DNA of 64,000 nt, taken from positions 1-64,000 of the forward strand of contig NZ_AYXG01000039.1 of assembly GCF_000564855.1 (NCBI RefSeq). Reading direction: 5' to 3'. Position 1 is the first letter of the stretch. Each line of letters opens with the position of its first letter. Below are positions 1 to 64,000 of the stretch, piece by piece. The position numbers were made by a program, and so were the translations under genes. The DNA is from Actinokineospora spheciospongiae (lineage in GTDB: Bacteria > Actinomycetota > Actinomycetes > Mycobacteriales > Pseudonocardiaceae). Below the pieces are notes generated by a model, which searched no databases, was not told where the DNA came from, and worked only from the letters and a program-made list of their open reading frames with translations.

Positions 1-192
1 TCGCCACCCCCGGCCAAACACATCCACCCACCCGGGCAGTTGCTTGGTCGGGCCAGCGGTTTGTTGGGTGGGCGGTTTTCGCTGCGCCGGTGAGATTCGG
101 GGTGACTGGTGGCCGGGCTGGCAGTTGCGGGGGTCACCAGTTGTTGCTGCGCCGATGGGGTTTGAAGTGGCTTGTCGTTGGGCGGGCGGGTT

Positions 193-1698
193 TTAAGCCG
201 AGAACAGCTCCACGCACGTGGGCACGTCCTGGCTCGGGAAGCCGGTGACGACGACGCGGTCCGGGCGGATGAGGGCGGCGCGGGAGCGGCCGAGCCAGCG
301 GAGGAGTTCGGGGCACCCGTCCGCGCGCACGACCACCGCGCCGAGCCTGCGGGCCGTGGTGGCGGGGGCGGGTTCGATCGGTCCTCTGTGGATGATCCCG
401 AAGGCGTCGCCGAGCACGTCGTCGAGGCGGCGGGGGCCGGTGGGGGTGGGGATGCGGGGTTGGGGGCACAGGGTGCCCGCCAGGCGGTCGCGCGGGCCGG
501 TGCGGACGAGGGGGCCACGGCGCAGGCGGGGGGAGGTGGTCTTGAGGACCAGGTCGGTGACGCCGGGGATGCGGCCCGCGCCCGCGATCGCCCGCCTGCG
601 GACGGTGGCGCCGAGTGGGCCGCCGCCGGTCATGGCCCAGCCGACGGCGACGGCGGTGCGGATCATCGTCGTGGCGTGGGGGCGGCGTTCGGGCTCGTAG
701 GTGTCCAGGAGGCACTCGTCGGCGGTGCCGGTGAGGACGGCGGCGAGTTTCCAGGTGAGGTTGGCGGCGTCGCGGAGGCCGGAGCCCAGGCCCTGGCCGA
801 TGAACGGGGGTGTCAGGTGGGCGGCGTCGCCGAGGAGGAAGGTGCGGCCTCGGCGCCAGCGGTCGGCGACCTGGGCCCGGAAGGTGTACTCGGCCCGGCG
901 CAGCACCTCGACCTCGGCGCCGCCGGTCCACGGGTGCAGGAGGGCGTCGAGGTCCGGGTCCGCGCTGGTCTCGCCTTCGCGCAGGCGGAACTCCCAGCGG
1001 TAGCGCTCGGCGCCCACCTGCATGAAGGTGGCGGCGCGGTGCGGGTCGCAGACCTGGTGGACCCCGTTCCACACGTCCAACCGGGTCGGGCAGAGCACGT
1101 CGACGACCAGCCACCGCTCCTCGAAGCGCAGGTCGCGCATCGCGGCGCCGATGGCCGCCCGGGTGGGGCTGTTCGCGCCGTCGCAACCGAGGAGGGCGCG
1201 GGCGTCGACGTGGCCGACCGCCCCGGTGCCGAGGTCGCGGACGTGCACCCGCACCGGGTCGCGGGGGTTCGCCGGGAGTTGCGCGCGGACCACCTCGTGG
1301 CCGCCGCGCAGGTCGATCTCGGGGTGCTCCGCCGCTGCGGCGCGCAGCAACCGCTCCAGGTCGGGCTGGTCGAACAGGTTCGCCTGCGGCCAGCCGTGCG
1401 CGCCCTCCAGGCTGTCCCGGCGGAACTCGACGATCGTGCGCAGCCCGCCGTCGACCAGGCGCAGCCCGGCCACCGGTCGGCTGATGGCGCGGAACCCCTC
1501 CGCCACGCCCACCCGTTGCAGGATGCGCACCACCTCGTCGTCGAGGTGCACCGCGCGCGGCAGCGGGTAGACGTCGCGGTGCCGTTCCAGGACGACGCTG
1601 CGGACCCCGCGCCGGGCCAGCAGGATGGCCGAGGTCAGCCCGGTCGGCCCGGCGCCGACGACGACCACCGGCAGCGCTTCGGCGGGAGGCACGGTCAT
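193..1698 (-). CDS. FAD-dependent aromatic-ring monooxygenase
   Basis: Flavoprotein hydroxylase of the PHBH/MhpA-like group (FAD_binding_3), which typically inserts oxygen into a phenolic or polyketide ring using NAD(P)H. Visible: N-terminal Rossmann motif GAGPTG near residues 15-20, the central GCDGANS element near residue 172 and the second FAD motif GDAAHLTPP near residue 295. About 501 aa, which is the normal family length. I chose the ATG at 1698 because it lies directly before the beta-strand of the Rossmann fold; an in-frame start eight codons upstream (1722) is possible. The stop is TAA, rare in this GC-rich DNA. It stands alone, with no aromatic-degradation neighbours, so the substrate cannot be guessed. 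It is 30 kb from the NRPS cluster and probably unrelated to it. Confidence 0.88.
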   Translation of the reverse strand: MTVPPAEALPVVVVGAGPTGLTSAILLARRGVRSVVLERHRDVYPLPRAVHLDDEVVRILQRVGVAEGFRAISRPVAGLRLVDGGLRTIVEFRRDSLEGAHGWPQANLFDQPDLERLLRAAAAEHPEIDLRGGHEVVRAQLPANPRDPVRVHVRDLGTGAVGHVDARALLGCDGANSPTRAAIGAAMRDLRFEERWLVVDVLCPTRLDVWNGVHQVCDPHRAATFMQVGAERYRWEFRLREGETSADPDLDALLHPWTGGAEVEVLRRAEYTFRAQVADRWRRGRTFLLGDAAHLTPPFIGQGLGSGLRDAANLTWKLAAVLTGTADECLLDTYEPERRPHATTMIRTAVAVGWAMTGGGPLGATVRRRAIAGAGRIPGVTDLVLKTTSPRLRRGPLVRTGPRDRLAGTLCPQPRIPTPTGPRRLDDVLGDAFGIIHRGPIEPAPATTARRLGAVVVRADGCPELLRWLGRSRAALIRPDRVVVTGFPSQDVPTCVELFSA

Positions 1699-1777
1699 GG
1701 CGGCCACGGTACGGACCGCCACCGCTGAACCCGCCGGTGGACGACTCCGGACGACCGGGGATTCCCCCGGGCGGGCG

Positions 1778-2314
1778 TCATCGGACCGGGGCGTGGGCGA
1801 TCCCCGAGAGGCGCCAGCCGTCGGCGGTGCGGGTCACGGTGACGAGCACGCGCACCAGCGTCTCCGTCGGAGCGGTGGCGGACTCCGCCGTGACGCGGAG
1901 GGCGACGAGGACGGTCGCGGTGCCGCGGTCGGCGTCGACCTGTTCCGCCGCGGCGGCGAGGACGTGGCCGGTGGTGGACGTCCCGGCCGCGAGGAACCTC
2001 TCCCGGCTCGAGGTCCGCCCGGTGCGCAGCGAGTCGAGCAGGTCGCCGGTGACGACCGCCTCCCAGGCGTCGTAGTCGGCGTCGAAGGTGGCGACCCGCA
2101 GCGTGTTGAGGACGCGCGCGCCGTCACCGCCCACCCGGACCACGTCGTCGCGGGTGGTGGCGGCCTCGCGGTCGGCGGGGGACCCGGTGGGCTGGACGGG
2201 AACGGCGGTTCCCGAGGTGGTCCGGTCCCCGAGCAGGACAGCGAACCCGAAGGCCGCCGCGACCAGGACGAGGGCGACCACGGCGACGAGCGCCCTGCGG
2301 TTCGGGGCGTTCAC
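1778..2314 (-). CDS. Mce-associated-type membrane protein (second of pair)
   Basis: Protein of about 178 aa with one N-terminal transmembrane helix (ALVAVVALVLVAAAFGFAVL, residues ~7-26) and an extracytoplasmic NTF2-like C-terminal domain, as in Mce-associated membrane proteins. The GTG start at 2314 overlaps the stop of the upstream gene by 4 bp (GTGA), so the two are translationally coupled. A longer reading back to 2359 would run inside the upstream gene and is unlikely. No mce, yrbE or lipoprotein genes accompany it, so a role in lipid import cannot be claimed. The family call rests on layout (short cytoplasmic tail, one TM helix, then a 'FDADYDAWEAVVTGDLLD' segment) and is moderate. Confidence 0.7.
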   Translation of the reverse strand: MNAPNRRALVAVVALVLVAAAFGFAVLLGDRTTSGTAVPVQPTGSPADREAATTRDDVVRVGGDGARVLNTLRVATFDADYDAWEAVVTGDLLDSLRTGRTSSRERFLAAGTSTTGHVLAAAAEQVDADRGTATVLVALRVTAESATAPTETLVRVLVTVTRTADGWRLSGIAHAPVR

Positions 2315-2820
2315 CGGGCACCCAGCAGGTCGATGGCGGACCCCTTGGCCTGCTGCCAACCGCTGTCGCCGCGGACCAGGGTCAGGACGAACTGCGCGCC
2401 CGCGGACTGCGGGGCCTCGCCCGGCCGGGTGCTGGACTGGGTCAGGAACAGCAGGACTTCGGCCTTCCCGGGGTCGAGGAGGCGGACCCCGGAATGCGTG
2501 ACCTTCGACGTGAACGCCACCTGCTGTTCCCGCACGCCCTTCTCCGCCTGGTCGAGCAGATCGGTGTACTGGGTGACCAGGTCGCCGGTGATGAGGTCGG
2601 CGATCTCGGCGCGCTGCGCGGGCAGGTCCGCGCTCGAGTAGGAGAACAGCGCCTCGGCGATCGCCACCGCCCTGGCCTGCGCCCGGGCGGTCTCCGCGCG
2701 GTCGACGTGCGCCCGGTTGTCCGGCTGCCGCGCCGCGTCCGCGCCCAGGACCGTCAGCGGAAGACCGCCGAGAACCAGCGCGAGCACGATCCCCGCCTTG
2801 GAAAGCCCCCTGTTTCCCAT
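2311..2820 (-). CDS. Mce-associated-type membrane protein (first of pair)
   Basis: Protein of 169 aa with a single hydrophobic N-terminal helix (residues ~8-27, could also act as a signal anchor) and a soluble outer domain with the pattern 'ALFSYSSADLPAQRAEIADLITGDL', the equivalent of the 'LRVATFDADYDAWEAVVTGDLL' segment in the next gene. The two proteins are therefore distant paralogues, coupled by a 4-bp GTGA overlap at 2311-2314. Start ATG 2820 gives a short basic N-terminus before the helix. Proteins of this build usually sit at the ends of mce operons; here the pair is an orphan. Function inferred only from family layout. Confidence 0.7.
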   Translation of the reverse strand: MGNRGLSKAGIVLALVLGGLPLTVLGADAARQPDNRAHVDRAETARAQARAVAIAEALFSYSSADLPAQRAEIADLITGDLVTQYTDLLDQAEKGVREQQVAFTSKVTHSGVRLLDPGKAEVLLFLTQSSTRPGEAPQSAGAQFVLTLVRGDSGWQQAKGSAIDLLGAR

Positions 2821-2891
2821 GCGGAAGTAGTACCAGTGTCGGCTGAGGCCGTCCCCGCTTTCCGCAACATCGGTATCCGGGGGAATGGGGC

Positions 2892-3572
2892 TCAGACCGC
2901 CGCGGTGCCGAGCCTGGCCGAGTAGCGCCGGTAGTACGAGCGGCCGAACACGCGCCAGGCGATCTTGCCCTTGGCGGGGAGGTTGCGGAAGAACCAGTCC
3001 CCCTCGGCCGGGTCGGCGGCGTCGAGGACGACCCCGATGGTGACCATGCCGATGCGCGGGCTGGACGGCATCTGCTTCGGCCCCTCCGCCACCACCGACT
3101 CCCACTCGGCGACGCTGAGGTGGTCGAGCACGAGCGGGAACACCTTCTCCTCCTCGGCGTCCAGGTGCTCGTCGAGGTGCGCGGTGAGCGCGGCCAACTC
3201 CACGGCGATGTCGGACGCGGTGGCGCGGTCGGCGCGCTCCGCCCAGGCGGCCACCAGGGGCGTCAGCTTCCGGATGCCGGCGTCGACCGCGCCGTGCTGG
3301 GCCTCCATCTCCCGGATCAGGGCCTCCTCCAGCGGTGCCCGCTGCTGCAGCAGCGGCCACAGCACCTCGTCCTCGCTGTGGTGGTGCGCGTGCAGGAACA
3401 GCAGCAGGCTGCGCACGTGGTCGGCGACGGCGGCGGCGCGGGCGCGGTCCCCGTCGGCCACGGCGCGGACCTGCCCGGACAGGAGGGCGAACTGCTTGCG
3501 CAGCGCCTTGTGGATGACGACCATCTGCCGGACCTCGGGCTCGTCCTCGGGTCCGTTCGGGTCGATGCGCAT
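2892..3572 (-). CDS. Hemerythrin (HHE) domain protein
   Basis: About 226 aa. The N-terminal ~150 residues form an HHE cation-binding four-helix bundle: H in 'VVIHKALRKQF', 'HAHHHSEDEVLWPLL', 'EMEAQHGAVDAGI' and 'HLDEHLDAEEEKVFPLV' supply the His/Glu ligands expected for a diiron site. The C-terminal ~70 residues ('NLPAKGKIAWRVFGRSYYRRYSARL') are basic and of unknown role; this tail is common in actinobacterial HHE proteins. Start ATG at 3572; an upstream in-frame extension to 3794 lacks the family pattern. Probable role: oxygen, NO or redox-linked iron binding. Single gene. Confidence 0.85.
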   Translation of the reverse strand: MRIDPNGPEDEPEVRQMVVIHKALRKQFALLSGQVRAVADGDRARAAAVADHVRSLLLFLHAHHHSEDEVLWPLLQQRAPLEEALIREMEAQHGAVDAGIRKLTPLVAAWAERADRATASDIAVELAALTAHLDEHLDAEEEKVFPLVLDHLSVAEWESVVAEGPKQMPSSPRIGMVTIGVVLDAADPAEGDWFFRNLPAKGKIAWRVFGRSYYRRYSARLGTAAV

Positions 3573-3803
3573 GGTTCCCCTCCCGCTCCACCGGTCGCCG
3601 CCCGACCACTGGTGTCCTGTGCGCGGCCACCCTATCGACGCCCGCTTAAGCGCGGCCTGCTCCCGGCTTGCCCGCCGGCCAAGTCCGTTTTTCCCGTTGT
3701 GCACCACCATCGCCTGCTGGAGGCAGTCCTCGGTGGCACCGTCCACTGAGGTCACCGTGGAGCGCCGACAAAAACGCCACCGGGCGAACAGCACCGGAAC
3801 CGG

Positions 3804-4475
3804 TCAACGGGTTTGTCGGGCCAGGAGGCCCGCCAGGAACACCCCCAGCGCCTCGGTGAGCGTGGCGGTGAAGTCGAGCCGGAGCGCCGCGAGGTCGGGG
3901 TTGGCGGCGTAGGCGGCGAGCATGGCCTTCGACGGGCGGCTGTGCGCCCACAGGGCACCCGCCAGCACGACCGTGGCGCCCGCGAAGCCGGTGGCGTCGG
4001 CCTCCCCCAGTTCCGGGACGCACCGGCGGGCCACCCCGGCCAGGGTGGCGACGCCCGCGAGGGTGGCGCGCTTGTAGTCGGCGGCGATCTGCGGGGAGAC
4101 GTTGTGCTCCAGCACAGCGGCCTGGTTGCCGAGCAGGTCGCACAGGGTCGGGCGGGCTGCCAGCGAGGTCGCGGTGGTGGTGGTGAGGGCGTCGAGGCGG
4201 TCGGGCAGTGCGGCGTCGGCGGGGGTGGTGAGGGTGGTGTCGAGGTCGGTGAGCCACTGGTGGGTGGCGGTGGCGAGGAGTTCGAGGAGGATTTCCTCGC
4301 GGGACTCGAAGTAGCGCAGGACGTTGGACTTGGCCAGGCAGACGCGCCTGCTCAGCTCGTTCAGGCTGAGTTGTGCCACCGGCATCTCGGTCAGCATCGC
4401 GGCCGCGGTGTCGAGGATGGTCTGCCTGCGCTTCGCGCGCTGCTCCTCGCTGCGGGCGCGCTTGAAGGACGTCAT
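3804..4475 (-). CDS. TetR-family transcriptional repressor
   Basis: 223 aa. The N-terminal TetR helix-turn-helix spans residues ~15-62 ('RQTILDTAAAMLTE...LSLNELSRRVCLAKSNVLRYFESREEIL'), followed by an all-helical ligand domain with a C-terminal module as in TetR_C_17-like proteins. It is transcribed divergently from the SDR gene at 4572. The 96-bp gap carries three near-identical palindromes with the core AGACCG-N-CGGTCT, so it very likely represses itself and the SDR. The inducer is unknown; a small lipophilic SDR substrate is a reasonable guess. Confidence 0.9.
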   Translation of the reverse strand: MTSFKRARSEEQRAKRRQTILDTAAAMLTEMPVAQLSLNELSRRVCLAKSNVLRYFESREEILLELLATATHQWLTDLDTTLTTPADAALPDRLDALTTTTATSLAARPTLCDLLGNQAAVLEHNVSPQIAADYKRATLAGVATLAGVARRCVPELGEADATGFAGATVVLAGALWAHSRPSKAMLAAYAANPDLAALRLDFTATLTEALGVFLAGLLARQTR

Positions 4476-4489
4476 GCGCGCAGCCTAGA

Positions 4490-4502
4490 AGACCGACGGT
4501 CT
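4490..4502. promoter_or_regulatory. TetR operator 1
   Basis: AGACCGACGGTCT: 6-bp arms AGACCG/CGGTCT around one central base. It lies about 15 bp upstream of the TetR start. Same sequence family as the copies at 4511 and 4544. Confidence 0.75.
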
Positions 4503-4510
4503 CTTGGCAG

Positions 4511-4525
4511 CAGACCGGCGGTCTG
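4511..4525. promoter_or_regulatory. TetR operator 2
   Basis: CAGACCGGCGGTCTG: a perfect inverted repeat with 7-bp arms CAGACCG/CGGTCTG around G. This is the most symmetrical of the three copies and lies near the middle of the TetR/SDR divergent promoter region. Confidence 0.8.
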
Positions 4526-4543
4526 TTAGCGTCGGAGTTATAA

Positions 4544-4557
4544 CAGACCGTCAGTCT
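4544..4557. promoter_or_regulatory. TetR operator 3
   Basis: CAGACCGTCAGTCT: an imperfect copy of the same palindrome, ending 14 bp before the SDR start and touching its ribosome binding site (AAGGAG at about 4560). A repressor bound here would block SDR expression directly. Confidence 0.7.
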
Positions 4558-4571
4558 TTAAGGAGTTCCGA

Positions 4572-5495
4572 ATGTACGTCGTCCCCGATCAGACCGGCAG
4601 GTTCGTCGTCGTGACCGGTGCGAACAGTGGGCTGGGCAAGGAGGCCGCGCGCAGGTTGGCCGAGGTGGGGGCGCGGGTCGTGCTGGCCGTGCGCACACCG
4701 GCCAAGGGCGAGCAGGCCAAGGCGGAGATCCTGGCCGCGCACCCAGCGGCGCGGGTGGAGGTGCGCCGGGTGGACCTGGCCGACCTGGCCTCGGTGCGGG
4801 AGTTCGCCGACGGCCTGCTGGGCGAGGGCACCCCGCTGGACCTGCTGGTCAACAACGCGGGCGTGATGGCCCCGCCGAAGCGGATGACCACCGCCGACGG
4901 GTTCGAACTCCAATTCGGCGGCAACCACCTCGGCCACTTCGCCCTGACCGTGCGGCTGCTGCCGCTGCTGCTCGCCGCCGACGCGCCCCGGGTGGCCACC
5001 ATGAGCAGCGGCCTGGCCGCCGTGGGCCGGATCGACTACGACGACCCGCACTCGGAGCGCCGCTACCGGCCGATGGCGGCCTACGGGCGGTCGAAGCTGG
5101 CGAACCAGATGTTCACCCAGCACCTCGCCGCCCTGGCCGCCGAGCGCGGGTGGGACCTGCTCAGCACCGGCGCCCACCCCGGTTTCACCCGGACGAACCT
5201 GCAGACCGCGGGCGCCAGCCTCGGCCGCGACAAGACCACCGAGAGCTGGTTCACCCGCGTCGGCCCGCTGCCCTCGCAGGAGGTGGGGACCGGTGTCGAG
5301 CCGTTGCTGCACGCCGCCACCAGCCCGGACGCGACGGCGGGCGGCTACTACGGGCCCGGCGGCCGGTTCGGGCTGGTCGGTCCCACGACCACCGTCCGGC
5401 CCACCCGCCGGGCGCGGGACGCCGCTGCCAACGCCCGCCTGTGGGCCGAGTCCGAGCGCCTGACCGGTGTCACCCTGGCCGCGCAGGCGGTCTGA
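4572..5495 (+). CDS. Short-chain dehydrogenase/reductase (SDR)
   Basis: 307-aa classical SDR resembling retinol-dehydrogenase/WWOX-type oxidoreductases. Cofactor motif TGANSGLG at residues 15-22, NNAG near residue 95, and YGRSK (catalytic Tyr-x3-Lys) near residue 171, with the upstream catalytic Ser in 'MSSGLAAVG'. The typical C-terminal '[12 protein letters not shown]' ending is present. A good ribosome binding site (AAGGAG) precedes the ATG. It is controlled, by position, by the divergent TetR. It converges on the OsmC gene with a 12-bp gap. Confidence 0.92.
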
Positions 5496-5507
5496 CCCGC
5501 CCCTCGG

Positions 5508-6023
5508 TCAGGCCAGGCGGACCTCGACCGGGACCGCGGCGGTGAGCGTGTGGCCCACCGGGGAGCTGGCGATGACCTTGGCGTGCAGGGCTTCCAGGTC
5601 GGCGCGGTCGGCGGGTGAGTCGATGCGCACGGTGGCGGTGATGCCGTCGAAGCCCGCGTGGCCCTCGGCCAGGCCCAGGAAGACGTGCAGGTCCACGTCG
5701 CCCTTGACGTCGACGGTCAGCCTGTCGAGCTGGATGCCCGCAACCGTGGCGTTGGCGGCGTAGCCCACGGCGAGGCAGTTGCCCAGGGCGCCGAGAAGCT
5801 GCTCGACCGGGTTCGCCGCGGTGTCGCCGCCACCGAGGGCGGGGGGCTCGTCGGACTTGGCCGCCGGGAACTGGCGGACCTTGGCCTCCGACTGGAAACC
5901 GCCCGTCCAGGTCACGTGGGCCGCCCACGTGGTCTTGGCCTTGGCGCTGTCGGCCTGGACGGCGGCGACCAGGCCGCCCACCGCCTCGATGTCCACCTGG
6001 TTGAGCCGCACCTGGGTCGTCAC
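5508..6023 (-). CDS. OsmC-family peroxiredoxin-like protein
   Basis: About 171 aa. The OsmC/Ohr fold is suggested by '[33 protein letters not shown]' (helix carrying the first Cys, then the core strand) and the C-terminal '[21 protein letters not shown]'. Only the first Cys of the usual redox pair is evident; the second position appears to be Ser (SSPV), as in the atypical OsmC subgroup, so peroxidase activity is doubtful. The GTG start at 6023 was chosen because a Shine-Dalgarno-like GGAGGAA stretch lies just upstream. Single gene. Confidence 0.8.
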
Positions 6024-6134
6024 GCGTTCCTCCGGGGATCGTCGGGTAGTGCTGTCCTCCCAACGATCCCACCGCTTCGGCGGTCCACAGCGGACTCCCA
6101 CATCGCGGGAGCGGGCGAGGCGTTCACACGACGG

Positions 6135-9100
6135 TCACCACGTGTCAACACGGCGCCCGGACGGGGTGGCGGGCGGCAGGGTGCGGGCGATCCGGTGGCG
6201 GGTCTCGGCGGGATCGATCACGTCGTCGAGTTCCAGGACGGTGGCGGCGTTGACCGCCTTGCCGCGCCGGTAGGCCTCGGCGAGGATGAAGTCGTAGGTC
6301 TCCTGGCGCTTGTCGGGGTCCTCGATCGCCTCCAGTTCGCGGCGGAAGGCGAGGCGGACGGCGCCCTCCAGGCCCATGCCGCCGACCTCGCCGGTCGGCC
6401 AGGCGAGGGTGGCGACGGGGGCGTGCACGCTGCCGCCGAGCACGGCCATGGCACCGAGGCCGTAGGCCTTGCGCAGGACCACGCCGAGGACCGGCACCGT
6501 CAGCGTCGCACCGGTGACGAACAGGCGGCTGAAGTGGCGGACGGTGGCGGTGCGCTCGGCGTCGGGGCCGACCATGAAGCCGGGGGTGTCGCACAGCGAC
6601 AGCACCGGCAGGCCGTGGGCGTCGCAGAGTTGCAGGAAGCGGGTGGCCTTGTCGGCTGCGGGGGTGTCGATCGCGCCGCCGAGGTGGGCGGGGTTGTTGG
6701 CCAGCAGCCCCATGGGCCTGCCCTCGACGCGGACCAGGGCGGTGAGGACGCCGACGCCGAACTCGGGGCGCAGTTCGAGCACGGACCCGGTGTCGGCCAG
6801 CAGTTCCACCACCCGGCGGACGTCGTAGGCGCGCACCCGGTTCTCCGGCACGACGTGGCGCAGCGCCCGCTGGTCGGCGCACTCCCAGTCGGCGACCGGG
6901 CCCTGGAAGTACGACAGGTAGCGCTTGGCCACCGACACCGCCTCGGCCTCGTCCGCCGCGAGCACGTCGATGACGCCGTTGGGCACCTGGACCGACACCG
7001 GCCCGACCTCCTCCGGGGCGAACACGCCCAGCCCGCCGCCCTCGATCATCGCGGGCCCGCCCATGCCGATGGTGGCCTCCGGGGTGGCGATGACGACGTC
7101 GCAGCAGCCCAGCAGGGCGGCGTTGCCCGCGAAGCACCGGCCGGAGGCGATGCCGACGGTGGGGACCAACCCGTTGAGGCGGCCCATGGTGGCGAAGGTG
7201 GGGACGTCCAGGGCCGACACCGCCGTGGTGTCGGTGTCGCCGGGCCGCCCGCCGCCGCCCTCGGCGAACAGCACCACGGGCAGCCGGTGCCGCGCCGCCA
7301 ACTCCAGCATCCGGTCGGTCTTGCGGTGGTTCATCACGCCCTGGGTGCCCGCCAGGACCGTGTAGTCGTAGGCGAGCACCGCGCACCGCTGCCCGTTCAC
7401 CCCGCCGATCCCGGTGACCATGCCGTCGGCCGGGGTCTTGGCGGTCAACTCCTCCAGCGACCGCCGCTGCCGCTGCGCGGCGACGGCCAGGGCGCCGTAC
7501 TCGACGAACGAGTCCGCGTCGCACAGGTCGGCCACGTTCTCCCGGGCGGTGCGCCGACCGAGGCGCCGCCGCTTGGCCACCGCCTCCGGCCGGGCCGCGT
7601 CGAGCCCGACCCGGTGCCGTTCCAGGACTTCGGCCAGGTCCGCCCGCACCGCGGCCAGGTCCACGGCCTCCTCCGTGGCCACCGCGCCCGCCTGGGCCTC
7701 GTCGGGGTCCAGCCGCACCAGCACGTCACCGTCGGCGGTGACCGCACCGACCGACGCGCGCACCTCCACCACGGTCCCGGACACGGCCGCCACCAGCACG
7801 TGCTCCATCTTCATCGCCTCGACGACCACCAGCGGCGCCCCGGCCGCCACCCGCGCCCCGACCGCGGCGGGCACGTCGACCACGGTCCCGGCGAACGGCG
7901 CCGCGAGGTCGGCCCGCGCCACCTCGGGCGCGGCGGTGACCAGGTCGGCCACGTGGTCGTCGACGAACGAGGTGGTCCACTCCCCCGCGCGGAACACCGG
8001 GTGCCGCAGGACCTCCCGCAGGAACGCCAGGTTCGTCCCCGGCCCGCCGACCCGGAACTCCCCCAGCGCGGCCTCCGCGGCCACCGCGGCGCGGGCGAGG
8101 TCGGTGTGCGGGACGTGCGTGACTACCTTGGCCAGCAGCGAGTCGTACCGGGAGACCGCGCGCAGGCCGCGGTACCCGACGGTGTCGACCCGCACCCCGG
8201 GCCCGGAGGGCACCTCGAACTCGGTCAGCACCCCGGACGTGGCCCGCGCGGTGCCGTCGGGCAGCGGTTCCTCCAGGTTGACCCGGCACTGCACGGCCAG
8301 CCCCCGCGGCGGCGGCACCCGGTCCTGGGTGAGCCCGAGGTCGGCGAGCGTGCGGCCGAGCGCGACCTCCAGTTGCGCGGCCACCAGGTCGACGCCGGTC
8401 ACCTCCTCGGTCACGGTGTGCTCGACCTGCACGCGCGGGTTGACCTCCAGGAACCAGAACCCGTCGTCGGCCACCAGGAACTCGACCGTCCCCAGACCCG
8501 AGTACCCGACCTCCTCCGCCAGCCGGGTCGCCGCGGCGAACAACTCGGCCCGCCGCCGCGCGGGCAGCCCGGGGCACGGTGCCACCTCGATCAGCTTCTG
8601 GTGCCTGCGCTGCACCGAGCACTCCCGGTCCCACAGGTGGCTGGCCGCCGTCCCGTCCCCGATGACCTGCACCTCCACGTGCCGCGCCCGGGGCAGGTAC
8701 CGCTCCAGGTACACCTCACCGGAACCGAAGGCCCGTTCCGCCTCCGACCGGCACCGCTCGTGGGCGAACTCCAGGTCGGCGGCCTCGGTGACCACCCGGA
8801 TGCCCCGCCCACCGCCACCCGCGACGGCCTTCACCACCACGGCGCCGACCTCGTCGAAGAAGTCCCGCGCCTGCGCCGACGTGACGCCGCCGGGCGTGGC
8901 GGGCAGGACCGGGATGCCCAGGCCGGCCGCCAGTTCCCTGGCGCGGGCCTTGTCCCCGAGCAGCGCCAACGCCTCCGGGGCGGGACCGACGAAGGTCAGC
9001 CCGGCCTCGGCGCAGCGGGCGGCGAAGTCGGCGTTCTCGCTGAGGAAGCCGTAACCGGGGTGCACGAGCGCGGCCCCGACGCGCCCGGCGAGCGCGACCA

Positions 9101-9284
9101 GTTGCTCCCCGTCGAGGTAACCCCGCTCACCGGTCAGCGGGTGCGCCTCCGCCGCGAGCCGCACGTGCCGGGCGTCGCGGTCGTCGGCGGTGAAGACCGC
9201 GGCGGTGCGCAGGCCCAGGGCGGTGGCGGCCCGCTGGACCCGGACGGCGATCTCGCCGCGGTTGGCGATGAGGAGCGTGGTCAT
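6135..9284 (-). CDS. Single-chain acyl-CoA carboxylase (BC-BCCP-CT fusion)
   Basis: 1049 aa with all three functions of a biotin-dependent acyl-CoA carboxylase on one chain. Biotin carboxylase (~1-445) has the ATP-grasp loop [10 protein letters not shown] and '[12 protein letters not shown]'. The biotinyl domain (~455-530) carries EAMKMEH, with Lys492 as the biotinylation site. The carboxyltransferase (~545-1049) carries '[22 protein letters not shown]' (beta half) and '[20 protein letters not shown]' (alpha half). Most actinobacterial ACC/PCC enzymes split alpha and beta subunits; the single-chain form is a separate family whose substrate (acetyl-, propionyl- or longer acyl-CoA) cannot be read from sequence. 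It could supply malonyl-CoA, but its distance from the PKS module argues for general metabolism. Confidence 0.92.
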
Positions 9285-9317
9285 GCCCCGATCCTGCCGG
9301 TGCGCCGCGCTTGGCGA

Positions 9318-10604
9318 TCAACCGAACCGCAGGTTCGTGGACTCCAGGGCCGCGACGCCGCCGCGGGCGAAGTCGCCCCAGGTGCGGCGGAGCCTGGTGG
9401 CGAGGGCGCGGTCGAGGGGTTTGCCGCCCATCATCGGGGAGTCCGACCAGGAGTCCGGGGTGCCCAGCAGGTACGGGAGTTCGACGCAGTGGCCCGCCCC
9501 CAGGAAGCCGGGGGCCCGGTCGAACCGGTACCGCGCCACCGATCCGCCGTTGGACGCCCACGTGTCGGCCAGCCTGTGCGCCGGGTCGGCGAAGACCTGC
9601 TTCGTGGCGCCCGCCGAGACGATGCGGGTCACCGACCTGCCCAGCCGGGTGAGGCGGCGGCCCGCGGGGGACATCACCACGAACGGGCTGGCGTCGTGCT
9701 TGGTGTGGCCGATCAGGAGTTCCACCCGGGACGCCGCGTCGGCGAGGCGGGCGGGCACCTCCGCGACCGACGGCAGGGGGGCGCTGCCCAGGACCGGTCC
9801 GTAGGGCATGCCCGCGAACGCGCCGAACCGGTGCGCCACCGCGACCGCCTCGTCCTGGGCGGCGAGGATTTCCGCCGTGCTCGCCCCGTGGGCGAGGTGG
9901 GTGAGGCGGGCGCGCACGGCCGCGAACAGCGGGGCCCGCTCCTGCGAGATGCTCAGCGGGGCGCTCTGCATGATCGCCCGGTGGAACAGGCCGTCGGCCT
10001 CCTCCGACAGCATCAGGGCCAGCACCGAGTCCGCGCCCGCCGACTGGCCGAAGGCGGTGACGTTGCCAGGGTCGCCGCCGAAGTCGGCGATGTTGTCGCG
10101 CACCCAGCGCAGGGCGAGCACCTGGTCGCGCAGGCCGAGGTTGTCCGCGCCGCCCGCCTGGGTGGGGGCGAGGTAGCCGAGGACACCCACGCGGTAGCTG
10201 ACGTTCACCACCACCACCCCGGCCTCGGCCGCCAGCGCCACCGGGTCGTACTTGGCGCACTCCCCGGTGCCCTCGACGTAGGCGCCGCCGTGAATCCACA
10301 CCAGCACCGGCAGCCCGTCGGCACCCGCGGGCGCGGCGACGGTCACGACCAGGCAGTCCTCGCTGTGGACCATGCCGTCGGTGAACTCGCCGGTGGCGAA
10401 GCCCAGCCGGGAGGGCGGTTGCGGGCAGATCGGTCCGCGCCGGGTGGCGTCCACGACCCCCGACCAGGGCCGCACCGCCTCGGGCCGCTCGAACCGGCCC
10501 GCCGTCGCGTAGCGGACGCCGCGCGCCCGCACCACCGCCCCGTCGTCGGTGACGAGCAGGGTTCCCATCCGGGTGCGGAGCTGACGCTGTGCCATGGGCG
10601 GCAC
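9318..10604 (-). CDS. Type-B carboxylesterase
   Basis: About 428 aa (425 if the ATG at 10595 is used). Alpha/beta-hydrolase of the carboxylesterase/para-nitrobenzyl esterase family: oxyanion-hole [10 protein letters not shown], nucleophile elbow FGQSAGADS, and N-terminal '[16 protein letters not shown]...GPICPQ' typical of the family. No signal peptide, so it is probably cytoplasmic. It is slightly shorter than the usual ~500 aa, with a reduced C-terminal part. Same strand as the carboxylase at 6135, with a 33-bp gap, so the two may be co-transcribed. Confidence 0.88.
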
Positions 10605-10646
10605 CCTACAAAGGAACGATCTTGCGCAGAAGGGCTCCGGCGGGGG

Positions 10647-11249
10647 TCACCGCAGCTTTCGCCGCAGCGCGGTGAGCGCCCGGTGCTGGGCCACCCGCAC
10701 CGCGCCGGGTGTCGTCCCGAGGGCCTCCGCGGTCTCCGCGGCGGACAGGCCCACCATGACCCGCAGGAACAGGACCTCCCGCTGCGCGACCGGCAGGGTG
10801 GCCACGAGCGCCCCGGCCCGGTCGCCCCGCTCGCGGTCGAGGAACCGCTGCTCCGGGTCGGGCAGGCCGTCGGGCCGGTCGGCGAACTCCCACACCGGGC
10901 TCGACCGGTCCCGCGAACCGGTCCGGTACACGTCGGCGATCTTCTTGGCGGCGATGGCGTAGGCGAAGGCCATGAACGGCCGCCCGTCCCACCGGTAGGT
11001 GGGGATCGCCTTCACCAGGGCCAGGCAGGTCTCCTGCACCACGTCCTCGACGGACGCGAACGCGTCCCTGGTGGGCCGCAGCCGGTTCCGCGCGTACCGC
11101 AGCACCGGGGGCCGCACCACCGCCAGCACCTCGGCCAGCGCCGCCCGCTCCCCCGCGTGCACCCGCGCGACCAGGCCGAGCAACAACCGGTCGGTCCGGT
11201 CCCCACCGGACTCCCCGTCCGCGGACACCGCCGCACCGCCGTCGACCAT
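10647..11249 (-). CDS. ECF-type RNA polymerase sigma factor, ShbA-like
   Basis: About 200 aa. Sigma region 2 ('[44 protein letters not shown]') and region 4 ('[48 protein letters not shown]') are both intact. The pattern recalls ShbA, the actinomycete sigma factor that drives the principal sigma gene in Streptomyces; this is recognition from memory, not a search. I chose ATG 11249; an upstream extension to 11423 crosses the divergent promoter region. No anti-sigma factor gene is adjacent. Confidence 0.8.
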
Positions 11250-11444
11250 GCGACTCCTCCTCCCGCCCCCGCCCGCCGCCCGGGCCACCCGGGTCGTCGC
11301 GTTCGGACCAACGCCGCAGATCCTGGCCCCTCCCGCCGGGCGCGTCACCACCCCGGGCGACTTTGTCAAGCAGTTGTCATGCCGTTGTCCGGTCGGACGG
11401 GGTGCACCGGGACCCGGCGCCACCGGACACGGTTCGATGGGGCG

Positions 11445-12224
11445 GTGGACTTACTGGACAGCATGGAGCGCAACCTCGCCGAACACGCCGCCCACCTGCA
11501 CCGGCGGCTGCCCGGGGCGGTGGTGGTGGACAGCGCCGACCTGCTCATCGCCGACAGCGGGATCGCCGACGACACCTTCAACATCGTCGCCAGGGCCCGG
11601 TTCGAGTCGGGGGCGCCCCGGCGGCGGGTGCGGCAGACGGTGGACCGGGTGACCGCGACCGGGCGGCCGTTCTCCTGGTGGGTGGGGCCGGGCTCGCCCG
11701 AACTCGACCAGCTCCTGGTGGACGCCGGGCTGTCCGCCGCGGAGTCCGAGGCCGGGATGTGGCTGGACCTGCGCCGGTCGCGGCCGGACCGGGAGCCGTC
11801 CGGGCTGGACATCCGGGTGGTCGACACCGCCGCCGAGCTGGCGGACTTCGCCCGCGTGCTCGCCGCCAACTGGGAACCCCCGGCCGCGACCGTCGAGCGG
11901 TTCTTCGCCGACGCCGCGCCGCACGCCCTCGACTCGGCGTCCTCGTACCTGGTGGGGTACGTGGACGGTGTGCCGGTCTGCACGGCGGAGGTGTTCCGGC
12001 ACGCCGAGGTCGCCGGGATCTACAACGTCGCGACCCTGGTCGCGCACCGGCGCAAGGGGTACGCGGGGGCGATCACGGAGGCCGCGCTGCGGTGCGCGCG
12101 GGAGTCCGTCGCGGTGCTCCAGGCTTCGGATGACGGGAAGCCGGTCTACCGGCGGTTGGGGTTTGTCGAGTGTGGACGGTTCACGGAGTACACCGTGCCC
12201 GCGGGTGGGGTGGGCTCGGCGTAG
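11445..12224 (+). CDS. GNAT-family N-acetyltransferase
   Basis: About 259 aa (GTG 11445) or 253 aa (ATG 11463). The C-terminal GNAT fold has '[25 protein letters not shown]' (acetyl-CoA-binding R/Q-x-x-G-x-G/A variant RRKGYAG) and the closing '[23 protein letters not shown]'. The N-terminal half is family-specific and of unknown substrate. If the GTG is used, the third codon is TTA, a codon rare in high-GC actinomycetes; the ATG start avoids it. Divergent from the sigma factor. Confidence 0.85.
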
Positions 12225-12245
12225 CGGATTCGGGCCGCCGCGCGG

Positions 12246-12614
12246 TTGGCGAACTCGCTCGCCTTCTGGGCGTTGTGGGCCTTCGCCACCGGGGCACTGC
12301 TCGCGGGCGCGGTCTTCGGCGTGGCGGGCACGTGGTGGCGGAACCGGCCGGGGACGACCGCTTCGGAGTCGGGCATCGCGCTCATCGCGTCGGTCCACGC
12401 CTGGTCGGCGCTCCACCGCTACGGCGCGCTCGGCCACTTCGGTTGGGGGACGGTCGATCTGGTCACCGCCGTGGTGCTGCTGCTCGCGTTGGGGCGCACG
12501 GCGCGGGAGCGGCTGCGGGCCGCCGGGATGGCGGTGCCCCGCCCGCACCGACCGGTGGGCCGGTGCGGGGCGCTCCGCGCGGGGTCACCGCATCGAGCAC
12601 GCCTGGAGCAGGGC
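12246..12614 (+). pseudogene. Possible membrane-protein remnant downstream of the GNAT gene
   Basis: An open frame directly after the GNAT stop, in the same frame, encodes two hydrophobic stretches ('SLAFWALWAFATGALLAGAVFGVAG' and 'TVDLVTAVVLLLAL'). It has no good start (TTG at 12246) and no ribosome binding site, and it then runs antisense through the lipoprotein gene at 12585. It could be a small membrane protein or a decayed gene end; the boundaries given are only the plausible part. Third-position GC is lower than in neighbouring genes. Confidence 0.25.
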
Positions 12615-12971
12615 AGCGGCCTGGTCGGTCTTGCGCTGCACCCAGACCACGGGCGAGGCGAGGTCGTCCAGGGTCACCGCGGCGAGCGTGTCGGACAGGT
12701 CCCGGATGGCGTCGTTCACCGTGGTGTCGGCGGCCTTGCCCGCCAGGCCGTTCAGGGTCTCGGCGGCAGTTCGGCTCTGCTCCACGGTGTTCTGCGGGTT
12801 CAGCGCGTCCGGGGTGAAGTCGACGGCGCCCACGGCGTCGAGGCAGACCTGGGCGTTGGACAGGGTTTGACTGGCCGCGGCGGCGGTGTCGGCGGCGTCC
12901 TGGAGGCCGCTGCACCCGGTGAGCAGGGCGAGACCGCCCGCGACGGCGACGGCGATGAGGGAAGTGCGCAT
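12585..12971 (-). CDS. Small secreted lipoprotein
   Basis: 128 aa. Signal peptide 'MRTSLIAVAVAGGLALLTGC' with lipobox LTGC; Cys20 would be lipidated. The mature part is helical and Ala/Thr/Asp-rich ('ADTAAAASQTLSNAQVCLDAVGAV', 'RDLSDTLAAVTLDDL') and contains two further cysteines that could form a disulfide. No family recognised; similar small lipoproteins of unknown function are common in actinomycetes. Single gene. Confidence 0.8.
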   Translation of the reverse strand: MRTSLIAVAVAGGLALLTGCSGLQDAADTAAAASQTLSNAQVCLDAVGAVDFTPDALNPQNTVEQSRTAAETLNGLAGKAADTTVNDAIRDLSDTLAAVTLDDLASPVVWVQRKTDQAAALLQACSMR

Positions 12972-13189
12972 GGTGGTGCCTCCGGTCCTTGACCGAAGGT
13001 CTCCCCACCGCCGGACGAGCCGGGCGGCGCCGAGGCCGGGCGGGCACTGACCCACCGTACTGACGACCTGCGGCCGGAGGGGTACTCCCCTTCGCACCTC
13101 CAGCATCCGCACCCGCGCGCGCCCTGTCAAGGCGATCCGCCGCACACGGGTTCAAGGGCGGTTGGCGGAACACCCCGTTCCACCACCGG

Positions 13190-13621
13190 TCACGGGTGCA
13201 TCCGGGCGCCCTTGAGGATCTTGTCGACGGCGTTGCGGGGGCCGTGGACGCCGAGTCCGACCAGGTCCAGGTGGTCGCGGGGGACCGCGCGGACGGCGGC
13301 GCGGTTGTCGCGGTCGTTGCCGGTGGTGAACAGGTCGGCGGTGAAGACGGTGATGCGCAGGCCGCGGGTGAGGGCGCGGGTGTGCGCGGCCGTGACGACC
13401 TCCTTGCCGCCCTGGAGGACCAGCACGGGTTGGCCGAGCATCGGCAGGTACTCGGTGCCGTCGGCGTCGAGGTAGGGCTCGCCGATCCGGTCGGGGTCGG
13501 CCGCGGTGAGGCCGCTGACCAGGAAGGCGGTGACGTTGAGCGCCTGCCAGCCCAGCAGGTCGTCGCGCAGCAGGACGGCGATCTTGGTGTCGGGGCGGGA
13601 CGGTTCGGTGTCGTGTTCCAC
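13190..13621 (-). CDS. DUF2000-family protein
   Basis: About 143 aa. 'DTKIAVLLRDDLLGWQALNVTAFLVSGL' near the N-terminus and 'VLVLQGGKEVVTAAHTRALTRGL' in the middle match the DUF2000 pattern as I remember it (a PTH2-like fold). Function is unknown for the family. I chose GTG 13621 because the longer reading (to 13693) overlaps the divergent AraC gene. Divergent from the AraC regulator at 13671, which probably controls it. Confidence 0.8.
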   Translation of the reverse strand: MEHDTEPSRPDTKIAVLLRDDLLGWQALNVTAFLVSGLTAADPDRIGEPYLDADGTEYLPMLGQPVLVLQGGKEVVTAAHTRALTRGLRITVFTADLFTTGNDRDNRAAVRAVPRDHLDLVGLGVHGPRNAVDKILKGARMHP

Positions 13622-13670
13622 CGGGCCAGTCTCAGCCGGTCGGCGGGTCCGGGTCTTGTACGTTCTTGGC

Positions 13671-14459
13671 GTGCCGGTCCGCTCGGAGGTCACCGCGTGG
13701 CGGCCGTCGCTGGGCGGCGTCCGCGAGGTGCTGCACGCCCGGTTCGCCGAGCACGCCTACCCCGCGCACACCCACGACGCCTGGACCGTGCTGATCATCG
13801 ACTCGGGCGTCGTCCGCTACGACCTGGACCGGCACGAGCACGGGGCGCTGACCTCCCAGGTGACGGTGCTGCCACCGCACGTCCCGCACGACGGGCGCAA
13901 CGCCACCCCGGACGGGTTCCGCAAGCGGGTCCTCTACCTCGGCCCCGAACTGCTCGACCCGGGCCTGACCGGCGCCGCCGTGGACTCCCCCGGCATCCCG
14001 GACCCGGTGCTGCGCGACCGGGTGGACCGGCTGCACCGGGCGCTCGCCCCGCACCACGAGGACCTGGAGGCGCAGAGCAGGCTGGCCCTGATCTGCGAAC
14101 GCCTCGGCCTGCACCTGACCGGCGGCCCGACCACCGCCCCCGCCGTCCGCGCACCCGGTCTGGCCCGGCAGTTGCGCGACCTGCTCGACGCGCGCACCGT
14201 CGAGGGCGTCACCCTCGACGAGGCCGCGGCCCGGCTGCACGCGCACCCGACGCACCTGGTGCGCGCGTTCAGCGGTGAGTTCGGGCTGCCGCCGCACCGC
14301 TACCTCGTCGGCCGCCGGGTCGACCTGGCCCGGCGGCTGCTGCTCGACGGCATGGCGCCGGGGCAGGTGGCCGCGGCGGCCGGGTTCCACGACCAGTCGC
14401 ACCTGGGCAGGCACTTCAAGCGGATGCTCGGCGTTCCGCCGTCCCGGTTCCGGGGGTGA
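13671..14459 (+). CDS. AraC-family transcriptional regulator
   Basis: 262 aa. The N-terminal cupin-like AraC-binding domain has 'HARFAEHAYPAHTHDAWTVLIIDSGVVRYDLDRHEHGA'. The two C-terminal helix-turn-helices are 'VTLDEAAARLHAHPTHLVRAFSGEFGLPPHRYLVGRRVDLARRLL' and 'QVAAAAGFHDQSHLGRHFKRMLGVPPSRFR'. Start GTG 13671, 49 bp from the divergent DUF2000 start. The stop codon lies inside the left arm of the terminator hairpin at 14454-14498. Confidence 0.92.
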   Translation: MPVRSEVTAWRPSLGGVREVLHARFAEHAYPAHTHDAWTVLIIDSGVVRYDLDRHEHGALTSQVTVLPPHVPHDGRNATPDGFRKRVLYLGPELLDPGLTGAAVDSPGIPDPVLRDRVDRLHRALAPHHEDLEAQSRLALICERLGLHLTGGPTTAPAVRAPGLARQLRDLLDARTVEGVTLDEAAARLHAHPTHLVRAFSGEFGLPPHRYLVGRRVDLARRLLLDGMAPGQVAAAAGFHDQSHLGRHFKRMLGVPPSRFRG

Positions 14460-14498
14460 TCGCCGCGCGGGCGGGGTCCGCCCGCGCGGCGATCACCC
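14454..14498. terminator. Bidirectional hairpin terminator
   Basis: Perfect 21-bp inverted repeat (14454-14474 and 14478-14498) with a GGT loop, lying between the convergent AraC and P-type ATPase genes. No U-tract follows, which is usual in actinomycetes. It would serve both transcripts. Confidence 0.9.
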
Positions 14499-14509
14499 GA
14501 TCCCCCGGG

Positions 14510-19030
<4,521 letters not shown>

Positions 19031-19213
19031 CAACCGTCTTCCACCCACTCGCAGTCCGGCACGCTTGAGCGCGTGTCATACCCACGGCGGGAGGCCAACC
19101 CCTCCCCGCCGCACCCGATTCATCCGAAGGTGGTCCTTTCGGCACCGACGGTTCACACACCGTTTCTTGGCCCCGGCCCGGCAGCGGGAGATGCTCGAAC
19201 CGCCCTCACTCGA

Positions 19214-19462
19214 ATGGACAAGCCCATGTTCGAGCTGATCCACGAGCCGACCACCGGGGACCGCACGCGCCCGGTCCTGGTCGTCGACCTCGCCCCGCTG
19301 GCACCCCTGCTGACCCCGGTCGCACTCGCCTCGACCCTGCTGACCCCGGCCCTGCACCACGCCGAACCCGCCCTCCGAGCAGCGGCGACGGCCGCCGGGG
19401 CGAGCCCGGCGGCCGTCGAAGCGATCGCACTGCTGGTGCAGGCCCTCCGCAACCGGAGGTGA
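19214..19462 (+). CDS. Small hydrophobic hypothetical protein
   Basis: 82 aa. Its middle is Leu/Ala/Pro-rich ('LVVDLAPLAPLLTPVALASTLLTPAL'), then amphipathic ('AEPALRAAATAAGASPAAVEAIALLVQALRNRR'). No family recognised. No clear ribosome binding site precedes ATG 19214; a second ATG lies at 19226. Divergent from the P-type ATPase and ending 5 bp before the convergent gene at 19468. The coding call rests on clean ends and GC3 pattern only. Confidence 0.55.
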   Translation: MDKPMFELIHEPTTGDRTRPVLVVDLAPLAPLLTPVALASTLLTPALHHAEPALRAAATAAGASPAAVEAIALLVQALRNRR

Positions 19463-19467
19463 CCGCG

Positions 19468-19956
19468 CTACCTGGCCCGGGGCTCGGTGCGAACGTCCTC
19501 CCGGGACAACTTCTCCGCCACGAAGCTGCCCACCCCGACGACCGCCGCCACCGGCCACTCCAGCACCCCGACCACCGCGAGGGCCGCCAGCCCACCCCAC
19601 CACAGCGCGCGCTTGGAGTCGACGGGCGCCATCGCGGGAACCGGCAGCCGGACACCGGCGATCCGCAGCCCACCGCTGTCGGCGTCCTCCGCCTTGTCGG
19701 TGTCCCTCGGCATCTCGGTGTTCCTGGACATCTCCGTGGTGCCGGGCATCCCGGTGGTGCCGGACATCTCCCGGTCCCGGCGCACCTCGGCGCTCCTCGG
19801 CGGCTCCGCGTGCCGTTCGGCGTGCCGCTGCGTGGCCCTCTCCGCAGTCCGCTCCGCGTGCACCGGCTCGTCGGCCGAGGCGGGCCTCCCGGCGGACGGC
19901 GTCGGGTCGGTGGACTGGCGGGTGGTCGGGACGGTCGAGTGCGTCTCGGTGGTCAT
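19468..19956 (-). CDS. Hypothetical membrane-anchored protein with long low-complexity N-terminus
   Basis: 162 aa. The first ~100 residues are hydrophilic low-complexity sequence rich in Thr, Glu, Arg and His, including short repeats of the type 'AERTAERATQRHAERHAE' and 'MSGTTGMPGTTEMSRNTEM'. The C-terminal third has one transmembrane stretch ('ALWWGGLAALAVVGVLEWPVAAVVGVGSFVAEKL'). A strong AGGAGGA ribosome binding site precedes the ATG at 19956. Same strand as the upstream MFS gene, 59-bp gap. Function unknown. Confidence 0.75.
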   Translation of the reverse strand: MTTETHSTVPTTRQSTDPTPSAGRPASADEPVHAERTAERATQRHAERHAEPPRSAEVRRDREMSGTTGMPGTTEMSRNTEMPRDTDKAEDADSGGLRIAGVRLPVPAMAPVDSKRALWWGGLAALAVVGVLEWPVAAVVGVGSFVAEKLSREDVRTEPRAR

Positions 19957-20015
19957 GGTTCCTCCTCCGTGGGTTGGTCCGGATACCCCGGGCGGAAACG
20001 CCACAAGCGCCACGA

Positions 20016-21257
20016 TCAGGTGGTTGTCCGCAACACCCGGATCAGGTCCGGTCCTCGCCACACCACGTGGACCACCGCCAGCAGACCCGCGACAGCCACG
20101 GCCGCACCCGCCGTCGTGTGGTCGGCGACCAGGCCGAACACGGCCGGGCTGAGTCCCTGGGCGGTCATCAGGCCGGTGGCCAGGAGGGTGAACGCCTGCC
20201 CCCGTTCCCTCACCGGAACGAGGTCCCGGAACCGGGACTGCACACACACGCCGTAGGCGAGCCCGGCACCGGACAATGTGGACAAGAACAGCGCGACGGC
20301 GAACGGCAGCGGGAACCAGAAGGCCGTGAGCGGGGCCCCGACCAGCACCAGGAGCGGGATGACCAGGCGGTCGCGGCTCCCCGGGGGCACCAACCGGCCC
20401 ACCAGGACGGTCCCGACCACCATGCCCGCGGGGAGTCCGGCCAGCAGCAGGCTCGCGCTCTCCGCCGCCCACCGCGCGGCGGCGTACGGGATGAACAGGC
20501 CCTCCGCCCCCGCGGCTGCCGCGGTCGGCAGCCACTGGGCGACGATGAGCACCCGCAGGTCGCGATCGCGGAGCAGGCGCCGGTTGGTCGTCCAACCGGC
20601 ACGGACGGTGCCGGTCCGTTCGCGTCTCGCGGGCCTGCCCACGGGGAGCCGGGTGCGGACCCACAGGCAGGCCAGGGCGTGCAGGACGGCCGACACGAGC
20701 AACGCCCGCCCACTCCCCAGGAGCGCCACCGCTCCCCCACCGCCCACCAGGCCGACCAGTTGCGCCACCGAGGACGCCAGGAGCGACATCGACCGGCCCA
20801 CCGCGTACCGCTCGCCGGGGAGCACGTCGGCGATGACGCGGCCGGTGAGTCCGGTGAAGACCGGTGTCACGAAAGCGATTGCGGCGACCAGGGACAGGCT
20901 CAGCCAGACCGGGGTGATGCCGGTGGCGAGCAGCAGGGCGACCGCGCTTTCCACCCCGTACCCGAGCGCGATCAGCCCGCGCGGTTCGGCCCGGTCGGTC
21001 AGCGCGCCGAGCAGGCTGCCGCCGATCAACTGGGGCACGAAGGACGCGCCGTGGGCGATTGCGCTCAGCAGGGCGGAACCGGTGGCGAGGAAGATCAGGA
21101 CGGACAGTGCCACCGTGCGCAGGGTGTCGGCCGCCGTGGCGAGCGACCGGGCGCCGAAGACGGTGCGGAAGCGGGGTTCGGCCAGCACGTCGCGGTAGCG
21201 GATCGGGGGGTCCGGGGGCATCGGCCCAGCATCGGCGCGGGGTCGGGGCCCGTCCAT
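20016..21257 (-). CDS. MFS transporter
   Basis: 413 aa with about 12 predicted membrane helices. The cytoplasmic loop 2-3 motif is relaxed ('GALTDRAEPRGLIALGYGVE'). It resembles drug-export MFS proteins (MFS_1/EntS-like) in layout. Divergent from the ArsR-type regulator at 21288, with a shared inverted repeat in the 30-bp gap, so it is probably the regulated target. Substrate unknown. Confidence 0.85.
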   Translation of the reverse strand: MDGPRPRADAGPMPPDPPIRYRDVLAEPRFRTVFGARSLATAADTLRTVALSVLIFLATGSALLSAIAHGASFVPQLIGGSLLGALTDRAEPRGLIALGYGVESAVALLLATGITPVWLSLSLVAAIAFVTPVFTGLTGRVIADVLPGERYAVGRSMSLLASSVAQLVGLVGGGGAVALLGSGRALLVSAVLHALACLWVRTRLPVGRPARRERTGTVRAGWTTNRRLLRDRDLRVLIVAQWLPTAAAAGAEGLFIPYAAARWAAESASLLLAGLPAGMVVGTVLVGRLVPPGSRDRLVIPLLVLVGAPLTAFWFPLPFAVALFLSTLSGAGLAYGVCVQSRFRDLVPVRERGQAFTLLATGLMTAQGLSPAVFGLVADHTTAGAAVAVAGLLAVVHVVWRGPDLIRVLRTTT

Positions 21258-21259
21258 GC

Positions 21260-21280
21260 TTACGTTCTGCGGCGTAACGT
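21260..21280. promoter_or_regulatory. Operator in the MFS/ArsR divergent promoter
   Basis: TTACG-N8-CGTAA (21260-21277), interleaved with ACGTT...AACGT ending at 21280, in the 30-bp gap between the two starts. This is the expected kind of symmetric site for the winged-helix regulator encoded at 21288. Both genes probably have near-leaderless transcripts given the short gap. Confidence 0.6.
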
Positions 21281-21287
21281 CGGTGGG

Positions 21288-22310
21288 GTGCTGCGCCTTG
21301 AGGTGACCGGGGAAGACCTCCTCCGGACCCGGTTCGCCCTTTCGCCCGCGTTCGAGCTGGACGGCCTGCTGCGGGCGTTGGCGGGGGTGTCGCGGGTGCG
21401 GCTGCCGCAGGCGTGGCGGGCCCGCCTACGGCCCGCGTTCGATCGCCTCCGCCTGCAGCCCGGTTTCGCCGCGCTGCTGGCCTTGCAGTCCCCCCGGCAC
21501 GGTGCCGCGTTCGTGACCCCGCCGCCGTCGGTGCTCGCCCAGACCTGGGAGGAGGACGTCGCGCGGGTGCTGGCGACGCCGGTGGGCGTGGCGCGGGAGG
21601 AGATCTCGGCCTGTGCCGGGCACCGCCCGGTCGGCGATCCCCGGGTGGCCGCGCTGTTGGGGTCGGCGTCGGTGGTGGAGCACCTGGCCGACGCCCTGAC
21701 GGCCGCGTGGCACGAGTTGCTGGCGGCGGATTGGCCGCAGGTCAGGGCCGTCTGCGAGCGGGACGTCGTCCACCGGGCCGGGAGGTTGGGCGGCGGTGGG
21801 TGGGTGGCCGCCCTCGGCGGTCTGCACCCGAGGGTTCGCTGGGGCGGCGGCGCGGTGGCGGTCACCGGCGTGCCGGGGCGGCGGGTGCGGGCCTCGGACG
21901 GGTCGGGGCTCCTCTTCGTGCCCTCGGTGTTCGTCTGGCCGAGGGTGGCCGTGCACCTCGACGCCCCCTGGCCCGCCGCGATCATCTACCCGGCCCGTGG
22001 TGCGGCTGCGCTGTGGGAGTCCACGCGCGGGCACGACCCCGACGCGCTGGCGGCGTTGCTGGGGCGGTCCCGGGCGCGGCTCCTGGTGGCCCTGGCGGAC
22101 CCGGCGGGCACGACCCACCTGGCCCGCAGCCTGGGTCTGGCCGTGGGCGCCGTCGGTGACCACCTGGCGGTGCTCCGGCGGGCGGGGCTGCTCGACCGGG
22201 CGCGGGCGGGGCGTTCGGTCCTCTACCGGCGCACGCCCCTGGGGGACGCGCTCGTGGCGGGCGCGTCAGCCCCCCGCGCCCGCCACGGGCGGCTACGCCC
22301 CCAGGGCTGA
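21288..22310 (+). CDS. ArsR-type winged-helix regulator with large N-terminal domain
   Basis: 340 aa. The C-terminal winged helix-turn-helix ('RARLLVALADPAGTTHLARSLGLAVGAVGDHLAVLRRAGLLDRARAGRSVLYRRTPLGDAL') is a typical ArsR module. The ~240-aa N-terminal domain matches what is usually labelled DUF5937 in actinomycetes (from memory), with 'VFVWPRVAVHLDAPWPAAIIYPARG'. GTG start at 21288. Divergent from the MFS transporter. Its 3' end overlaps the convergent DUF885 gene by 18 bp. Confidence 0.85.
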   Translation: MLRLEVTGEDLLRTRFALSPAFELDGLLRALAGVSRVRLPQAWRARLRPAFDRLRLQPGFAALLALQSPRHGAAFVTPPPSVLAQTWEEDVARVLATPVGVAREEISACAGHRPVGDPRVAALLGSASVVEHLADALTAAWHELLAADWPQVRAVCERDVVHRAGRLGGGGWVAALGGLHPRVRWGGGAVAVTGVPGRRVRASDGSGLLFVPSVFVWPRVAVHLDAPWPAAIIYPARGAAALWESTRGHDPDALAALLGRSRARLLVALADPAGTTHLARSLGLAVGAVGDHLAVLRRAGLLDRARAGRSVLYRRTPLGDALVAGASAPRARHGRLRPQG

Positions 22311-23783
22311 GCGCAGCACCGACAGGCCGCACGGGCCCAGCGCGAGCATCCGGCGGTGGAACTCGCGCGGGTCGGTCCCCTCGGCGTCCGAGGCCGCGCG
22401 CAACTCCTGCCACGCGCGCGCACCCCAGGCGTAGGTCAGCGCCTGGCCGGGCCACGCCGCCGAGCGCAGGACGGTGAAGTACAGCGATCCCGCGTCGAAC
22501 GCCGATTCGGCGGCGAGGAAGGCGGCTGCGCCGTCGAGGGTCCACGAAGCACCCGTGCCCCCCATGGGGAGTCCGGTGTGGACGGAAAGGTCGACCAGGG
22601 CCATCGCCACGTTGAGGCGCAGGCCCAGGACGTGGCCGAGGCGCTCCTGCGGGGTGGTCAGGGCGCCCGCGTCGCGCATGAGGCCCTCGGCGTAGACCGC
22701 CCAGCCCTCGGCGTTGCCCGCGACGACGGTGTGCGCGGCCCAGGCGGAGGTGGCGGTCAGGACCGCCGTGCCCAGTTGCAGGTGGTGGCCGGGGACGCCC
22801 TCGTGGTGCAGCATCGTCGTCTGGTTCCACACCGGGACCGGGTCGGTGGCGGGCACCGGCCAGACCAGGCGGGCCGGGCGGGAGCCGTCCGCCGCGGGCG
22901 GGAGGTAGCGCGGGGAGCCGTGCTCGACCGGGACGTGCACCTGCACCGCGCCCAGGCCCGGTGGTGCGACCAGCACCTCCCGGCCCACCGAGGCGGCGGT
23001 GTCGAGGCGTTCGACCGCCCAGTCGCGCAGGGCCTCGGGGCCGGTGACGGTCCAGCGGGGGTCGGTGTTCAGCTCGGCGCAGGTCTCCCGGACGCCCCGG
23101 GGGGCCAGTGCCGCGGAGGCGGCGCGGAGTTCGTCGAGTTCGGCGACCAGGACCTCGTGGCAGTGGGCCGGGTCGAGGTCTTCGCCGAGGTGGAACCGGG
23201 CAGCGGCGCGGTAGCGGTCGACGCCGACGCCGTCTTCGGGGCGGGCGGTCGGCAGGACCTCCTCGGTGAGCACCGCGGCGAGTTCGGCGTAGCCCCGCCG
23301 AGCCGCCTCCGCTTGCGGGGAGTCGCCGAACTCGGTGCCCGCGGCCCAGGAGCCGATGGCGCCGAGCACCATCTCGACCTGCCGCCGGGCGGGCGGGAGC
23401 GCGGTGGCGCGCAGGGTCTCGGCGTACCCGCGCAGCGCGGCGGGCACCCCGGCCAGTGCTTCGGCGAGCACCGCCGGGTCGCCGTCCCTGGCCAGTTGGC
23501 CCAGGTGTTCGCGCAGCAGCACCGGTGGGCAGGTCACCAGGTTCAGCTCGGTGGCCAGCCCGGCCTCGGTGTAGGCGGTCTCGGCGGCGAGGCGTTCGGC
23601 GAGCGCGGGGTCGCCGCCCGGGTCGGTGGAGCGCAGCAGCTCGGCCCGGGCGGCGAAGTTCGCCGGGGAGTAGTCGAGGCGGGCGCCGGGGTCGACCGGT
23701 GCGCCGGAGAGCGCCGCCCGGACCGGGTCCAGCTCGCTCTGCCGGGCGAAGAAGCGGTCGGCGGCGGATCGGGTGGTGGTCAC
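22293..23783 (-). CDS. DUF885-family metallopeptidase-like protein
   Basis: About 496 aa. The zinc-site motif HEGVPGHHLQ and the following 'GNAEGWAVYAEGLMRD' Glu helix are the marks of DUF885 proteins, which are thought to be zinc peptidases. No signal peptide, so probably cytoplasmic. The GTG start at 23783 overlaps the stop of the upstream antiporter gene by 4 bp (GTGA), so the two are co-translated. The pairing of peptidase and antiporter is unexplained. Confidence 0.85.
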   Translation of the reverse strand: MTTTRSAADRFFARQSELDPVRAALSGAPVDPGARLDYSPANFAARAELLRSTDPGGDPALAERLAAETAYTEAGLATELNLVTCPPVLLREHLGQLARDGDPAVLAEALAGVPAALRGYAETLRATALPPARRQVEMVLGAIGSWAAGTEFGDSPQAEAARRGYAELAAVLTEEVLPTARPEDGVGVDRYRAAARFHLGEDLDPAHCHEVLVAELDELRAASAALAPRGVRETCAELNTDPRWTVTGPEALRDWAVERLDTAASVGREVLVAPPGLGAVQVHVPVEHGSPRYLPPAADGSRPARLVWPVPATDPVPVWNQTTMLHHEGVPGHHLQLGTAVLTATSAWAAHTVVAGNAEGWAVYAEGLMRDAGALTTPQERLGHVLGLRLNVAMALVDLSVHTGLPMGGTGASWTLDGAAAFLAAESAFDAGSLYFTVLRSAAWPGQALTYAWGARAWQELRAASDAEGTDPREFHRRMLALGPCGLSVLRSALGA

Positions 23784-25030
23784 ACGGACCTCATCTCGGC
23801 GGGCTCGCGGGTCAGCCGCTTGTGCAGCGGCCCGGTCATCGCCGTGGTCACCAGGGTCATCACGACCAGCGCCAGGTACAGCGCCGGGGTGATGATGCCC
23901 GCGGTGAACGCGGCTTGGAGCACGACCAGCTCGGTGAGGCCGCGGGTGTTGAGCAGGACCCCCAGCTCCAGGCTCTCCCCGCGGGTGCTGCCGCCGAGCC
24001 GGGCGCCGAGGTAGCTGCCGCCCACCTTGCCCACGACGGCCAGCACCAGCGCCACCCCGATCGCCGCCCAGGGGATCGAGCCGACCTCCGCGGCGAACAC
24101 CCCGACGCCGGTCACGAAGAAGAACACCGGCACCAGCTCCCGACCGCCGCGGGCCACCGTCTCGGCCACCGGGGTCCAGGTGCCGCGCTCGCCGTCGACC
24201 GGCAGGGCGAGGCCGACGGCCAGCGCGAGGATGATCTCGTTGATCCCCAGCGCCTTCGCCAGCAGCGCCACGCCGAGGGCGGCCAGTCCGATGAGGACGA
24301 TCGTCACCCGGCGGTGCGCCGCGGCGGCGGCGCGCACCCGCCCGATCCGCAGCAGCCTGCCGAGCGAGGTGATGACCAGCACCACCCCGACCAGCATCCC
24401 CAGCCTGCCCAGGACCGACAGCAGGTCCCCCTCGCCGGTGGCGCCGGTGATGGCCACCGCGAGCACGGCCCAGGCGACCAGGTCGATGAACGCCGCGGCG
24501 CTGAGCGCGAGCCGGGCCGCGGGGGTGTCCATCCGGCCGCTCTCGTCGAGGATGCGGGCCAGCACGGGGACCGCGGTGACGGTCAGCGCCACCAGCATGA
24601 CCAGCACGAACGACGTCGTCGGCGCCGAGCCGCGCAGGTCGGTGCCCTGCCCGCCCACCCAGAGCGCCATCAGCAGGCCCGCGGCGGCGGGCAGCAGCAT
24701 GGCCCCGGTCGCGGTCCAGACCAGGGACCGGGCGCGCGGGATGCCCGCGCCCACCTTCAGCTCGTGCCCGACGCCGACCAGGAACAGCACCAGGCCCGCG
24801 TGCGCCACCGTGTTCAGCGCGTCGAGCCTGCCCTCGCCCAGCAGGGCGGTGCGCACGCCCTCGCCGCCGACCCACAGCAGGAACGGGCCGGTGAGCAGGC
24901 CCAGGACGATCTCGCCGACGACGCTGGGCTGGCGCACCGCCCTGGCGAGCAGGCCGCCGAGCTTGGCCACCGCCAGGGTGACCACCAGGGCACCGAGCAG
25001 CAGCCCCAGCCAGCGCAGGGAATCAAGCAT
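23780..25030 (-). CDS. CPA2-family cation:proton antiporter
   Basis: 416 aa, about 12 membrane helices. Na+/H+ exchanger-type domain with 'QPSVVGEIVLGLLTGPFLLW', 'LVLFLVGVGHELKV' and 'SAAAFIDLVAWAVLAVAI' (the Asp in helix 5-6 is the likely ion ligand). It lacks the C-terminal RCK/TrkA domains of KefB/C. Polyketide clusters often carry such antiporters next to LAL regulators, so it may belong to the cluster edge. Start ATG 25030; 52 bp downstream of the LAL gene on the same strand. Confidence 0.87.
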   Translation of the reverse strand: MLDSLRWLGLLLGALVVTLAVAKLGGLLARAVRQPSVVGEIVLGLLTGPFLLWVGGEGVRTALLGEGRLDALNTVAHAGLVLFLVGVGHELKVGAGIPRARSLVWTATGAMLLPAAAGLLMALWVGGQGTDLRGSAPTTSFVLVMLVALTVTAVPVLARILDESGRMDTPAARLALSAAAFIDLVAWAVLAVAITGATGEGDLLSVLGRLGMLVGVVLVITSLGRLLRIGRVRAAAAAHRRVTIVLIGLAALGVALLAKALGINEIILALAVGLALPVDGERGTWTPVAETVARGGRELVPVFFFVTGVGVFAAEVGSIPWAAIGVALVLAVVGKVGGSYLGARLGGSTRGESLELGVLLNTRGLTELVVLQAAFTAGIITPALYLALVVMTLVTTAMTGPLHKRLTREPAEMRSV

Positions 25031-25082
25031 GGCGAACTCCGGATTCTCAGGTCGCGACGGGAACGGGGAGGACGGGTGCGGG

Positions 25083-27998
25083 TCACGCACCTTCGCTGAG
25101 CAGGCCGATGGCCGTGCGGGAGCGGGCGACGACGCTGGCGACCGCGGCCCGGGAACCCACGCCCAGCTTGGCGAACACCCGGGCCAGGTGGGCCTCGACG
25201 GTCTTGTCGCTGACCCCGAGCCGCTGGGCGATCTGCCGGTTGGTGCGCCCGCTGGTCACCAGGTCGGCCACCTGCCGCTCGCGGGCGGTGAGCGTGGCCA
25301 GCCCGGCCCGGGGCTCCGGCGGGGCCTGCGTGGCCTTGGCGAGCCTGCGCTGCTCGGCGACCGCGCGCTCGACCAGCGCGGCGGCCCCGCATTCGCGCAG
25401 CAGTTGCTCGGCGCGGAACAGCTCGGCGGCGGCCTTGGCCTGCTTGCCCGCGGCGAGCAGCGCCGAGGCCGTCACCAGCCGGGCCCGGCCCGCGAGCAGC
25501 CGCCTGCCCGCGGCGGTGAACGCCGACTCGGCCTGCGCCCCGTGCAGGGCCGCGGCGGTCGGGTCGCTGCCGGTGAGCACCTGGGCGCGGGCGAGCGCGG
25601 CGAACCCGGCGCGGTGCGGTTCGGCCGGGTCGAGCCGTTCGGCCCAGCCCCACGCGGCCTCCGGCCTGCCCAGCGCCAGTTCGGCGCGCACCACCAGTTC
25701 GGCGACCTCGGCGCGGGCGATCGGCGGCACCGCCGCCAGTCCCCCGTCGCCGACGACCGCGCGGACGGCGGTGACCGCGCCCTGCGGGTCGCCGTGCAGC
25801 AGGCGGGCCTCGGCCAGGGCCAGCCAGGCCAGCGACCACCACAGCCCGCGGCCGGGTTCGGCGGCCCTGGTCGCGGCCAGCCCCGCCTCCACCGCGGCGG
25901 AGGTGGCGCCGCGGTGGGCGAGCGCGCGGCAGTGGGCGTAGAGGGTCATCGTGCGCAGCTCGGTGCCGGGCAGGCCGATCCCGGCCTCCACCGCGGCCTC
26001 GGCGGCCTCGGCGGAGGCGGGGACCGCACCGAGGTCGAGCTGCGCGGCGGCCAGCACCACCAGCAGCCGGGTGGTGTCCACCGACCGCCCGGACGAGCGG
26101 GCCAGGACGAGCGCGTGCTCCAGGTGGCGCACCGCGGCCGTCGACTCGCCCAGGTGCACCTCGCACCAGCTCAGCCAGACCACCCCGTCGAGGTGCACCG
26201 CCACGTCCACGTCGGCGAGCCGGTCCACCCGCCCGCCCGCCTGCGCCACCAGCTCCGCGGCGGCGTCGAAGCCGCCCGCGACCACCTCGGCCAGCGCGGC
26301 GGCGGCCAGCGCGCTCACGTGCAGGCCGCGGTCGCCGAGCCGCAGCGCGGCGCTCACCGCCTGCTCGGCCCAGACCGGCTCGGGTTCGACGCGGCAGGCG
26401 CCGGTGCCCGCGAGCACGGCGTTGACCGTCCGCTCCAGCCGCAGCGCCACGGCGTCGGCGCTGTCGGCGCGCTGCCCGCCGGAGAGCTCGTCGTCGACGC
26501 AGCTCACCGTCTGGGCGTGCCGCCCGAGCAGCCGGGTGATCCCGGCGCGCTGGGCGACGAGCCGGGTGCGGGTGTCCCGGTCGTCCTCGTCGACCATCTC
26601 GATCGCCCGCACCAGCGCCGCCTCGCTCTCCACGAGCTGCCCGCCCCGCGCGTGCGCCTCGGCCAGGCGCAGCAGCAGTTCCCTGCGCCGGAGCCGGAAC
26701 TCGGGCGGGTCGGGCAGCAGCCGCAGCGCGGTCTGCAACCACTGCGCGGCCACCGCGGGGTCGCGGTCCAGCGCGTCCCCGGCGGCGTCGGCCAGCACCC
26801 GGGTGGCGTCGGTGTCGCCGACCCCGGCGGTGCGCTCGACGTGCGGGGCCATCGCCACCGCCGAACCACCGCGGGCCCGCAGCGCCTCGACCGCCCTGGT
26901 GTGCGCGGCGATCCGCCCGCCCGCGCCGATGGCCCGGTAGGTGACGTGCCGCACGACCGGGTGGCGGAAGACGAACCGCGACGAGGAACCGAGCTGGCGC
27001 ACCAGGTCCCGGCAGGCCAGCTCGTCCATCGCGGCGAAGACCTCGGCGGTGCCCAGGCCCGCCACCTCGGCGACCAGGCACACGTCGAACGGTTCGCCGA
27101 GCACGGCCGCGGCCTGCGCCGCGGCCAGGGTCTGCGGGCGCAGCGCCGTCAGCTCCGCGTGCAGCATGGCCGTCAGCCGCGGGCACGGGCCCTCGGCCTC
27201 GGCCGGCCTGCCGCCGCGCCGGGCGTCGGCGAGGACCTCCAGGTAGAACGGGTTCCCGCCGCTGGCGCGGTAGAGGGCGGCGCGACCGGCCTGCCCGACG
27301 GCCGGGGTCAGCGCCTCCAGCAGCTCGTCCGCGGCGGTCGGGGTCAGCGGGCCCAGGTGCAGCACCTGGAGCAGCCCGTACCGCGCGGCGGAGCTGAGGG
27401 TGGCCGCCAACCTGGCCACCGCCTGCTTGGGCCGGTGCGCCACGGCCAGCAGGACCGGACCGGCGGGCGGGTGGCGCACCAGGTGCCCCAGCAGGTCCGC
27501 GGAGTCCGGGTCGGCCCAGTGCACGTCGTCGAGCAGCAGCGCCAGGCCGTGGCCGCCCGCGATCCGGGTGAGCAGTTCGCGCACGGAGTTGAACAGCCGC
27601 CTGCGCTCGACGTCCTCCGCGCACGCCGCCCGCTCCGGGGAGCCGGGTGCCACGCACCCCAGGTGCTCGAAAGCGGGCGCCAGCAACGGATCGGCCAGCA
27701 GCCGGGCGCGCTCGGCCTGCGCGAGACCGGCCAGGTAGTCGTCGACGGCCTCGGTGAACAACGAGAACGGCACCTCGCGGCCGGGTTCGCCGCCGCGGCC
27801 GGTGAGCACGGTCATCCGCGAGGCCGCGGTGTCGCGCCGCAACTCCAGCAGCAGCCGGGTCTTGCCGATGCCCGGCTCGCCGATGACCTCGATGGTGCGG
27901 CTGTGCCCCCGTCCCACGTCGGTGACCGCCCTGGAGAGCAGCTTCAACTCCGCCCCGCGTCCGAATATCGAACGGGTGGGCGCGTTGTCACGGTTCAC
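25083..27998 (-). CDS. LAL-family regulator (AAA-LuxR), probable cluster activator
   Basis: About 971 aa. Walker A 'GEPGIGKTR' at residues ~40-48, Walker B-like 'GLALLLDDVHWAD', a long helical tetratricopeptide-like middle, and a C-terminal LuxR helix-turn-helix ('LTARERQVADLVTSGRTNRQIAQRLGVSDKTVEAHLARVFAKLGVGSRAAV'). Large ATP-dependent LuxR regulators of this kind are pathway-specific activators in many actinomycete PKS/NRPS clusters. I chose GTG 27998, just before the conserved 'FGRGAELKLL'; ATG 28094 or 28148 would add a tail. It diverges from the biosynthetic operon, and the shared intergenic region holds a LuxR-type palindrome. Confidence 0.88.
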   Translation of the reverse strand: MNRDNAPTRSIFGRGAELKLLSRAVTDVGRGHSRTIEVIGEPGIGKTRLLLELRRDTAASRMTVLTGRGGEPGREVPFSLFTEAVDDYLAGLAQAERARLLADPLLAPAFEHLGCVAPGSPERAACAEDVERRRLFNSVRELLTRIAGGHGLALLLDDVHWADPDSADLLGHLVRHPPAGPVLLAVAHRPKQAVARLAATLSSAARYGLLQVLHLGPLTPTAADELLEALTPAVGQAGRAALYRASGGNPFYLEVLADARRGGRPAEAEGPCPRLTAMLHAELTALRPQTLAAAQAAAVLGEPFDVCLVAEVAGLGTAEVFAAMDELACRDLVRQLGSSSRFVFRHPVVRHVTYRAIGAGGRIAAHTRAVEALRARGGSAVAMAPHVERTAGVGDTDATRVLADAAGDALDRDPAVAAQWLQTALRLLPDPPEFRLRRRELLLRLAEAHARGGQLVESEAALVRAIEMVDEDDRDTRTRLVAQRAGITRLLGRHAQTVSCVDDELSGGQRADSADAVALRLERTVNAVLAGTGACRVEPEPVWAEQAVSAALRLGDRGLHVSALAAAALAEVVAGGFDAAAELVAQAGGRVDRLADVDVAVHLDGVVWLSWCEVHLGESTAAVRHLEHALVLARSSGRSVDTTRLLVVLAAAQLDLGAVPASAEAAEAAVEAGIGLPGTELRTMTLYAHCRALAHRGATSAAVEAGLAATRAAEPGRGLWWSLAWLALAEARLLHGDPQGAVTAVRAVVGDGGLAAVPPIARAEVAELVVRAELALGRPEAAWGWAERLDPAEPHRAGFAALARAQVLTGSDPTAAALHGAQAESAFTAAGRRLLAGRARLVTASALLAAGKQAKAAAELFRAEQLLRECGAAALVERAVAEQRRLAKATQAPPEPRAGLATLTARERQVADLVTSGRTNRQIAQRLGVSDKTVEAHLARVFAKLGVGSRAAVASVVARSRTAIGLLSEGA

Positions 27999-28440
27999 GA
28001 TCGCTTCGGGTTCAATAAGAAAGCCGCCGTGGAAAAGCTGGCCCCCGATGGTGCGCCGAACATGATACCCAGGCGCATTGCCCCAACTCCTCATGCTCAA
28101 GCCCGAACTGTCCCAAACTTGTCTACCGCCGCAGCCGATTCCAGGCAAGCAGCCCCAGTAAACTCACCCGGACGGTCGATCCCTAAAACACGTAGCGTGG
28201 TGGGGTCGGAGTTGTTGGGCTGAACGGGGAAGTCAGGGATTTCCCTAACTTGCCGGACCACCCCCGGGGCCGCATAAGCTGGCGACCACGGCCAGGAGGG
28301 GGTTGACGGCTGCACTGGCCGCCGGCCGCGAAAAGCCCCCGAACCGCTCGGCTCGATTGAATTCCTCTCGAACGCACAGCGGTCCGGCACGCGTCGAAAT
28401 ATTCGGCGAAACCATTGCGGCCTCGATTTCAGGAGTGGTC
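27999..28440. promoter_or_regulatory. Cluster intergenic promoter region (LAL / PhyH)
   Basis: 442 bp without a convincing gene. It is visibly lower in GC than the flanks (for example around 28010-28040 and 28350-28430). It contains a CACG-TAG-CGTG palindrome at 28189-28199 and the GGGATTTCCC-type palindrome at 28233-28248. No TTA-coded leader peptide or riboswitch-like structure is apparent. The AGGAG at about 28430 is the ribosome binding site of the PhyH gene. Confidence 0.65.
28233..28248. promoter_or_regulatory. LuxR-type operator (PimM-box-like)
   Basis: TCAGGGATTTCCCTAA, with flanking AGT/ACT extending the symmetry. The core agrees with the published PAS-LuxR (PimM) consensus CTVGGGAWWTCCCBAG at 14 of 16 positions as I count it (the first C/T pair is TC, and the final G is A). 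Located 192 bp upstream of the PhyH start. Candidate site for the divergent LAL or another LuxR regulator. Confidence 0.6.
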
Positions 28441-29661
28441 ATGCGGGAACTGGTGGATTCGACGCCGATCGCGGGCGATCCGGCCGCGCTGCGCGCCGCG
28501 ATCGCCGATCGGGGCTATGTGTTCCTGCGCGGCCTGCTCGATCCGGCGCCGATCCGAAAGCTCGCCCGCGACGTGCTCGGGGCATTGCAGCGCGACGGCT
28601 GGCTGGCCGGGGGCGCCGACCCGGAGCGGGCGGCGCTGAGACCCCCGGCCAGGGACTTCAAGAATGCGAACTTCGTCCCCGGATACACCGATGTCCAGAG
28701 AATCGAATACCTGCACGCCCTGCCGCACGACCCGGCGCTGACCTCGGTGTTGCGCGCGCTGGTCGGCGAGGACGTCTTCTGCCACCCGCGCAAGGTGGCC
28801 AGGCTGGTCTGGCCCGCCGGGCTGGGCACGACCCCCGGGCTCTACGTGCACCAGGACTTCGTGGTCGAGGGCGTGGCGGACATGTTCACCACCTGGGTCC
28901 CGTTCGTCGACTGCCCCCCGGAGCTGGGCGGGCTGGCCATCCTGACCGGGTCGCAGAACGAGGGCGTGCAGGCCAGGTTCGACGCGGTCGACCCGGACGA
29001 CGAGCGGTGGGCGAGCACCCACTACCGGGTGGGCGACGTGCTGCTGTTCCACTGCCTGACCGCGCACGGGGCACTGCCCAACCGGACCGACCGGCTGCGC
29101 CTTTCGGCCGACTACCGGTGGCAGTCGGCGAGCACGCCGGTGCCCGCCGACGCCCTGGGCCCGCACCTGGCGGGCGCGCTGCCCGGGTGGGACGAGCTGG
29201 GCGCGGACTGGGCGGACCGGTCGTGGGTGGCCCCGCCGGAGGGGGTGCGGGTGGTCGAGCGCAGCGGCGGCGAGGCGGCCGGGGTGCCCGCCTCGCGGTT
29301 CGTCACCGTGCCGGAGCAGAGCCCGGCCGAGGGCGAGCACGTGGTGCTGGCGGGCCTGTTCAACAACCTGCGCGACGCGTTCCGCCCGACCAAGGCGGGC
29401 GACCGGGAGGCGGTGGTGGACTACCGCATCGCCGGGGAGGGCACCGACCACCATTGGCAGCTCGTGGTTTCCGGCGGCGAATGCGCGGTGGCCGCCCGGC
29501 CCGATTCTGTGGGCCAGGTCACCATCAGCGCCTCGTTCGCCGACTACCTCAAGATCGTTTCCGGGAAAATGGACCCGATGGGCGCGCTGGGGTCCGGGCG
29601 GTTGCGCATCGAGGGCGCCGCGGAACTCGCCGTCGAACAGTTGAACTGGTTCCGGGACTAG
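28441..29661 (+). CDS. Phytanoyl-CoA dioxygenase-like hydroxylase fused to SCP-2 domain
   Basis: 406 aa. Residues ~1-270 form a PhyH Fe(II)/2-oxoglutarate dioxygenase: facial triad candidates H137 and D139 ('YVHQDFV') and H209 ('TAHGALPNRTDRLRLS', whose Arg would bind 2-oxoglutarate). Residues ~310-406 form an SCP-2 sterol-carrier-like domain ('VVDYRIAGEGTDHHWQLVV', 'FADYLKIVSGKMDPMGAL', 'LRIEGAAELAVEQLNWF'). PhyH enzymes in NRPS clusters commonly hydroxylate amino acids or fatty acyl groups; the SCP-2 lipid pocket points to a lipid-like or lipopeptidyl substrate. First gene of the biosynthetic operon; 15 bp before FAAL. AGGAG precedes ATG 28441. The first ~140 codons and the 3' end use more A/T-ending codons than the rest. 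Confidence 0.88.
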   Translation: MRELVDSTPIAGDPAALRAAIADRGYVFLRGLLDPAPIRKLARDVLGALQRDGWLAGGADPERAALRPPARDFKNANFVPGYTDVQRIEYLHALPHDPALTSVLRALVGEDVFCHPRKVARLVWPAGLGTTPGLYVHQDFVVEGVADMFTTWVPFVDCPPELGGLAILTGSQNEGVQARFDAVDPDDERWASTHYRVGDVLLFHCLTAHGALPNRTDRLRLSADYRWQSASTPVPADALGPHLAGALPGWDELGADWADRSWVAPPEGVRVVERSGGEAAGVPASRFVTVPEQSPAEGEHVVLAGLFNNLRDAFRPTKAGDREAVVDYRIAGEGTDHHWQLVVSGGECAVAARPDSVGQVTISASFADYLKIVSGKMDPMGALGSGRLRIEGAAELAVEQLNWFRD

Positions 29662-29676
29662 GACGGTATCCCCATC

Positions 29677-31347
29677 ATGCGAACGTTCCCCGACGACTTC
29701 TTCGGCGAAATCCTTACCCGCCGGGCCGAGGAAACGCCAGAGCGCACCGCTTACCATTTCATTACAGGCGGTGACACCGACACGGTGTCCTATCGCCGAC
29801 TCCACCAAAGCGTACTCGCCGCCGCGGCGGCACTTCGGGAGCACGCCCGACCCGGCGACCGGGTACTGCTGATGCCGGGGCCCGGTGAGCGTTTCGTGGT
29901 CGCATTCCTCGCCGCCCTGCATTGCGGTGTGATCGCGGTGCCGAGCTATCCGCCGGTGACCGAGAAGAACCTGGCGCGGCTGCGCGGGATCGCCGTGGAC
30001 GCCGAGCCGGTGGCCGTGGTCGCCGACGCCGCGGTCCTGGCCCTGCTGCCCGCGGGCGACCCGGTGTTCGACCGGCTCACCCGGGTCGACGCCGCCGCGC
30101 TCACCGCGCCCGGCGCGGGCACCGAGGTCGACCCGGTCGCGACCACCCCGGCGTTCCTGCAGTACACCTCGGGGTCGACCGGCGCACCCAAGGGTGTGCT
30201 GGTCAGCCACGCGAACCTGCTGCACAACTCGGCCGTCATCGCCGAGAGGATGCGGCTGGGCGCGGAGTCGACGCTGGTGAGCTGGCTGCCGCCGTACCAC
30301 GACATGGGCCTGGTGGGCGGCGTGCTGCAACCGCTGTTCTCCGGCTTCCCCGGGGTGCTGACCCCGCCGATGGAGTTCCTGCAACAGCCGATGCGCTGGC
30401 TGCGCCTGGTCTCCCGGTTCGGCGCCACGGTCAGCGGCGGCCCGGACTTCGCCTACGAGCTGTGCGCCCGCCGCTACCGCCCCGACGACGCCGACGACCT
30501 GGACCTGAGCCGCTGGCAGGTGGCGTTCAGCGGGTCCGAGCCGATCCGACCGAGCACCTTGGACCGGTTCACCGAAGCGTTCGCACCGCGCGGTTTCCGA
30601 CGGTCGTCGTGGTTCCCCTGCTACGGCCTCGCCGAGACGACCCTGTTCGTCAGCGGCGGACCGGTGGGGGTCGAGCCCGTCACCCGGGTGGTCGGGGACG
30701 ACAGTCCGGGGGCCGTCACCGAACACGTCGGGTGCGGCGGGCTGCCCGAGGGCCTCGACGTCCGCGTGGTGCGCCAGGACGGGGACACCGAGCTGCCCGA
30801 CGGCGAGGTGGGCGAGGTCGTCGTGGCCGGGGCGAGCGTGGCGGCGGGCTACTGGAACGGCGTCGCCGCCGACCGGTTCGACCTGCGGCTGCCCGGTTGC
30901 GCCGAACCGTTCCTGCGCACCGGGGACCTCGGGGTGATCGCCGACGGGCAGCTCCACATCACCGGCCGGCTCAAGGACGTGCTGATCATCCGGGGCCGCA
31001 ACCACTACCCGCAGGACGTCGAGGCGTGCGCCGAGCGCGCCCACGACCTGGTGCGGGCGCACGGCAGCGCGGTGTTCACCGTGCCCGGACCGGACGCCGA
31101 GCGGCTGGTCGTGGTGGCGGAGATGTTCCAGCGCAAGGACCCGGCCGGTGTCGCCGACGCCGCCGCCGCGATCCGCCGCGCCGTCGCCGAGGAACTGGGG
31201 CTGCACGTGCACACCGTCGTCGCGGTCCGGGCGCGCGCCCTGCCGCGCACCGCCAACGGCAAGCTGCGCCGCCAGGAGTGCCGGGCGCTGTTCCTCGGCG
31301 GCGCGCTGGACCTGCTCGAACCGGCGGGCCAGGAGGCGGGCCGATGA
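29677..31347 (+). CDS. Fatty acyl-AMP ligase (FAAL)
   Basis: 556 aa. ANL-fold adenylating enzyme of the FAAL group: 'LQYTSGSTGAPKGV' at ~160, 'SWLPPYHDMGLVGGVLQPLF', 'FSGSEPIRPSTLDRF', 'SWFPCYGLAETTLFVSGG' and 'RTGDLGVIADGQLHITGRLKDVLIIRGRNHYPQDVE', with the C-terminal 'RTANGKLRR'. These are the standard FAAL landmarks. It activates a free fatty acid as acyl-AMP and passes it to an acyl carrier, here presumably the N-terminal carrier of NRPS1, whose ATG overlaps the FAAL stop (ATGA at 31344). This makes the product a lipopeptide. Chain length cannot be read. Confidence 0.93.
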   Translation: MRTFPDDFFGEILTRRAEETPERTAYHFITGGDTDTVSYRRLHQSVLAAAAALREHARPGDRVLLMPGPGERFVVAFLAALHCGVIAVPSYPPVTEKNLARLRGIAVDAEPVAVVADAAVLALLPAGDPVFDRLTRVDAAALTAPGAGTEVDPVATTPAFLQYTSGSTGAPKGVLVSHANLLHNSAVIAERMRLGAESTLVSWLPPYHDMGLVGGVLQPLFSGFPGVLTPPMEFLQQPMRWLRLVSRFGATVSGGPDFAYELCARRYRPDDADDLDLSRWQVAFSGSEPIRPSTLDRFTEAFAPRGFRRSSWFPCYGLAETTLFVSGGPVGVEPVTRVVGDDSPGAVTEHVGCGGLPEGLDVRVVRQDGDTELPDGEVGEVVVAGASVAAGYWNGVAADRFDLRLPGCAEPFLRTGDLGVIADGQLHITGRLKDVLIIRGRNHYPQDVEACAERAHDLVRAHGSAVFTVPGPDAERLVVVAEMFQRKDPAGVADAAAAIRRAVAEELGLHVHTVVAVRARALPRTANGKLRRQECRALFLGGALDLLEPAGQEAGR

Positions 31348-34300
31348 GCGCCCTGGAGACCCTGACCGCCATCGCCGCGCGCCTGCTGGAGTGCGACCCC
31401 GCCGGGCTGGACCCCGACACCGCGCCGCTGGAGCTGGGTTTCGACTCGCTGCTGGCGATCGGCCTGGCGCACGAGGCGGAGACCGCCCTGGGCGTCGTGC
31501 TGCCGGTGGGCGACATCCTCGCCGGGCGCACGCTGCGCGAGCTGGCCGAGTCCGCCACGGGCGGGTCCCGCGCGGCGGTCACCGCCGGGGAGCGGCCCGA
31601 CCGGCTGCCGCTGTCGGCGGCGCAGCGCCGGATGTGGGTGCTCGACCAGCTCGACCCCGGCGCGTACGTGCTGGTGGGCGCGATCCGGCTGCCGCGGGAG
31701 CCCGACGCCGCCGACCTGGCCGCGCGCCTGACGCGGGTGGCCGAGCGGCACGAGGTGCTGCGCACCGTCTTCCCGTCCGACGCCGACGGCCCGCACCAGC
31801 ACGTCCTGCCCGCCGGGTGGGTGGAGGTGGCGACGCTGCCCGAGGGCGCGGACGCGGTCGCGGCGCTGACCGCCGACCCGTTCGACCTGGCCCGGGGTCC
31901 GCTGGTGCGCGCCGCCGTGGTCGGCCGCGACCTGGTGCTGGCCGCGCACCACATCGTCTGCGACGGCTGGTCCCTCGACGTCGTGCTGGACGAGCTGACC
32001 GCCGAGGACCCCGCCCCGCCGCCCGTGCAGTACGCCGACTACAGCCTGTGGCACCACCGGGTGCTCGACTCCGGTGAGCGGGAGCGGCAACTGGCGCACT
32101 GGCGGGAGCGCTTCGCCGAGGTCCCCGCGCCGCTGGAGCTGCCGGTGGACCACGCGCGCACCACCGCCGACGGCGCGGGCGCGGTGCACGAGCACGTCGT
32201 CCCCGCCGAGGTGCGGGCCGCGCTGGCCGGGGTCGCCCGCGAACACGGCGTGACGACGTTCGTCGTGCTGCACGCCGCCTACGCCACCTTCCTGTCCCGG
32301 ATCACCGGGCAGACCGACGTCGTGGTGGCCACCCCGGTCGCCAACCGCCCCGACCCGGCGCTGGACCGGCTGGTCGGCTTCTTCGTCAACACCCTCGCGC
32401 TGCGCACCGACCTCGGCGACGCCCCGACGTTCGGGGTGCTGCTGCGCCGCTGCCGCGACACCCTGCTCGACGCGCAGCGCAACCAGGACCTGCCCTTCGA
32501 CGAACTGGTCGACGCCCTGGTGCCCACCCGGGCGCCGGGGGCGGCCCCGCTGGCGCAGACCATGCTGACTGTGCGCCGCCGCATCGATCGGGCCGGGGCC
32601 ACCGCCCGCGAGCTGCACACCGGGACGGCGAAGTTCGACCTGTCGCTGGACGTCGAGGACACCGGCGTGGAGTTCGCGCTGCGCTGGGAGTACCGCACGG
32701 CCCTGTTCGACGAGGCGACGATCGCCGGGTTCGCGGGCTGGTTCACCGTGCTGCTCCAGGGGATCGCCGACCGCCCGGGGTGGCCGGTGGACCACCTGCC
32801 GCTGCTGACCGCCGCCGAGATCACCGCCCGCGCCGACCTGGGCGAAGGGCTCCCGGTCACCAAGGCGCCGTCGGCGCTGTCGCGCTTCGCCCGCGCCACC
32901 CGCCGGTTCGCCGACCGCACGGCCCTACGGGCGGGGGCGGACACCGTCACTTACGCGGAGCTGTCCGCCCGGGTGCACGCGCTGGCGGACCGGTTGGTCG
33001 CGCTGGGCGCCGGGCCGGAGGCACTGGTGGGCCTGCACGCGGGCCGGGGCATCGACACCGTCGTGGGGTTGTGGGCGGTCCTGCACACCGGGGCGGGGTA
33101 CCTGCCGCTGGACCCGACGCACCCGCCGCGCAGGCTGGAGCAGATCGTCGCGGCGGCGGACCCGGTGGTGGTCCTCGCCGAGCCGGACCTGCCCGAACTC
33201 CCCGCGCGCACGATTCCGCTCACCGAAAAGTCCGATGTGGACGCAGACGTCCAGCGGACCGCCCCGCTCCCGGAGAACCTGGCCTACGTCCTCTACACCT
33301 CCGGCTCGACCGGGGTGCCCAAGGGCGTGGCGGTCACGCACGCGAACCTGGCGAACCTGCTGGTCGCCATGGACGAACTGCTCGCCGGGCACGACCAGCA
33401 GACCTGGCTGGCGCTGACCAGCACGGCGTTCGACATCTCCGTCGTCGAACTCATCTGGACCCTGACCACCGGCGCGACGGTCGTGTTCCCCGACGACTCC
33501 CCGGTCACCGACCAGCTCGACGGAATCACCCACCTGCAAACCACCCCGTCCTACGCCACGAAGCTGCTCACCCGGGACGTCTCCGCCCTGGCCGGGCTCG
33601 ACACGCTCTTGCTCGGTGGCGAAGCCATCTCCCCCGCCCTGCGCGAACTCCTCCACCAACTCCCCCACACCAGGCACATCAACGGCTACGGACCCACCGA
33701 AGCCACCGTCTACGCCACCACCGCACCCATCGACACCACCGCGGCGACCACCCCCATCGGCCTGCCCGTGCCCGGGGTGACCGCCCGCCCGCTGGACCGC
33801 GCGCTGGCCATCACCCCCACCACCGGTGAACTGTGCCTCGGCGGTGCCGGGGTGGCCCGCGGCTACCTGGGCAACCCACGGCTGACCGCCGCCCGCTTCA
33901 CCCCCGATCCGCATGGCGAACCCGGTGCGCGGGTGTACCGGACCGGCGACCTCGCGCACGCCGAACCCGATGGGGTGCTGCACTTCCACGGCCGCGCCGA
34001 CCAGCAGACCAAGGTCAACGGCTACCGGGTCGAACTCGGCGACATCACCGCCGCGCTCACCGCCCACCCGGCCGTCCGCGCCGCGCACACCGCCCTGACC
34101 CCGGGCCCGGAGATCACCTCCTACCTCGTCGGCGACGCGGACGAGACCGACCTGCGCGCGCACCTGCGCGGCCTGCTGCCGACGTGGATGCACCCCGCGC
34201 ACCTGGTGGCGCTGCCGGAGCTGCCGCTGACCGTCAACGGCAAGCTCGACACCGCGCGGCTGCCGCTGCCCGACCGGGCGGCGCGGGTGCACCGGGCGCC

Positions 34301-37300
34301 GGAGGGCGCCACCGAGCAGGTGCTGGCCTCGATCTGGGCGGAGCTGCTGGGCACCGCCGAGCCGGGGCGCGACGACGACTTCTTCGCCTCCGGCGGGCAG
34401 TCGCTGCTCGCCGCGCAACTGGCCGCCCGGGTGCGCGCCGCGCTGGGCAGGAAGCTGTCGGTGCGGGCGGTGTTCGAGCACCCCACGATCGCCGACCTGG
34501 CCGCGCACCTGGACACCTGCCCCCGGGGTGACACCGCGTCGCTGCCGCTGCCCCGGCCCGCCCGGCTGCCGCTGTCGGCGGCGCAGCGCCGCATCTGGGT
34601 GCAGGCCCAGTTGTCCACGAAGGACGCCTACGTCATCGCGGGCGCGGTGCGGATCACCGGCGAGGTCGACCCGGCCGAGCTGGGTGCCCGGCTGGACGCG
34701 CTGGTGGCCCGGCACGAGGCGCTGCGCACGGTGTTCCCGCACGACGCGGACGGCCCCCACCAGGTGGTCCACCCCGCGGGTCCGGTGCCGCTGCCGGTGA
34801 TCACCGCCGGGGAACGGCGGGAGCTGATCAACCGGCCGTTCGACCTGGGCACCGGGCCGCTGCTGCGCGCGGCGCTGGTCCCGGCCGACAGCGGGGTCGA
34901 ACTGCTCGTCGCGGTGCACCACATCGTCTGCGACGGCTGGTCGCTCGGCGTGCTGCTGGCCGAGCTGACCGGGTCGACCGCCGAGCCGCTGCCGTTGCAG
35001 TACGCCGACTACACCCTGGCCGAGGCGGACCACGACCACGCCGCGCACCTGGCGCACTGGCGGTCCCGGCTGGCCGACCTGCCCGACGCGCTGCGGCTGC
35101 CCACCGACCACCCGCGCCCGGTCGGCTCCGACGGCCGCGGCGCCAACCACCACCAGGTCCTCGACGCCGACCTCACCGAGCGGCTGCGCGCGTTCGCCGC
35201 CGAGCGCGGCGCGACCCTGTTCATGGTGGTGGCCGCCGCCTACGCGGCCCTGCTGGGCAGGCTGTCCCGGAGCACCGACGTGCTGATCGGCACCCCGGTC
35301 TCGCACCGGCCGGACCCGGCGCTGGAACCGCTGGTGGGGCTGTTCCTCAACACCGTGGCGCTGCGGCTGGACCTGTCCGACGACCCGACCGCCGCCGGGC
35401 TGGTGGCGCGGGCCAGGGACGCGGTGCTGGGCGCGCACGAGCACCAGGACGTGCCGTTCGAGCACGTCGTCCGGGAACTGGGCGCGGTCGCGGAACCGGA
35501 CGTGCACCCGGTGTTCCAGACCATGCTCTCGGTGCGGCCGGAGCTGCCCGGGGTCGTCACCGCCGACGGCGTGGAGTACCGGGCGAGCGCGGTCGACACC
35601 GGCACCGCGAAGTTCGACCTGTCGGTGGAGGTCGTCGGGATCGACGGCCCCGCGCCCGGCCTGCGCTGGGAGTACCGCACCGAGCTGTTCACCCCCGCCA
35701 CCGTGGCCGGGTTCGCCGGTCACCTGCGCACCCTGCTCGCCGCGATCGCCGATGCCCCGGCCACCCCGGTGAGCGCGCTGCCGGTGCTGACCGGCGTGCA
35801 GCGGGCGGCGGCGGTGGGGCACCGCGCCCCGGCGGGCACGACCGGCGTCCTGACCCGCTGGCGCGCGGCGCTGGCCCGCCACGGAGACCGGACCGCGCTC
35901 GTGCAGGGCGACCGGACGCTCACCTACACCGAACTGGCCGACCGCGCGCACGCCCTCGCCGCCCGGTTGCGCGCCGAGGGCGCCGGGCCGGAGTCGTTGG
36001 TGGGCCTGCACAGCGTGCGCGGGGTGGACACCGTGGTCGGGCTGTGGGCGACCCTGCTCACCGGCGCCGCCTACCTGCCGCTGGACCCCACGCACCCGCC
36101 CGCCCGGCTGCGCCGGATCACCGACGACGCGAACCCGGTCGCCGTCCTCACCGAACCGGCGGCAGGCCCGGCGCCGACGACCGGCGTTCCGGTGCTGGAC
36201 CTGAACTCCGACCACCTGGCCGATCAACCAGCCGCGACCGACCCGGGCGTGGACCCGCACCCGGAGTCGCTGGCCTACGTCCTCTACACCTCCGGCTCGA
36301 CCGGCGTGCCCAAGGGCGTGGCGGTCACGCACGCGAACCTGGCGAACCTGCTGCACGCCATGGACGACCTGCTGGGCACCCCGGAACCGCAGACCTGGCT
36401 CGCGCTGACCAGCCCGGCGTTCGACATCTCCGTGGTCGAACTCGTCTGGACGCTGACCACGGGCGCGACCGTCGTCCTCCCCGACGCGGGCGACGAGTCG
36501 GCGGCCCTGCCCGGGGTCACGCACCTGCAAACCACCCCGTCCTACGCCACCAGGCTCCTCACCCGCGACACCGCCGCGCTGTCCGGCCTCACCACACTGA
36601 TGCTCGGCGGTGAAGCCATCTCCCCCGCCCTGCGCGAACTCCTGCACCAACTCCCCCACACCAGGCACATCAACGGCTACGGACCCACCGAAGCCACCGT
36701 CTACGCCACCACCGCACCCATCGACACCACCGCGACCACCACTCCCATCGGCACCGCTGTGCCCGGGACCGGCGCGGTCGTGCTGGAGCCGTCGCTGCTG
36801 CCCGCACCCGACCACGTGATCGGCCGGTTGCACCTGTCCGGCGCCGGGGTCAGCCGCGGCTACCTGGGCAACCCCCGGCTCACCGCGCAGCGGTTCCGCC
36901 CCGACCCGTACGGCGAGCCGGGCGCGCGGGTGTACGACACCGGGGACCTGGCCCACCGCGACCCGGGCGGTGTGCTGCACTTCCACGGCCGCGCCGACCA
37001 GCAGACCAAGGTCAACGGCTACCGGGTGGAACTCGGCGAGGTGACCGCCGTCCTGGTGCGCCACCCCGCCGTCCGCTCGGCGCACACCACCCTCGGCCCG
37101 GACGGCGACATAGTGTCCTATGTGGTCTGGGCGGGTGAGCCCGCCGCCGACGCGCTGGCCGCCCACCTCGGCGAGCAGTTGCCCGCCTGGATGCGCCCGG
37201 CCCACCTGCTGCCGCTCGACGAACTCCCGCTGACCGTCAACGGCAAGCTCGACACCCGCCGCCTCCCGGCCCCGACCACCGCCCCCGCGCCGCCCACCCC

Positions 37301-40300
37301 GCCGCGGACCGCGGCCGAACACCTGGTCGCGGCGCTGTTCGCCGAGCTGCTGGGGGTCCCGGTCGACTCCACCGCCGACGACTTCTTCCGCCGCGGCGGG
37401 CACTCCCTGCTGGCCACCCGACTGGCCGCCCGCCTCGGGCTGCCGCTGCGCGCGGTCTTCGACCACCCCACGGTCGGTGCCCTCGCCGCGCACCTCAACA
37501 CCACCGGGACCGCCCCCACGCCCGCCCGGCGGCCCCGACCCGACCGGCTGCCGCTGTCCCCGGCGCAGCGCAGGCTGTGGTTCCTGGAACAGCTCGCGCC
37601 CGGCGCCTACGCGGTCCCCGTCTCGGTCCGCATCAGCCCCCGGATCGACCACGCCCGGCTCGCCGCCGCGCTGGACGGCCTGGTGGCGCGGCACGAGGCG
37701 CTGCGCACGACGTTCCCGCACGACGCCGACGGCCCGGTGCAGCACATCGCCGAACCCGCGCCGACCCCGCTGCCCGTGCTCGACGCGGAGCGGGTGGCGG
37801 CGTGGCGGGACGCGCCGTTCGACCTCGCCGAGGGGCCGCTGGTGCGGGCGGCGGTCGTCGAGCACGCCGACTCGACCGAGCTGCTGCTCGTGCTGCACCA
37901 CAGCACCTGCGACGGCTGGTCGCTGGACCTGCTGCTGGACGAGCTGGTCGCCACCCTGGACGGCACCCCGCCGACCGACGAGCCCGCGCAGTGCGCCGAC
38001 CACACCCTGTGGCAGGCCGACCTCCTCGCGGGCGGCGAGCGCGACCGGCAACTGGGCTACTGGCGGACCCGGCTCGCCGACCCGCCCGCGGCGCTGCTGC
38101 TGCCCACCGACCGCCCGCGCCCCGACGGCCCCACCGTGCACGGCGCGCAGCACACCCACGCCCTGCCCACCGAGGTCGCCACAGGTCTACGCGACCTCGC
38201 GGCGGCCCACGGCACCACCGTCTTCGCCGCCCTCTACGCCGCCTACACCGTCCTGCTCACCCGCCTCAGTGGACAGTCCGATGTGGTCGTGGGCACCCCG
38301 GTGGCCAACCGCACCGGGACCGAACTGGCCTCCGTCGTCGGCTTCCTGGCGAACACACTGGCCCTGCGCACCCCGGTCGAGCCGTCGACCCCGTTCGCGG
38401 CGCTGCTCGACCGCTGCCACCGCACGCTGGTCGAGGCGCAGGAGCACCAGGACCTGCCGTTCGAGGAGATCGTCGACGAGCTGCGGCTGCCGCGCGACCA
38501 CACCCGCAACCCCCTGTTCCAGGCCATGCTCACCCTGCGGCACGAACGCGGCGGGCGCACCGCCGCCGGGCACGCGATCACCACGGTGGGCGAGGACACC
38601 GGCACCGCCAAGGCCGACCTGACCCTGGCCGTGCACCAAGACCCGGCGGGCGGGCTGGAACTGCGCTGGGAGTACCCGACGGAACTGTTCGACGCGGCCA
38701 CCGCCGCCCGGTTCGCCGAGTGCTTCACCGTGCTCACCGCCGCCGCGGTCTCCGCACCGGAGACCGCCGTCGACGCGCTGCCCCTGCTGTCACCCGAGGC
38801 CCGCGACCGCGCGATCGCCTCGGGCACCACCGACGCCACGCCCGACGCGCACGTTCTCGTGCTCGACGGGTTCGCCGCGCGGGTCGCCGAAACCCCGGAC
38901 GCGGTCGCGCTGCGCGACGACTCCGGCGCGCTGACCTACGGCGAGCTGGACCGCCGCTCCCGCGACCTGGCCGCGCACCTGCGCGGGCTCGGCGTCGGCC
39001 CGGACACCCTGGTCGGCCTGCACGCCCACCGCGGCACCGGCCTGGTGGTCGGGATCGTCGCCATCCTGCGCGCGGGCGGCGCCTACCTGCCGCTGGACCC
39101 GGCGTACCCGCCCGCCCGGGTGCGGGCGATCGTCTCCGACGCCCGCCCGCCGGTGGTGCTGTTCGACGCGCCACTGCCCGAACTGGCCGGGGTCACCGCG
39201 GTCCCGCTGGACCTCCCGCTGCCCACGGCCGACGACCCGGTCACCGTGCACCCGGGGAACCTGGCCTACGTCATCTACACCTCCGGTTCCACCGGCACCC
39301 CCAAGGGTGTCGCCGTCACCCACGCGAACCTCGCCTCCTCCACGGCGGCTCGGTCGGGCGTCTACGACGGCCCGGTGCGCGGGTTCGTGCTGGTGTCCTC
39401 CCCCGCGTTCGACACCTCCGTGGCGTCGATCTTCTGGAGCCTCACCGCGGGCGCCGAACTGCACCTGCCCGCAGACGGGGCGCAGCTCGACCTGGATCAC
39501 CTGGAGTCGTTGCTGCGCAAGCCCTCGGCCAGCCACCTGGTCTGCCTGCCCTCGCTCTGGCGGCTGCTGCTGGCGCGGTTCGAGGGCGATCCGGGCGCGC
39601 TCCGGGTGGTGGCCGTCGCGGGTGAGCCGGTCGACCCGGCGCTGGTGGACCTGCACCACCGGACCTGCCCGGACGTGGCGCTGTTCAACGAGTACGGGCC
39701 GACCGAGAACACCGTCTGGAGCACGGCGGCACGCCTGTCGCCCGGTACCGCCGTGTCGATCGGCGCGCCGATTCCCGGCTCCGGGGCGCACGTCCTCGAC
39801 GCCCGGCTGGAGCCCTGCCCGGACGGCGTTGTCGGCGAGGTGTGGCTGACCGGGTCCGGTCTGGCCCGCGGCTACCTGCGAAATGCGCGGCTCACCGCGA
39901 ACCGCTTCCGCCCCGACCCGCACGGTGCTCCCGGGACCCGCGCCTACCGGACCGGCGACCTGGCGCACCGCGCCGCCGACGGGCGGCTGTCCTTCCGCGG
40001 CCGGGTCGACGCCCAGGTCAAGATCCGCGGCTACCGGGTCGAACCGGACGAGGTGACCGCGACCCTGCTGCGCCACCCCGCCGTCTCCGCCGCGCACACG
40101 GTGGTGCGCCAAGGCCCGGGCGGTCCCGAACTGGTGGCCTACACCGTCGCCGACACCACCCCGGCCGAGTTGCGGGCGCACCTGGCCGGGCACCTGCCCG
40201 ACTGGCTGCGCCCCGCGCACCTGGTCGCACTGCCCGCCCTTCCGTTGACCCCCAACGGCAAAGTCGACGCCCAAGCCCTGCCCGCGCCGACCCCGGAGTC

Positions 40301-40664
40301 CGTTGCCGGCGCCGCCCCCACCACCCCCGCCGAGGAGCGGGTGAGCGAGGTGCTGCGGCAGCTACTGGGCACCGGGGGCATCGGCGTCGACCACAGCTTC
40401 TTCGAGCTGGGCGCGCACTCGCTGCTGCTGGTGCAGGCGTGCGAACTGCTGCGGCCGATGCGCGCGGACCTGCGGGTGGTCGACCTGTTCCGCTACCCGA
40501 CCGTCCGCACGCTGGCCGCCTACCTCTCCGGCGGGCCACAGCGGACCGACTCCCCCGCGGTCGACCCCGGCTCCGGCCGGGCCCGGCTGACCCGCCGCCG
40601 CGCCCGCGCCGCGCGGGTGCCCGACCGCACCGAGCCGATGACCGAGCCGATGGAGGCACCGTGA
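31344..40664 (+). CDS. Trimodular NRPS with N-terminal loading carrier: ACP-C-A-PCP-C-A-PCP-C-A-PCP
   Basis: 3106 aa. Carrier 1 (Ser35 in LGFDSLL) receives the acyl chain from FAAL. C1 has HHIVCDGWS (His203), A1 is ~515-970 and PCP1 has Ser1020. C2 has HHIVCDGWS (His1193), A2 is ~1510-1970 and PCP2 has Ser2021 in GGHS. C3 has HHSTCDGWS (His2186), A3 is ~2507-2975 and PCP3 has Ser3026 in LGAHS. My hand-read ten-residue pocket codes are A1 DIVQLGGVYK, A2 DIVQMGGVYK and A3 DTACAAEVWK. A1 and A2 are nearly the same and probably choose the same residue; none matches a code I can name safely (A1/A2 are nearest to Gly-type DILQLGLIWK). No epimerase or methyltransferase domain. The ~75-residue tail after PCP3 is Arg/Pro-rich and may be a docking element for NRPS2. 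Linked to its neighbours by 4-bp overlaps on both sides. Confidence 0.95.
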   Translation: MSALETLTAIAARLLECDPAGLDPDTAPLELGFDSLLAIGLAHEAETALGVVLPVGDILAGRTLRELAESATGGSRAAVTAGERPDRLPLSAAQRRMWVLDQLDPGAYVLVGAIRLPREPDAADLAARLTRVAERHEVLRTVFPSDADGPHQHVLPAGWVEVATLPEGADAVAALTADPFDLARGPLVRAAVVGRDLVLAAHHIVCDGWSLDVVLDELTAEDPAPPPVQYADYSLWHHRVLDSGERERQLAHWRERFAEVPAPLELPVDHARTTADGAGAVHEHVVPAEVRAALAGVAREHGVTTFVVLHAAYATFLSRITGQTDVVVATPVANRPDPALDRLVGFFVNTLALRTDLGDAPTFGVLLRRCRDTLLDAQRNQDLPFDELVDALVPTRAPGAAPLAQTMLTVRRRIDRAGATARELHTGTAKFDLSLDVEDTGVEFALRWEYRTALFDEATIAGFAGWFTVLLQGIADRPGWPVDHLPLLTAAEITARADLGEGLPVTKAPSALSRFARATRRFADRTALRAGADTVTYAELSARVHALADRLVALGAGPEALVGLHAGRGIDTVVGLWAVLHTGAGYLPLDPTHPPRRLEQIVAAADPVVVLAEPDLPELPARTIPLTEKSDVDADVQRTAPLPENLAYVLYTSGSTGVPKGVAVTHANLANLLVAMDELLAGHDQQTWLALTSTAFDISVVELIWTLTTGATVVFPDDSPVTDQLDGITHLQTTPSYATKLLTRDVSALAGLDTLLLGGEAISPALRELLHQLPHTRHINGYGPTEATVYATTAPIDTTAATTPIGLPVPGVTARPLDRALAITPTTGELCLGGAGVARGYLGNPRLTAARFTPDPHGEPGARVYRTGDLAHAEPDGVLHFHGRADQQTKVNGYRVELGDITAALTAHPAVRAAHTALTPGPEITSYLVGDADETDLRAHLRGLLPTWMHPAHLVALPELPLTVNGKLDTARLPLPDRAARVHRAPEGATEQVLASIWAELLGTAEPGRDDDFFASGGQSLLAAQLAARVRAALGRKLSVRAVFEHPTIADLAAHLDTCPRGDTASLPLPRPARLPLSAAQRRIWVQAQLSTKDAYVIAGAVRITGEVDPAELGARLDALVARHEALRTVFPHDADGPHQVVHPAGPVPLPVITAGERRELINRPFDLGTGPLLRAALVPADSGVELLVAVHHIVCDGWSLGVLLAELTGSTAEPLPLQYADYTLAEADHDHAAHLAHWRSRLADLPDALRLPTDHPRPVGSDGRGANHHQVLDADLTERLRAFAAERGATLFMVVAAAYAALLGRLSRSTDVLIGTPVSHRPDPALEPLVGLFLNTVALRLDLSDDPTAAGLVARARDAVLGAHEHQDVPFEHVVRELGAVAEPDVHPVFQTMLSVRPELPGVVTADGVEYRASAVDTGTAKFDLSVEVVGIDGPAPGLRWEYRTELFTPATVAGFAGHLRTLLAAIADAPATPVSALPVLTGVQRAAAVGHRAPAGTTGVLTRWRAALARHGDRTALVQGDRTLTYTELADRAHALAARLRAEGAGPESLVGLHSVRGVDTVVGLWATLLTGAAYLPLDPTHPPARLRRITDDANPVAVLTEPAAGPAPTTGVPVLDLNSDHLADQPAATDPGVDPHPESLAYVLYTSGSTGVPKGVAVTHANLANLLHAMDDLLGTPEPQTWLALTSPAFDISVVELVWTLTTGATVVLPDAGDESAALPGVTHLQTTPSYATRLLTRDTAALSGLTTLMLGGEAISPALRELLHQLPHTRHINGYGPTEATVYATTAPIDTTATTTPIGTAVPGTGAVVLEPSLLPAPDHVIGRLHLSGAGVSRGYLGNPRLTAQRFRPDPYGEPGARVYDTGDLAHRDPGGVLHFHGRADQQTKVNGYRVELGEVTAVLVRHPAVRSAHTTLGPDGDIVSYVVWAGEPAADALAAHLGEQLPAWMRPAHLLPLDELPLTVNGKLDTRRLPAPTTAPAPPTPPRTAAEHLVAALFAELLGVPVDSTADDFFRRGGHSLLATRLAARLGLPLRAVFDHPTVGALAAHLNTTGTAPTPARRPRPDRLPLSPAQRRLWFLEQLAPGAYAVPVSVRISPRIDHARLAAALDGLVARHEALRTTFPHDADGPVQHIAEPAPTPLPVLDAERVAAWRDAPFDLAEGPLVRAAVVEHADSTELLLVLHHSTCDGWSLDLLLDELVATLDGTPPTDEPAQCADHTLWQADLLAGGERDRQLGYWRTRLADPPAALLLPTDRPRPDGPTVHGAQHTHALPTEVATGLRDLAAAHGTTVFAALYAAYTVLLTRLSGQSDVVVGTPVANRTGTELASVVGFLANTLALRTPVEPSTPFAALLDRCHRTLVEAQEHQDLPFEEIVDELRLPRDHTRNPLFQAMLTLRHERGGRTAAGHAITTVGEDTGTAKADLTLAVHQDPAGGLELRWEYPTELFDAATAARFAECFTVLTAAAVSAPETAVDALPLLSPEARDRAIASGTTDATPDAHVLVLDGFAARVAETPDAVALRDDSGALTYGELDRRSRDLAAHLRGLGVGPDTLVGLHAHRGTGLVVGIVAILRAGGAYLPLDPAYPPARVRAIVSDARPPVVLFDAPLPELAGVTAVPLDLPLPTADDPVTVHPGNLAYVIYTSGSTGTPKGVAVTHANLASSTAARSGVYDGPVRGFVLVSSPAFDTSVASIFWSLTAGAELHLPADGAQLDLDHLESLLRKPSASHLVCLPSLWRLLLARFEGDPGALRVVAVAGEPVDPALVDLHHRTCPDVALFNEYGPTENTVWSTAARLSPGTAVSIGAPIPGSGAHVLDARLEPCPDGVVGEVWLTGSGLARGYLRNARLTANRFRPDPHGAPGTRAYRTGDLAHRAADGRLSFRGRVDAQVKIRGYRVEPDEVTATLLRHPAVSAAHTVVRQGPGGPELVAYTVADTTPAELRAHLAGHLPDWLRPAHLVALPALPLTPNGKVDAQALPAPTPESVAGAAPTTPAEERVSEVLRQLLGTGGIGVDHSFFELGAHSLLLVQACELLRPMRADLRVVDLFRYPTVRTLAAYLSGGPQRTDSPAVDPGSGRARLTRRRARAARVPDRTEPMTEPMEAP
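33281..33743 (+). repeat. Duplicated A-domain tract, copy 1
   Basis: Core of A1. It matches 36272-36734 at an offset of 2,991 bp, with long identical runs. One run of about 90 nt covers the stretch encoding 'LPHTRHINGYGPTEATVYATTAPIDTTA', and another of about 80 nt covers the 'AYVLYTSGSTGVPKGVAVTHANLANLL' stretch. Identity extends to synonymous positions. Confidence 0.85.
36272..36734 (+). repeat. Duplicated A-domain tract, copy 2
   Basis: Core of A2, partner of 33281-33743. The offset of 2,991 bp equals one C-A-PCP module (997 codons). The surrounding C and PCP domains are clearly less alike than these tracts. Confidence 0.85.
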
Positions 40665-43600
40665 CCACGCACCTGCCCGGTGCCGACCCCACCGAGGCCG
40701 CGCCCGCGCCGGAGGCCCCGGTGGACGCCATCGCGGTGGTCGGCATGGCGGGCCGCTTCCCCGGGGCCGGGGACGTCGGGGCGTTCTGGGCGAACCTGCT
40801 CGCCGGGGTCGACTCGGTGACCGACACCCCGGGCGCCGGGCCGCGCGGGGTGCTGGCGGACGCGGAGCTGTTCGACGCCGGGTTCTTCGGTTTCAGCCCG
40901 CTGGAGGCCGAGCGCACCGACCCGCAGCACCGGGTGTTCCTGGAGTGCGTGCACGCGGCCCTCGACGACGCCGGGCACGGCGACCCGGCCCGCAGGCCGG
41001 TGACCGGGCTGTACGCGGGTTCCGGGTTGAGCACCTACCTGCTCGACGTGCTGGCCAGCCCCCGGCACACCGCCGACCTGGACGAGTCGCAGTTGGTCAT
41101 CGGCTGCGACAAGGACTACCTGGCCACCCGGGTCGCGCACCGGCTCGACCTGCGCGGCCCCGCCGTCGTGGTGCAGTCGGCGTGCTCGACGTCGCTGGTG
41201 GCGGTGCACCTGGCGGTGCAGGCGCTGCTGGCCGGGGAGTGCGACCTGGCGGTGGCGGGCGGGGTGTCGGTGCGCGGCGGTTCCGCGTCCGCCCTGCCCA
41301 GCCGGGGAGATGGCATGGTGTCCCCGGACGGGCGCTGCCGGGCCTTCGACGCGGGCGCCACCGGCATGGTCTCCGGCGACGGGGTCGGCGCGGTGGTGCT
41401 GCGCAGGCTCGACGACGCGCTGGCCGACGGCGACCGGGTGCTGGCGCTGGTGCGCGGGTCGGCGGTCAACAACGACGGCGCCGCCAAGGCCGGGTACACC
41501 GCGCCCTCGGTCGGCGGTCAGGTCGAGGTCATCCGCGCCGCGCACGCCGCCGCGGGCACCGACCCGGCGACCGTCGGGTACGTCGAGGCGCACGGCACCG
41601 GCACCCGGCTGGGCGACCCGATCGAGGTGGCCGCGCTGGCCGAGGCGCTGGGGCCGGGCCGCGACTGCGTGCTGGGCTCGGTGAAGACCAACATCGGCCA
41701 CCTCGACGCCGCCGCCGGGGTCGCCTCGCTGATCAAGGCCGTGCAGGCGGTGCGCACCCGGGTGGTGCCCGCGACCCTGCACTTCCGCACCGCCAACCCG
41801 GAACTGGGCCTGGCCGAGACTCGGTTCCGGGTCAGCGCCGAGCCGCGCCCGTGGTCCGGGCGGGCCGGGGTCAGCTCGTTCGGCATCGGCGGCACCAACG
41901 CGCACGTGGTGCTGGAGGAGGCGCCCGCGCGCCCCGCGCCCGACGCGCACCGCCCGTGGCAGCTAATCCCGCTCAGCGCGCGGACCCCGGAGGCGCTGAC
42001 CGGCGCGGCGGCCCGGCTCGCCGACGCGCTCGCCCCCCTGACCGGCGCTGAGTTCGCCGACGCCGCGCACACGCTGCAAACCGGCAGGCAGGCCTTCGGC
42101 CACCGGCTCGCCGTGGCCGCCCGCACCGGCGCCGAGGCCGCCGACCGGCTGCGCACCGCTGCGCACTCCACTGTGGAGGGTGCGCCGCCGGTCGTCTTCC
42201 TGTTCTCGGGGCAGGGGTCGCAGTACCCGGGCATGGGTTCCGGGCTGCGCGAGACCGAACCGGTGTTCCGCGCCGAGTTCGACGCGTGCGTGGGCATCGC
42301 CGCCGACCTGGGCACCGACCTGAGCGCCGCGCTGGCCGACCCGGAGCTGTTGCGGCGCACCGAGTTCACCCAGCCCGCGCTGTTCGCCGTGGAGTACGCG
42401 CTCGCCCGGCTGTGGGAGTCCTGGGGCGTGCGCCCGGCGGCCGTGGTCGGGCACAGCGTGGGCGAGCTGGTCGCCGCCTGCGTCGCCGGGGTGCTCACCC
42501 GGGAGGACGCGCTGGCCCTGGTCGTCGCCCGGGGCCGGGCCATCGCGGCCTGCCCGCCGGGGGCGATGCTCGCCGTGGGCGCGGACGACCTGGGGACCTT
42601 GCCGCCCGGGGTGGAGGTGGCCGCCGTCAACGCCACCGCGCAGACCACCGTGGCGGGTCCGGCCGACGCCGTCGCCGCGTTCGCCGAGGACTGCGCCGCC
42701 CGGGGCGTCCGCACCCGGCTGCTGCGCACCTCGCACGCCTTCCACACCTCCGCCATGGCCCCCGCCGCCGCCGAGGTGGCGGCGGTGGCGGCCACCCTGG
42801 CGCACGCCCCGGCGCGCATCCCGCTGCACTCCACGGTGACCGGCGAGCCGATGACCGAGGTCGACCCCGGCTACTGGGGGCGGCAACTGCGCGCCCCGGT
42901 CCGCTTCGCCGACGCGGTGGCCCCCGTGCGCGGCCTGCCGATGGTGGAGGTCGGCCCCGGCCGGTCGCTGTCCGAGCTGGCAGGCCCCGGCGCCCGACAG
43001 AGCTTGCCGACCGCGGGCGCCGACCGGCACGACGCGGCCACGCTCGTGGAAACCGCCGCCGCCCTGTGGTGCGCGGGGGTTCCGCTGGACTGGTCGGGGC
43101 TGCACCGAGGTCAGCGCCGCCGCCGCACCGGCCTGCCCGGCTACGCCTTCCAGCGCACCCGCCACACCGTCCGGGGCGACGCCGCCCCGACACAGGTCAT
43201 CCGACGCGCGCCCCGGGAGACAGCGCCCCAGGAGGCGTCACCGGAGAGCGCGCCCCGGGAAACAGCGCAGCGGGAGCCGGGGACGGGCACCGAGCAGGTC
43301 GTCGCGGCGGTGTGGGAGCGGCTGCTGGGCGTCGAGGGCGTGACCCGGGACCAGTCGTTCTTCCAGCTCGGCGGGCACTCGCTGGTCGGGATGCGGGTGC
43401 TCGACGAGCTGGCCGCCAAGTTCGGCGTCCGGCTGCCGGTGGCCGCGCTCTACGACCACCCCACCCTGGGCGAGCTGGCGGGCGCGGTCGACCGCGCGGA
43501 GGCGACCGACCTGCCGCCGATCACCGCCGGACCGGTCGACGGCGCACCGCTGACCCCGACCCAGGAGCGCTTCTGGCTGCGCCAGCGGGCGGTGCCCGAG

Positions 43601-46600
43601 GACGTGGCGGGCACGGTGTTCGTCGCGGTCCGGCTGCGCGGCAGGCTCGACCGGGCCGCGCTGGAGCGCGCCTGCGCCGCCCTCCCGGCCCGGCACGCCG
43701 TGCTGCGCGCCCGGTTCGTCGACACCCCGGACGGCCTGCGCCAGGTGGTGCCCGCCGCCGCCGGGCTGCCGCTGCGCTCGCGCACCGCGAGCACCCCGGC
43801 CGAGCTGGAGGACCTGGCCCGCGCCGAGGCCGAGCGCCCGTTCGACCTGACCGCCGAGCCCCCGGTGCGCGCGCTGCTGGTGAGCCTGCCCGACGACGAG
43901 CACGCCCTGATGCTGTCGGTGCACCACATCGCCACCGACGCCGCCTCGAACGCGGTCCTCCTGCACGACCTGGCCGCCTGCTACGCCGCCGAGGCGCGCG
44001 GCGAGCGCCCCGAGCTGCCCGAACCCGACCTCCAGTTCGCCGACTACGCCCGGTGGCTGCGCGCCCGGCTGGCCGACGGCGAGCAGGAGCGGGCGGAGGC
44101 GCACTGGCGGGCGAGCCTCGACGGCGTGTCCACCGCGGTGCAGCTCCCGGTCGACCGCCCGGCGGGCCGCACCATCCACTCCGGACGGCTGACCCACCGC
44201 ACCGCCGACCTGGGCGCGCTCGACGCGTACCGCGCGCGGACCGGGGCGCCGCTGTTCGCCTGCCTGCTGGGCGCCTTCCAGGTGCTGCTGAGCCGCTACG
44301 GCGCCGGGGAGCGGTTCGTGGTGGGCGTGCCGGTGACCGGGCGACGGCTGCCGGAGCTGGAGTCGGTCGTCGGGCCGCTGTTCGCCACGGTGCCGCTGGT
44401 GGCCGACCTGTCCGGCGCACCGGGCTTCGCCGAGGTCGCCGAACGGGTGCGGCACACCGCGGCGGCGGCCTTCGAGCACGCCGCCGTGCCCGCCGAGCGG
44501 TTCCTGCCCGGCCCCTACGACGTGCTCTTCGCCCTCCAGGACACCCCCGCCCCGCCCCCGGACCTGCCCGGCCTGGGCGTCGAACCGCTGGAGCTGGGCC
44601 GTGGCACCGCCCAGTGCGCGCTGACGCTGTCCCTGGTGCGCGAGGGCGGTGGGCTGACCGTGCTGGTGGACTACGACACCGCCCGCTTCGACCGCGCGAC
44701 CGTGGAGGCGCTGCTGGCGCACTACGAGCGCCTGCTGCACACCCTGCCCGACAGCGCGGTCCCCGTGGACCGGGTGCCGCTGCTGTCGGAGGACGAGCGC
44801 GCGGCGGTCCTGGAATCCCTCGCCGACCACGCCGAGCTGCCGTGGACCACGGAGGCGGTGCACGCGCTCGTCGCCGCCCAGGTCGAGCGCACCCCGGACG
44901 CCACCGCCGTGGTCTTCGGGGACGAGGAGCTGACCTACGCCGAGCTGTGGCGGCGGGTGCTGACCGAGGCGCGCGGGCTGGTCTCGGCCGGGGTGCGCCG
45001 CGGCGAAGTGGTGGCCGTGTGCCTGCCGCGCTCGGCCGAGCTGGTGGTGGCGCTGCTGGCGGTGCTGACCGCCGGGGCGGCCTTCCTGCCGCTGGACCCG
45101 GCCCACCCGGCTGACCGGCGCCGCCGGATGCTGGCCGACTCCGGGGCCACCCGGCTGATCGGCTCCGACCCCGACCTGACCGGGGTGGACCAGCACCGGC
45201 CGGGGGCGGGTGCGGACGGGGTGGCGCTGCCCGGGGTGGGCGCGGGCGACCTGGCGTACCTGATGTACACCTCGGGGTCGACCGGGGCGCCCAAGGGCGT
45301 GGCGGTCGCGCACACCGGGGTGTCGGCGGACCTGGACTGGCGGCGGGCGGTGACCGGGCTCGGCCCGGGTGACCGGCTGCTGCACACGGTGTCGTTCGCC
45401 TTCGACCCGTCGGTGTGGCAGCTCTTCGGCCCGCTGGTGACCGGGGCCGCGGTCGTCGTGGCCGACCAGGAGACGACCGCCGACGCGACCGCCGTCGTGG
45501 AACTGGTCGCCGCGCGCGGGATCACCGTCGCCGACTTCGTCCCGGCCCAGCTCGGCCGGGCGCTGGAAGTCGCGGACGGGCGGCTGCGCACGCTGCGGCA
45601 CGTGTTCTGCGGCGGCGAACGGCTCGGCGCGGACCTGGTGGCCCGCTTCCACGCGGCCACCACCGCCACCCTGCACAACCAGTACGGCCCGACCGAGGCC
45701 ACCATCGACACCACCTCGCACGCCCTGCCCCGCGACCGCGCCGAGACCGAGGTGCCGATCGGGCGGCCGGTGGCGGGCAAGCGGGTCCGCGTGCTCGACG
45801 CGCACGGCGAACCGGTGCCCGCGGGCGCGGTCGGCGAGCTGTGGATCGGCGGCACCGGCCTGGCCCTGGGCTACGCCGGGGCGAGCGGGCAGACCGCGGC
45901 CCGGTTCCGGCCGGACCCGTTCGGCGAGCCGGGGTCGCGGATGTACCGCAGCGGTGACCTGGCCCGGCACCGGCCGGACGGCACGCTGGAGTTCGCGGGC
46001 CGGGTCGACGGGCAGATCAAGGTCAACGGTGTGCGGATCGAGCCCGCCGAGGTCGAGCGGGTGCTGCGGGCGCACCCGGCGGTGGCCGAGGCGGTCGCGG
46101 TGCTGCGCCCGGTGCGCGGCCTGCCCGCCCTCACCGCGTACGTGACCCCCTCGGGTGCCGAGCCGCTGGACCCGGCGGCGCTGCGGCCGTTCGTGGCAGG
46201 CAGGCTGCCGTCGGCGTTCGTGCCCGCGCACGTGGTGGCCATTCCCGCGCTGCCGCTGAGCCCGACCGGCAAGGTCGACGTCCGGGCGCTGCCCGAGGTC
46301 GATCCCGGTACCGGTGCCCGGACGCCGAAGCCGGGCACGGAGGCGGCGCTGGCGGCGCTGTGGGCCGAGGCGCTGGGCCTGCCGGAGGTCGCCGCCGACG
46401 CGGACTTCTTCCAGCTCGGTGGGGATTCGCTGGTGGCGGTGCGGTTGATCCGCGCCGTGCGCGACCGCTTCGGCATCACGGTGGCGCTGGGCGACTTCTT
46501 CGCCGCCGCCACGGTGGAACGGCTCGCCGAGGCGGTCGAGGCGGGGGCAGACACCCCGCCGCTGCGGCGCCGGACGACCCCGGACGCCCCGCTGTCGTGG

Positions 46601-47713
46601 AGCCAGCGGCGGGTCGCCGCCGTGGCCGCCGCGGGCGGCACCGGGGCCGAGGTCGAACTGGTGGTCGCGGCCCGGATCTCCGGCGGGGTGGACGAGGACG
46701 CGCTCGCCGGGGCGCTGACCGCCCTGGTGGCCCGGCACGAGGCGCTGCGCGTGGTCGTCGACGGCGACCGGCAGCGCCCGGTGGACCCGTACGACGTGCT
46801 CGGCAACACCGAACCGCTGTCACTGGACACCGGCAGGCTGCTGGCCGCCGATTTGTCCACTGTGGAGGAGGGGCACCGGTTGGTGCTGCGGGCGCACCGG
46901 ATCGCCGTGGACGGCGCCGCGGCGGGCGTGCTCGCCACCGACCTCGCCGCCCTCTACCGGGCCCGGCTGGCGGGCGCCCCGGACCCGCTGCCGCTGCGGC
47001 TGCACCACCCGGACTTCGCGGCCTGGGAACAGGACCGGCTCACCCCCGGGGTCGTCGACGCGGCGGTCCGCGACTGGCTCGCCGACACCGCCCCGACCCC
47101 CGTCCCCGGAGCGCTGCGCGTCCCCCCTGGTCCGGGCGGTCCCCGGCAGGTCCGCACCCACGTCCTCGACGAGCGGCAGACGGCCCGGTTCGCCGAACTG
47201 GCCCGGGAGCACGGGGTGCCCGCGCGGTCGCTGCTGCTGGCGGTGCTGGCCGACTGCGCCGAGGCGGTCACCGGGCCGCTGCCCATCGCGGTCCCCGTGA
47301 GCGGGCGCACCGACCCGGCGCTGGACGGGGTGGTGGGCCGGTTCGTCAACCTGGCCGTGGTGCGCCCGGTCGGGGCAGGCGACTTCGCCGACCGGGTCCG
47401 GCGCACCCACGCCGAGGCGCTTTCCGCCTACCACCGGCAGCAACTGCTCCCGCACACCGCGCTGGAGCGGGTCGTGGACCTGCCGCTGATGGCCGACCTC
47501 GCCGACCCGGCCCCCGCGCTGGGCACCGGCCTGGTCGCCGAGGCGCCACGGGAGCACTGGACGGACTTCGGGCTGGCACTTCAGGCCCACCACACCGAAC
47601 ACAGGTTGGAGCTGGTGATGCTGTACGACGCGCGGATCGACGGGGCGGCCGTGCCCCTGGCGGAGGCGGTCTTCGCCCGCCTGGCCGCCCTCACCACCCG
47701 GGACGAGCGGTGA
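40661..47713 (+). CDS. Hybrid PKS-NRPS: KS-AT-ACP-C-A-PCP-C*
   Basis: 2350 aa, GTG start overlapping NRPS1 by 4 bp. KS (~20-430) has Cys175 in SACSTS and His in EAHGTGT and NIGHLDAA. AT (~508-800) has Ser599 in GHSVGE and HAFH, the malonyl-CoA type. ACP has Ser907 in LGGHS. C (~960-1370) has HHIATDA (His1089). A4 is ~1400-1880, with hand-read code DPWFFGQIDK. PCP has Ser1923 in LGGDS. The last ~375 residues form a condensation-like domain with HRIAVDG, where the catalytic second His is Arg2080, yet the other C landmarks ('PVSGRTDPALDGVVGRFVN') remain. No KR, DH or ER, so the beta-keto group stays. No thioesterase or reductase, so release must use the terminal domain, a partner enzyme or spontaneous cyclisation. 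Confidence 0.95.
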   Translation: MTTHLPGADPTEAAPAPEAPVDAIAVVGMAGRFPGAGDVGAFWANLLAGVDSVTDTPGAGPRGVLADAELFDAGFFGFSPLEAERTDPQHRVFLECVHAALDDAGHGDPARRPVTGLYAGSGLSTYLLDVLASPRHTADLDESQLVIGCDKDYLATRVAHRLDLRGPAVVVQSACSTSLVAVHLAVQALLAGECDLAVAGGVSVRGGSASALPSRGDGMVSPDGRCRAFDAGATGMVSGDGVGAVVLRRLDDALADGDRVLALVRGSAVNNDGAAKAGYTAPSVGGQVEVIRAAHAAAGTDPATVGYVEAHGTGTRLGDPIEVAALAEALGPGRDCVLGSVKTNIGHLDAAAGVASLIKAVQAVRTRVVPATLHFRTANPELGLAETRFRVSAEPRPWSGRAGVSSFGIGGTNAHVVLEEAPARPAPDAHRPWQLIPLSARTPEALTGAAARLADALAPLTGAEFADAAHTLQTGRQAFGHRLAVAARTGAEAADRLRTAAHSTVEGAPPVVFLFSGQGSQYPGMGSGLRETEPVFRAEFDACVGIAADLGTDLSAALADPELLRRTEFTQPALFAVEYALARLWESWGVRPAAVVGHSVGELVAACVAGVLTREDALALVVARGRAIAACPPGAMLAVGADDLGTLPPGVEVAAVNATAQTTVAGPADAVAAFAEDCAARGVRTRLLRTSHAFHTSAMAPAAAEVAAVAATLAHAPARIPLHSTVTGEPMTEVDPGYWGRQLRAPVRFADAVAPVRGLPMVEVGPGRSLSELAGPGARQSLPTAGADRHDAATLVETAAALWCAGVPLDWSGLHRGQRRRRTGLPGYAFQRTRHTVRGDAAPTQVIRRAPRETAPQEASPESAPRETAQREPGTGTEQVVAAVWERLLGVEGVTRDQSFFQLGGHSLVGMRVLDELAAKFGVRLPVAALYDHPTLGELAGAVDRAEATDLPPITAGPVDGAPLTPTQERFWLRQRAVPEDVAGTVFVAVRLRGRLDRAALERACAALPARHAVLRARFVDTPDGLRQVVPAAAGLPLRSRTASTPAELEDLARAEAERPFDLTAEPPVRALLVSLPDDEHALMLSVHHIATDAASNAVLLHDLAACYAAEARGERPELPEPDLQFADYARWLRARLADGEQERAEAHWRASLDGVSTAVQLPVDRPAGRTIHSGRLTHRTADLGALDAYRARTGAPLFACLLGAFQVLLSRYGAGERFVVGVPVTGRRLPELESVVGPLFATVPLVADLSGAPGFAEVAERVRHTAAAAFEHAAVPAERFLPGPYDVLFALQDTPAPPPDLPGLGVEPLELGRGTAQCALTLSLVREGGGLTVLVDYDTARFDRATVEALLAHYERLLHTLPDSAVPVDRVPLLSEDERAAVLESLADHAELPWTTEAVHALVAAQVERTPDATAVVFGDEELTYAELWRRVLTEARGLVSAGVRRGEVVAVCLPRSAELVVALLAVLTAGAAFLPLDPAHPADRRRRMLADSGATRLIGSDPDLTGVDQHRPGAGADGVALPGVGAGDLAYLMYTSGSTGAPKGVAVAHTGVSADLDWRRAVTGLGPGDRLLHTVSFAFDPSVWQLFGPLVTGAAVVVADQETTADATAVVELVAARGITVADFVPAQLGRALEVADGRLRTLRHVFCGGERLGADLVARFHAATTATLHNQYGPTEATIDTTSHALPRDRAETEVPIGRPVAGKRVRVLDAHGEPVPAGAVGELWIGGTGLALGYAGASGQTAARFRPDPFGEPGSRMYRSGDLARHRPDGTLEFAGRVDGQIKVNGVRIEPAEVERVLRAHPAVAEAVAVLRPVRGLPALTAYVTPSGAEPLDPAALRPFVAGRLPSAFVPAHVVAIPALPLSPTGKVDVRALPEVDPGTGARTPKPGTEAALAALWAEALGLPEVAADADFFQLGGDSLVAVRLIRAVRDRFGITVALGDFFAAATVERLAEAVEAGADTPPLRRRTTPDAPLSWSQRRVAAVAAAGGTGAEVELVVAARISGGVDEDALAGALTALVARHEALRVVVDGDRQRPVDPYDVLGNTEPLSLDTGRLLAADLSTVEEGHRLVLRAHRIAVDGAAAGVLATDLAALYRARLAGAPDPLPLRLHHPDFAAWEQDRLTPGVVDAAVRDWLADTAPTPVPGALRVPPGPGGPRQVRTHVLDERQTARFAELAREHGVPARSLLLAVLADCAEAVTGPLPIAVPVSGRTDPALDGVVGRFVNLAVVRPVGAGDFADRVRRTHAEALSAYHRQQLLPHTALERVVDLPLMADLADPAPALGTGLVAEAPREHWTDFGLALQAHHTEHRLELVMLYDARIDGAAVPLAEAVFARLAALTTRDER

Positions 47714-48741
47714 CCGGGGCGCGGACCGGGGTCGACCCCCGGCAGCGGGTCTCCACCATGATCGAGGGCTACCGGCGCAGCGCCCTGGTGCACACCGCCG
47801 CCGAACTCGGCGTGGCCGCGCACCTGGCTGGCACCCGGCGCACCGCCGCCGACCTCGCCTCCCGCGTCGGCGCCCACGAGCGACCGCTCACCCAGGTGCT
47901 GCGCGCCCTCGTCGGCCTGGGCCTGCTCGACCAGGACGACGACGGCCGGTTCGGCCTGACCGAGGCGGGCGAATACCTGGACCCGGCGCACCCGGGGTCG
48001 CTGCACGGGCAGGCGGTCTACTTCGGCGGCGCCAGCTACCGGGCCTACTCGGGCCTGACCACCGCCCTGCGCGAGGGCGGGATCGCCTTCGACCACGTCT
48101 TCGGGATGCCCTACTACGACCACCTCGACCGCGACCCGGTGCTGGCCGAGCACTACCACCGGATGATCGCCCTGCCCGCCGGGTCGGCGGCGCTCATCGG
48201 CAGCCTGTTCGACTTCTCCACCGCCACCGAGGTGGTCGACGTCGGCGGCGGCAACGGTTCGCTGCTCGCGGAGATCCTCACCCTGGCCCCGGCCGCGACC
48301 GGGACCCTGTTCGAGCTGCCACTGACCGAGCCGTCGGCCACCCAGACCCTCGCGTCGGTGCCGGGCGGGGACCGGTGCCGGTTCGTCCCCGGCGACTTCC
48401 GCGAGCACGTGCCCCCCGGCGGCGACGTCTACGTGCTCTCGCGGGTGCTGGCCAACTGGCCGGACCCGGTGGCCGGGCGCATCCTGGCCAACTGCCGCGC
48501 CGCCCTCGGCGCCACCGGCAGGCTGCTGGTGTTCGAGATGATGGCGCCGGACCGGATCGAGGAGGGCATGTCCGTCGTCGAGGGCGACCTGAACGCCCTG
48601 GCCCACCTCGGCGGCGCGGTCCGCACCCGCGCGCAGTTCACCGAGCTGCTGACCTGCGCGGGCCTGCGGCTGGACCGCGTGCAACAGGTCCCGGGCACCT
48701 TCTGGACCCTGTTGGAGTCCAGTGTGGATGGTCGGCCGTGA
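47710..48741 (+). CDS. O-methyltransferase, SAM-dependent (COMT-like)
   Basis: 343 aa. Family-2 small-molecule O-methyltransferase: N-terminal winged-helix dimerisation region ('HTAAELGVAAHLAGTRRTAADLASRVGAHERPLTQVLRALVGLGLL'), SAM motif 'VVDVGGGNGSLLAEIL' at ~174, and 'YVLSRVLANWPD' / 'LLVFEMMAPDR' in the catalytic domain. The usual catalytic His of COMT-like enzymes seems to be replaced in 'SRVLANWPD' (many have HxxHDW). Start GTG 47710 overlaps the NRPS2 stop. Likely target: an enol or hydroxyl on the product, for example a beta-keto/tetramate enol or a hydroxyl made by PhyH or P450. Confidence 0.9.
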   Translation: MTGARTGVDPRQRVSTMIEGYRRSALVHTAAELGVAAHLAGTRRTAADLASRVGAHERPLTQVLRALVGLGLLDQDDDGRFGLTEAGEYLDPAHPGSLHGQAVYFGGASYRAYSGLTTALREGGIAFDHVFGMPYYDHLDRDPVLAEHYHRMIALPAGSAALIGSLFDFSTATEVVDVGGGNGSLLAEILTLAPAATGTLFELPLTEPSATQTLASVPGGDRCRFVPGDFREHVPPGGDVYVLSRVLANWPDPVAGRILANCRAALGATGRLLVFEMMAPDRIEEGMSVVEGDLNALAHLGGAVRTRAQFTELLTCAGLRLDRVQQVPGTFWTLLESSVDGRP

Positions 48742-50039
48742 GCGCGATCCCGGTCTTCGCCGGACCGCCGCTGCTGGGGCTGAACCTGCGCTTCCTGCGC
48801 GACCCCATCGGCATGTTCAGCCAGGCCCGCCGCGACCACGGCGACGTGGTGCAGCTCGACCTCGGCCTGGCCGGGCCGCTGCACGCGGTCTTCCACCCCG
48901 AGGGCGTCAAGCGGGTGCTGATGAACGGCCGCCGCACGCACCGGCAGCTCCTGCGCGAACTGCTCGGCAAGGGCCTGTTCACCAGCCCCAGCGGCGACGA
49001 CTGGGGGCGCAGGCGCAGGCTGCTGACCCCGCTGTTCCGCGCCGAGCGACTGGCCGCGATGACCCCGCTGCTGCTCGGTCCGCTGGACGAGGCGCTGGAC
49101 ACCCGGTGGCGCACCGGCGAGCGGATCGACCTGGCCACCGAGATGAAGCGGATCACCGTGGCGATGATGGTCGAGGCCACCTTCGGCACCGGCGCCGACG
49201 TCGACCGCACCGCCGCCCGGGCCGCGCTGGACTTCCTGCTCGGCTACGTCGACCACCAGCTCTTCACCTTCGCCACCGCCCCCCGCTCCTGGCCGACACC
49301 CGCGAACCGGCGCTACCGCACCGACATCGCCGCGCTGCGCCGGATCATCGGCGACGCCCTGGTGGCCCGCACCCGGCGGCCGGGCACCGAGCCGACGTTC
49401 CTCGACGGGCTGCTGGAGCACCGGGCCGGGTTCTCCGACGAGGAACTGGTGGACGAGGTGCTGTCCATCTTCATCGCGGGCACCGAGACCACCGGCACCG
49501 CGCTGGTTTGGGCGCTGCACCTGCTCAGCCTCAACGGCGAGGTGGCCGAGCAACTGCGCGCCGAGGTGGACGACGTGGTGGGGCAGCAGGACCCGACCGG
49601 GGACCTGCTGCGGAAGCTGCGGGTGCCGCGCGCCGCCGTCCGCGAGTCGCTGCGGCTCTACCCGCCCGCGTGGGCGCTGCGCCGGGTGCTCGACGAGCCG
49701 CTGGACGTCGGCGGGCACGTGCTGCCCGCCGGGGCGCGGACGATCGTGTCCTCGTACGTGACCCACCGCCACCCCGACGTGTGGTCGACCCCCGACGCGT
49801 TCCTCCCCGAGCGCTGGCTCTCCGGCGAGGAGCGGCACCGCTTCGCCTACTTCCCGTTCGGCGCGGGCGCGCACCAGTGCGTCGGCAACACCTTCGCCCA
49901 ACTGGAGGGCGACCTGGTGCTGACCAGGGTCGCCCAGCGCTTCCGCCTCGACCCGCTGCCCAACCAGCCGACCGGGACCAAGCCCGCCATCGCGCTGACC
50001 CCCGTCCCAGCGCCGACCCCGCTGCTGATGCCCGTCTGA
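48738..50039 (+). CDS. Cytochrome P450
   Basis: 433 aa. Heme-binding loop FGAGAHQCVGNTFA (Cys381), I-helix 'IFIAGTETTGTALVW', K-helix 'RESLRLYPP' and 'FLPERWL'. The K-helix ESLR-type plus PERF/W-like motifs resemble the CYP102/CYP4-like fatty-acid hydroxylase branch more than typical macrolide P450s, which would suit oxidation of an acyl chain; this is inference. GTG start overlaps the methyltransferase stop (48738-48741). No ferredoxin gene nearby, so electrons come from elsewhere. Confidence 0.92.
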   Translation: MSAIPVFAGPPLLGLNLRFLRDPIGMFSQARRDHGDVVQLDLGLAGPLHAVFHPEGVKRVLMNGRRTHRQLLRELLGKGLFTSPSGDDWGRRRRLLTPLFRAERLAAMTPLLLGPLDEALDTRWRTGERIDLATEMKRITVAMMVEATFGTGADVDRTAARAALDFLLGYVDHQLFTFATAPRSWPTPANRRYRTDIAALRRIIGDALVARTRRPGTEPTFLDGLLEHRAGFSDEELVDEVLSIFIAGTETTGTALVWALHLLSLNGEVAEQLRAEVDDVVGQQDPTGDLLRKLRVPRAAVRESLRLYPPAWALRRVLDEPLDVGGHVLPAGARTIVSSYVTHRHPDVWSTPDAFLPERWLSGEERHRFAYFPFGAGAHQCVGNTFAQLEGDLVLTRVAQRFRLDPLPNQPTGTKPAIALTPVPAPTPLLMPV

Positions 50040-50063
50040 CCCGACAAGGACCAGGTACCCACG

Positions 50064-50774
50064 ATGAGAGCCGACGCCCCCCGACCGGGAGCGCAACCCG
50101 CCCCCAAGAGCCCGGTGTCGCTGACCGACCTGCGGCACGCGAGCACGATCCTCGACTGGCTGCGCGACTACATCTCCATGCCGCACCCCCGGCTGGGCCG
50201 CAGCGGACCGGTGTGCCCGTTCGTCCCGCAGTCGCTGCGCACCGACCAGGTGCGGATCGTGCTGCACGACGAGATCGACGGCTCCGACACCGACGCGATC
50301 GCCGCGCTGCTGCGCGACTACCTGGCCGAGTTCATCGCCACCACGCCCGCCTCCGCGGCGGCGCGGCGGCAGCGCAGCCTGGTGATCGTGCTCCCCTCGA
50401 TCGACGACGAGCACTACCCCCTGCTCGACCAGGTGCACCGCGACGTGAAGACCGACATGGTCCTGGGCGGGGCGATGCTCGGGCAGTTCTACGAGGGCTG
50501 CCCGGAGACCGCCGTGCGCAACCCCGGGTTCGAGGTGTCCACCGGGCCGGTGCCCTGCTTCGTCATCCGGCACATGGCCCCGCACGACGTGCTGTTCCTG
50601 CACGAGCGGGCCGACTGGTTCGCCGAGTACCACCGCCGCTTCGCCGCCGAGTACGCGGCGGGCAAGGTCAACGACCCCCTGATGGTCCGGCTGTTCGAAG
50701 AGGCCTCCGCTGACATCGACACCGCCGACCTCGCCGGGGAAGACAACACCGAAGAAGAACTGGAGAAGCGATGA
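50064..50774 (+). CDS. Uncharacterised protein, DUF6875-like
   Basis: 236 aa, soluble, no signal peptide. Landmarks: 'WLRDYISMPHPRLGRSGPVCPFVPQSL', 'RSLVIVLPSIDDEHYPLLDQVHRDVKTDMV', 'GGAMLGQFYEGCPETAVRNPGFEV' and 'CFVIRHMAPHDVLFLHERADWFAEYHRRF'. I associate this pattern with DUF6875 from memory and cannot verify it. Conserved Cys, His and Asp residues could form an active site. It sits between the P450 (24-bp gap, with its own ribosome binding site AAGGA) and the propeller lipoprotein (4-bp ATGA overlap), so it belongs to the biosynthetic operon. Its role is unknown; with no thioesterase present, a part in release or cyclisation is possible but unproven. Confidence 0.8.
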   Translation: MRADAPRPGAQPAPKSPVSLTDLRHASTILDWLRDYISMPHPRLGRSGPVCPFVPQSLRTDQVRIVLHDEIDGSDTDAIAALLRDYLAEFIATTPASAAARRQRSLVIVLPSIDDEHYPLLDQVHRDVKTDMVLGGAMLGQFYEGCPETAVRNPGFEVSTGPVPCFVIRHMAPHDVLFLHERADWFAEYHRRFAAEYAAGKVNDPLMVRLFEEASADIDTADLAGEDNTEEELEKR

Positions 50775-51925
50775 ACACCACCGTGCGCCGCAAGCTGCGC
50801 TTGGCCGCCGTCGCGTGCGCCGCGGGCCTGACCGCCGTCGGCTGCGCCCTGCCCGAGGAGGTGGACTTCGCCGCGGCGTCCACCCTCGACATCGGCGGCG
50901 GCCCGGCCTCCACGGCCACCGCCGACATCAACGACGACGGGATCACCGACGTGATCACCGGCGACTTCCTCAGCACGACCGTGTCGGTGCTGCTGGGCGA
51001 CGGCAAGGGCGGCTTCGCCGAGCCGATCAACTCCGAGGTGGGCATCAACCCGGCCGACGTGGGCGTGGGCGACTTCGACGGCGACGGCAACCTCGACGCC
51101 ACGGTCCCCAACTACGGCAAGGGCATGGTCACCGTGGTCTTCGGCGACGGGTCGGGCAAGTTCGCCAACCCGACGCAGTTCCCGACCGGTGAGGACCCCA
51201 ACCGCATCCTGGCCGTCGACCTCGACGACGACGGGTCGCTGGACCTGGTCACCAGCAACTACAAGGGCGGTGACATCTCGGTGCTGATGGGCGACGGCAA
51301 GGGCGCCTTCGCCGAGCCGGTCAACACCCCCACCCCGGCGGCCCCGATCCGGCTGCTGGCCGCCGACCTCGACGAGGACGGCGTGCTGGACCTGATCATC
51401 GGGCACTTCGGTTCGCACGACGTGTCGATCCTCTACGGGACCGGCAAGGGCGCCTTCCGCGCCCCCGAGGTGATCACCACCGCCGACGACCCGGCGGGCC
51501 TGGCGGTGGCCGACCTCGACGACGACGGGCACGTGGACCTGGCGGTCGCCAACTACGGCTCCAACGACGTGTCGGTGTTCCTCGGCGAGGGCGAGGGCGA
51601 GTTCGCCGACCCCCGCCGCTACCCGGTCAACGGCGGCGCCCCGGCGGGCCTGCTGGCGGTGGACCTCAACGGCGACGGGTACCTGGACCTGGCGACGAAC
51701 AACTCCACCACCGACGACGTGAGCGTGCTGCGCGGCGACGGCGCGGGCCGGTTCAGCGAGGGCGCGCTCGCCGACGTGGGCGACGACCCGCGCGGGGGCA
51801 TCGCCGCCCTGGACGTCGACGGCGACGGCGCCACCGACCTGGTCACGGTGAACCACAACTCCAGCGACATGTCGGTGCTGCTCAACAACGGCGGCGGCGG
51901 CAAGACCAAGCGCGCGGGCAAGTGA
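50771..51925 (+). CDS. Seven-bladed FG-GAP/VCBS beta-propeller lipoprotein
   Basis: 384 aa. Signal peptide with lipobox AVGC (lipidated Cys25). Then seven repeats of about 45 residues, each with a calcium-type D-x-D/N-x-D-G loop ('DINDDG', 'DFDGDG', 'DLDDDG', 'DLDEDG', 'DLDDDG', 'DLNGDG', 'DVDGDG') followed by '[15 protein letters not shown]'-like strands. Seven blades is the integrin-alpha-like closed propeller. The ATG overlaps the stop of the upstream gene (ATGA). Such an extracellular lipoprotein is an odd member of an NRPS operon; binding of the exported lipopeptide, perhaps through calcium, is a reasonable guess. Confidence 0.9.
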
Positions 51926-51950
51926 GCCGCGCACCGGGAGGGGAACGGCC

Positions 51951-52178
51951 GTGAGCACGCGAGAACACACCGCCGGGCCGCGCGTGCAGGTGGTGGTCAA
52001 CCACGAGGAGCAGTACTCGATCTGGCCCGCCGACCGGGAACCGCCCGCGGGCTGGACCCCGGTGGGCGTGGCCGGTCCCGAGGAGGAGTGCCTGGACTGG
52101 ATCGAGGCGCACTGGACCGACCTGCGCCCGCTCAGCCTGCGACGGGCGATGGGGGCCGAACGGGTGGCAGCGCCGTGA
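51951..52178 (+). CDS. MbtH-like protein
   Basis: 75 aa. The MbtH signature is plain: '[52 protein letters not shown]'. Proteins of this type bind NRPS adenylation domains and are often needed for their solubility or activity. GTG start 51951 with a GGGAGGGG ribosome binding site. It follows the propeller gene by 25 bp, and presumably serves A1-A4. Confidence 0.93.
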
Positions 52179-52261
52179 TCGGACCCCAGGGGTGCACCCA
52201 CCGGAACCGGGCCGGTACTTTCGGTGAGCCGGTCGAACCAGACGCGCGGGAGAACTAGGAC

Positions 52262-53590
52262 ATGCCAACAGCCGACACCGAGGCGGGGACGCCGAGCGCC
52301 ACCCGCCTGCTGCGGACCAACAGGCCGCTGCGCGCGTTGTTCACCGCGCGGGTGGTGTCCTACGGCGGTGACTCGCTCAGCCTCGTCGCCCTGATGCTGC
52401 ACGTGGCCAACACGACCGGCCAGGGCCTGGCGGTGGCGCTGCTGCTGCTGGTGGGCGACTTCGTGCCGTCGCTGATCAGCCCGCTCACCGGGGCGATCAG
52501 CGACCGGTTCGACCTGCGCCGCGTGATGATCATGTGCGAGATCGCCCAGGGCGTGCTGGTGCTGATGATCGCGTTGGCCCTGCCGCCGCTGCCGCTGCTG
52601 CTGACCCTGGTCGGCCTGCGGGCGATCGCCTCGCAGATCTTCCAGCCCGCCTCCCGCGCGGCCATCCCGTCCATGGTGGGCGAGCGCGACCTGGAGACGG
52701 CCAACTCGGCGGTGGGCTTCGGCTCGAACTGCGCCGAGGCGTTCGGACCGCTGCTGGCCGCGGCGATGCTGCCGTTCCTGGGCATCCGCGGCGTGCTGCT
52801 GGTCGACGCGGCGTCGTTCCTGCTCTCGGCGGTGGTGCTGCTGGCCACCAAGCCGATGCCGCCGGTGCCGGACCCCGACGCCGACCAGGGCACGCTGCTG
52901 ACCCAGGCCAAGGTGGGGTTGGGCTACATCCTGCGGACCCCGGCGATCCGGATCATCTCGCTGGGCTTCTGCGCGGTGGTGGCGTTCAACGGCGTCGACG
53001 ACGTGGCGCTGGTGCTGCTGGCCAAGGAGGACCTGATGTCCGGGGACTCCTCGGTGGGCCTGCTGCTGGGCGCGGTCGGCATCGGCCTGCTGGTCGGGTA
53101 CGCGCTGCTGACCCGCTACAGCTCGTCCATGGCGATGCCGACCCTGCTGGTCGCCGGTTTCCTGGTGAGCAGCGCGGGCAACTTCCTGACCGGCCTGGCC
53201 TGGTCGGTGGCCGCGGCGTTCACCGTGCAGGCGGTGCGCGGCCTGGGCATCGCGGGCATGGACGTGGCGTCCTCGACGATGTTGCAGCGGATGGTGCCGC
53301 CGAACCTGCTCGGCCGGGTCTTCGGCAACCTCTACGGCGCCATCGGGGTGGCGGCGGCGATCTCCTACGTCGGCGGCGGTCTGCTGCTCGACGCCACGGA
53401 CGCCCCGACCACGCTGATGATCGCGGGCGGCGGCGGCGTGGTGTTCACCCTGCTGGTGGCGGTCACGCTGCCCAGGGCGCTCAAGCGCCACACGGCCCCG
53501 GAGACGCCAGAGGACCCCGCGCCGGACGAGGTCGCGCACGACGCGATGTCCGCCGACGAGACCCTGGCGGACAAGCAGGCCAGGGGCTGA
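52262..53590 (+). CDS. MFS exporter, EntS-like
   Basis: 442 aa, about 12 membrane helices, with a basic cytoplasmic loop 'GAISDRFDLRRVMIMCEIAQGV' (MFS motif A variant, DRFDLRR). Resembles the EntS/MFS_3 group that exports siderophores and peptide antibiotics. Last gene of the main operon (83 bp after MbtH, AGGA before the ATG). Probable exporter or self-protection gene for the lipopeptide. Converges with the kinase gene with a 7-bp gap. Confidence 0.88.
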   Translation: MPTADTEAGTPSATRLLRTNRPLRALFTARVVSYGGDSLSLVALMLHVANTTGQGLAVALLLLVGDFVPSLISPLTGAISDRFDLRRVMIMCEIAQGVLVLMIALALPPLPLLLTLVGLRAIASQIFQPASRAAIPSMVGERDLETANSAVGFGSNCAEAFGPLLAAAMLPFLGIRGVLLVDAASFLLSAVVLLATKPMPPVPDPDADQGTLLTQAKVGLGYILRTPAIRIISLGFCAVVAFNGVDDVALVLLAKEDLMSGDSSVGLLLGAVGIGLLVGYALLTRYSSSMAMPTLLVAGFLVSSAGNFLTGLAWSVAAAFTVQAVRGLGIAGMDVASSTMLQRMVPPNLLGRVFGNLYGAIGVAAAISYVGGGLLLDATDAPTTLMIAGGGGVVFTLLVAVTLPRALKRHTAPETPEDPAPDEVAHDAMSADETLADKQARG

Positions 53591-53597
53591 TCGTCGG

Positions 53598-54410
53598 CTA
53601 CCGCGGTGCGTCGGCCCACCGGCGCACCGCGGTGGCCAGTTCGCCGCAGGTGGCGAAGCGGTCCTCCGGGCGCGGGGCCATGGCCCGCCGGATGACCGCC
53701 GACAGGGCCGCGCCGTCCCCGGGCAGCGCGGCGTGCACCCGTTCGCGCAACCCGGGCTCCTCCTCCAGCCGCCACGGCTCCACCCCGGTGGCGCAGGCCA
53801 GCACCAGCGCGCCGAGGGAGTACACGTCGGCGCGGTGGTCGGCGGGCAGCCCCGCGAGCTGCTCGGGGGCACCGTAGCCGGGTGACCCGGCGGAGCGCTC
53901 CGGGCGGGCCTGCGCGGCGGTGCCCGGGGTGCGCGCCGGGGTGGCGATGCCGAAGTCGCTCAGGAAGCAGTGCCCGCCCGCCCGGGTGGCCACCAGGACG
54001 TTGCGCGGCTTGACGTCGCGGTGCACCAGCCCCCAGGCGTGCACGTGGTCGAGGGCCGAGGCGACCTGGCCCACCACCTCCGCCGTCCGCGCCGGGGTGC
54101 ACGGCCCCTCCTCGTCGAGCAGGCTCTGCAGGTCCGAGCCGTGCACGTAGGCCAGGACGACGTAGAGCGACCCGCCCGCCTCCCCGGCCGAGAGCACCCG
54201 GGTGATGTGCGGGTGGTCCAGCCCGGCCGCCATCCGCGCCTCACCGAGGAAGCGGGCGCGCAGCCTGTCCTCGTGCGCGACGGCCGGGCGCAGCAGCTTG
54301 ATCGCGACCCGGCGGGCGAGCAGCAGGTCCTCGGCCAGGTACACCACGCTGATGCCGGAGCCGCCGATCTCGCCGTGCACGCGGTACCCGGGAACGTGGG
54401 GCGTGTCCAC
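53598..54410 (-). CDS. Soluble Ser/Thr protein kinase
   Basis: About 270 aa, kinase domain only. Gly loop GEIGGSGISVVY, Lys38 (VAIKLL), catalytic Asp132 in HRDVKPRN, DFG and 'GSPGYGAPEQL' (activation-loop end). All catalytic residues are intact. There is no transmembrane or sensor region, unlike most actinobacterial PknA/B-type kinases (~500-650 aa), so it acts in the cytoplasm or through partners. Divergent from the operon beginning at 54589, whose third gene encodes an FHA-domain protein. This is the usual kinase-FHA pairing, though that FHA domain is degenerate. GTG 54410 chosen; 54428 is also possible. Confidence 0.92.
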   Translation of the reverse strand: MDTPHVPGYRVHGEIGGSGISVVYLAEDLLLARRVAIKLLRPAVAHEDRLRARFLGEARMAAGLDHPHITRVLSAGEAGGSLYVVLAYVHGSDLQSLLDEEGPCTPARTAEVVGQVASALDHVHAWGLVHRDVKPRNVLVATRAGGHCFLSDFGIATPARTPGTAAQARPERSAGSPGYGAPEQLAGLPADHRADVYSLGALVLACATGVEPWRLEEEPGLRERVHAALPGDGAALSAVIRRAMAPRPEDRFATCGELATAVRRWADAPR

Positions 54411-54588
54411 CGCGCCTCCCTCCCGCACGACTGACAGAACACCCTACCCTACATCGGAAACCCGGCCCCTGTACCGAATCCGGGGCCCGTGGTTAGCTCG
54501 ATTCCGAGCGGGACAGTCACAACCACCCGGTCGACGCAGGACCCGAGAAGGGCGCGGCGGCCGACCACTTCGCCGAAGGTGTGAGACC

Positions 54589-56169
54589 GTGTCCACAACA
54601 GACGAAACCCGGGTGTCCGCGCCCCCGGCGCGACCGGTTTGGGACGACCGGACCCCCGACCTGCCAGACCAGCTCCAGCGCACTCCGGTGTGGACCGACG
54701 AACTCGTCGCGGCCTCGGGCATCCCCGTGGTGGACGTGCCGTTCGTGACCGTCGGCGGCGGCATGGGCTCGTTCACCATGGTCGACGTGCTGCGCATCGC
54801 CGGGGTGCCGACCAACCAGGTGAAGGTGCTCACGAACCTGCGCCACCCCTGGGAGAACTACGCCTACCTCACCGGCGTCTCCCAGCTCCCGCCGCACTAC
54901 CGCATCCGCTCGGACGCGTCCTCGATGCCGGACAACCTCTGGGGCTTCCCGAGCTACGCCGCGCGGCGGGCCTTCCACTCGCGCAGCGTCAGCGGCTTCA
55001 TCGCTCCACTGTGGAACGTGCTGACCGAGAACGTGCTGACCGACTACTGGACGCCGCTGGCCGGTGAGGTCTTCGAGGGGATGCGCCGCGAGGCCGACCG
55101 GATCGGCTACTGGGACTGCGTGGCGCACGGGCAGGCCAGGATGGTCCGCAAGCGCGCGGCGGGCGGCTACTTCACCGTGTTCACCACCCAGGGCGCGCGC
55201 AAGCAGCGGATCATCTACCGCAGCGCGTACGTGCACCTGGCGGTCGGCTGGCCGAGCATCCGGTTCCTGCCGGACATGCAGCAGTTCCGCTCCCAGCACG
55301 GCAACGGGTACCGCTTCGTCAACGCCTACGAGCCGCACGAGCAGGTCTACGACGACCTGGTGGCCCGCCCGGGCACGGTGGTGCTGCGCGGCGGCGGCAT
55401 CGCGGCCTCGGCGATCATCCACCGGCTGCTCAACGACCGCGAGAAGCTGGGCGCGCAGACCAGGATCGTGCACGTGCTGCGCACCTACGTGGAGGGCCCG
55501 CACGGCCCGTCGCGGTTCATGCGCCGCCGCGGCAAGAACGGCTGGGCGCACCAGGGCTTCAACTGGCCGAAGGCCTCCTGGGGCGGTCAGCTCAAGATGC
55601 GCATGGAGCGGCTGGAGGGCGAGGAGCGCAAGCGGCTCTGGGAGACCCTGGAGGGCACCACCACCCCCTACCGCAAGGGCTGGCAGAAGCAGCTCGCCGC
55701 CGCCCGCCGCGACGGCGTCTACACCACCGTCGCCGGGGTCATCGACCGGGTCGACCGGGTCGGGGACGGGCGGCTCGGCGTGGTCTACCGCGACACCAAG
55801 GGCGGCGGCCTGCGCTCGCTCGACGCCGACTTCCTGGTCGACGCGACCGGGCTGATCGGCGACCTGCGCTCGCACCGGCTGCTCAACGACCTGGTGGAGG
55901 TCACCGGGGTGGACCGCAACGTGCTGGGCAGGCTCGACGTGAGCCCGGGCTTCGAGGTGCGCTCGGCGCGCAGCGGCTCGGGCCGGATGTTCGCCGCGGG
56001 CGCGATCACCGAGGGCGCCTACTACGCCCCGGCCGACTCGCTGCTCGGCGTGCAGTACGCCTCGCTGCGCACCGCCGACCAGCTCGCGGAAATGGGCTTC
56101 GGCAAGCGCATCGGCTCCGGCCGCTCGATCGCGCAGTGGTGGCGCTTCATGCGGGGGGTGACCCCGTGA
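54589..56169 (+). CDS. FAD/NAD(P)-binding oxidoreductase of unrecognised family
   Basis: 526 aa. Two nucleotide-binding Rossmann motifs: VGGGMGSF at residues ~55-62, and 'TVVLRGGGIAASAIIHRLL' near 265-283. The C-terminal 'DADFLVDATGLIGDLRSH' and 'GRMFAAGAITEGAYYAPADSLLGVQYASLRTADQLAEMGFG' are FAD-type endings. I do not recognise the family; it is not a P450 reductase, thioredoxin reductase or halogenase. No membrane segments, but its stop overlaps the start of a 4-TM protein (GTGA), so it may dock at the membrane. GAAGG ribosome binding site before GTG 54589. Confidence 0.85.
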   Translation: MSTTDETRVSAPPARPVWDDRTPDLPDQLQRTPVWTDELVAASGIPVVDVPFVTVGGGMGSFTMVDVLRIAGVPTNQVKVLTNLRHPWENYAYLTGVSQLPPHYRIRSDASSMPDNLWGFPSYAARRAFHSRSVSGFIAPLWNVLTENVLTDYWTPLAGEVFEGMRREADRIGYWDCVAHGQARMVRKRAAGGYFTVFTTQGARKQRIIYRSAYVHLAVGWPSIRFLPDMQQFRSQHGNGYRFVNAYEPHEQVYDDLVARPGTVVLRGGGIAASAIIHRLLNDREKLGAQTRIVHVLRTYVEGPHGPSRFMRRRGKNGWAHQGFNWPKASWGGQLKMRMERLEGEERKRLWETLEGTTTPYRKGWQKQLAAARRDGVYTTVAGVIDRVDRVGDGRLGVVYRDTKGGGLRSLDADFLVDATGLIGDLRSHRLLNDLVEVTGVDRNVLGRLDVSPGFEVRSARSGSGRMFAAGAITEGAYYAPADSLLGVQYASLRTADQLAEMGFGKRIGSGRSIAQWWRFMRGVTP

Positions 56170-56597
56170 CCCCGACGCTGCTGGGCCGCTGGCAGTCGCG
56201 GCTGTTCGTCCTGGCCACCGCCGGTCTGCTGTGGACACTGCTGCTCACCCCGCTGCTGCCGGTCGGGTTCGCGACCACGCGGGAGACCTACGCGGGCACC
56301 TTCGCCGCCATCGGGGTGACGGCGGCGGTGGGCCTGGTGCTGTGGGAACCGCTCTACCAGTTCCTGCAGCAGTTCCGCTGGGAGAAGGACTGGCCCGCGA
56401 TGTTCACCCTGCTGGAGGGCATCCCGGAGGGTGTGGTCGTCTTCTTCCTGCTGCGCGACGTCCTCGGTTTCGACGTGCGCGCCACCCCGTTCCTCATCCA
56501 CTTCGGCACGACCTGGCTCGTGGTGTTCCTCTGCCTGCACGGGCCGTTGCGCGTGGTGTCGGTCCGCTGGCGATTCCGTGCTGGGAGACTGCTGTGA
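56166..56597 (+). CDS. Four-helix integral membrane protein
   Basis: 143 aa with four hydrophobic helices ('LFVLATAGLLWTLLLTPLLPVGF', 'GTFAAIGVTAAVGLVLWEPLY', 'MFTLLEGIPEGVVVFFLLRDVL', 'LIHFGTTWLVVFLCLHGPL'). The helix 1-3 pattern 'LPVGFATTRETYAGTF...EKDWPAMFTLLEGIPEG' is repeated in the membrane part of the next gene ('LPVGFAPLEDVYLSTF...AKDWPVAFLLAQAVPEA'), so the two are paralogous modules. Coupled to both neighbours by 4-bp GTGA overlaps. Function unknown. Confidence 0.85.
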   Translation: MTPTLLGRWQSRLFVLATAGLLWTLLLTPLLPVGFATTRETYAGTFAAIGVTAAVGLVLWEPLYQFLQQFRWEKDWPAMFTLLEGIPEGVVVFFLLRDVLGFDVRATPFLIHFGTTWLVVFLCLHGPLRVVSVRWRFRAGRLL

Positions 56598-58456
56598 AAC
56601 TCGACGACTTCAAGGTGGCCGTGCGGCCGGGCCCGGGGCTGGTGGGCCGGTTCCCCACCTCGGTCCTGCTGCTGGCCGGGGACGACCGGCCCGACGCGGG
56701 CGCCAACGCCCACGACAAGCTGATCGGCCTGTTCAGCGACGGCGCCGAGCTGGGCCCCCGGCTGGAGGCGATGTTCGCCGCCCCGGGCCCGACCGAGTCC
56801 GCCTCGGTGTTCGCCGCCGTGGTGGAGACCGGGGAGCGGGTGCACGTCTACCTGCACGGCCCGCTGGAGGTCTCCGCCGACAGCCCGACCGCGGAGCTGC
56901 GGGTGTGGGGTCAGCCGGGCGGCGGCCTGCGCCGCTACGACGCCCCGGACGGCATCGGCTCGCTGTCGATCCGCGGGGTGGGCGAGCAGATCAGCACCGA
57001 CACGGCCTCGCTGTCGCTGCGCAACGGCCTGGTCTCCGGCGGCGGCCTGGTGCTGCACCGCGACGGCGCCGAGCCCCCCGCCCGGCCCACCGAGATGGCC
57101 CCGATGGCTGCCGAGCACGACGCCCAGGCGAGCGGCAACGGCGGCACCGGCACCATGACCGCCGCACCGCCCGCTCCCCCGGCGTCGCAACCCATGTCGC
57201 AACCGATGTCGCAGTCGGGGTCGCAGCCCGCTCCCCAGCCCGTGTCGCACCGGATGTCGCAGCCCATGACCCGGCCGACGCCGGTGCAGTCCCCGCCCAC
57301 CGGGCAGGTCCACACCGCCGCACCGTCGTTCACCGGCGGACCGCCGGTGTTCCCGACCTCCGGCGCCCGGCCGCAGCCCACGCGGTCCGGCGGCACCCCC
57401 GACTGGCTCGACCAGGGCAACCGGTCCGACACCGAGGCCGCCACCGGCGCACCCACCCCCTCCTACGGTTCGCGGATCGGCGCCCGGCTGATCAGCACCG
57501 CGATCGTCGGCGGCCTGGCCACCCTGCTGCTCGGGTTCGTGCTGCCGGTCGGCTTCGCCCCGCTGGAGGACGTCTACCTGTCCACCTTCATCGGGTTGGG
57601 CCTGCTGTTCGTGCTCGGCGCGGTGGTGTGGGACTTCATCTTCGACACCCTCCAGCGCAGGCGCTCGGCCAAGGACTGGCCGGTGGCGTTCCTGCTGGCC
57701 CAGGCCGTGCCCGAGGCGGCGCTGGCCTACGGCGCGCAGACCCTGCTGCTGCCCGACGGGTACGTGGTCGACGAGGTCGCGCTGGCCATCGACCTGGGCG
57801 TGGTCGCCGTGCTGATCAGCCTGGGCACCCTCCTGCTGGGCAAGGTCCCGCCCACCCGCAAGCTGCTGTACCGCCGCACGCCCGCCACCGCCGGGGGCAG
57901 CTCCACCGACGGCCCAGGCGGGTTCCACTCCCTGCCCGGTTCGCCCACCACCGCCCAGTCCGCCGGGGGTTCCGCCGCGAACACCCCGATGGTCTGGGGC
58001 ATCAACTGCCAGCAGGGGCACTTCAACCGCCCCGACGCCCGCTACTGCGCGGCCTGCGGCACCGCGATGCACGGCCTGACCCACGAGCCCAGGCAGGGCC
58101 CGCGCCCGCCGCTGGGCTACCTGATCGGCGACGACGGCGCCTCGCACGTGCTCGACCGCGACGTGGTGCTGGGCACCGCGCCGCACCACGACGACAAGGT
58201 GCGCACCGGGCAGGCGGTCGCCCTGGCCGTCGCCGACGGCACCGGGCTGCTCGCCGACTCCCACGCCGACATCGCCCTGAGCGAGTGGGACGTGACCGTC
58301 GTCGACCGCGGCCACCCGCAGGGCACGCACGTCCGCGAACCCGACAGCGCCACCTGGGTGCGCCTGGCCCCCGGGCAGCCGTTCACCGTCGCCTCCGGCA
58401 GCCGCATCCGCCTGGGCAGCCGCGACCTGGCCTACCACGCGGCCAACACCCGCTGA
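56594..58456 (+). CDS. FHA-domain membrane protein with zinc ribbon
   Basis: 620 aa. N-terminal ~155 residues: a beta-rich domain seen in other actinobacterial FHA proteins. ~165-290: a disordered Pro/Gln/Ser/Met-rich linker with MSQP repeats. ~295-425: a four-helix membrane module homologous to the 143-aa protein upstream. ~470-490: a zinc-ribbon-like knuckle, Cys472/His476...Cys485/Cys488 (CxxxH...CxxC). ~506-618: an FHA-fold domain. Compared with FHA consensus (GR...SxxH...NG), the Arg reads Thr (VLGTAPH), the Ser reads Ala and the Asn reads Gln (HPQGT), so phosphothreonine binding is doubtful. GTG start overlaps the previous gene. Likely an assembly or signalling scaffold paired with the divergent kinase. 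Confidence 0.85.
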   Translation: MKLDDFKVAVRPGPGLVGRFPTSVLLLAGDDRPDAGANAHDKLIGLFSDGAELGPRLEAMFAAPGPTESASVFAAVVETGERVHVYLHGPLEVSADSPTAELRVWGQPGGGLRRYDAPDGIGSLSIRGVGEQISTDTASLSLRNGLVSGGGLVLHRDGAEPPARPTEMAPMAAEHDAQASGNGGTGTMTAAPPAPPASQPMSQPMSQSGSQPAPQPVSHRMSQPMTRPTPVQSPPTGQVHTAAPSFTGGPPVFPTSGARPQPTRSGGTPDWLDQGNRSDTEAATGAPTPSYGSRIGARLISTAIVGGLATLLLGFVLPVGFAPLEDVYLSTFIGLGLLFVLGAVVWDFIFDTLQRRRSAKDWPVAFLLAQAVPEAALAYGAQTLLLPDGYVVDEVALAIDLGVVAVLISLGTLLLGKVPPTRKLLYRRTPATAGGSSTDGPGGFHSLPGSPTTAQSAGGSAANTPMVWGINCQQGHFNRPDARYCAACGTAMHGLTHEPRQGPRPPLGYLIGDDGASHVLDRDVVLGTAPHHDDKVRTGQAVALAVADGTGLLADSHADIALSEWDVTVVDRGHPQGTHVREPDSATWVRLAPGQPFTVASGSRIRLGSRDLAYHAANTR

Positions 58457-58498
58457 CCACCCCGTTCGGACAGTCCGTAAACCAGATCGAGGAGAGTC

Positions 58499-59347
58499 AT
58501 GACTTCGGCGATGTACCAGCCCGAGACCACCCGCTCCTTCTACAACAACTGGGGCGCCAACGAGTGGAACCGGCTGGAGAGCTCGTTCGAGAACCGGATC
58601 AACTACCAGATCCACCGCACCATCCTGGGTGAGCTGGTCAAGCCGGGCGACCGGGTGCTGGAGGCGGGCGCCGGTCCGGGCCGGTTCACCCTGGAGCTGA
58701 CCAAGGCGGGCGCCGAGGTCACCGTGTGCGACCTGTCCGACGTGCAGTTGGCCTTCAACAAGGAGAAGGTCACCGAGGCGGGCCTGGCGGGCAACGTCAC
58801 CGGCTGGCACCAGGCCGACATCGTCGACCTGAGCCGCTTCCCGTCGGCGGGCTTCGACACCGTGGTGTGCGTGGGCAGCGTGCTGAGCTGCGTGCTCGAC
58901 CGCATCCCGGAGGCGTTCGACGAGCTGATCCGGCTGGTGCGCCCCGGCGGCACCGTGATCGTCAGCGTCACCTCCCGCTACGGCTACCTGCGGGCGGGCC
59001 TCAACGCCATCCTGCCGATGGTCGCCGCGGGCGGACAGCTCGGGGCGATCGACCAGGCGGTGGCCACCGGTGACATCGCGGGCGTCCAGGCCGACTTCGA
59101 GCTGCTGACCACGCACTTCTTCACCTGGGACGAGCTGCGCACGCACCTGACCTCGCGCGGCTGCGAGATCGTCACCGCCTCGGCGTCGAACTTCCTGTCC
59201 GCCGACACCCCGCTGCTCGACGAGTCGCTGCTGGCCGACCCGGAGGTCATGGCCGCCTTCACCCGCTGGGAACTGCAGGCCTGCCGCGCCCCGGGCAACA
59301 TTGACGGCGGCACGCACATCATCGCCGCCGCCCGCAAGGCGGAGTGA
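58499..59347 (+). CDS. Class I SAM-dependent methyltransferase
   Basis: 282 aa. SAM motif 'RVLEAGAGPGRFTLELTKAGAEVTVCDLSDVQL' at ~52, acidic 'DIVDL' and 'LVRPGGTVIVSVTSRYG' post-motifs. N-terminal 'RSFYNNWGANEWNRLESSFENRINYQIHRTILGEL' is typical of small-molecule N/O-methyltransferases. Ribosome binding site GAGGAGAG; 42 bp after the FHA gene and coupled to the next methyltransferase by GTGA overlap. Substrate unknown; possibly the lipopeptide. Confidence 0.9.
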   Translation: MTSAMYQPETTRSFYNNWGANEWNRLESSFENRINYQIHRTILGELVKPGDRVLEAGAGPGRFTLELTKAGAEVTVCDLSDVQLAFNKEKVTEAGLAGNVTGWHQADIVDLSRFPSAGFDTVVCVGSVLSCVLDRIPEAFDELIRLVRPGGTVIVSVTSRYGYLRAGLNAILPMVAAGGQLGAIDQAVATGDIAGVQADFELLTTHFFTWDELRTHLTSRGCEIVTASASNFLSADTPLLDESLLADPEVMAAFTRWELQACRAPGNIDGGTHIIAAARKAE

Positions 59348-60078
59348 CGGTGCAGGGATACCAGCAGTCCACCTACGGCGACCGGATCGCCGACATCTAC
59401 GACCGGGTGCACAGCAACTGGACGCCGGACGACACCGTGGACACGGTGGTCGAGCTGGCCGACGGCGGCCCGGTGCTGGAGCTGGGCGTGGGCACCGGGC
59501 GGGTGGCGCTGCCGCTGGCCGAGCGCGGGGTCAAGGTCACCGGCGTGGACATCTCCGAGCCGATGCTGGCCCAGCTCCGGGCCAAGGACCCCGACGGCAG
59601 GGTGGAGACGGTGCTCGGCGATTTCATCGACCTGCCGGTGACCGGCCGGTTCAAGGTCGTGCTGGTGGTCAACTCGCTGTTGCAGCTCGCCGGGGCCGAC
59701 ACCCAGCAGCAGTGCCTGCGCAACGTCGCCAAGCACCTGGCGCCCGACGGCGTGCTGGTGCTGGAGGAGGCCAACCCGGCGGTGTTCATCCGCCCCGGGC
59801 TGGAGATCCTGCGGATGACCTCCGACGAGCTGCACCTGCTCGCCGCCCAGTACGACCCGGTGCACCAGCACTACTTCGCCCAGCACGTGATCGTGCGCGA
59901 CGGCGAGACCCGGCTCAACCCGATGGCGCTGCGGCTCACCTCGACCTGCGAGCTGGACCTGATGTGCGAGCTGGCCGGGATGCGGCTGGCCGAGCGGTGG
60001 GGCGACTGGGCGCGCAGCAGGCCGTTCCTGGCCGAGAGCCGCTCGCACATCTCGCTCTACCGGCCGGTGGAGCGGTGA
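59344..60078 (+). CDS. Class I SAM-dependent methyltransferase (second)
   Basis: 244 aa. SAM motif 'PVLELGVGTGRVALPLAERGVKVTGVDISEPML' at ~42, then 'VETVLGDFIDLPVTGRFKVVLVVNSLLQL'. N-terminal 'YGDRIADIYDRVHSNWTPDDTVDTVVELA' resembles Methyltransf_25 tailoring enzymes. Not a close copy of the upstream methyltransferase. GTG start in a 4-bp overlap; the stop abuts the LLM gene (TGATG). Confidence 0.9.
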   Translation: MTVQGYQQSTYGDRIADIYDRVHSNWTPDDTVDTVVELADGGPVLELGVGTGRVALPLAERGVKVTGVDISEPMLAQLRAKDPDGRVETVLGDFIDLPVTGRFKVVLVVNSLLQLAGADTQQQCLRNVAKHLAPDGVLVLEEANPAVFIRPGLEILRMTSDELHLLAAQYDPVHQHYFAQHVIVRDGETRLNPMALRLTSTCELDLMCELAGMRLAERWGDWARSRPFLAESRSHISLYRPVER

Positions 60079-60917
60079 TGGAGTTCGGGTTCTGCTTCGG
60101 CACCATGCTGCGCGCCGACCCGGACGCGAGCAGGCTCTGGGAGCTGTTGGCCGAGGTCGAGCGGGTCGGGTACGACTCGGCCTGGCTCTACAACACCAAC
60201 GGCGCCCTGCCGCCGGTGCTGGACCTGCTCACCGAGGCCGTGACCCGCACCGAGCGGCTGGTCGTGGGCCCGCACGTGCTGGTGGCGGCGGGGATGCCCC
60301 CGCTGCCGCTGGCCGAGCGGCTCAGCGGCCTGGCCGCGGCGTCCTCGGGCCGGTTCGTCGCCCAGCTCGGCCTCGGTGGGCCGCGCGAGGCGCTGATCCC
60401 GGACCCGAGGGAGGCGGCCAAGGCGATGGAGGGCCTGCTCACCGACATGGCGGCCCACTTCGACGCCGACGACTCCCGACCCAGGCCCCCGGTCTGGCTC
60501 GGCGGCCACTCGCCCAGGGCGGCCCGCCGGGTCGCCGCCCTGGCCGACGGCTGGGTGCCGTCGTTCATCGCCCCCGCCGAGTTCGGCGCCCGGCGGGCGA
60601 TGATCGACGGGCTGGTGGCCGAGCGCGGCGGGCGCAAGGAGGTCACGCACGCGGTCCAGGTCGTGTACGTGCCCCCCGAGCTGGACGGCCAAGACTGGCT
60701 CACCGAACAGCTCGACGACGAGGTCCGCAGGCACAAGCCGGGTTTCGCCACCGCCGACATCTACGCCTTCGGCGGCTACGGGGCGGTCGTCGACCGGGTG
60801 GCGGAGTTCCGCGACCAGGGCGCCGCGCACGTGATCCTGGTCCCGGCCCGCCCCCCGGCCGACCCCGCCGAGGAGATCACCCGGTTGTACGAGGAGGTGG
60901 TCCGGACCTTCCGGTGA
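60078..60917 (+). CDS. LLM-class (luciferase-like) flavin/F420-dependent oxidoreductase
   Basis: 279 aa. TIM-barrel luciferase-like monooxygenase family: 'SRLWELLAEVERVGYDSAWLYNT', 'VTRTERLVVGPHVLVAAGMPPLPLAERLSGLAAASSGRFVAQLGLG', 'PPVWLGGHSPRAARRVAALADGWVPSF'. The layout fits the F420-dependent branch. ATG 60078 shares one base with the previous stop (GTG 60075 also possible). Last gene of the operon, followed by a hairpin at 60922-60953. Probably a redox tailoring step. Confidence 0.88.
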   Translation: MEFGFCFGTMLRADPDASRLWELLAEVERVGYDSAWLYNTNGALPPVLDLLTEAVTRTERLVVGPHVLVAAGMPPLPLAERLSGLAAASSGRFVAQLGLGGPREALIPDPREAAKAMEGLLTDMAAHFDADDSRPRPPVWLGGHSPRAARRVAALADGWVPSFIAPAEFGARRAMIDGLVAERGGRKEVTHAVQVVYVPPELDGQDWLTEQLDDEVRRHKPGFATADIYAFGGYGAVVDRVAEFRDQGAAHVILVPARPPADPAEEITRLYEEVVRTFR

Positions 60918-60921
60918 CCGC

Positions 60922-60953
60922 GGGCGGGCGAACCCGGTATGGTTCGTCCGCCC
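60922..60953 (+). terminator. Hairpin terminator after the LLM gene
   Basis: 13-bp stem GGGCGGGCGAACC / GGTTCGTCCGCCC with one G-U pair and a 6-nt loop, starting 4 bp after the LLM stop. It marks the end of the 54589-60917 operon and separates the DHA2 transporter gene. Confidence 0.85.
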
Positions 60954-61016
60954 CGCCGGGCACCCTGCGTGAGCGCCCCGGCACGGAAACCGACCCCCAC
61001 CGCACCGGAGTGATCC

Positions 61017-62474
61017 ATGTCCGACGTCCCCGGAACGACCGAAACGACGGCCGAGACGACCGGCGAGACGGCGCACCCCACCGACTTCGACTGGCCGTTC
61101 CTGCGGCTCGTGCTGGTCATGGTCCTGGGCGGGATGATGGCCTTCCTGGACGCGACCATCGTCAACGTCGGCGTGGACACCCTGCGCACCGAGTTCGGCA
61201 CCGGGCTGGAGACCATCCAGTGGGTCGCCACCGGCTACCTCCTGGCGGTGGCGGTGGTGACCCCGCTGGCCGGGTGGCTGATCGACCGCTTCGGCGGCAA
61301 GCGGATGTGGCTCACCGGGCTGGTGGCGTTCCTCGTCGGGTCGGTGCTGTGCAGCCTGGCCTGGTCGGCGCCGAGCCTGATCGCCTTCCGGGTGGTGCAG
61401 GGCCTCGGCGGCGGGATGCTCGAACCGATCATGCTGGCGCTGCTGGTCCGCGCGGCGGGGCCCGCCCGCATCGGCAGGCTGATGGGGCTGCTCGGCGCCG
61501 TCACCGTCGGTCCGGTGCTGGGCCCCCTGCTCGGCGGGACGATCCTGGCCAACCTCGACTGGCACTGGCTGTTCCTGATCAACGTGCCGCTCGGCCTGGC
61601 CGCGATCGCCTGCGCCGTGCGCTACCTGCCCGCCGACTCACCGGGGGCGGGCGGCGGAGGCGCGCCGCCCGCGAAGGTCGACGTGCTGGGCATCGCGCTG
61701 CTGTGCCCGGCCAGCGTCGGGCTGATGTTCGGCCTGTCCCGGGCCGGGGACGGCAGCGGCTTCGGCAGCGCCCCGGTGGTGCTGGGGCTGGTGGTCGGCG
61801 CGGTGTTCCTGATCGCCTACCTGGTGCACGCGCTGCGGATGAGCGGCACCCCGCTGATCGACCCGCGCCTGTTCGCCCGCTGGACCTACACCGCCAGCGC
61901 GATCGGCATGACGGTCCTCGGGGTCGTCCTGTTCTCCCTGCTGTTCCTCATCCCGCTGTACTACCAGGAGATCCGCTCCTACGGCCCGCTCGCCGTGGGG
62001 CTCCTGCTCGCCCCGCTGGGGCTGGGCGCGCTGGTGGGCAACCCGGTCGCGGGCAAGTACGTCGACCGCCTCGGCGCCCGGGTCCTGGCCCCGTTCGGCG
62101 GCCTGCTGATCGCCGCCACCGCCGTCGTGTTCATCACCGCGGGCCCCACCACGCCGGTCGGCTGGCTGATCCCGTGGACCTTCCTGGCGGGCTTCGGCGT
62201 CGGCTGCGTCGGCGCCCCGACCATGGGTTCGCTCTACCGCACGGTCCCCGGTGACGCGGTCCCCCGCGCCACCAGCGCCGCCATGGTCCTGCACCAGCTC
62301 GGCGCGGCCTTCGGCATCGCCATCGTCGCCCTGGTCCTGCAACGCAACCTGGCCTCGGGGACCGCGGAGTCGGCCTACTCCGACACCTTCTGGTCCCTGC
62401 TCGTGGCCGCCGCGCTCATCTTCGTGGTCGGGTTCGCCCTGCCGCGCAGGCAGCGGCCCACCGAGACCGGCTGA
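61017..62474 (+). CDS. DHA2-family MFS drug exporter
   Basis: 485 aa, about 14 membrane helices, EmrB/QacA type: 'MMAFLDATIVNVGVDTL' (motif D1), 'GWLIDRFGGKRMWLTG' (motif A) and 'GAVTVGPVLGPLLGGTI' (motif C, antiporter signature). An acidic Thr/Glu-rich N-terminus precedes helix 1. Separate from the preceding operon because of the hairpin at 60922. A candidate resistance or export gene for the nearby product. Confidence 0.92.
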   Translation: MSDVPGTTETTAETTGETAHPTDFDWPFLRLVLVMVLGGMMAFLDATIVNVGVDTLRTEFGTGLETIQWVATGYLLAVAVVTPLAGWLIDRFGGKRMWLTGLVAFLVGSVLCSLAWSAPSLIAFRVVQGLGGGMLEPIMLALLVRAAGPARIGRLMGLLGAVTVGPVLGPLLGGTILANLDWHWLFLINVPLGLAAIACAVRYLPADSPGAGGGGAPPAKVDVLGIALLCPASVGLMFGLSRAGDGSGFGSAPVVLGLVVGAVFLIAYLVHALRMSGTPLIDPRLFARWTYTASAIGMTVLGVVLFSLLFLIPLYYQEIRSYGPLAVGLLLAPLGLGALVGNPVAGKYVDRLGARVLAPFGGLLIAATAVVFITAGPTTPVGWLIPWTFLAGFGVGCVGAPTMGSLYRTVPGDAVPRATSAAMVLHQLGAAFGIAIVALVLQRNLASGTAESAYSDTFWSLLVAAALIFVVGFALPRRQRPTETG

Positions 62475-62490
62475 GCCGCTGCCCCCGGGG

Positions 62491-62805
62491 TCACGGGGTG
62501 TGCTCGTGCACGAGGGCGCAGCCGTCGAGCTTGGCCACCGGGGTGACCGCGGCGCGGACCCGGCGGGTGGCGGCGGTGGAGGCCAGCAGCGCGCCTGCGG
62601 CCACGGCGGCGCGCACCCGGGGGTTGGCGGTGCCGACCCAGGCCGCAGCGGTGGCGGCGACCAGCGCCAGCCGGGCCGCCTCGGCGACGCGGGCGGGTTC
62701 GGTGGCCAGCGTGCGCGCCAGAGTGCGGCGCAGGTCGGTGCGGCGCAGGTCGGTGCGGCTCGGTTCGGTGCGGCTCGGTTCGGTGCGGCTCGGTTCGGCG
62801 GCCAT
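62491..62805 (-). CDS. Small holin-like protein with N-terminal repeats
   Basis: 104 aa. The N-terminus consists of tandem five-residue repeats (EPSRT three times, then DLRRT twice) encoded by the 15-nt array at 62723-62797. It is followed by one or two hydrophobic stretches ('AARLALVAATAAAWVGTANPRVRAAVAAGALLASTAA'). The ATG overlaps the amidase stop (TGATG), so the two are co-translated. Holin-like is a guess from size, hydrophobic helices and position after an endolysin-type amidase. Confidence 0.55.
   Translation of the reverse strand: MAAEPSRTEPSRTEPSRTDLRRTDLRRTLARTLATEPARVAEAARLALVAATAAAWVGTANPRVRAAVAAGALLASTAATRRVRAAVTPVAKLDGCALVHEHTP
62723..62797. repeat. 15-nt tandem repeat array
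   Basis: Five head-to-tail 15-nt units: two of the form GTGCGGCGCAGGTCG and three of GTGCGGCTCGGTTCG. In-frame within the small protein gene, encoding the DLRRT and EPSRT repeats. Copy number could vary between strains. Confidence 0.9.
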
Positions 62806-63704
62806 CAGCCCACCATCCGGCGGGCGGCGTCGTCGTTGACGGCCTTGGCCAGGGCGGCGTAGTCGATCTCCACCTTGAGGCCGCCGCGGGCGATCAGCTC
62901 GGCGGCGAGGCGGGCGTGGTCGATGGTGGCACCGGCCTCGGCGGCGGCCTCGGCGGCGGCGATGCGCTCGACGAGGTAGTTGCCGTCCAAGGTGTCCAGG
63001 GCGGTTGCCGGGGTCGCGCCCTTGGTGCCCTCGGCCACCTCGCGAGGACCGTTCGGACCCGTGACGAACCAGCGCTGGCGGCAGAAGCCGAACACGCGGT
63101 TGAACAGGGCGCGCTGCTCGGAGCTGGAGAGTGCGGACAAGAAACCGTCCTCCTGGGGCGGGGGTGGGGTGGGAGGGGCGCCGACCTGGGCGCGGAACCG
63201 GGCCATGCCGCCCGGCCAGGTGTTGATGTCGATCTTGCGGCTGGTCCACTCGGAGTGGCCGATGACCCGGGCGGCGGGGAACCGGTAGTGCGCCGACAGC
63301 GCCGCGCACAGCCGGGGGTAGGCGGCCAGTTGCGCGGCGGGCCAGGTGCCGGAGCCCTCGCACTCGATGCCGACCAGGTTGGCGTTGCCGTTGGCCCCGA
63401 CGCCCGCGAGGTAGCCCTCCCCGGCGTGGTAGGCCAGCCCGGCGGCGATGACGTAGACCGTGCCGTCGCGGCCGAGGCCGAGGTTGGCCAGCGGTCCGGG
63501 CAGACCGGCGCGACCGTCGCGCACGATACCCAGCGACGGGTAGTCCTCGCCGGGGCGCACGGCGGGACCGGTGGCGGTCCAGTGGCAGACGACGCCCTTC
63601 ACCGAGGTCATCGGGCCGTGCCCGCGGCCGGTCCACGAGCCGCACTCCACGACGCGCAGCCCGGACTTCCGCACGGCCTGGGCGAGGTCGGTCAGGTACG
63701 GCAC
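62805..63704 (-). CDS. N-acetylmuramoyl-L-alanine amidase (endolysin-like)
   Basis: 299 aa. The amidase_2/PGRP fold is indicated by 'VVCHWTATGPAVRPGEDYPSLGIV' (zinc His and Thr), 'LANLGLGRDGTVYVIAAGLAYHAG' and 'VIGHSEWTSRKIDINTWPGGM' (second His, Lys, Asp). The C-terminal ~110 residues ('ERIAAAEAAAEAGATIDHARLAAELIARGGLKVEIDYAAL') are helical and common in prophage and tape-associated lysins. No signal peptide, as in phage endolysins that need a holin. GTG 63704 is preceded by GAGGAG. Paired with the holin-like gene. Confidence 0.88.
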   Translation of the reverse strand: MPYLTDLAQAVRKSGLRVVECGSWTGRGHGPMTSVKGVVCHWTATGPAVRPGEDYPSLGIVRDGRAGLPGPLANLGLGRDGTVYVIAAGLAYHAGEGYLAGVGANGNANLVGIECEGSGTWPAAQLAAYPRLCAALSAHYRFPAARVIGHSEWTSRKIDINTWPGGMARFRAQVGAPPTPPPPQEDGFLSALSSSEQRALFNRVFGFCRQRWFVTGPNGPREVAEGTKGATPATALDTLDGNYLVERIAAAEAAAEAGATIDHARLAAELIARGGLKVEIDYAALAKAVNDDAARRMVG

Positions 63705-64000
63705 GGCACGGCTCCTCACGGTTCCCCGTCGACACGGTCCACCCGGAGTCCGGCCCCGGCGGTGGCGCCCGGGGTTCCCGATCCCCGGCGCGGCAAGGTG
63801 ACCGACCGCGCACCGACCGGAGTGGACGGTGCGCGGTCGAGCGGTCCTCTTCGGAGGCAAGTGTCGTTCCGCCGCCGACCGGGGTTACGCCCGTTACCCC
63901 GTCGTGATGAAACTGCTCTCCGGGTTCCGCTGCCGGATCACCGGGCGCGACCGCGCCCCGGCCTCACGGTCCGACCGGTTCGCACCGGTCGAGCCAGTCG

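Follow-up and report, generated by a model that had tools for sequence, protein, structure and literature searches.

The locus raises the question of what a Ser/Thr kinase gene and three overlapping genes, coding for a putative flavoprotein, a small membrane protein and an FHA-like protein, do together inside an NRPS-PKS gene cluster, and whether phosphorylation governs them there. The window, i.e., the whole stretch of 64,000 nucleotides of Actinokineospora spheciospongiae DNA that was analysed, contains the following cassette features:

53598..54428, - strand: PknB-like soluble Ser/Thr kinase, 276 aa (alternative start 54410), divergent from the FAD gene
54589..56169, + strand: FAD-type protein, 526 aa, uncharacterised family, with two dinucleotide-binding motifs, a D[ACG]TG motif and a weak flavoprotein profile match
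56166..56597, + strand: 4-TM protein, 143 aa, uncharacterised family, with four hydrophobic regions and conserved residues
56594..58456, + strand: FHA-like adaptor, 620 aa, composed of an N domain, Pro-rich linker, embedded membrane module, zinc ribbon and FHA-like domain without pThr-binding residues
57458..57817, + strand: second 4-TM module, embedded in the FHA-like protein and matched by the 4-TM profile

A kinase diverging from three overlapping genes had been described in the earlier note, and all four genes were found at about the places it gave. The tetranucleotide GTGA is common to the FAD stop and the 4-TM start at 56166, and to the 4-TM stop and the FHA start at 56594. The kinase does exist and is divergent; its gene, at 53598-54428, lies almost entirely beyond the interval that the note had assigned to the set.

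The FAD-type protein carries GxGxx[GAS] at residues 56-61 in 38/38 homologues, another of this type at 268-273 in 36/38 and D[ACG]TG at 418 in 38/38, which is the ordered pattern (two GxGxx[GAS], then an ATG-type motif) of a two-dinucleotide-binding flavoprotein. Neither this protein nor the 4-TM protein reached the cut-off of any Pfam or NCBIfam family. In hhalign comparisons, which kept 12 of the 16 rows of PF13434 and 16 of the 24 rows of PF07992, the FAD profile matched these families weakly (E 9e-4 and 5e-4, respectively; probabilities for the flavoprotein families 22% and 32%), the best of 60 shuffles giving E 0.02 and true relatives E 8e-14. Sub-threshold Pfam matches were to Trp_halogenase in 7 and to Lys_Orn_oxgnase in 2 of 21 FAD-type proteins. 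The FAD assignment is drawn from the motifs and the weak profile matches, and the cofactor is putative. A search of the PDB by sequence gave zero matches with the FAD profile and only two chance matches (E 0.28 and 0.66) with a single homologue. The 31 pattern matches on viral contigs included none related to the FAD profile, and the plasmid collection yielded one relative, unannotated there, in the 11.85 Mb record NZ_LT559118.1 of Nonomuraea gerenzanensis (49.9% identity). AlphaFold models of the FAD and FHA proteins, each aligned only with its Goodfellowiella homologue, were unusable (mean pLDDT 35 and 39).

In the 4-TM protein, W60, D75, P77 and E88 are found in 37/37 homologues and E61 in 36/37; its profile had one match in the PDB by sequence, at E 0.69, i.e., no PDB relative. 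Above the same threshold it displays four hydrophobic regions, and the module embedded in the FHA protein three. The two are related, as the earlier note had proposed from shared sequence elements: they are 38% identical (E 2e-14), and the similarity holds in profile alignment, because the 4-TM profile picks up the embedded module at E 1.2e-18. A specific heteromer, which the note derived as a possibility from this likeness, is weakened, since the embedded module is weakly constrained and fast-evolving (dN/dS 0.81).

Is this gene set peculiar to the window? Among 34 other actinobacterial loci, the 4-TM gene lies directly behind the FAD gene in 33, an FHA/zinc-ribbon gene is present in 30, a cation/proton antiporter in 26 and SK in 25, SK being our label for a small Ser/Thr kinase at cassette loci, counted as present above 150 bits (a weak match of 88 bits at locus L091 is thus uncounted). 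Of the neighbourhoods, 20 were taken from 22 genomes, the two excluded being G000 and G033, in which the FAD gene is split over two frames; genomes G450 and G557 stand outside the counts. FAD-type, 4-TM and FHA/zinc-ribbon proteins hence constitute a conserved, unnamed actinobacterial cassette, usually near an antiporter and SK. The trio recurs as a unit, which the earlier note had made its first check, and neither of the outcomes it had named as fatal, failure to co-occur and disappearance of the 4-TM similarity, occurred. Its remark that no system with this set had been described agrees with the open-licence PMC literature, in which we found none.

The set, which the earlier note had described beside an NRPS cluster, is not NRPS-specific: the cluster form is a single clade of four genomes. 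It occurs in 4/297 genomes of the family, always inside the same NRPS-PKS cluster. In the window, the cluster and the genes at the cluster's left end are as follows:

28441..62474, no strand assigned: NRPS-PKS gene cluster with the cassette (Pfam), collinear across four genomes that belong to 3 genera
23780..25030, - strand: CPA2-type cation/proton antiporter at the cluster's left end (Pfam Na_H_Exchanger 8e-36), same place in 4/4 clusters
25083..27917, - strand: LuxR-type regulator with AAA_16 at the cluster's left end (Pfam), conserved in 4/4 clusters
58499..59347, + strand: methyltransferase MT1 (Pfam), 42 bp behind the FHA gene
59350..60078, + strand: methyltransferase MT2 (Pfam)
60078..60917, + strand: luciferase-like (LLM) enzyme (Pfam Bac_luciferase)

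The cluster holds PhyH-SCP2, acyl-AMP ligase, NRPS, PKS-NRPS, O-MT, P450, DUF6875, FG-GAP protein, MbtH, MFS, the cassette, the methyltransferases, LLM and a further MFS. In the tree the NRPS-linked FAD proteins form one clade with support 100/100 on a long stem of 0.81, and they are altered at 21 positions whose conservation elsewhere is 90% or more. Two 4-TM matches per locus were detected in 4/4 cluster loci, and one in 33 of the 34 others. The window copy is a derived, monophyletic form of the cassette, in which SK is absent nearby, the FHA site is lost and a second 4-TM module is gained.

To judge by gaps of at most 42 bp, the cassette is probably co-transcribed with MT1, MT2 and LLM. Together with the long stem and the changed conserved positions, which would suit a new substrate, this is consistent with the FAD-type protein being an ordinary tailoring oxidase for the NRPS-PKS product, placed at the membrane near exporters, with the 4-TM and FHA proteins as scaffolds only. 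However, no link with biosynthesis genes was found for FAD relatives outside the cluster in the neighbourhoods fetched, and the FAD protein still goes together with the 4-TM and FHA genes; we consider this explanation rather unlikely.

The Pfam FHA model does not detect the C-terminal end of the window protein and does detect 3/3 tested homologues from other loci, with whose recognised FHA domains the window region aligns end to end (3/3 tested). A zinc ribbon, CxxxH...CxxC, is matched in Pfam at sub-threshold level only. The pThr-binding site of FHA domains is described in PMC4157861 as an Arg-Ser-Arg/Lys triplet plus Asn; at these positions the window domain has T, A, D and Q. In all four NRPS-linked copies, S is replaced by A/G, the second R by D/E and N by Q, the first Arg being retained in one. 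The other loci keep S in 29/30, R in 27/30 and N in 30/30, and the site as a whole is intact in 26/30. It is intact in 24/24 loci with SK; in 7/8 loci without SK the second Arg is missing (L036 and L040, whose contigs end too early, are omitted from this table). Locus L085 has no SK, yet keeps the site, and L051, L086 and L090 have lost it partly, having neither the cluster nor an embedded module.

The earlier note suggested that a redox or tailoring step at the membrane may be under phospho-control; in such a model the neighbouring kinase would phosphorylate a partner and the FHA domain would read the mark. Indeed, a PknB-like kinase adjoins the FAD gene at the same position in 4/4 clusters; that of the window is a Hanks-type Ser/Thr kinase by Pfam (Pkinase 1.8e-36, 126 bits vs a cut-off of 31.7) with VAIK, HRDVKPRN and DFG intact and no hydrophobic stretch, and the FHA fold is conserved, with 89% identity to the Goodfellowiella counterpart, the one relative returned when genome contigs were scanned with the FHA protein. 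Against this, every NRPS-linked copy lacks the small kinase and has other residues in place of Ser, second Arg and Asn, the window FHA domain is unrecognised by Pfam, and the G718 counterpart of the kinase has lost the catalytic-loop Lys (HRDVTPRN). With SK absent, the pThr-binding residues replaced and an embedded module gained, FHA-read phospho-control is unlikely in the window copy, and we give the note's model as a whole a distinctly small chance.

The window kinase is not SK: the trees place it as PknB-like. Scored against one another, SK proteins reach 228 bits at the median and as little as 17 where rows are truncated or divergent, and the SK clade contains not one of the 24 further G000 kinase loci, considered at E 1e-10 or stronger. 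Nor is the PknB-like clade peculiar to cassette loci, since a quick tree with 24 G000 rows put 2 unlinked ones inside it; the first kinase tree, which drew on 30 of 59 kinase places and held 80 rows, ten from G000, two of them identical, had suggested a cassette-specific clade. An anti-phage defence system was also rejected, as PADLOC matched the kinases with generic kinase models only, and the FAD, 4-TM, FHA and antiporter proteins had no match in it.

The antiporter offers another reading, in which the cassette and the cluster antiporter would guard the producing organism against its own product, at the level of membrane, pH or redox state. An antiporter lies near the cassette in most other loci and at the left end of 4/4 clusters, which also encode two MFS exporters; but the cluster antiporter belongs to another lineage and lies 30 kb from the cassette, and no resistance family was found among the cassette proteins in Pfam, NCBIfam or PADLOC. 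Such self-protection is in our opinion unlikely. Both the cluster antiporter and the cassette antiporter of locus L032 (Na_H_Exchanger 1.6e-56) are of CPA2 type. In the tree, which sampled 30 of 71 places, 19 of them giving no tblastn match and being therefore absent, the cluster antiporter falls outside those of the other loci on a stem of 1.96, and the cassette antiporters interleave with unlinked ones; its descent from a cassette antiporter was rejected on these grounds.

Among the closest parallels to the cassette is the Kef K+/H+ antiporter with KefF/KefG (PMC10224563), where an oxidoreductase gene likewise stands beside a CPA2-type antiporter in tight gene order. KefF is described there as a soluble subunit of ~20 kDa acting on a KTN domain, whereas the FAD-type protein has about 515 aa (526 aa in the window) and no KefF-like family match in Pfam/NCBIfam. 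No KTN (TrkA-like) domain was found in the L032 antiporter, the single cassette antiporter scanned, which has only a sub-threshold Usp match after the membrane domain; the cluster antiporter ends after the membrane domain, without KTN. Compared with Kef, the cassette adds the 4-TM protein, FHA adaptor and kinase. The inferred ancestral cassette would also resemble Ser/Thr kinase-FHA circuits such as PpkA-Fha of type VI secretion (PMC3953482), where marks set by a kinase are read by an FHA protein at a membrane-bound machine; unlike them, the cassette has no secretion genes, its effector would be the flavoprotein/4-TM unit, and the window reader site is lost. For this loss there is a likeness in type VII secretion, where EssC has FHA domains (PMC4925161) of this kind, an FHA fold in a membrane protein without pThr-binding residues. 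The window adaptor is a different protein in a different context, and since its relatives with an intact site are known, the loss can be assigned to one clade.

Could the cassette be a decaying passenger of the cluster? The lost FHA site and the fast evolution of the linker and the embedded module would fit. However, the cassette persists in four genomes from three genera, its genes contain no stop codons, the overlaps are intact, and dN/dS is 0.33 for the FAD protein, 0.19 for the 4-TM protein, 0.2 for the FHA domain and 0.03 for the zinc ribbon. The altered FHA domain and zinc ribbon are under strong constraint in the cluster form, and decay is most improbable.

The explanation that we prefer, tentatively and at somewhat less than an even chance, is a hard-wired, constitutive membrane redox complex that evolved from a phospho-switched precursor. 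In the ancestral form, SK would phosphorylate a threonine on a partner, and the adaptor, on reading the pThr, would join the flavoprotein and the 4-TM protein in an assembly at the membrane, where NAD(P)H redox might be coupled to the adjacent antiporter, in loose analogy to the action of KefF on KefC. In the window form, a permanent tether would have replaced the phospho-switch: the adaptor would sit in the membrane via its own 4-TM module, would bind through its FHA-like domain without need of phosphorylation, and would keep the flavoprotein and the 4-TM protein together in a redox unit constitutively assembled at the membrane, which may serve product tailoring or protection from the product. 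The hard-wired complex is favoured by the gene order, the 100/100 clade and the S/R/N loss in 4/4 copies, as well as by the correlation of SK with the site, the absence of other G000 kinases from the SK clade, the second 4-TM module, the dN/dS values and the FAD motifs with their weak profile matches; it is weakened by the ungrouped cluster antiporter, the interleaving of the other loci's antiporters with unlinked ones, the L085 exception, the partial loss in L051, L086 and L090, the fast evolution of the embedded module and the low strength of the FAD matches.

More broadly, and possible though somewhat unlikely, the cassette would be an undescribed, widespread actinobacterial signalling machine, whose dedicated kinase and FHA/zinc-ribbon adaptor gate an antiporter-coupled flavoprotein at the membrane; in one lineage an NRPS-PKS cluster would have taken it up, and site loss and a second anchor would have turned the phospho-switch into a permanently tethered unit. 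In any case, the conserved FAD-type and 4-TM families have neither a curated name nor a solved relative, and across Actinobacteria their genes keep a common order with those of the FHA adaptor, the kinase and the antiporter. If the proposal is true, Ser/Thr phosphorylation would here be linked, in an unrecognised way, with both redox state and ion transport; the four NRPS-linked copies would be a natural experiment, the same unit minus its phospho-reader, and a concrete example of a biosynthetic gene cluster capturing a signalling module.

The window lies on contig C39 of the 7.5-Mb A. spheciospongiae genome (G000) and contains the following genes.

53598-54428, minus strand, PknB-like Ser/Thr kinase, divergent from the cassette
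54589-56169, plus strand, FAD-type protein (526 aa) with two dinucleotide-binding motifs, first of three overlapping genes
56166-56597, plus strand, 4-TM protein (143 aa) with four hydrophobic regions, second of the three
56594-58456, plus strand, FHA-like protein (620 aa), running from an N domain through a Pro-rich linker, another membrane module and a zinc ribbon to its FHA-like end

As the earlier note had described, the kinase is soluble, i.e., without a hydrophobic stretch, and the genes at 54589-58456 (the cassette) are joined by two GTGA overlaps. Two methyltransferase genes and a luciferase-like enzyme gene follow downstream with spacings of 42 bp, 2 bp and a one-base overlap, so that all six genes are probably co-transcribed. 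Among the four listed proteins, only the kinase passed the Pfam cut-off and none passed that of NCBIfam; no PDB relatives were found for the FAD and 4-TM profiles. The FAD-protein profile matched PF13434 (E 9e-4, probability 22%) and PF07992 (E 5e-4, probability 32%), the controls giving 0.02 (best of 60 shuffled), 0.046 (antiporter profile), 0.21 (kinase profile) and 8e-14 (PF13434 against PF07992). The motif order and these weak matches suggest, rather than prove, a two-dinucleotide-binding flavoprotein.

The FAD protein was detected in 22 of 200 genomes (13 of 60 genera) of the order and in 12 of 396 genomes (10 of 237 genera) of the phylum, and 34 neighbourhoods (20 of the 22 order-level ones and 14 further) were fetched. 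The genes proved to occur together elsewhere, as a same-strand 4-TM gene lies beside the FAD gene at 33/34 loci (spacing of -4 to 55 bp between match ends) and an FHA/zinc-ribbon gene is present at 30/34, being missing at L035 and L093 (contig ends), L097 and L091. An antiporter was found at 26/34 loci, as was a small kinase match, counted as SK, the small Ser/Thr kinase usual at these loci, in 25 cases, the L091 match (88 bits) being below the SK level. Restricting the count to the 27 loci flanked by 5 kb or more on each side gave 26 with the 4-TM gene, 26 with the FHA gene, 24 with the antiporter and 22 with the small kinase (21 without L091). With an antiporter background of 71 matches in ~67 Mb (8 genomes), ~0.02 antiporter genes are expected per 19 kb, related loci not being independent. 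The remaining neighbours differ from locus to locus; among them are Mfd-, RecO-, UppS- and Era-like proteins, as judged by eye from the translated sequences. Locus L091 (9004-12775, genome G561) holds the FAD gene and an antiporter, yet neither a 4-TM nor an FHA gene within 9 kb. In genome G033 the FAD gene (L028/L029, C26:109769-111266) is split into two overlapping pieces in different frames, due to either a frameshift or an assembly error.

Among 297 family genomes, the 4-TM profile had 11 hits, four of them with two modules: G000, G718 (same genus), Goodfellowiella (G602) and G822. In these genomes the cassette is part of a collinear cluster in the order antiporter, LuxR-type regulator, PhyH-SCP2, acyl-AMP ligase, NRPS, PKS-NRPS, O-MT, P450, DUF6875, FG-GAP protein, MbtH, MFS, kinase, FAD, 4-TM, FHA, two MTs, LLM and MFS. 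The cluster PhyH gene occurs in exactly these four of the 297 genomes, and the NRPS-linked FAD proteins form a single clade (100/100, stem 0.81). At the head of the cluster, a PhyH dioxygenase is fused to an SCP-2 domain (28441-29661); the FG-GAP repeat protein (50771-51925) is common to all four genomes with 68-74% identity. In G822 the region immediately upstream of the cluster (L102, 2983-11252) contains an additional LuxR-like gene, an NRPS-like piece and another antiporter, a relative of the cluster one at 33% identity. The window also encodes a 1506-aa P-type ATPase ORF (14510-19030); its residues 1-769 gave no Pfam match at E 0.001.

The earlier note had proposed that a redox or tailoring reaction at the membrane may be under phospho-control; control read by the FHA domain is made unlikely by the state of its phosphate-reading site. 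Of 30 FHA domains from loci outside the cluster, 29 have the pThr-site Ser, 27 the second Arg and all 30 the Asn. The four NRPS-linked domains carry A, A, G and G in place of Ser, D, E, D and D in place of the second Arg, and Q in place of Asn throughout, the first Arg being Thr in three and retained in G822. The Pfam FHA search of G000 matched four other places and not the window domain. No SK lies next to the NRPS-linked copies, where SK queries score 45-60 bits owing to the cluster kinase. Elsewhere in G000, all 24 other kinase loci, covering the 25 other Pkinase matches, score higher with the PknB-like query than with any SK query, and none falls inside the SK clade of the tree. Judging by its sequence, the FHA-like protein of the window falls outside the pThr-reading FHA proteins. 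At the 32 loci compared, all 24 that have SK show an intact site, and 7 of the 8 that lack SK have lost the second Arg (Fisher 2.4e-6, uncorrected for descent, with the losses within two clades), and we therefore read writer and reader as lost together; L085 lacks SK and retains the second Arg. The family loci L051, L086 and L090, outside the cluster and without SK, carry CD, SG and SG instead of SR, a partial site loss in which the same change may have begun independently.

The proposed similarity of the two membrane modules held in profile alignment (embedded module against the 4-TM profile, 1.2e-18; against the 4-TM gene, 38%, E 2e-14). W60, D75, P77 and E88 are present in 37/37 4-TM proteins and E61 in 36, and all four embedded modules retain the W, an acidic residue, DWP and the E. 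Searching all fetched loci with the 4-TM profile gave two matches at 4/4 cluster loci, one at 33/34 others and none at L091. The embedded modules group as a single clade in the tree, adjoining the NRPS-linked 4-TM proteins (8 rows, 99/86), which fits a duplication within the NRPS-linked lineage, although the branch is long.

Constraint was estimated roughly from one pair, the window against Goodfellowiella (NG86). Within the FHA protein, identity and dN/dS were 97% and 0.03 for the zinc ribbon, 89% and 0.2 for the FHA part, 74% and 0.52 for the N domain, 66% and 0.81 for the embedded module, 38% and 0.75 for the Pro-rich linker, and 49% and 1.3 for the spacer; the FAD, 4-TM and kinase proteins gave 81% (0.33), 90% (0.19) and 83% (0.29). 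By these estimates the FHA-like domain is not decaying and, being highly conserved despite the lost site, probably has a phospho-independent partner. One example of FHA domains lacking the pThr residues is EssC (PMC4925161).

The window kinase retains VAIK, HRDVKPRN and DFG, and the kinases of the four clusters group together (100/100) inside a larger PknB-like clade (29 rows, 97/98). This larger clade is rich in cassette-locus kinases, which the sampling favours, and with the full set of G000 kinase loci included two unlinked G000 kinases also fell inside it; the window kinase may therefore derive from a cassette kinase. At L046, L047, L049, L087 and L088, a PknB-like kinase diverges from the FAD gene at ~150-265 bp (between match ends), as in the window. 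The G718 cluster kinase (L079, 7114-7944) has HRDVTPRN and lacks the alphaC-position Glu seen in the others, and may be a weak kinase or pseudokinase. The cluster antiporter (23780-25030), accompanied by a DUF885 gene, holds the same position in all four genomes and forms its own clade (95/99, stem 1.96), apart from the antiporters of other cassette loci, among which unlinked ones are interspersed. The cluster antiporter may be a replacement for the ancestral one, or its presence may be coincidental.

Precedents exist for kinase-FHA circuits, for oxidoreductase-antiporter pairs and for phospho-blind FHA domains; no published description of the gene set or the cluster was found in the open-licence PMC articles searched. 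The analysis establishes the gene set, its conservation, the single NRPS-linked clade, the site loss, the additional membrane module and the constraint, whereas the mechanism that follows is a proposal. The nearest working analogy for the ancestral form would be KefC-KefF, an antiporter activated by its oxidoreductase subunit (PMC10224563); the window set is not a Kef system. In the ancestral form, the kinase would write a phosphate mark, FHA would read it, and a membrane flavoprotein, with its presumed cofactor, would assemble beside the antiporter in a putative coupled complex. In the window form, whose role in the cluster we infer, this phospho-switch would have been swapped for a permanent tether.
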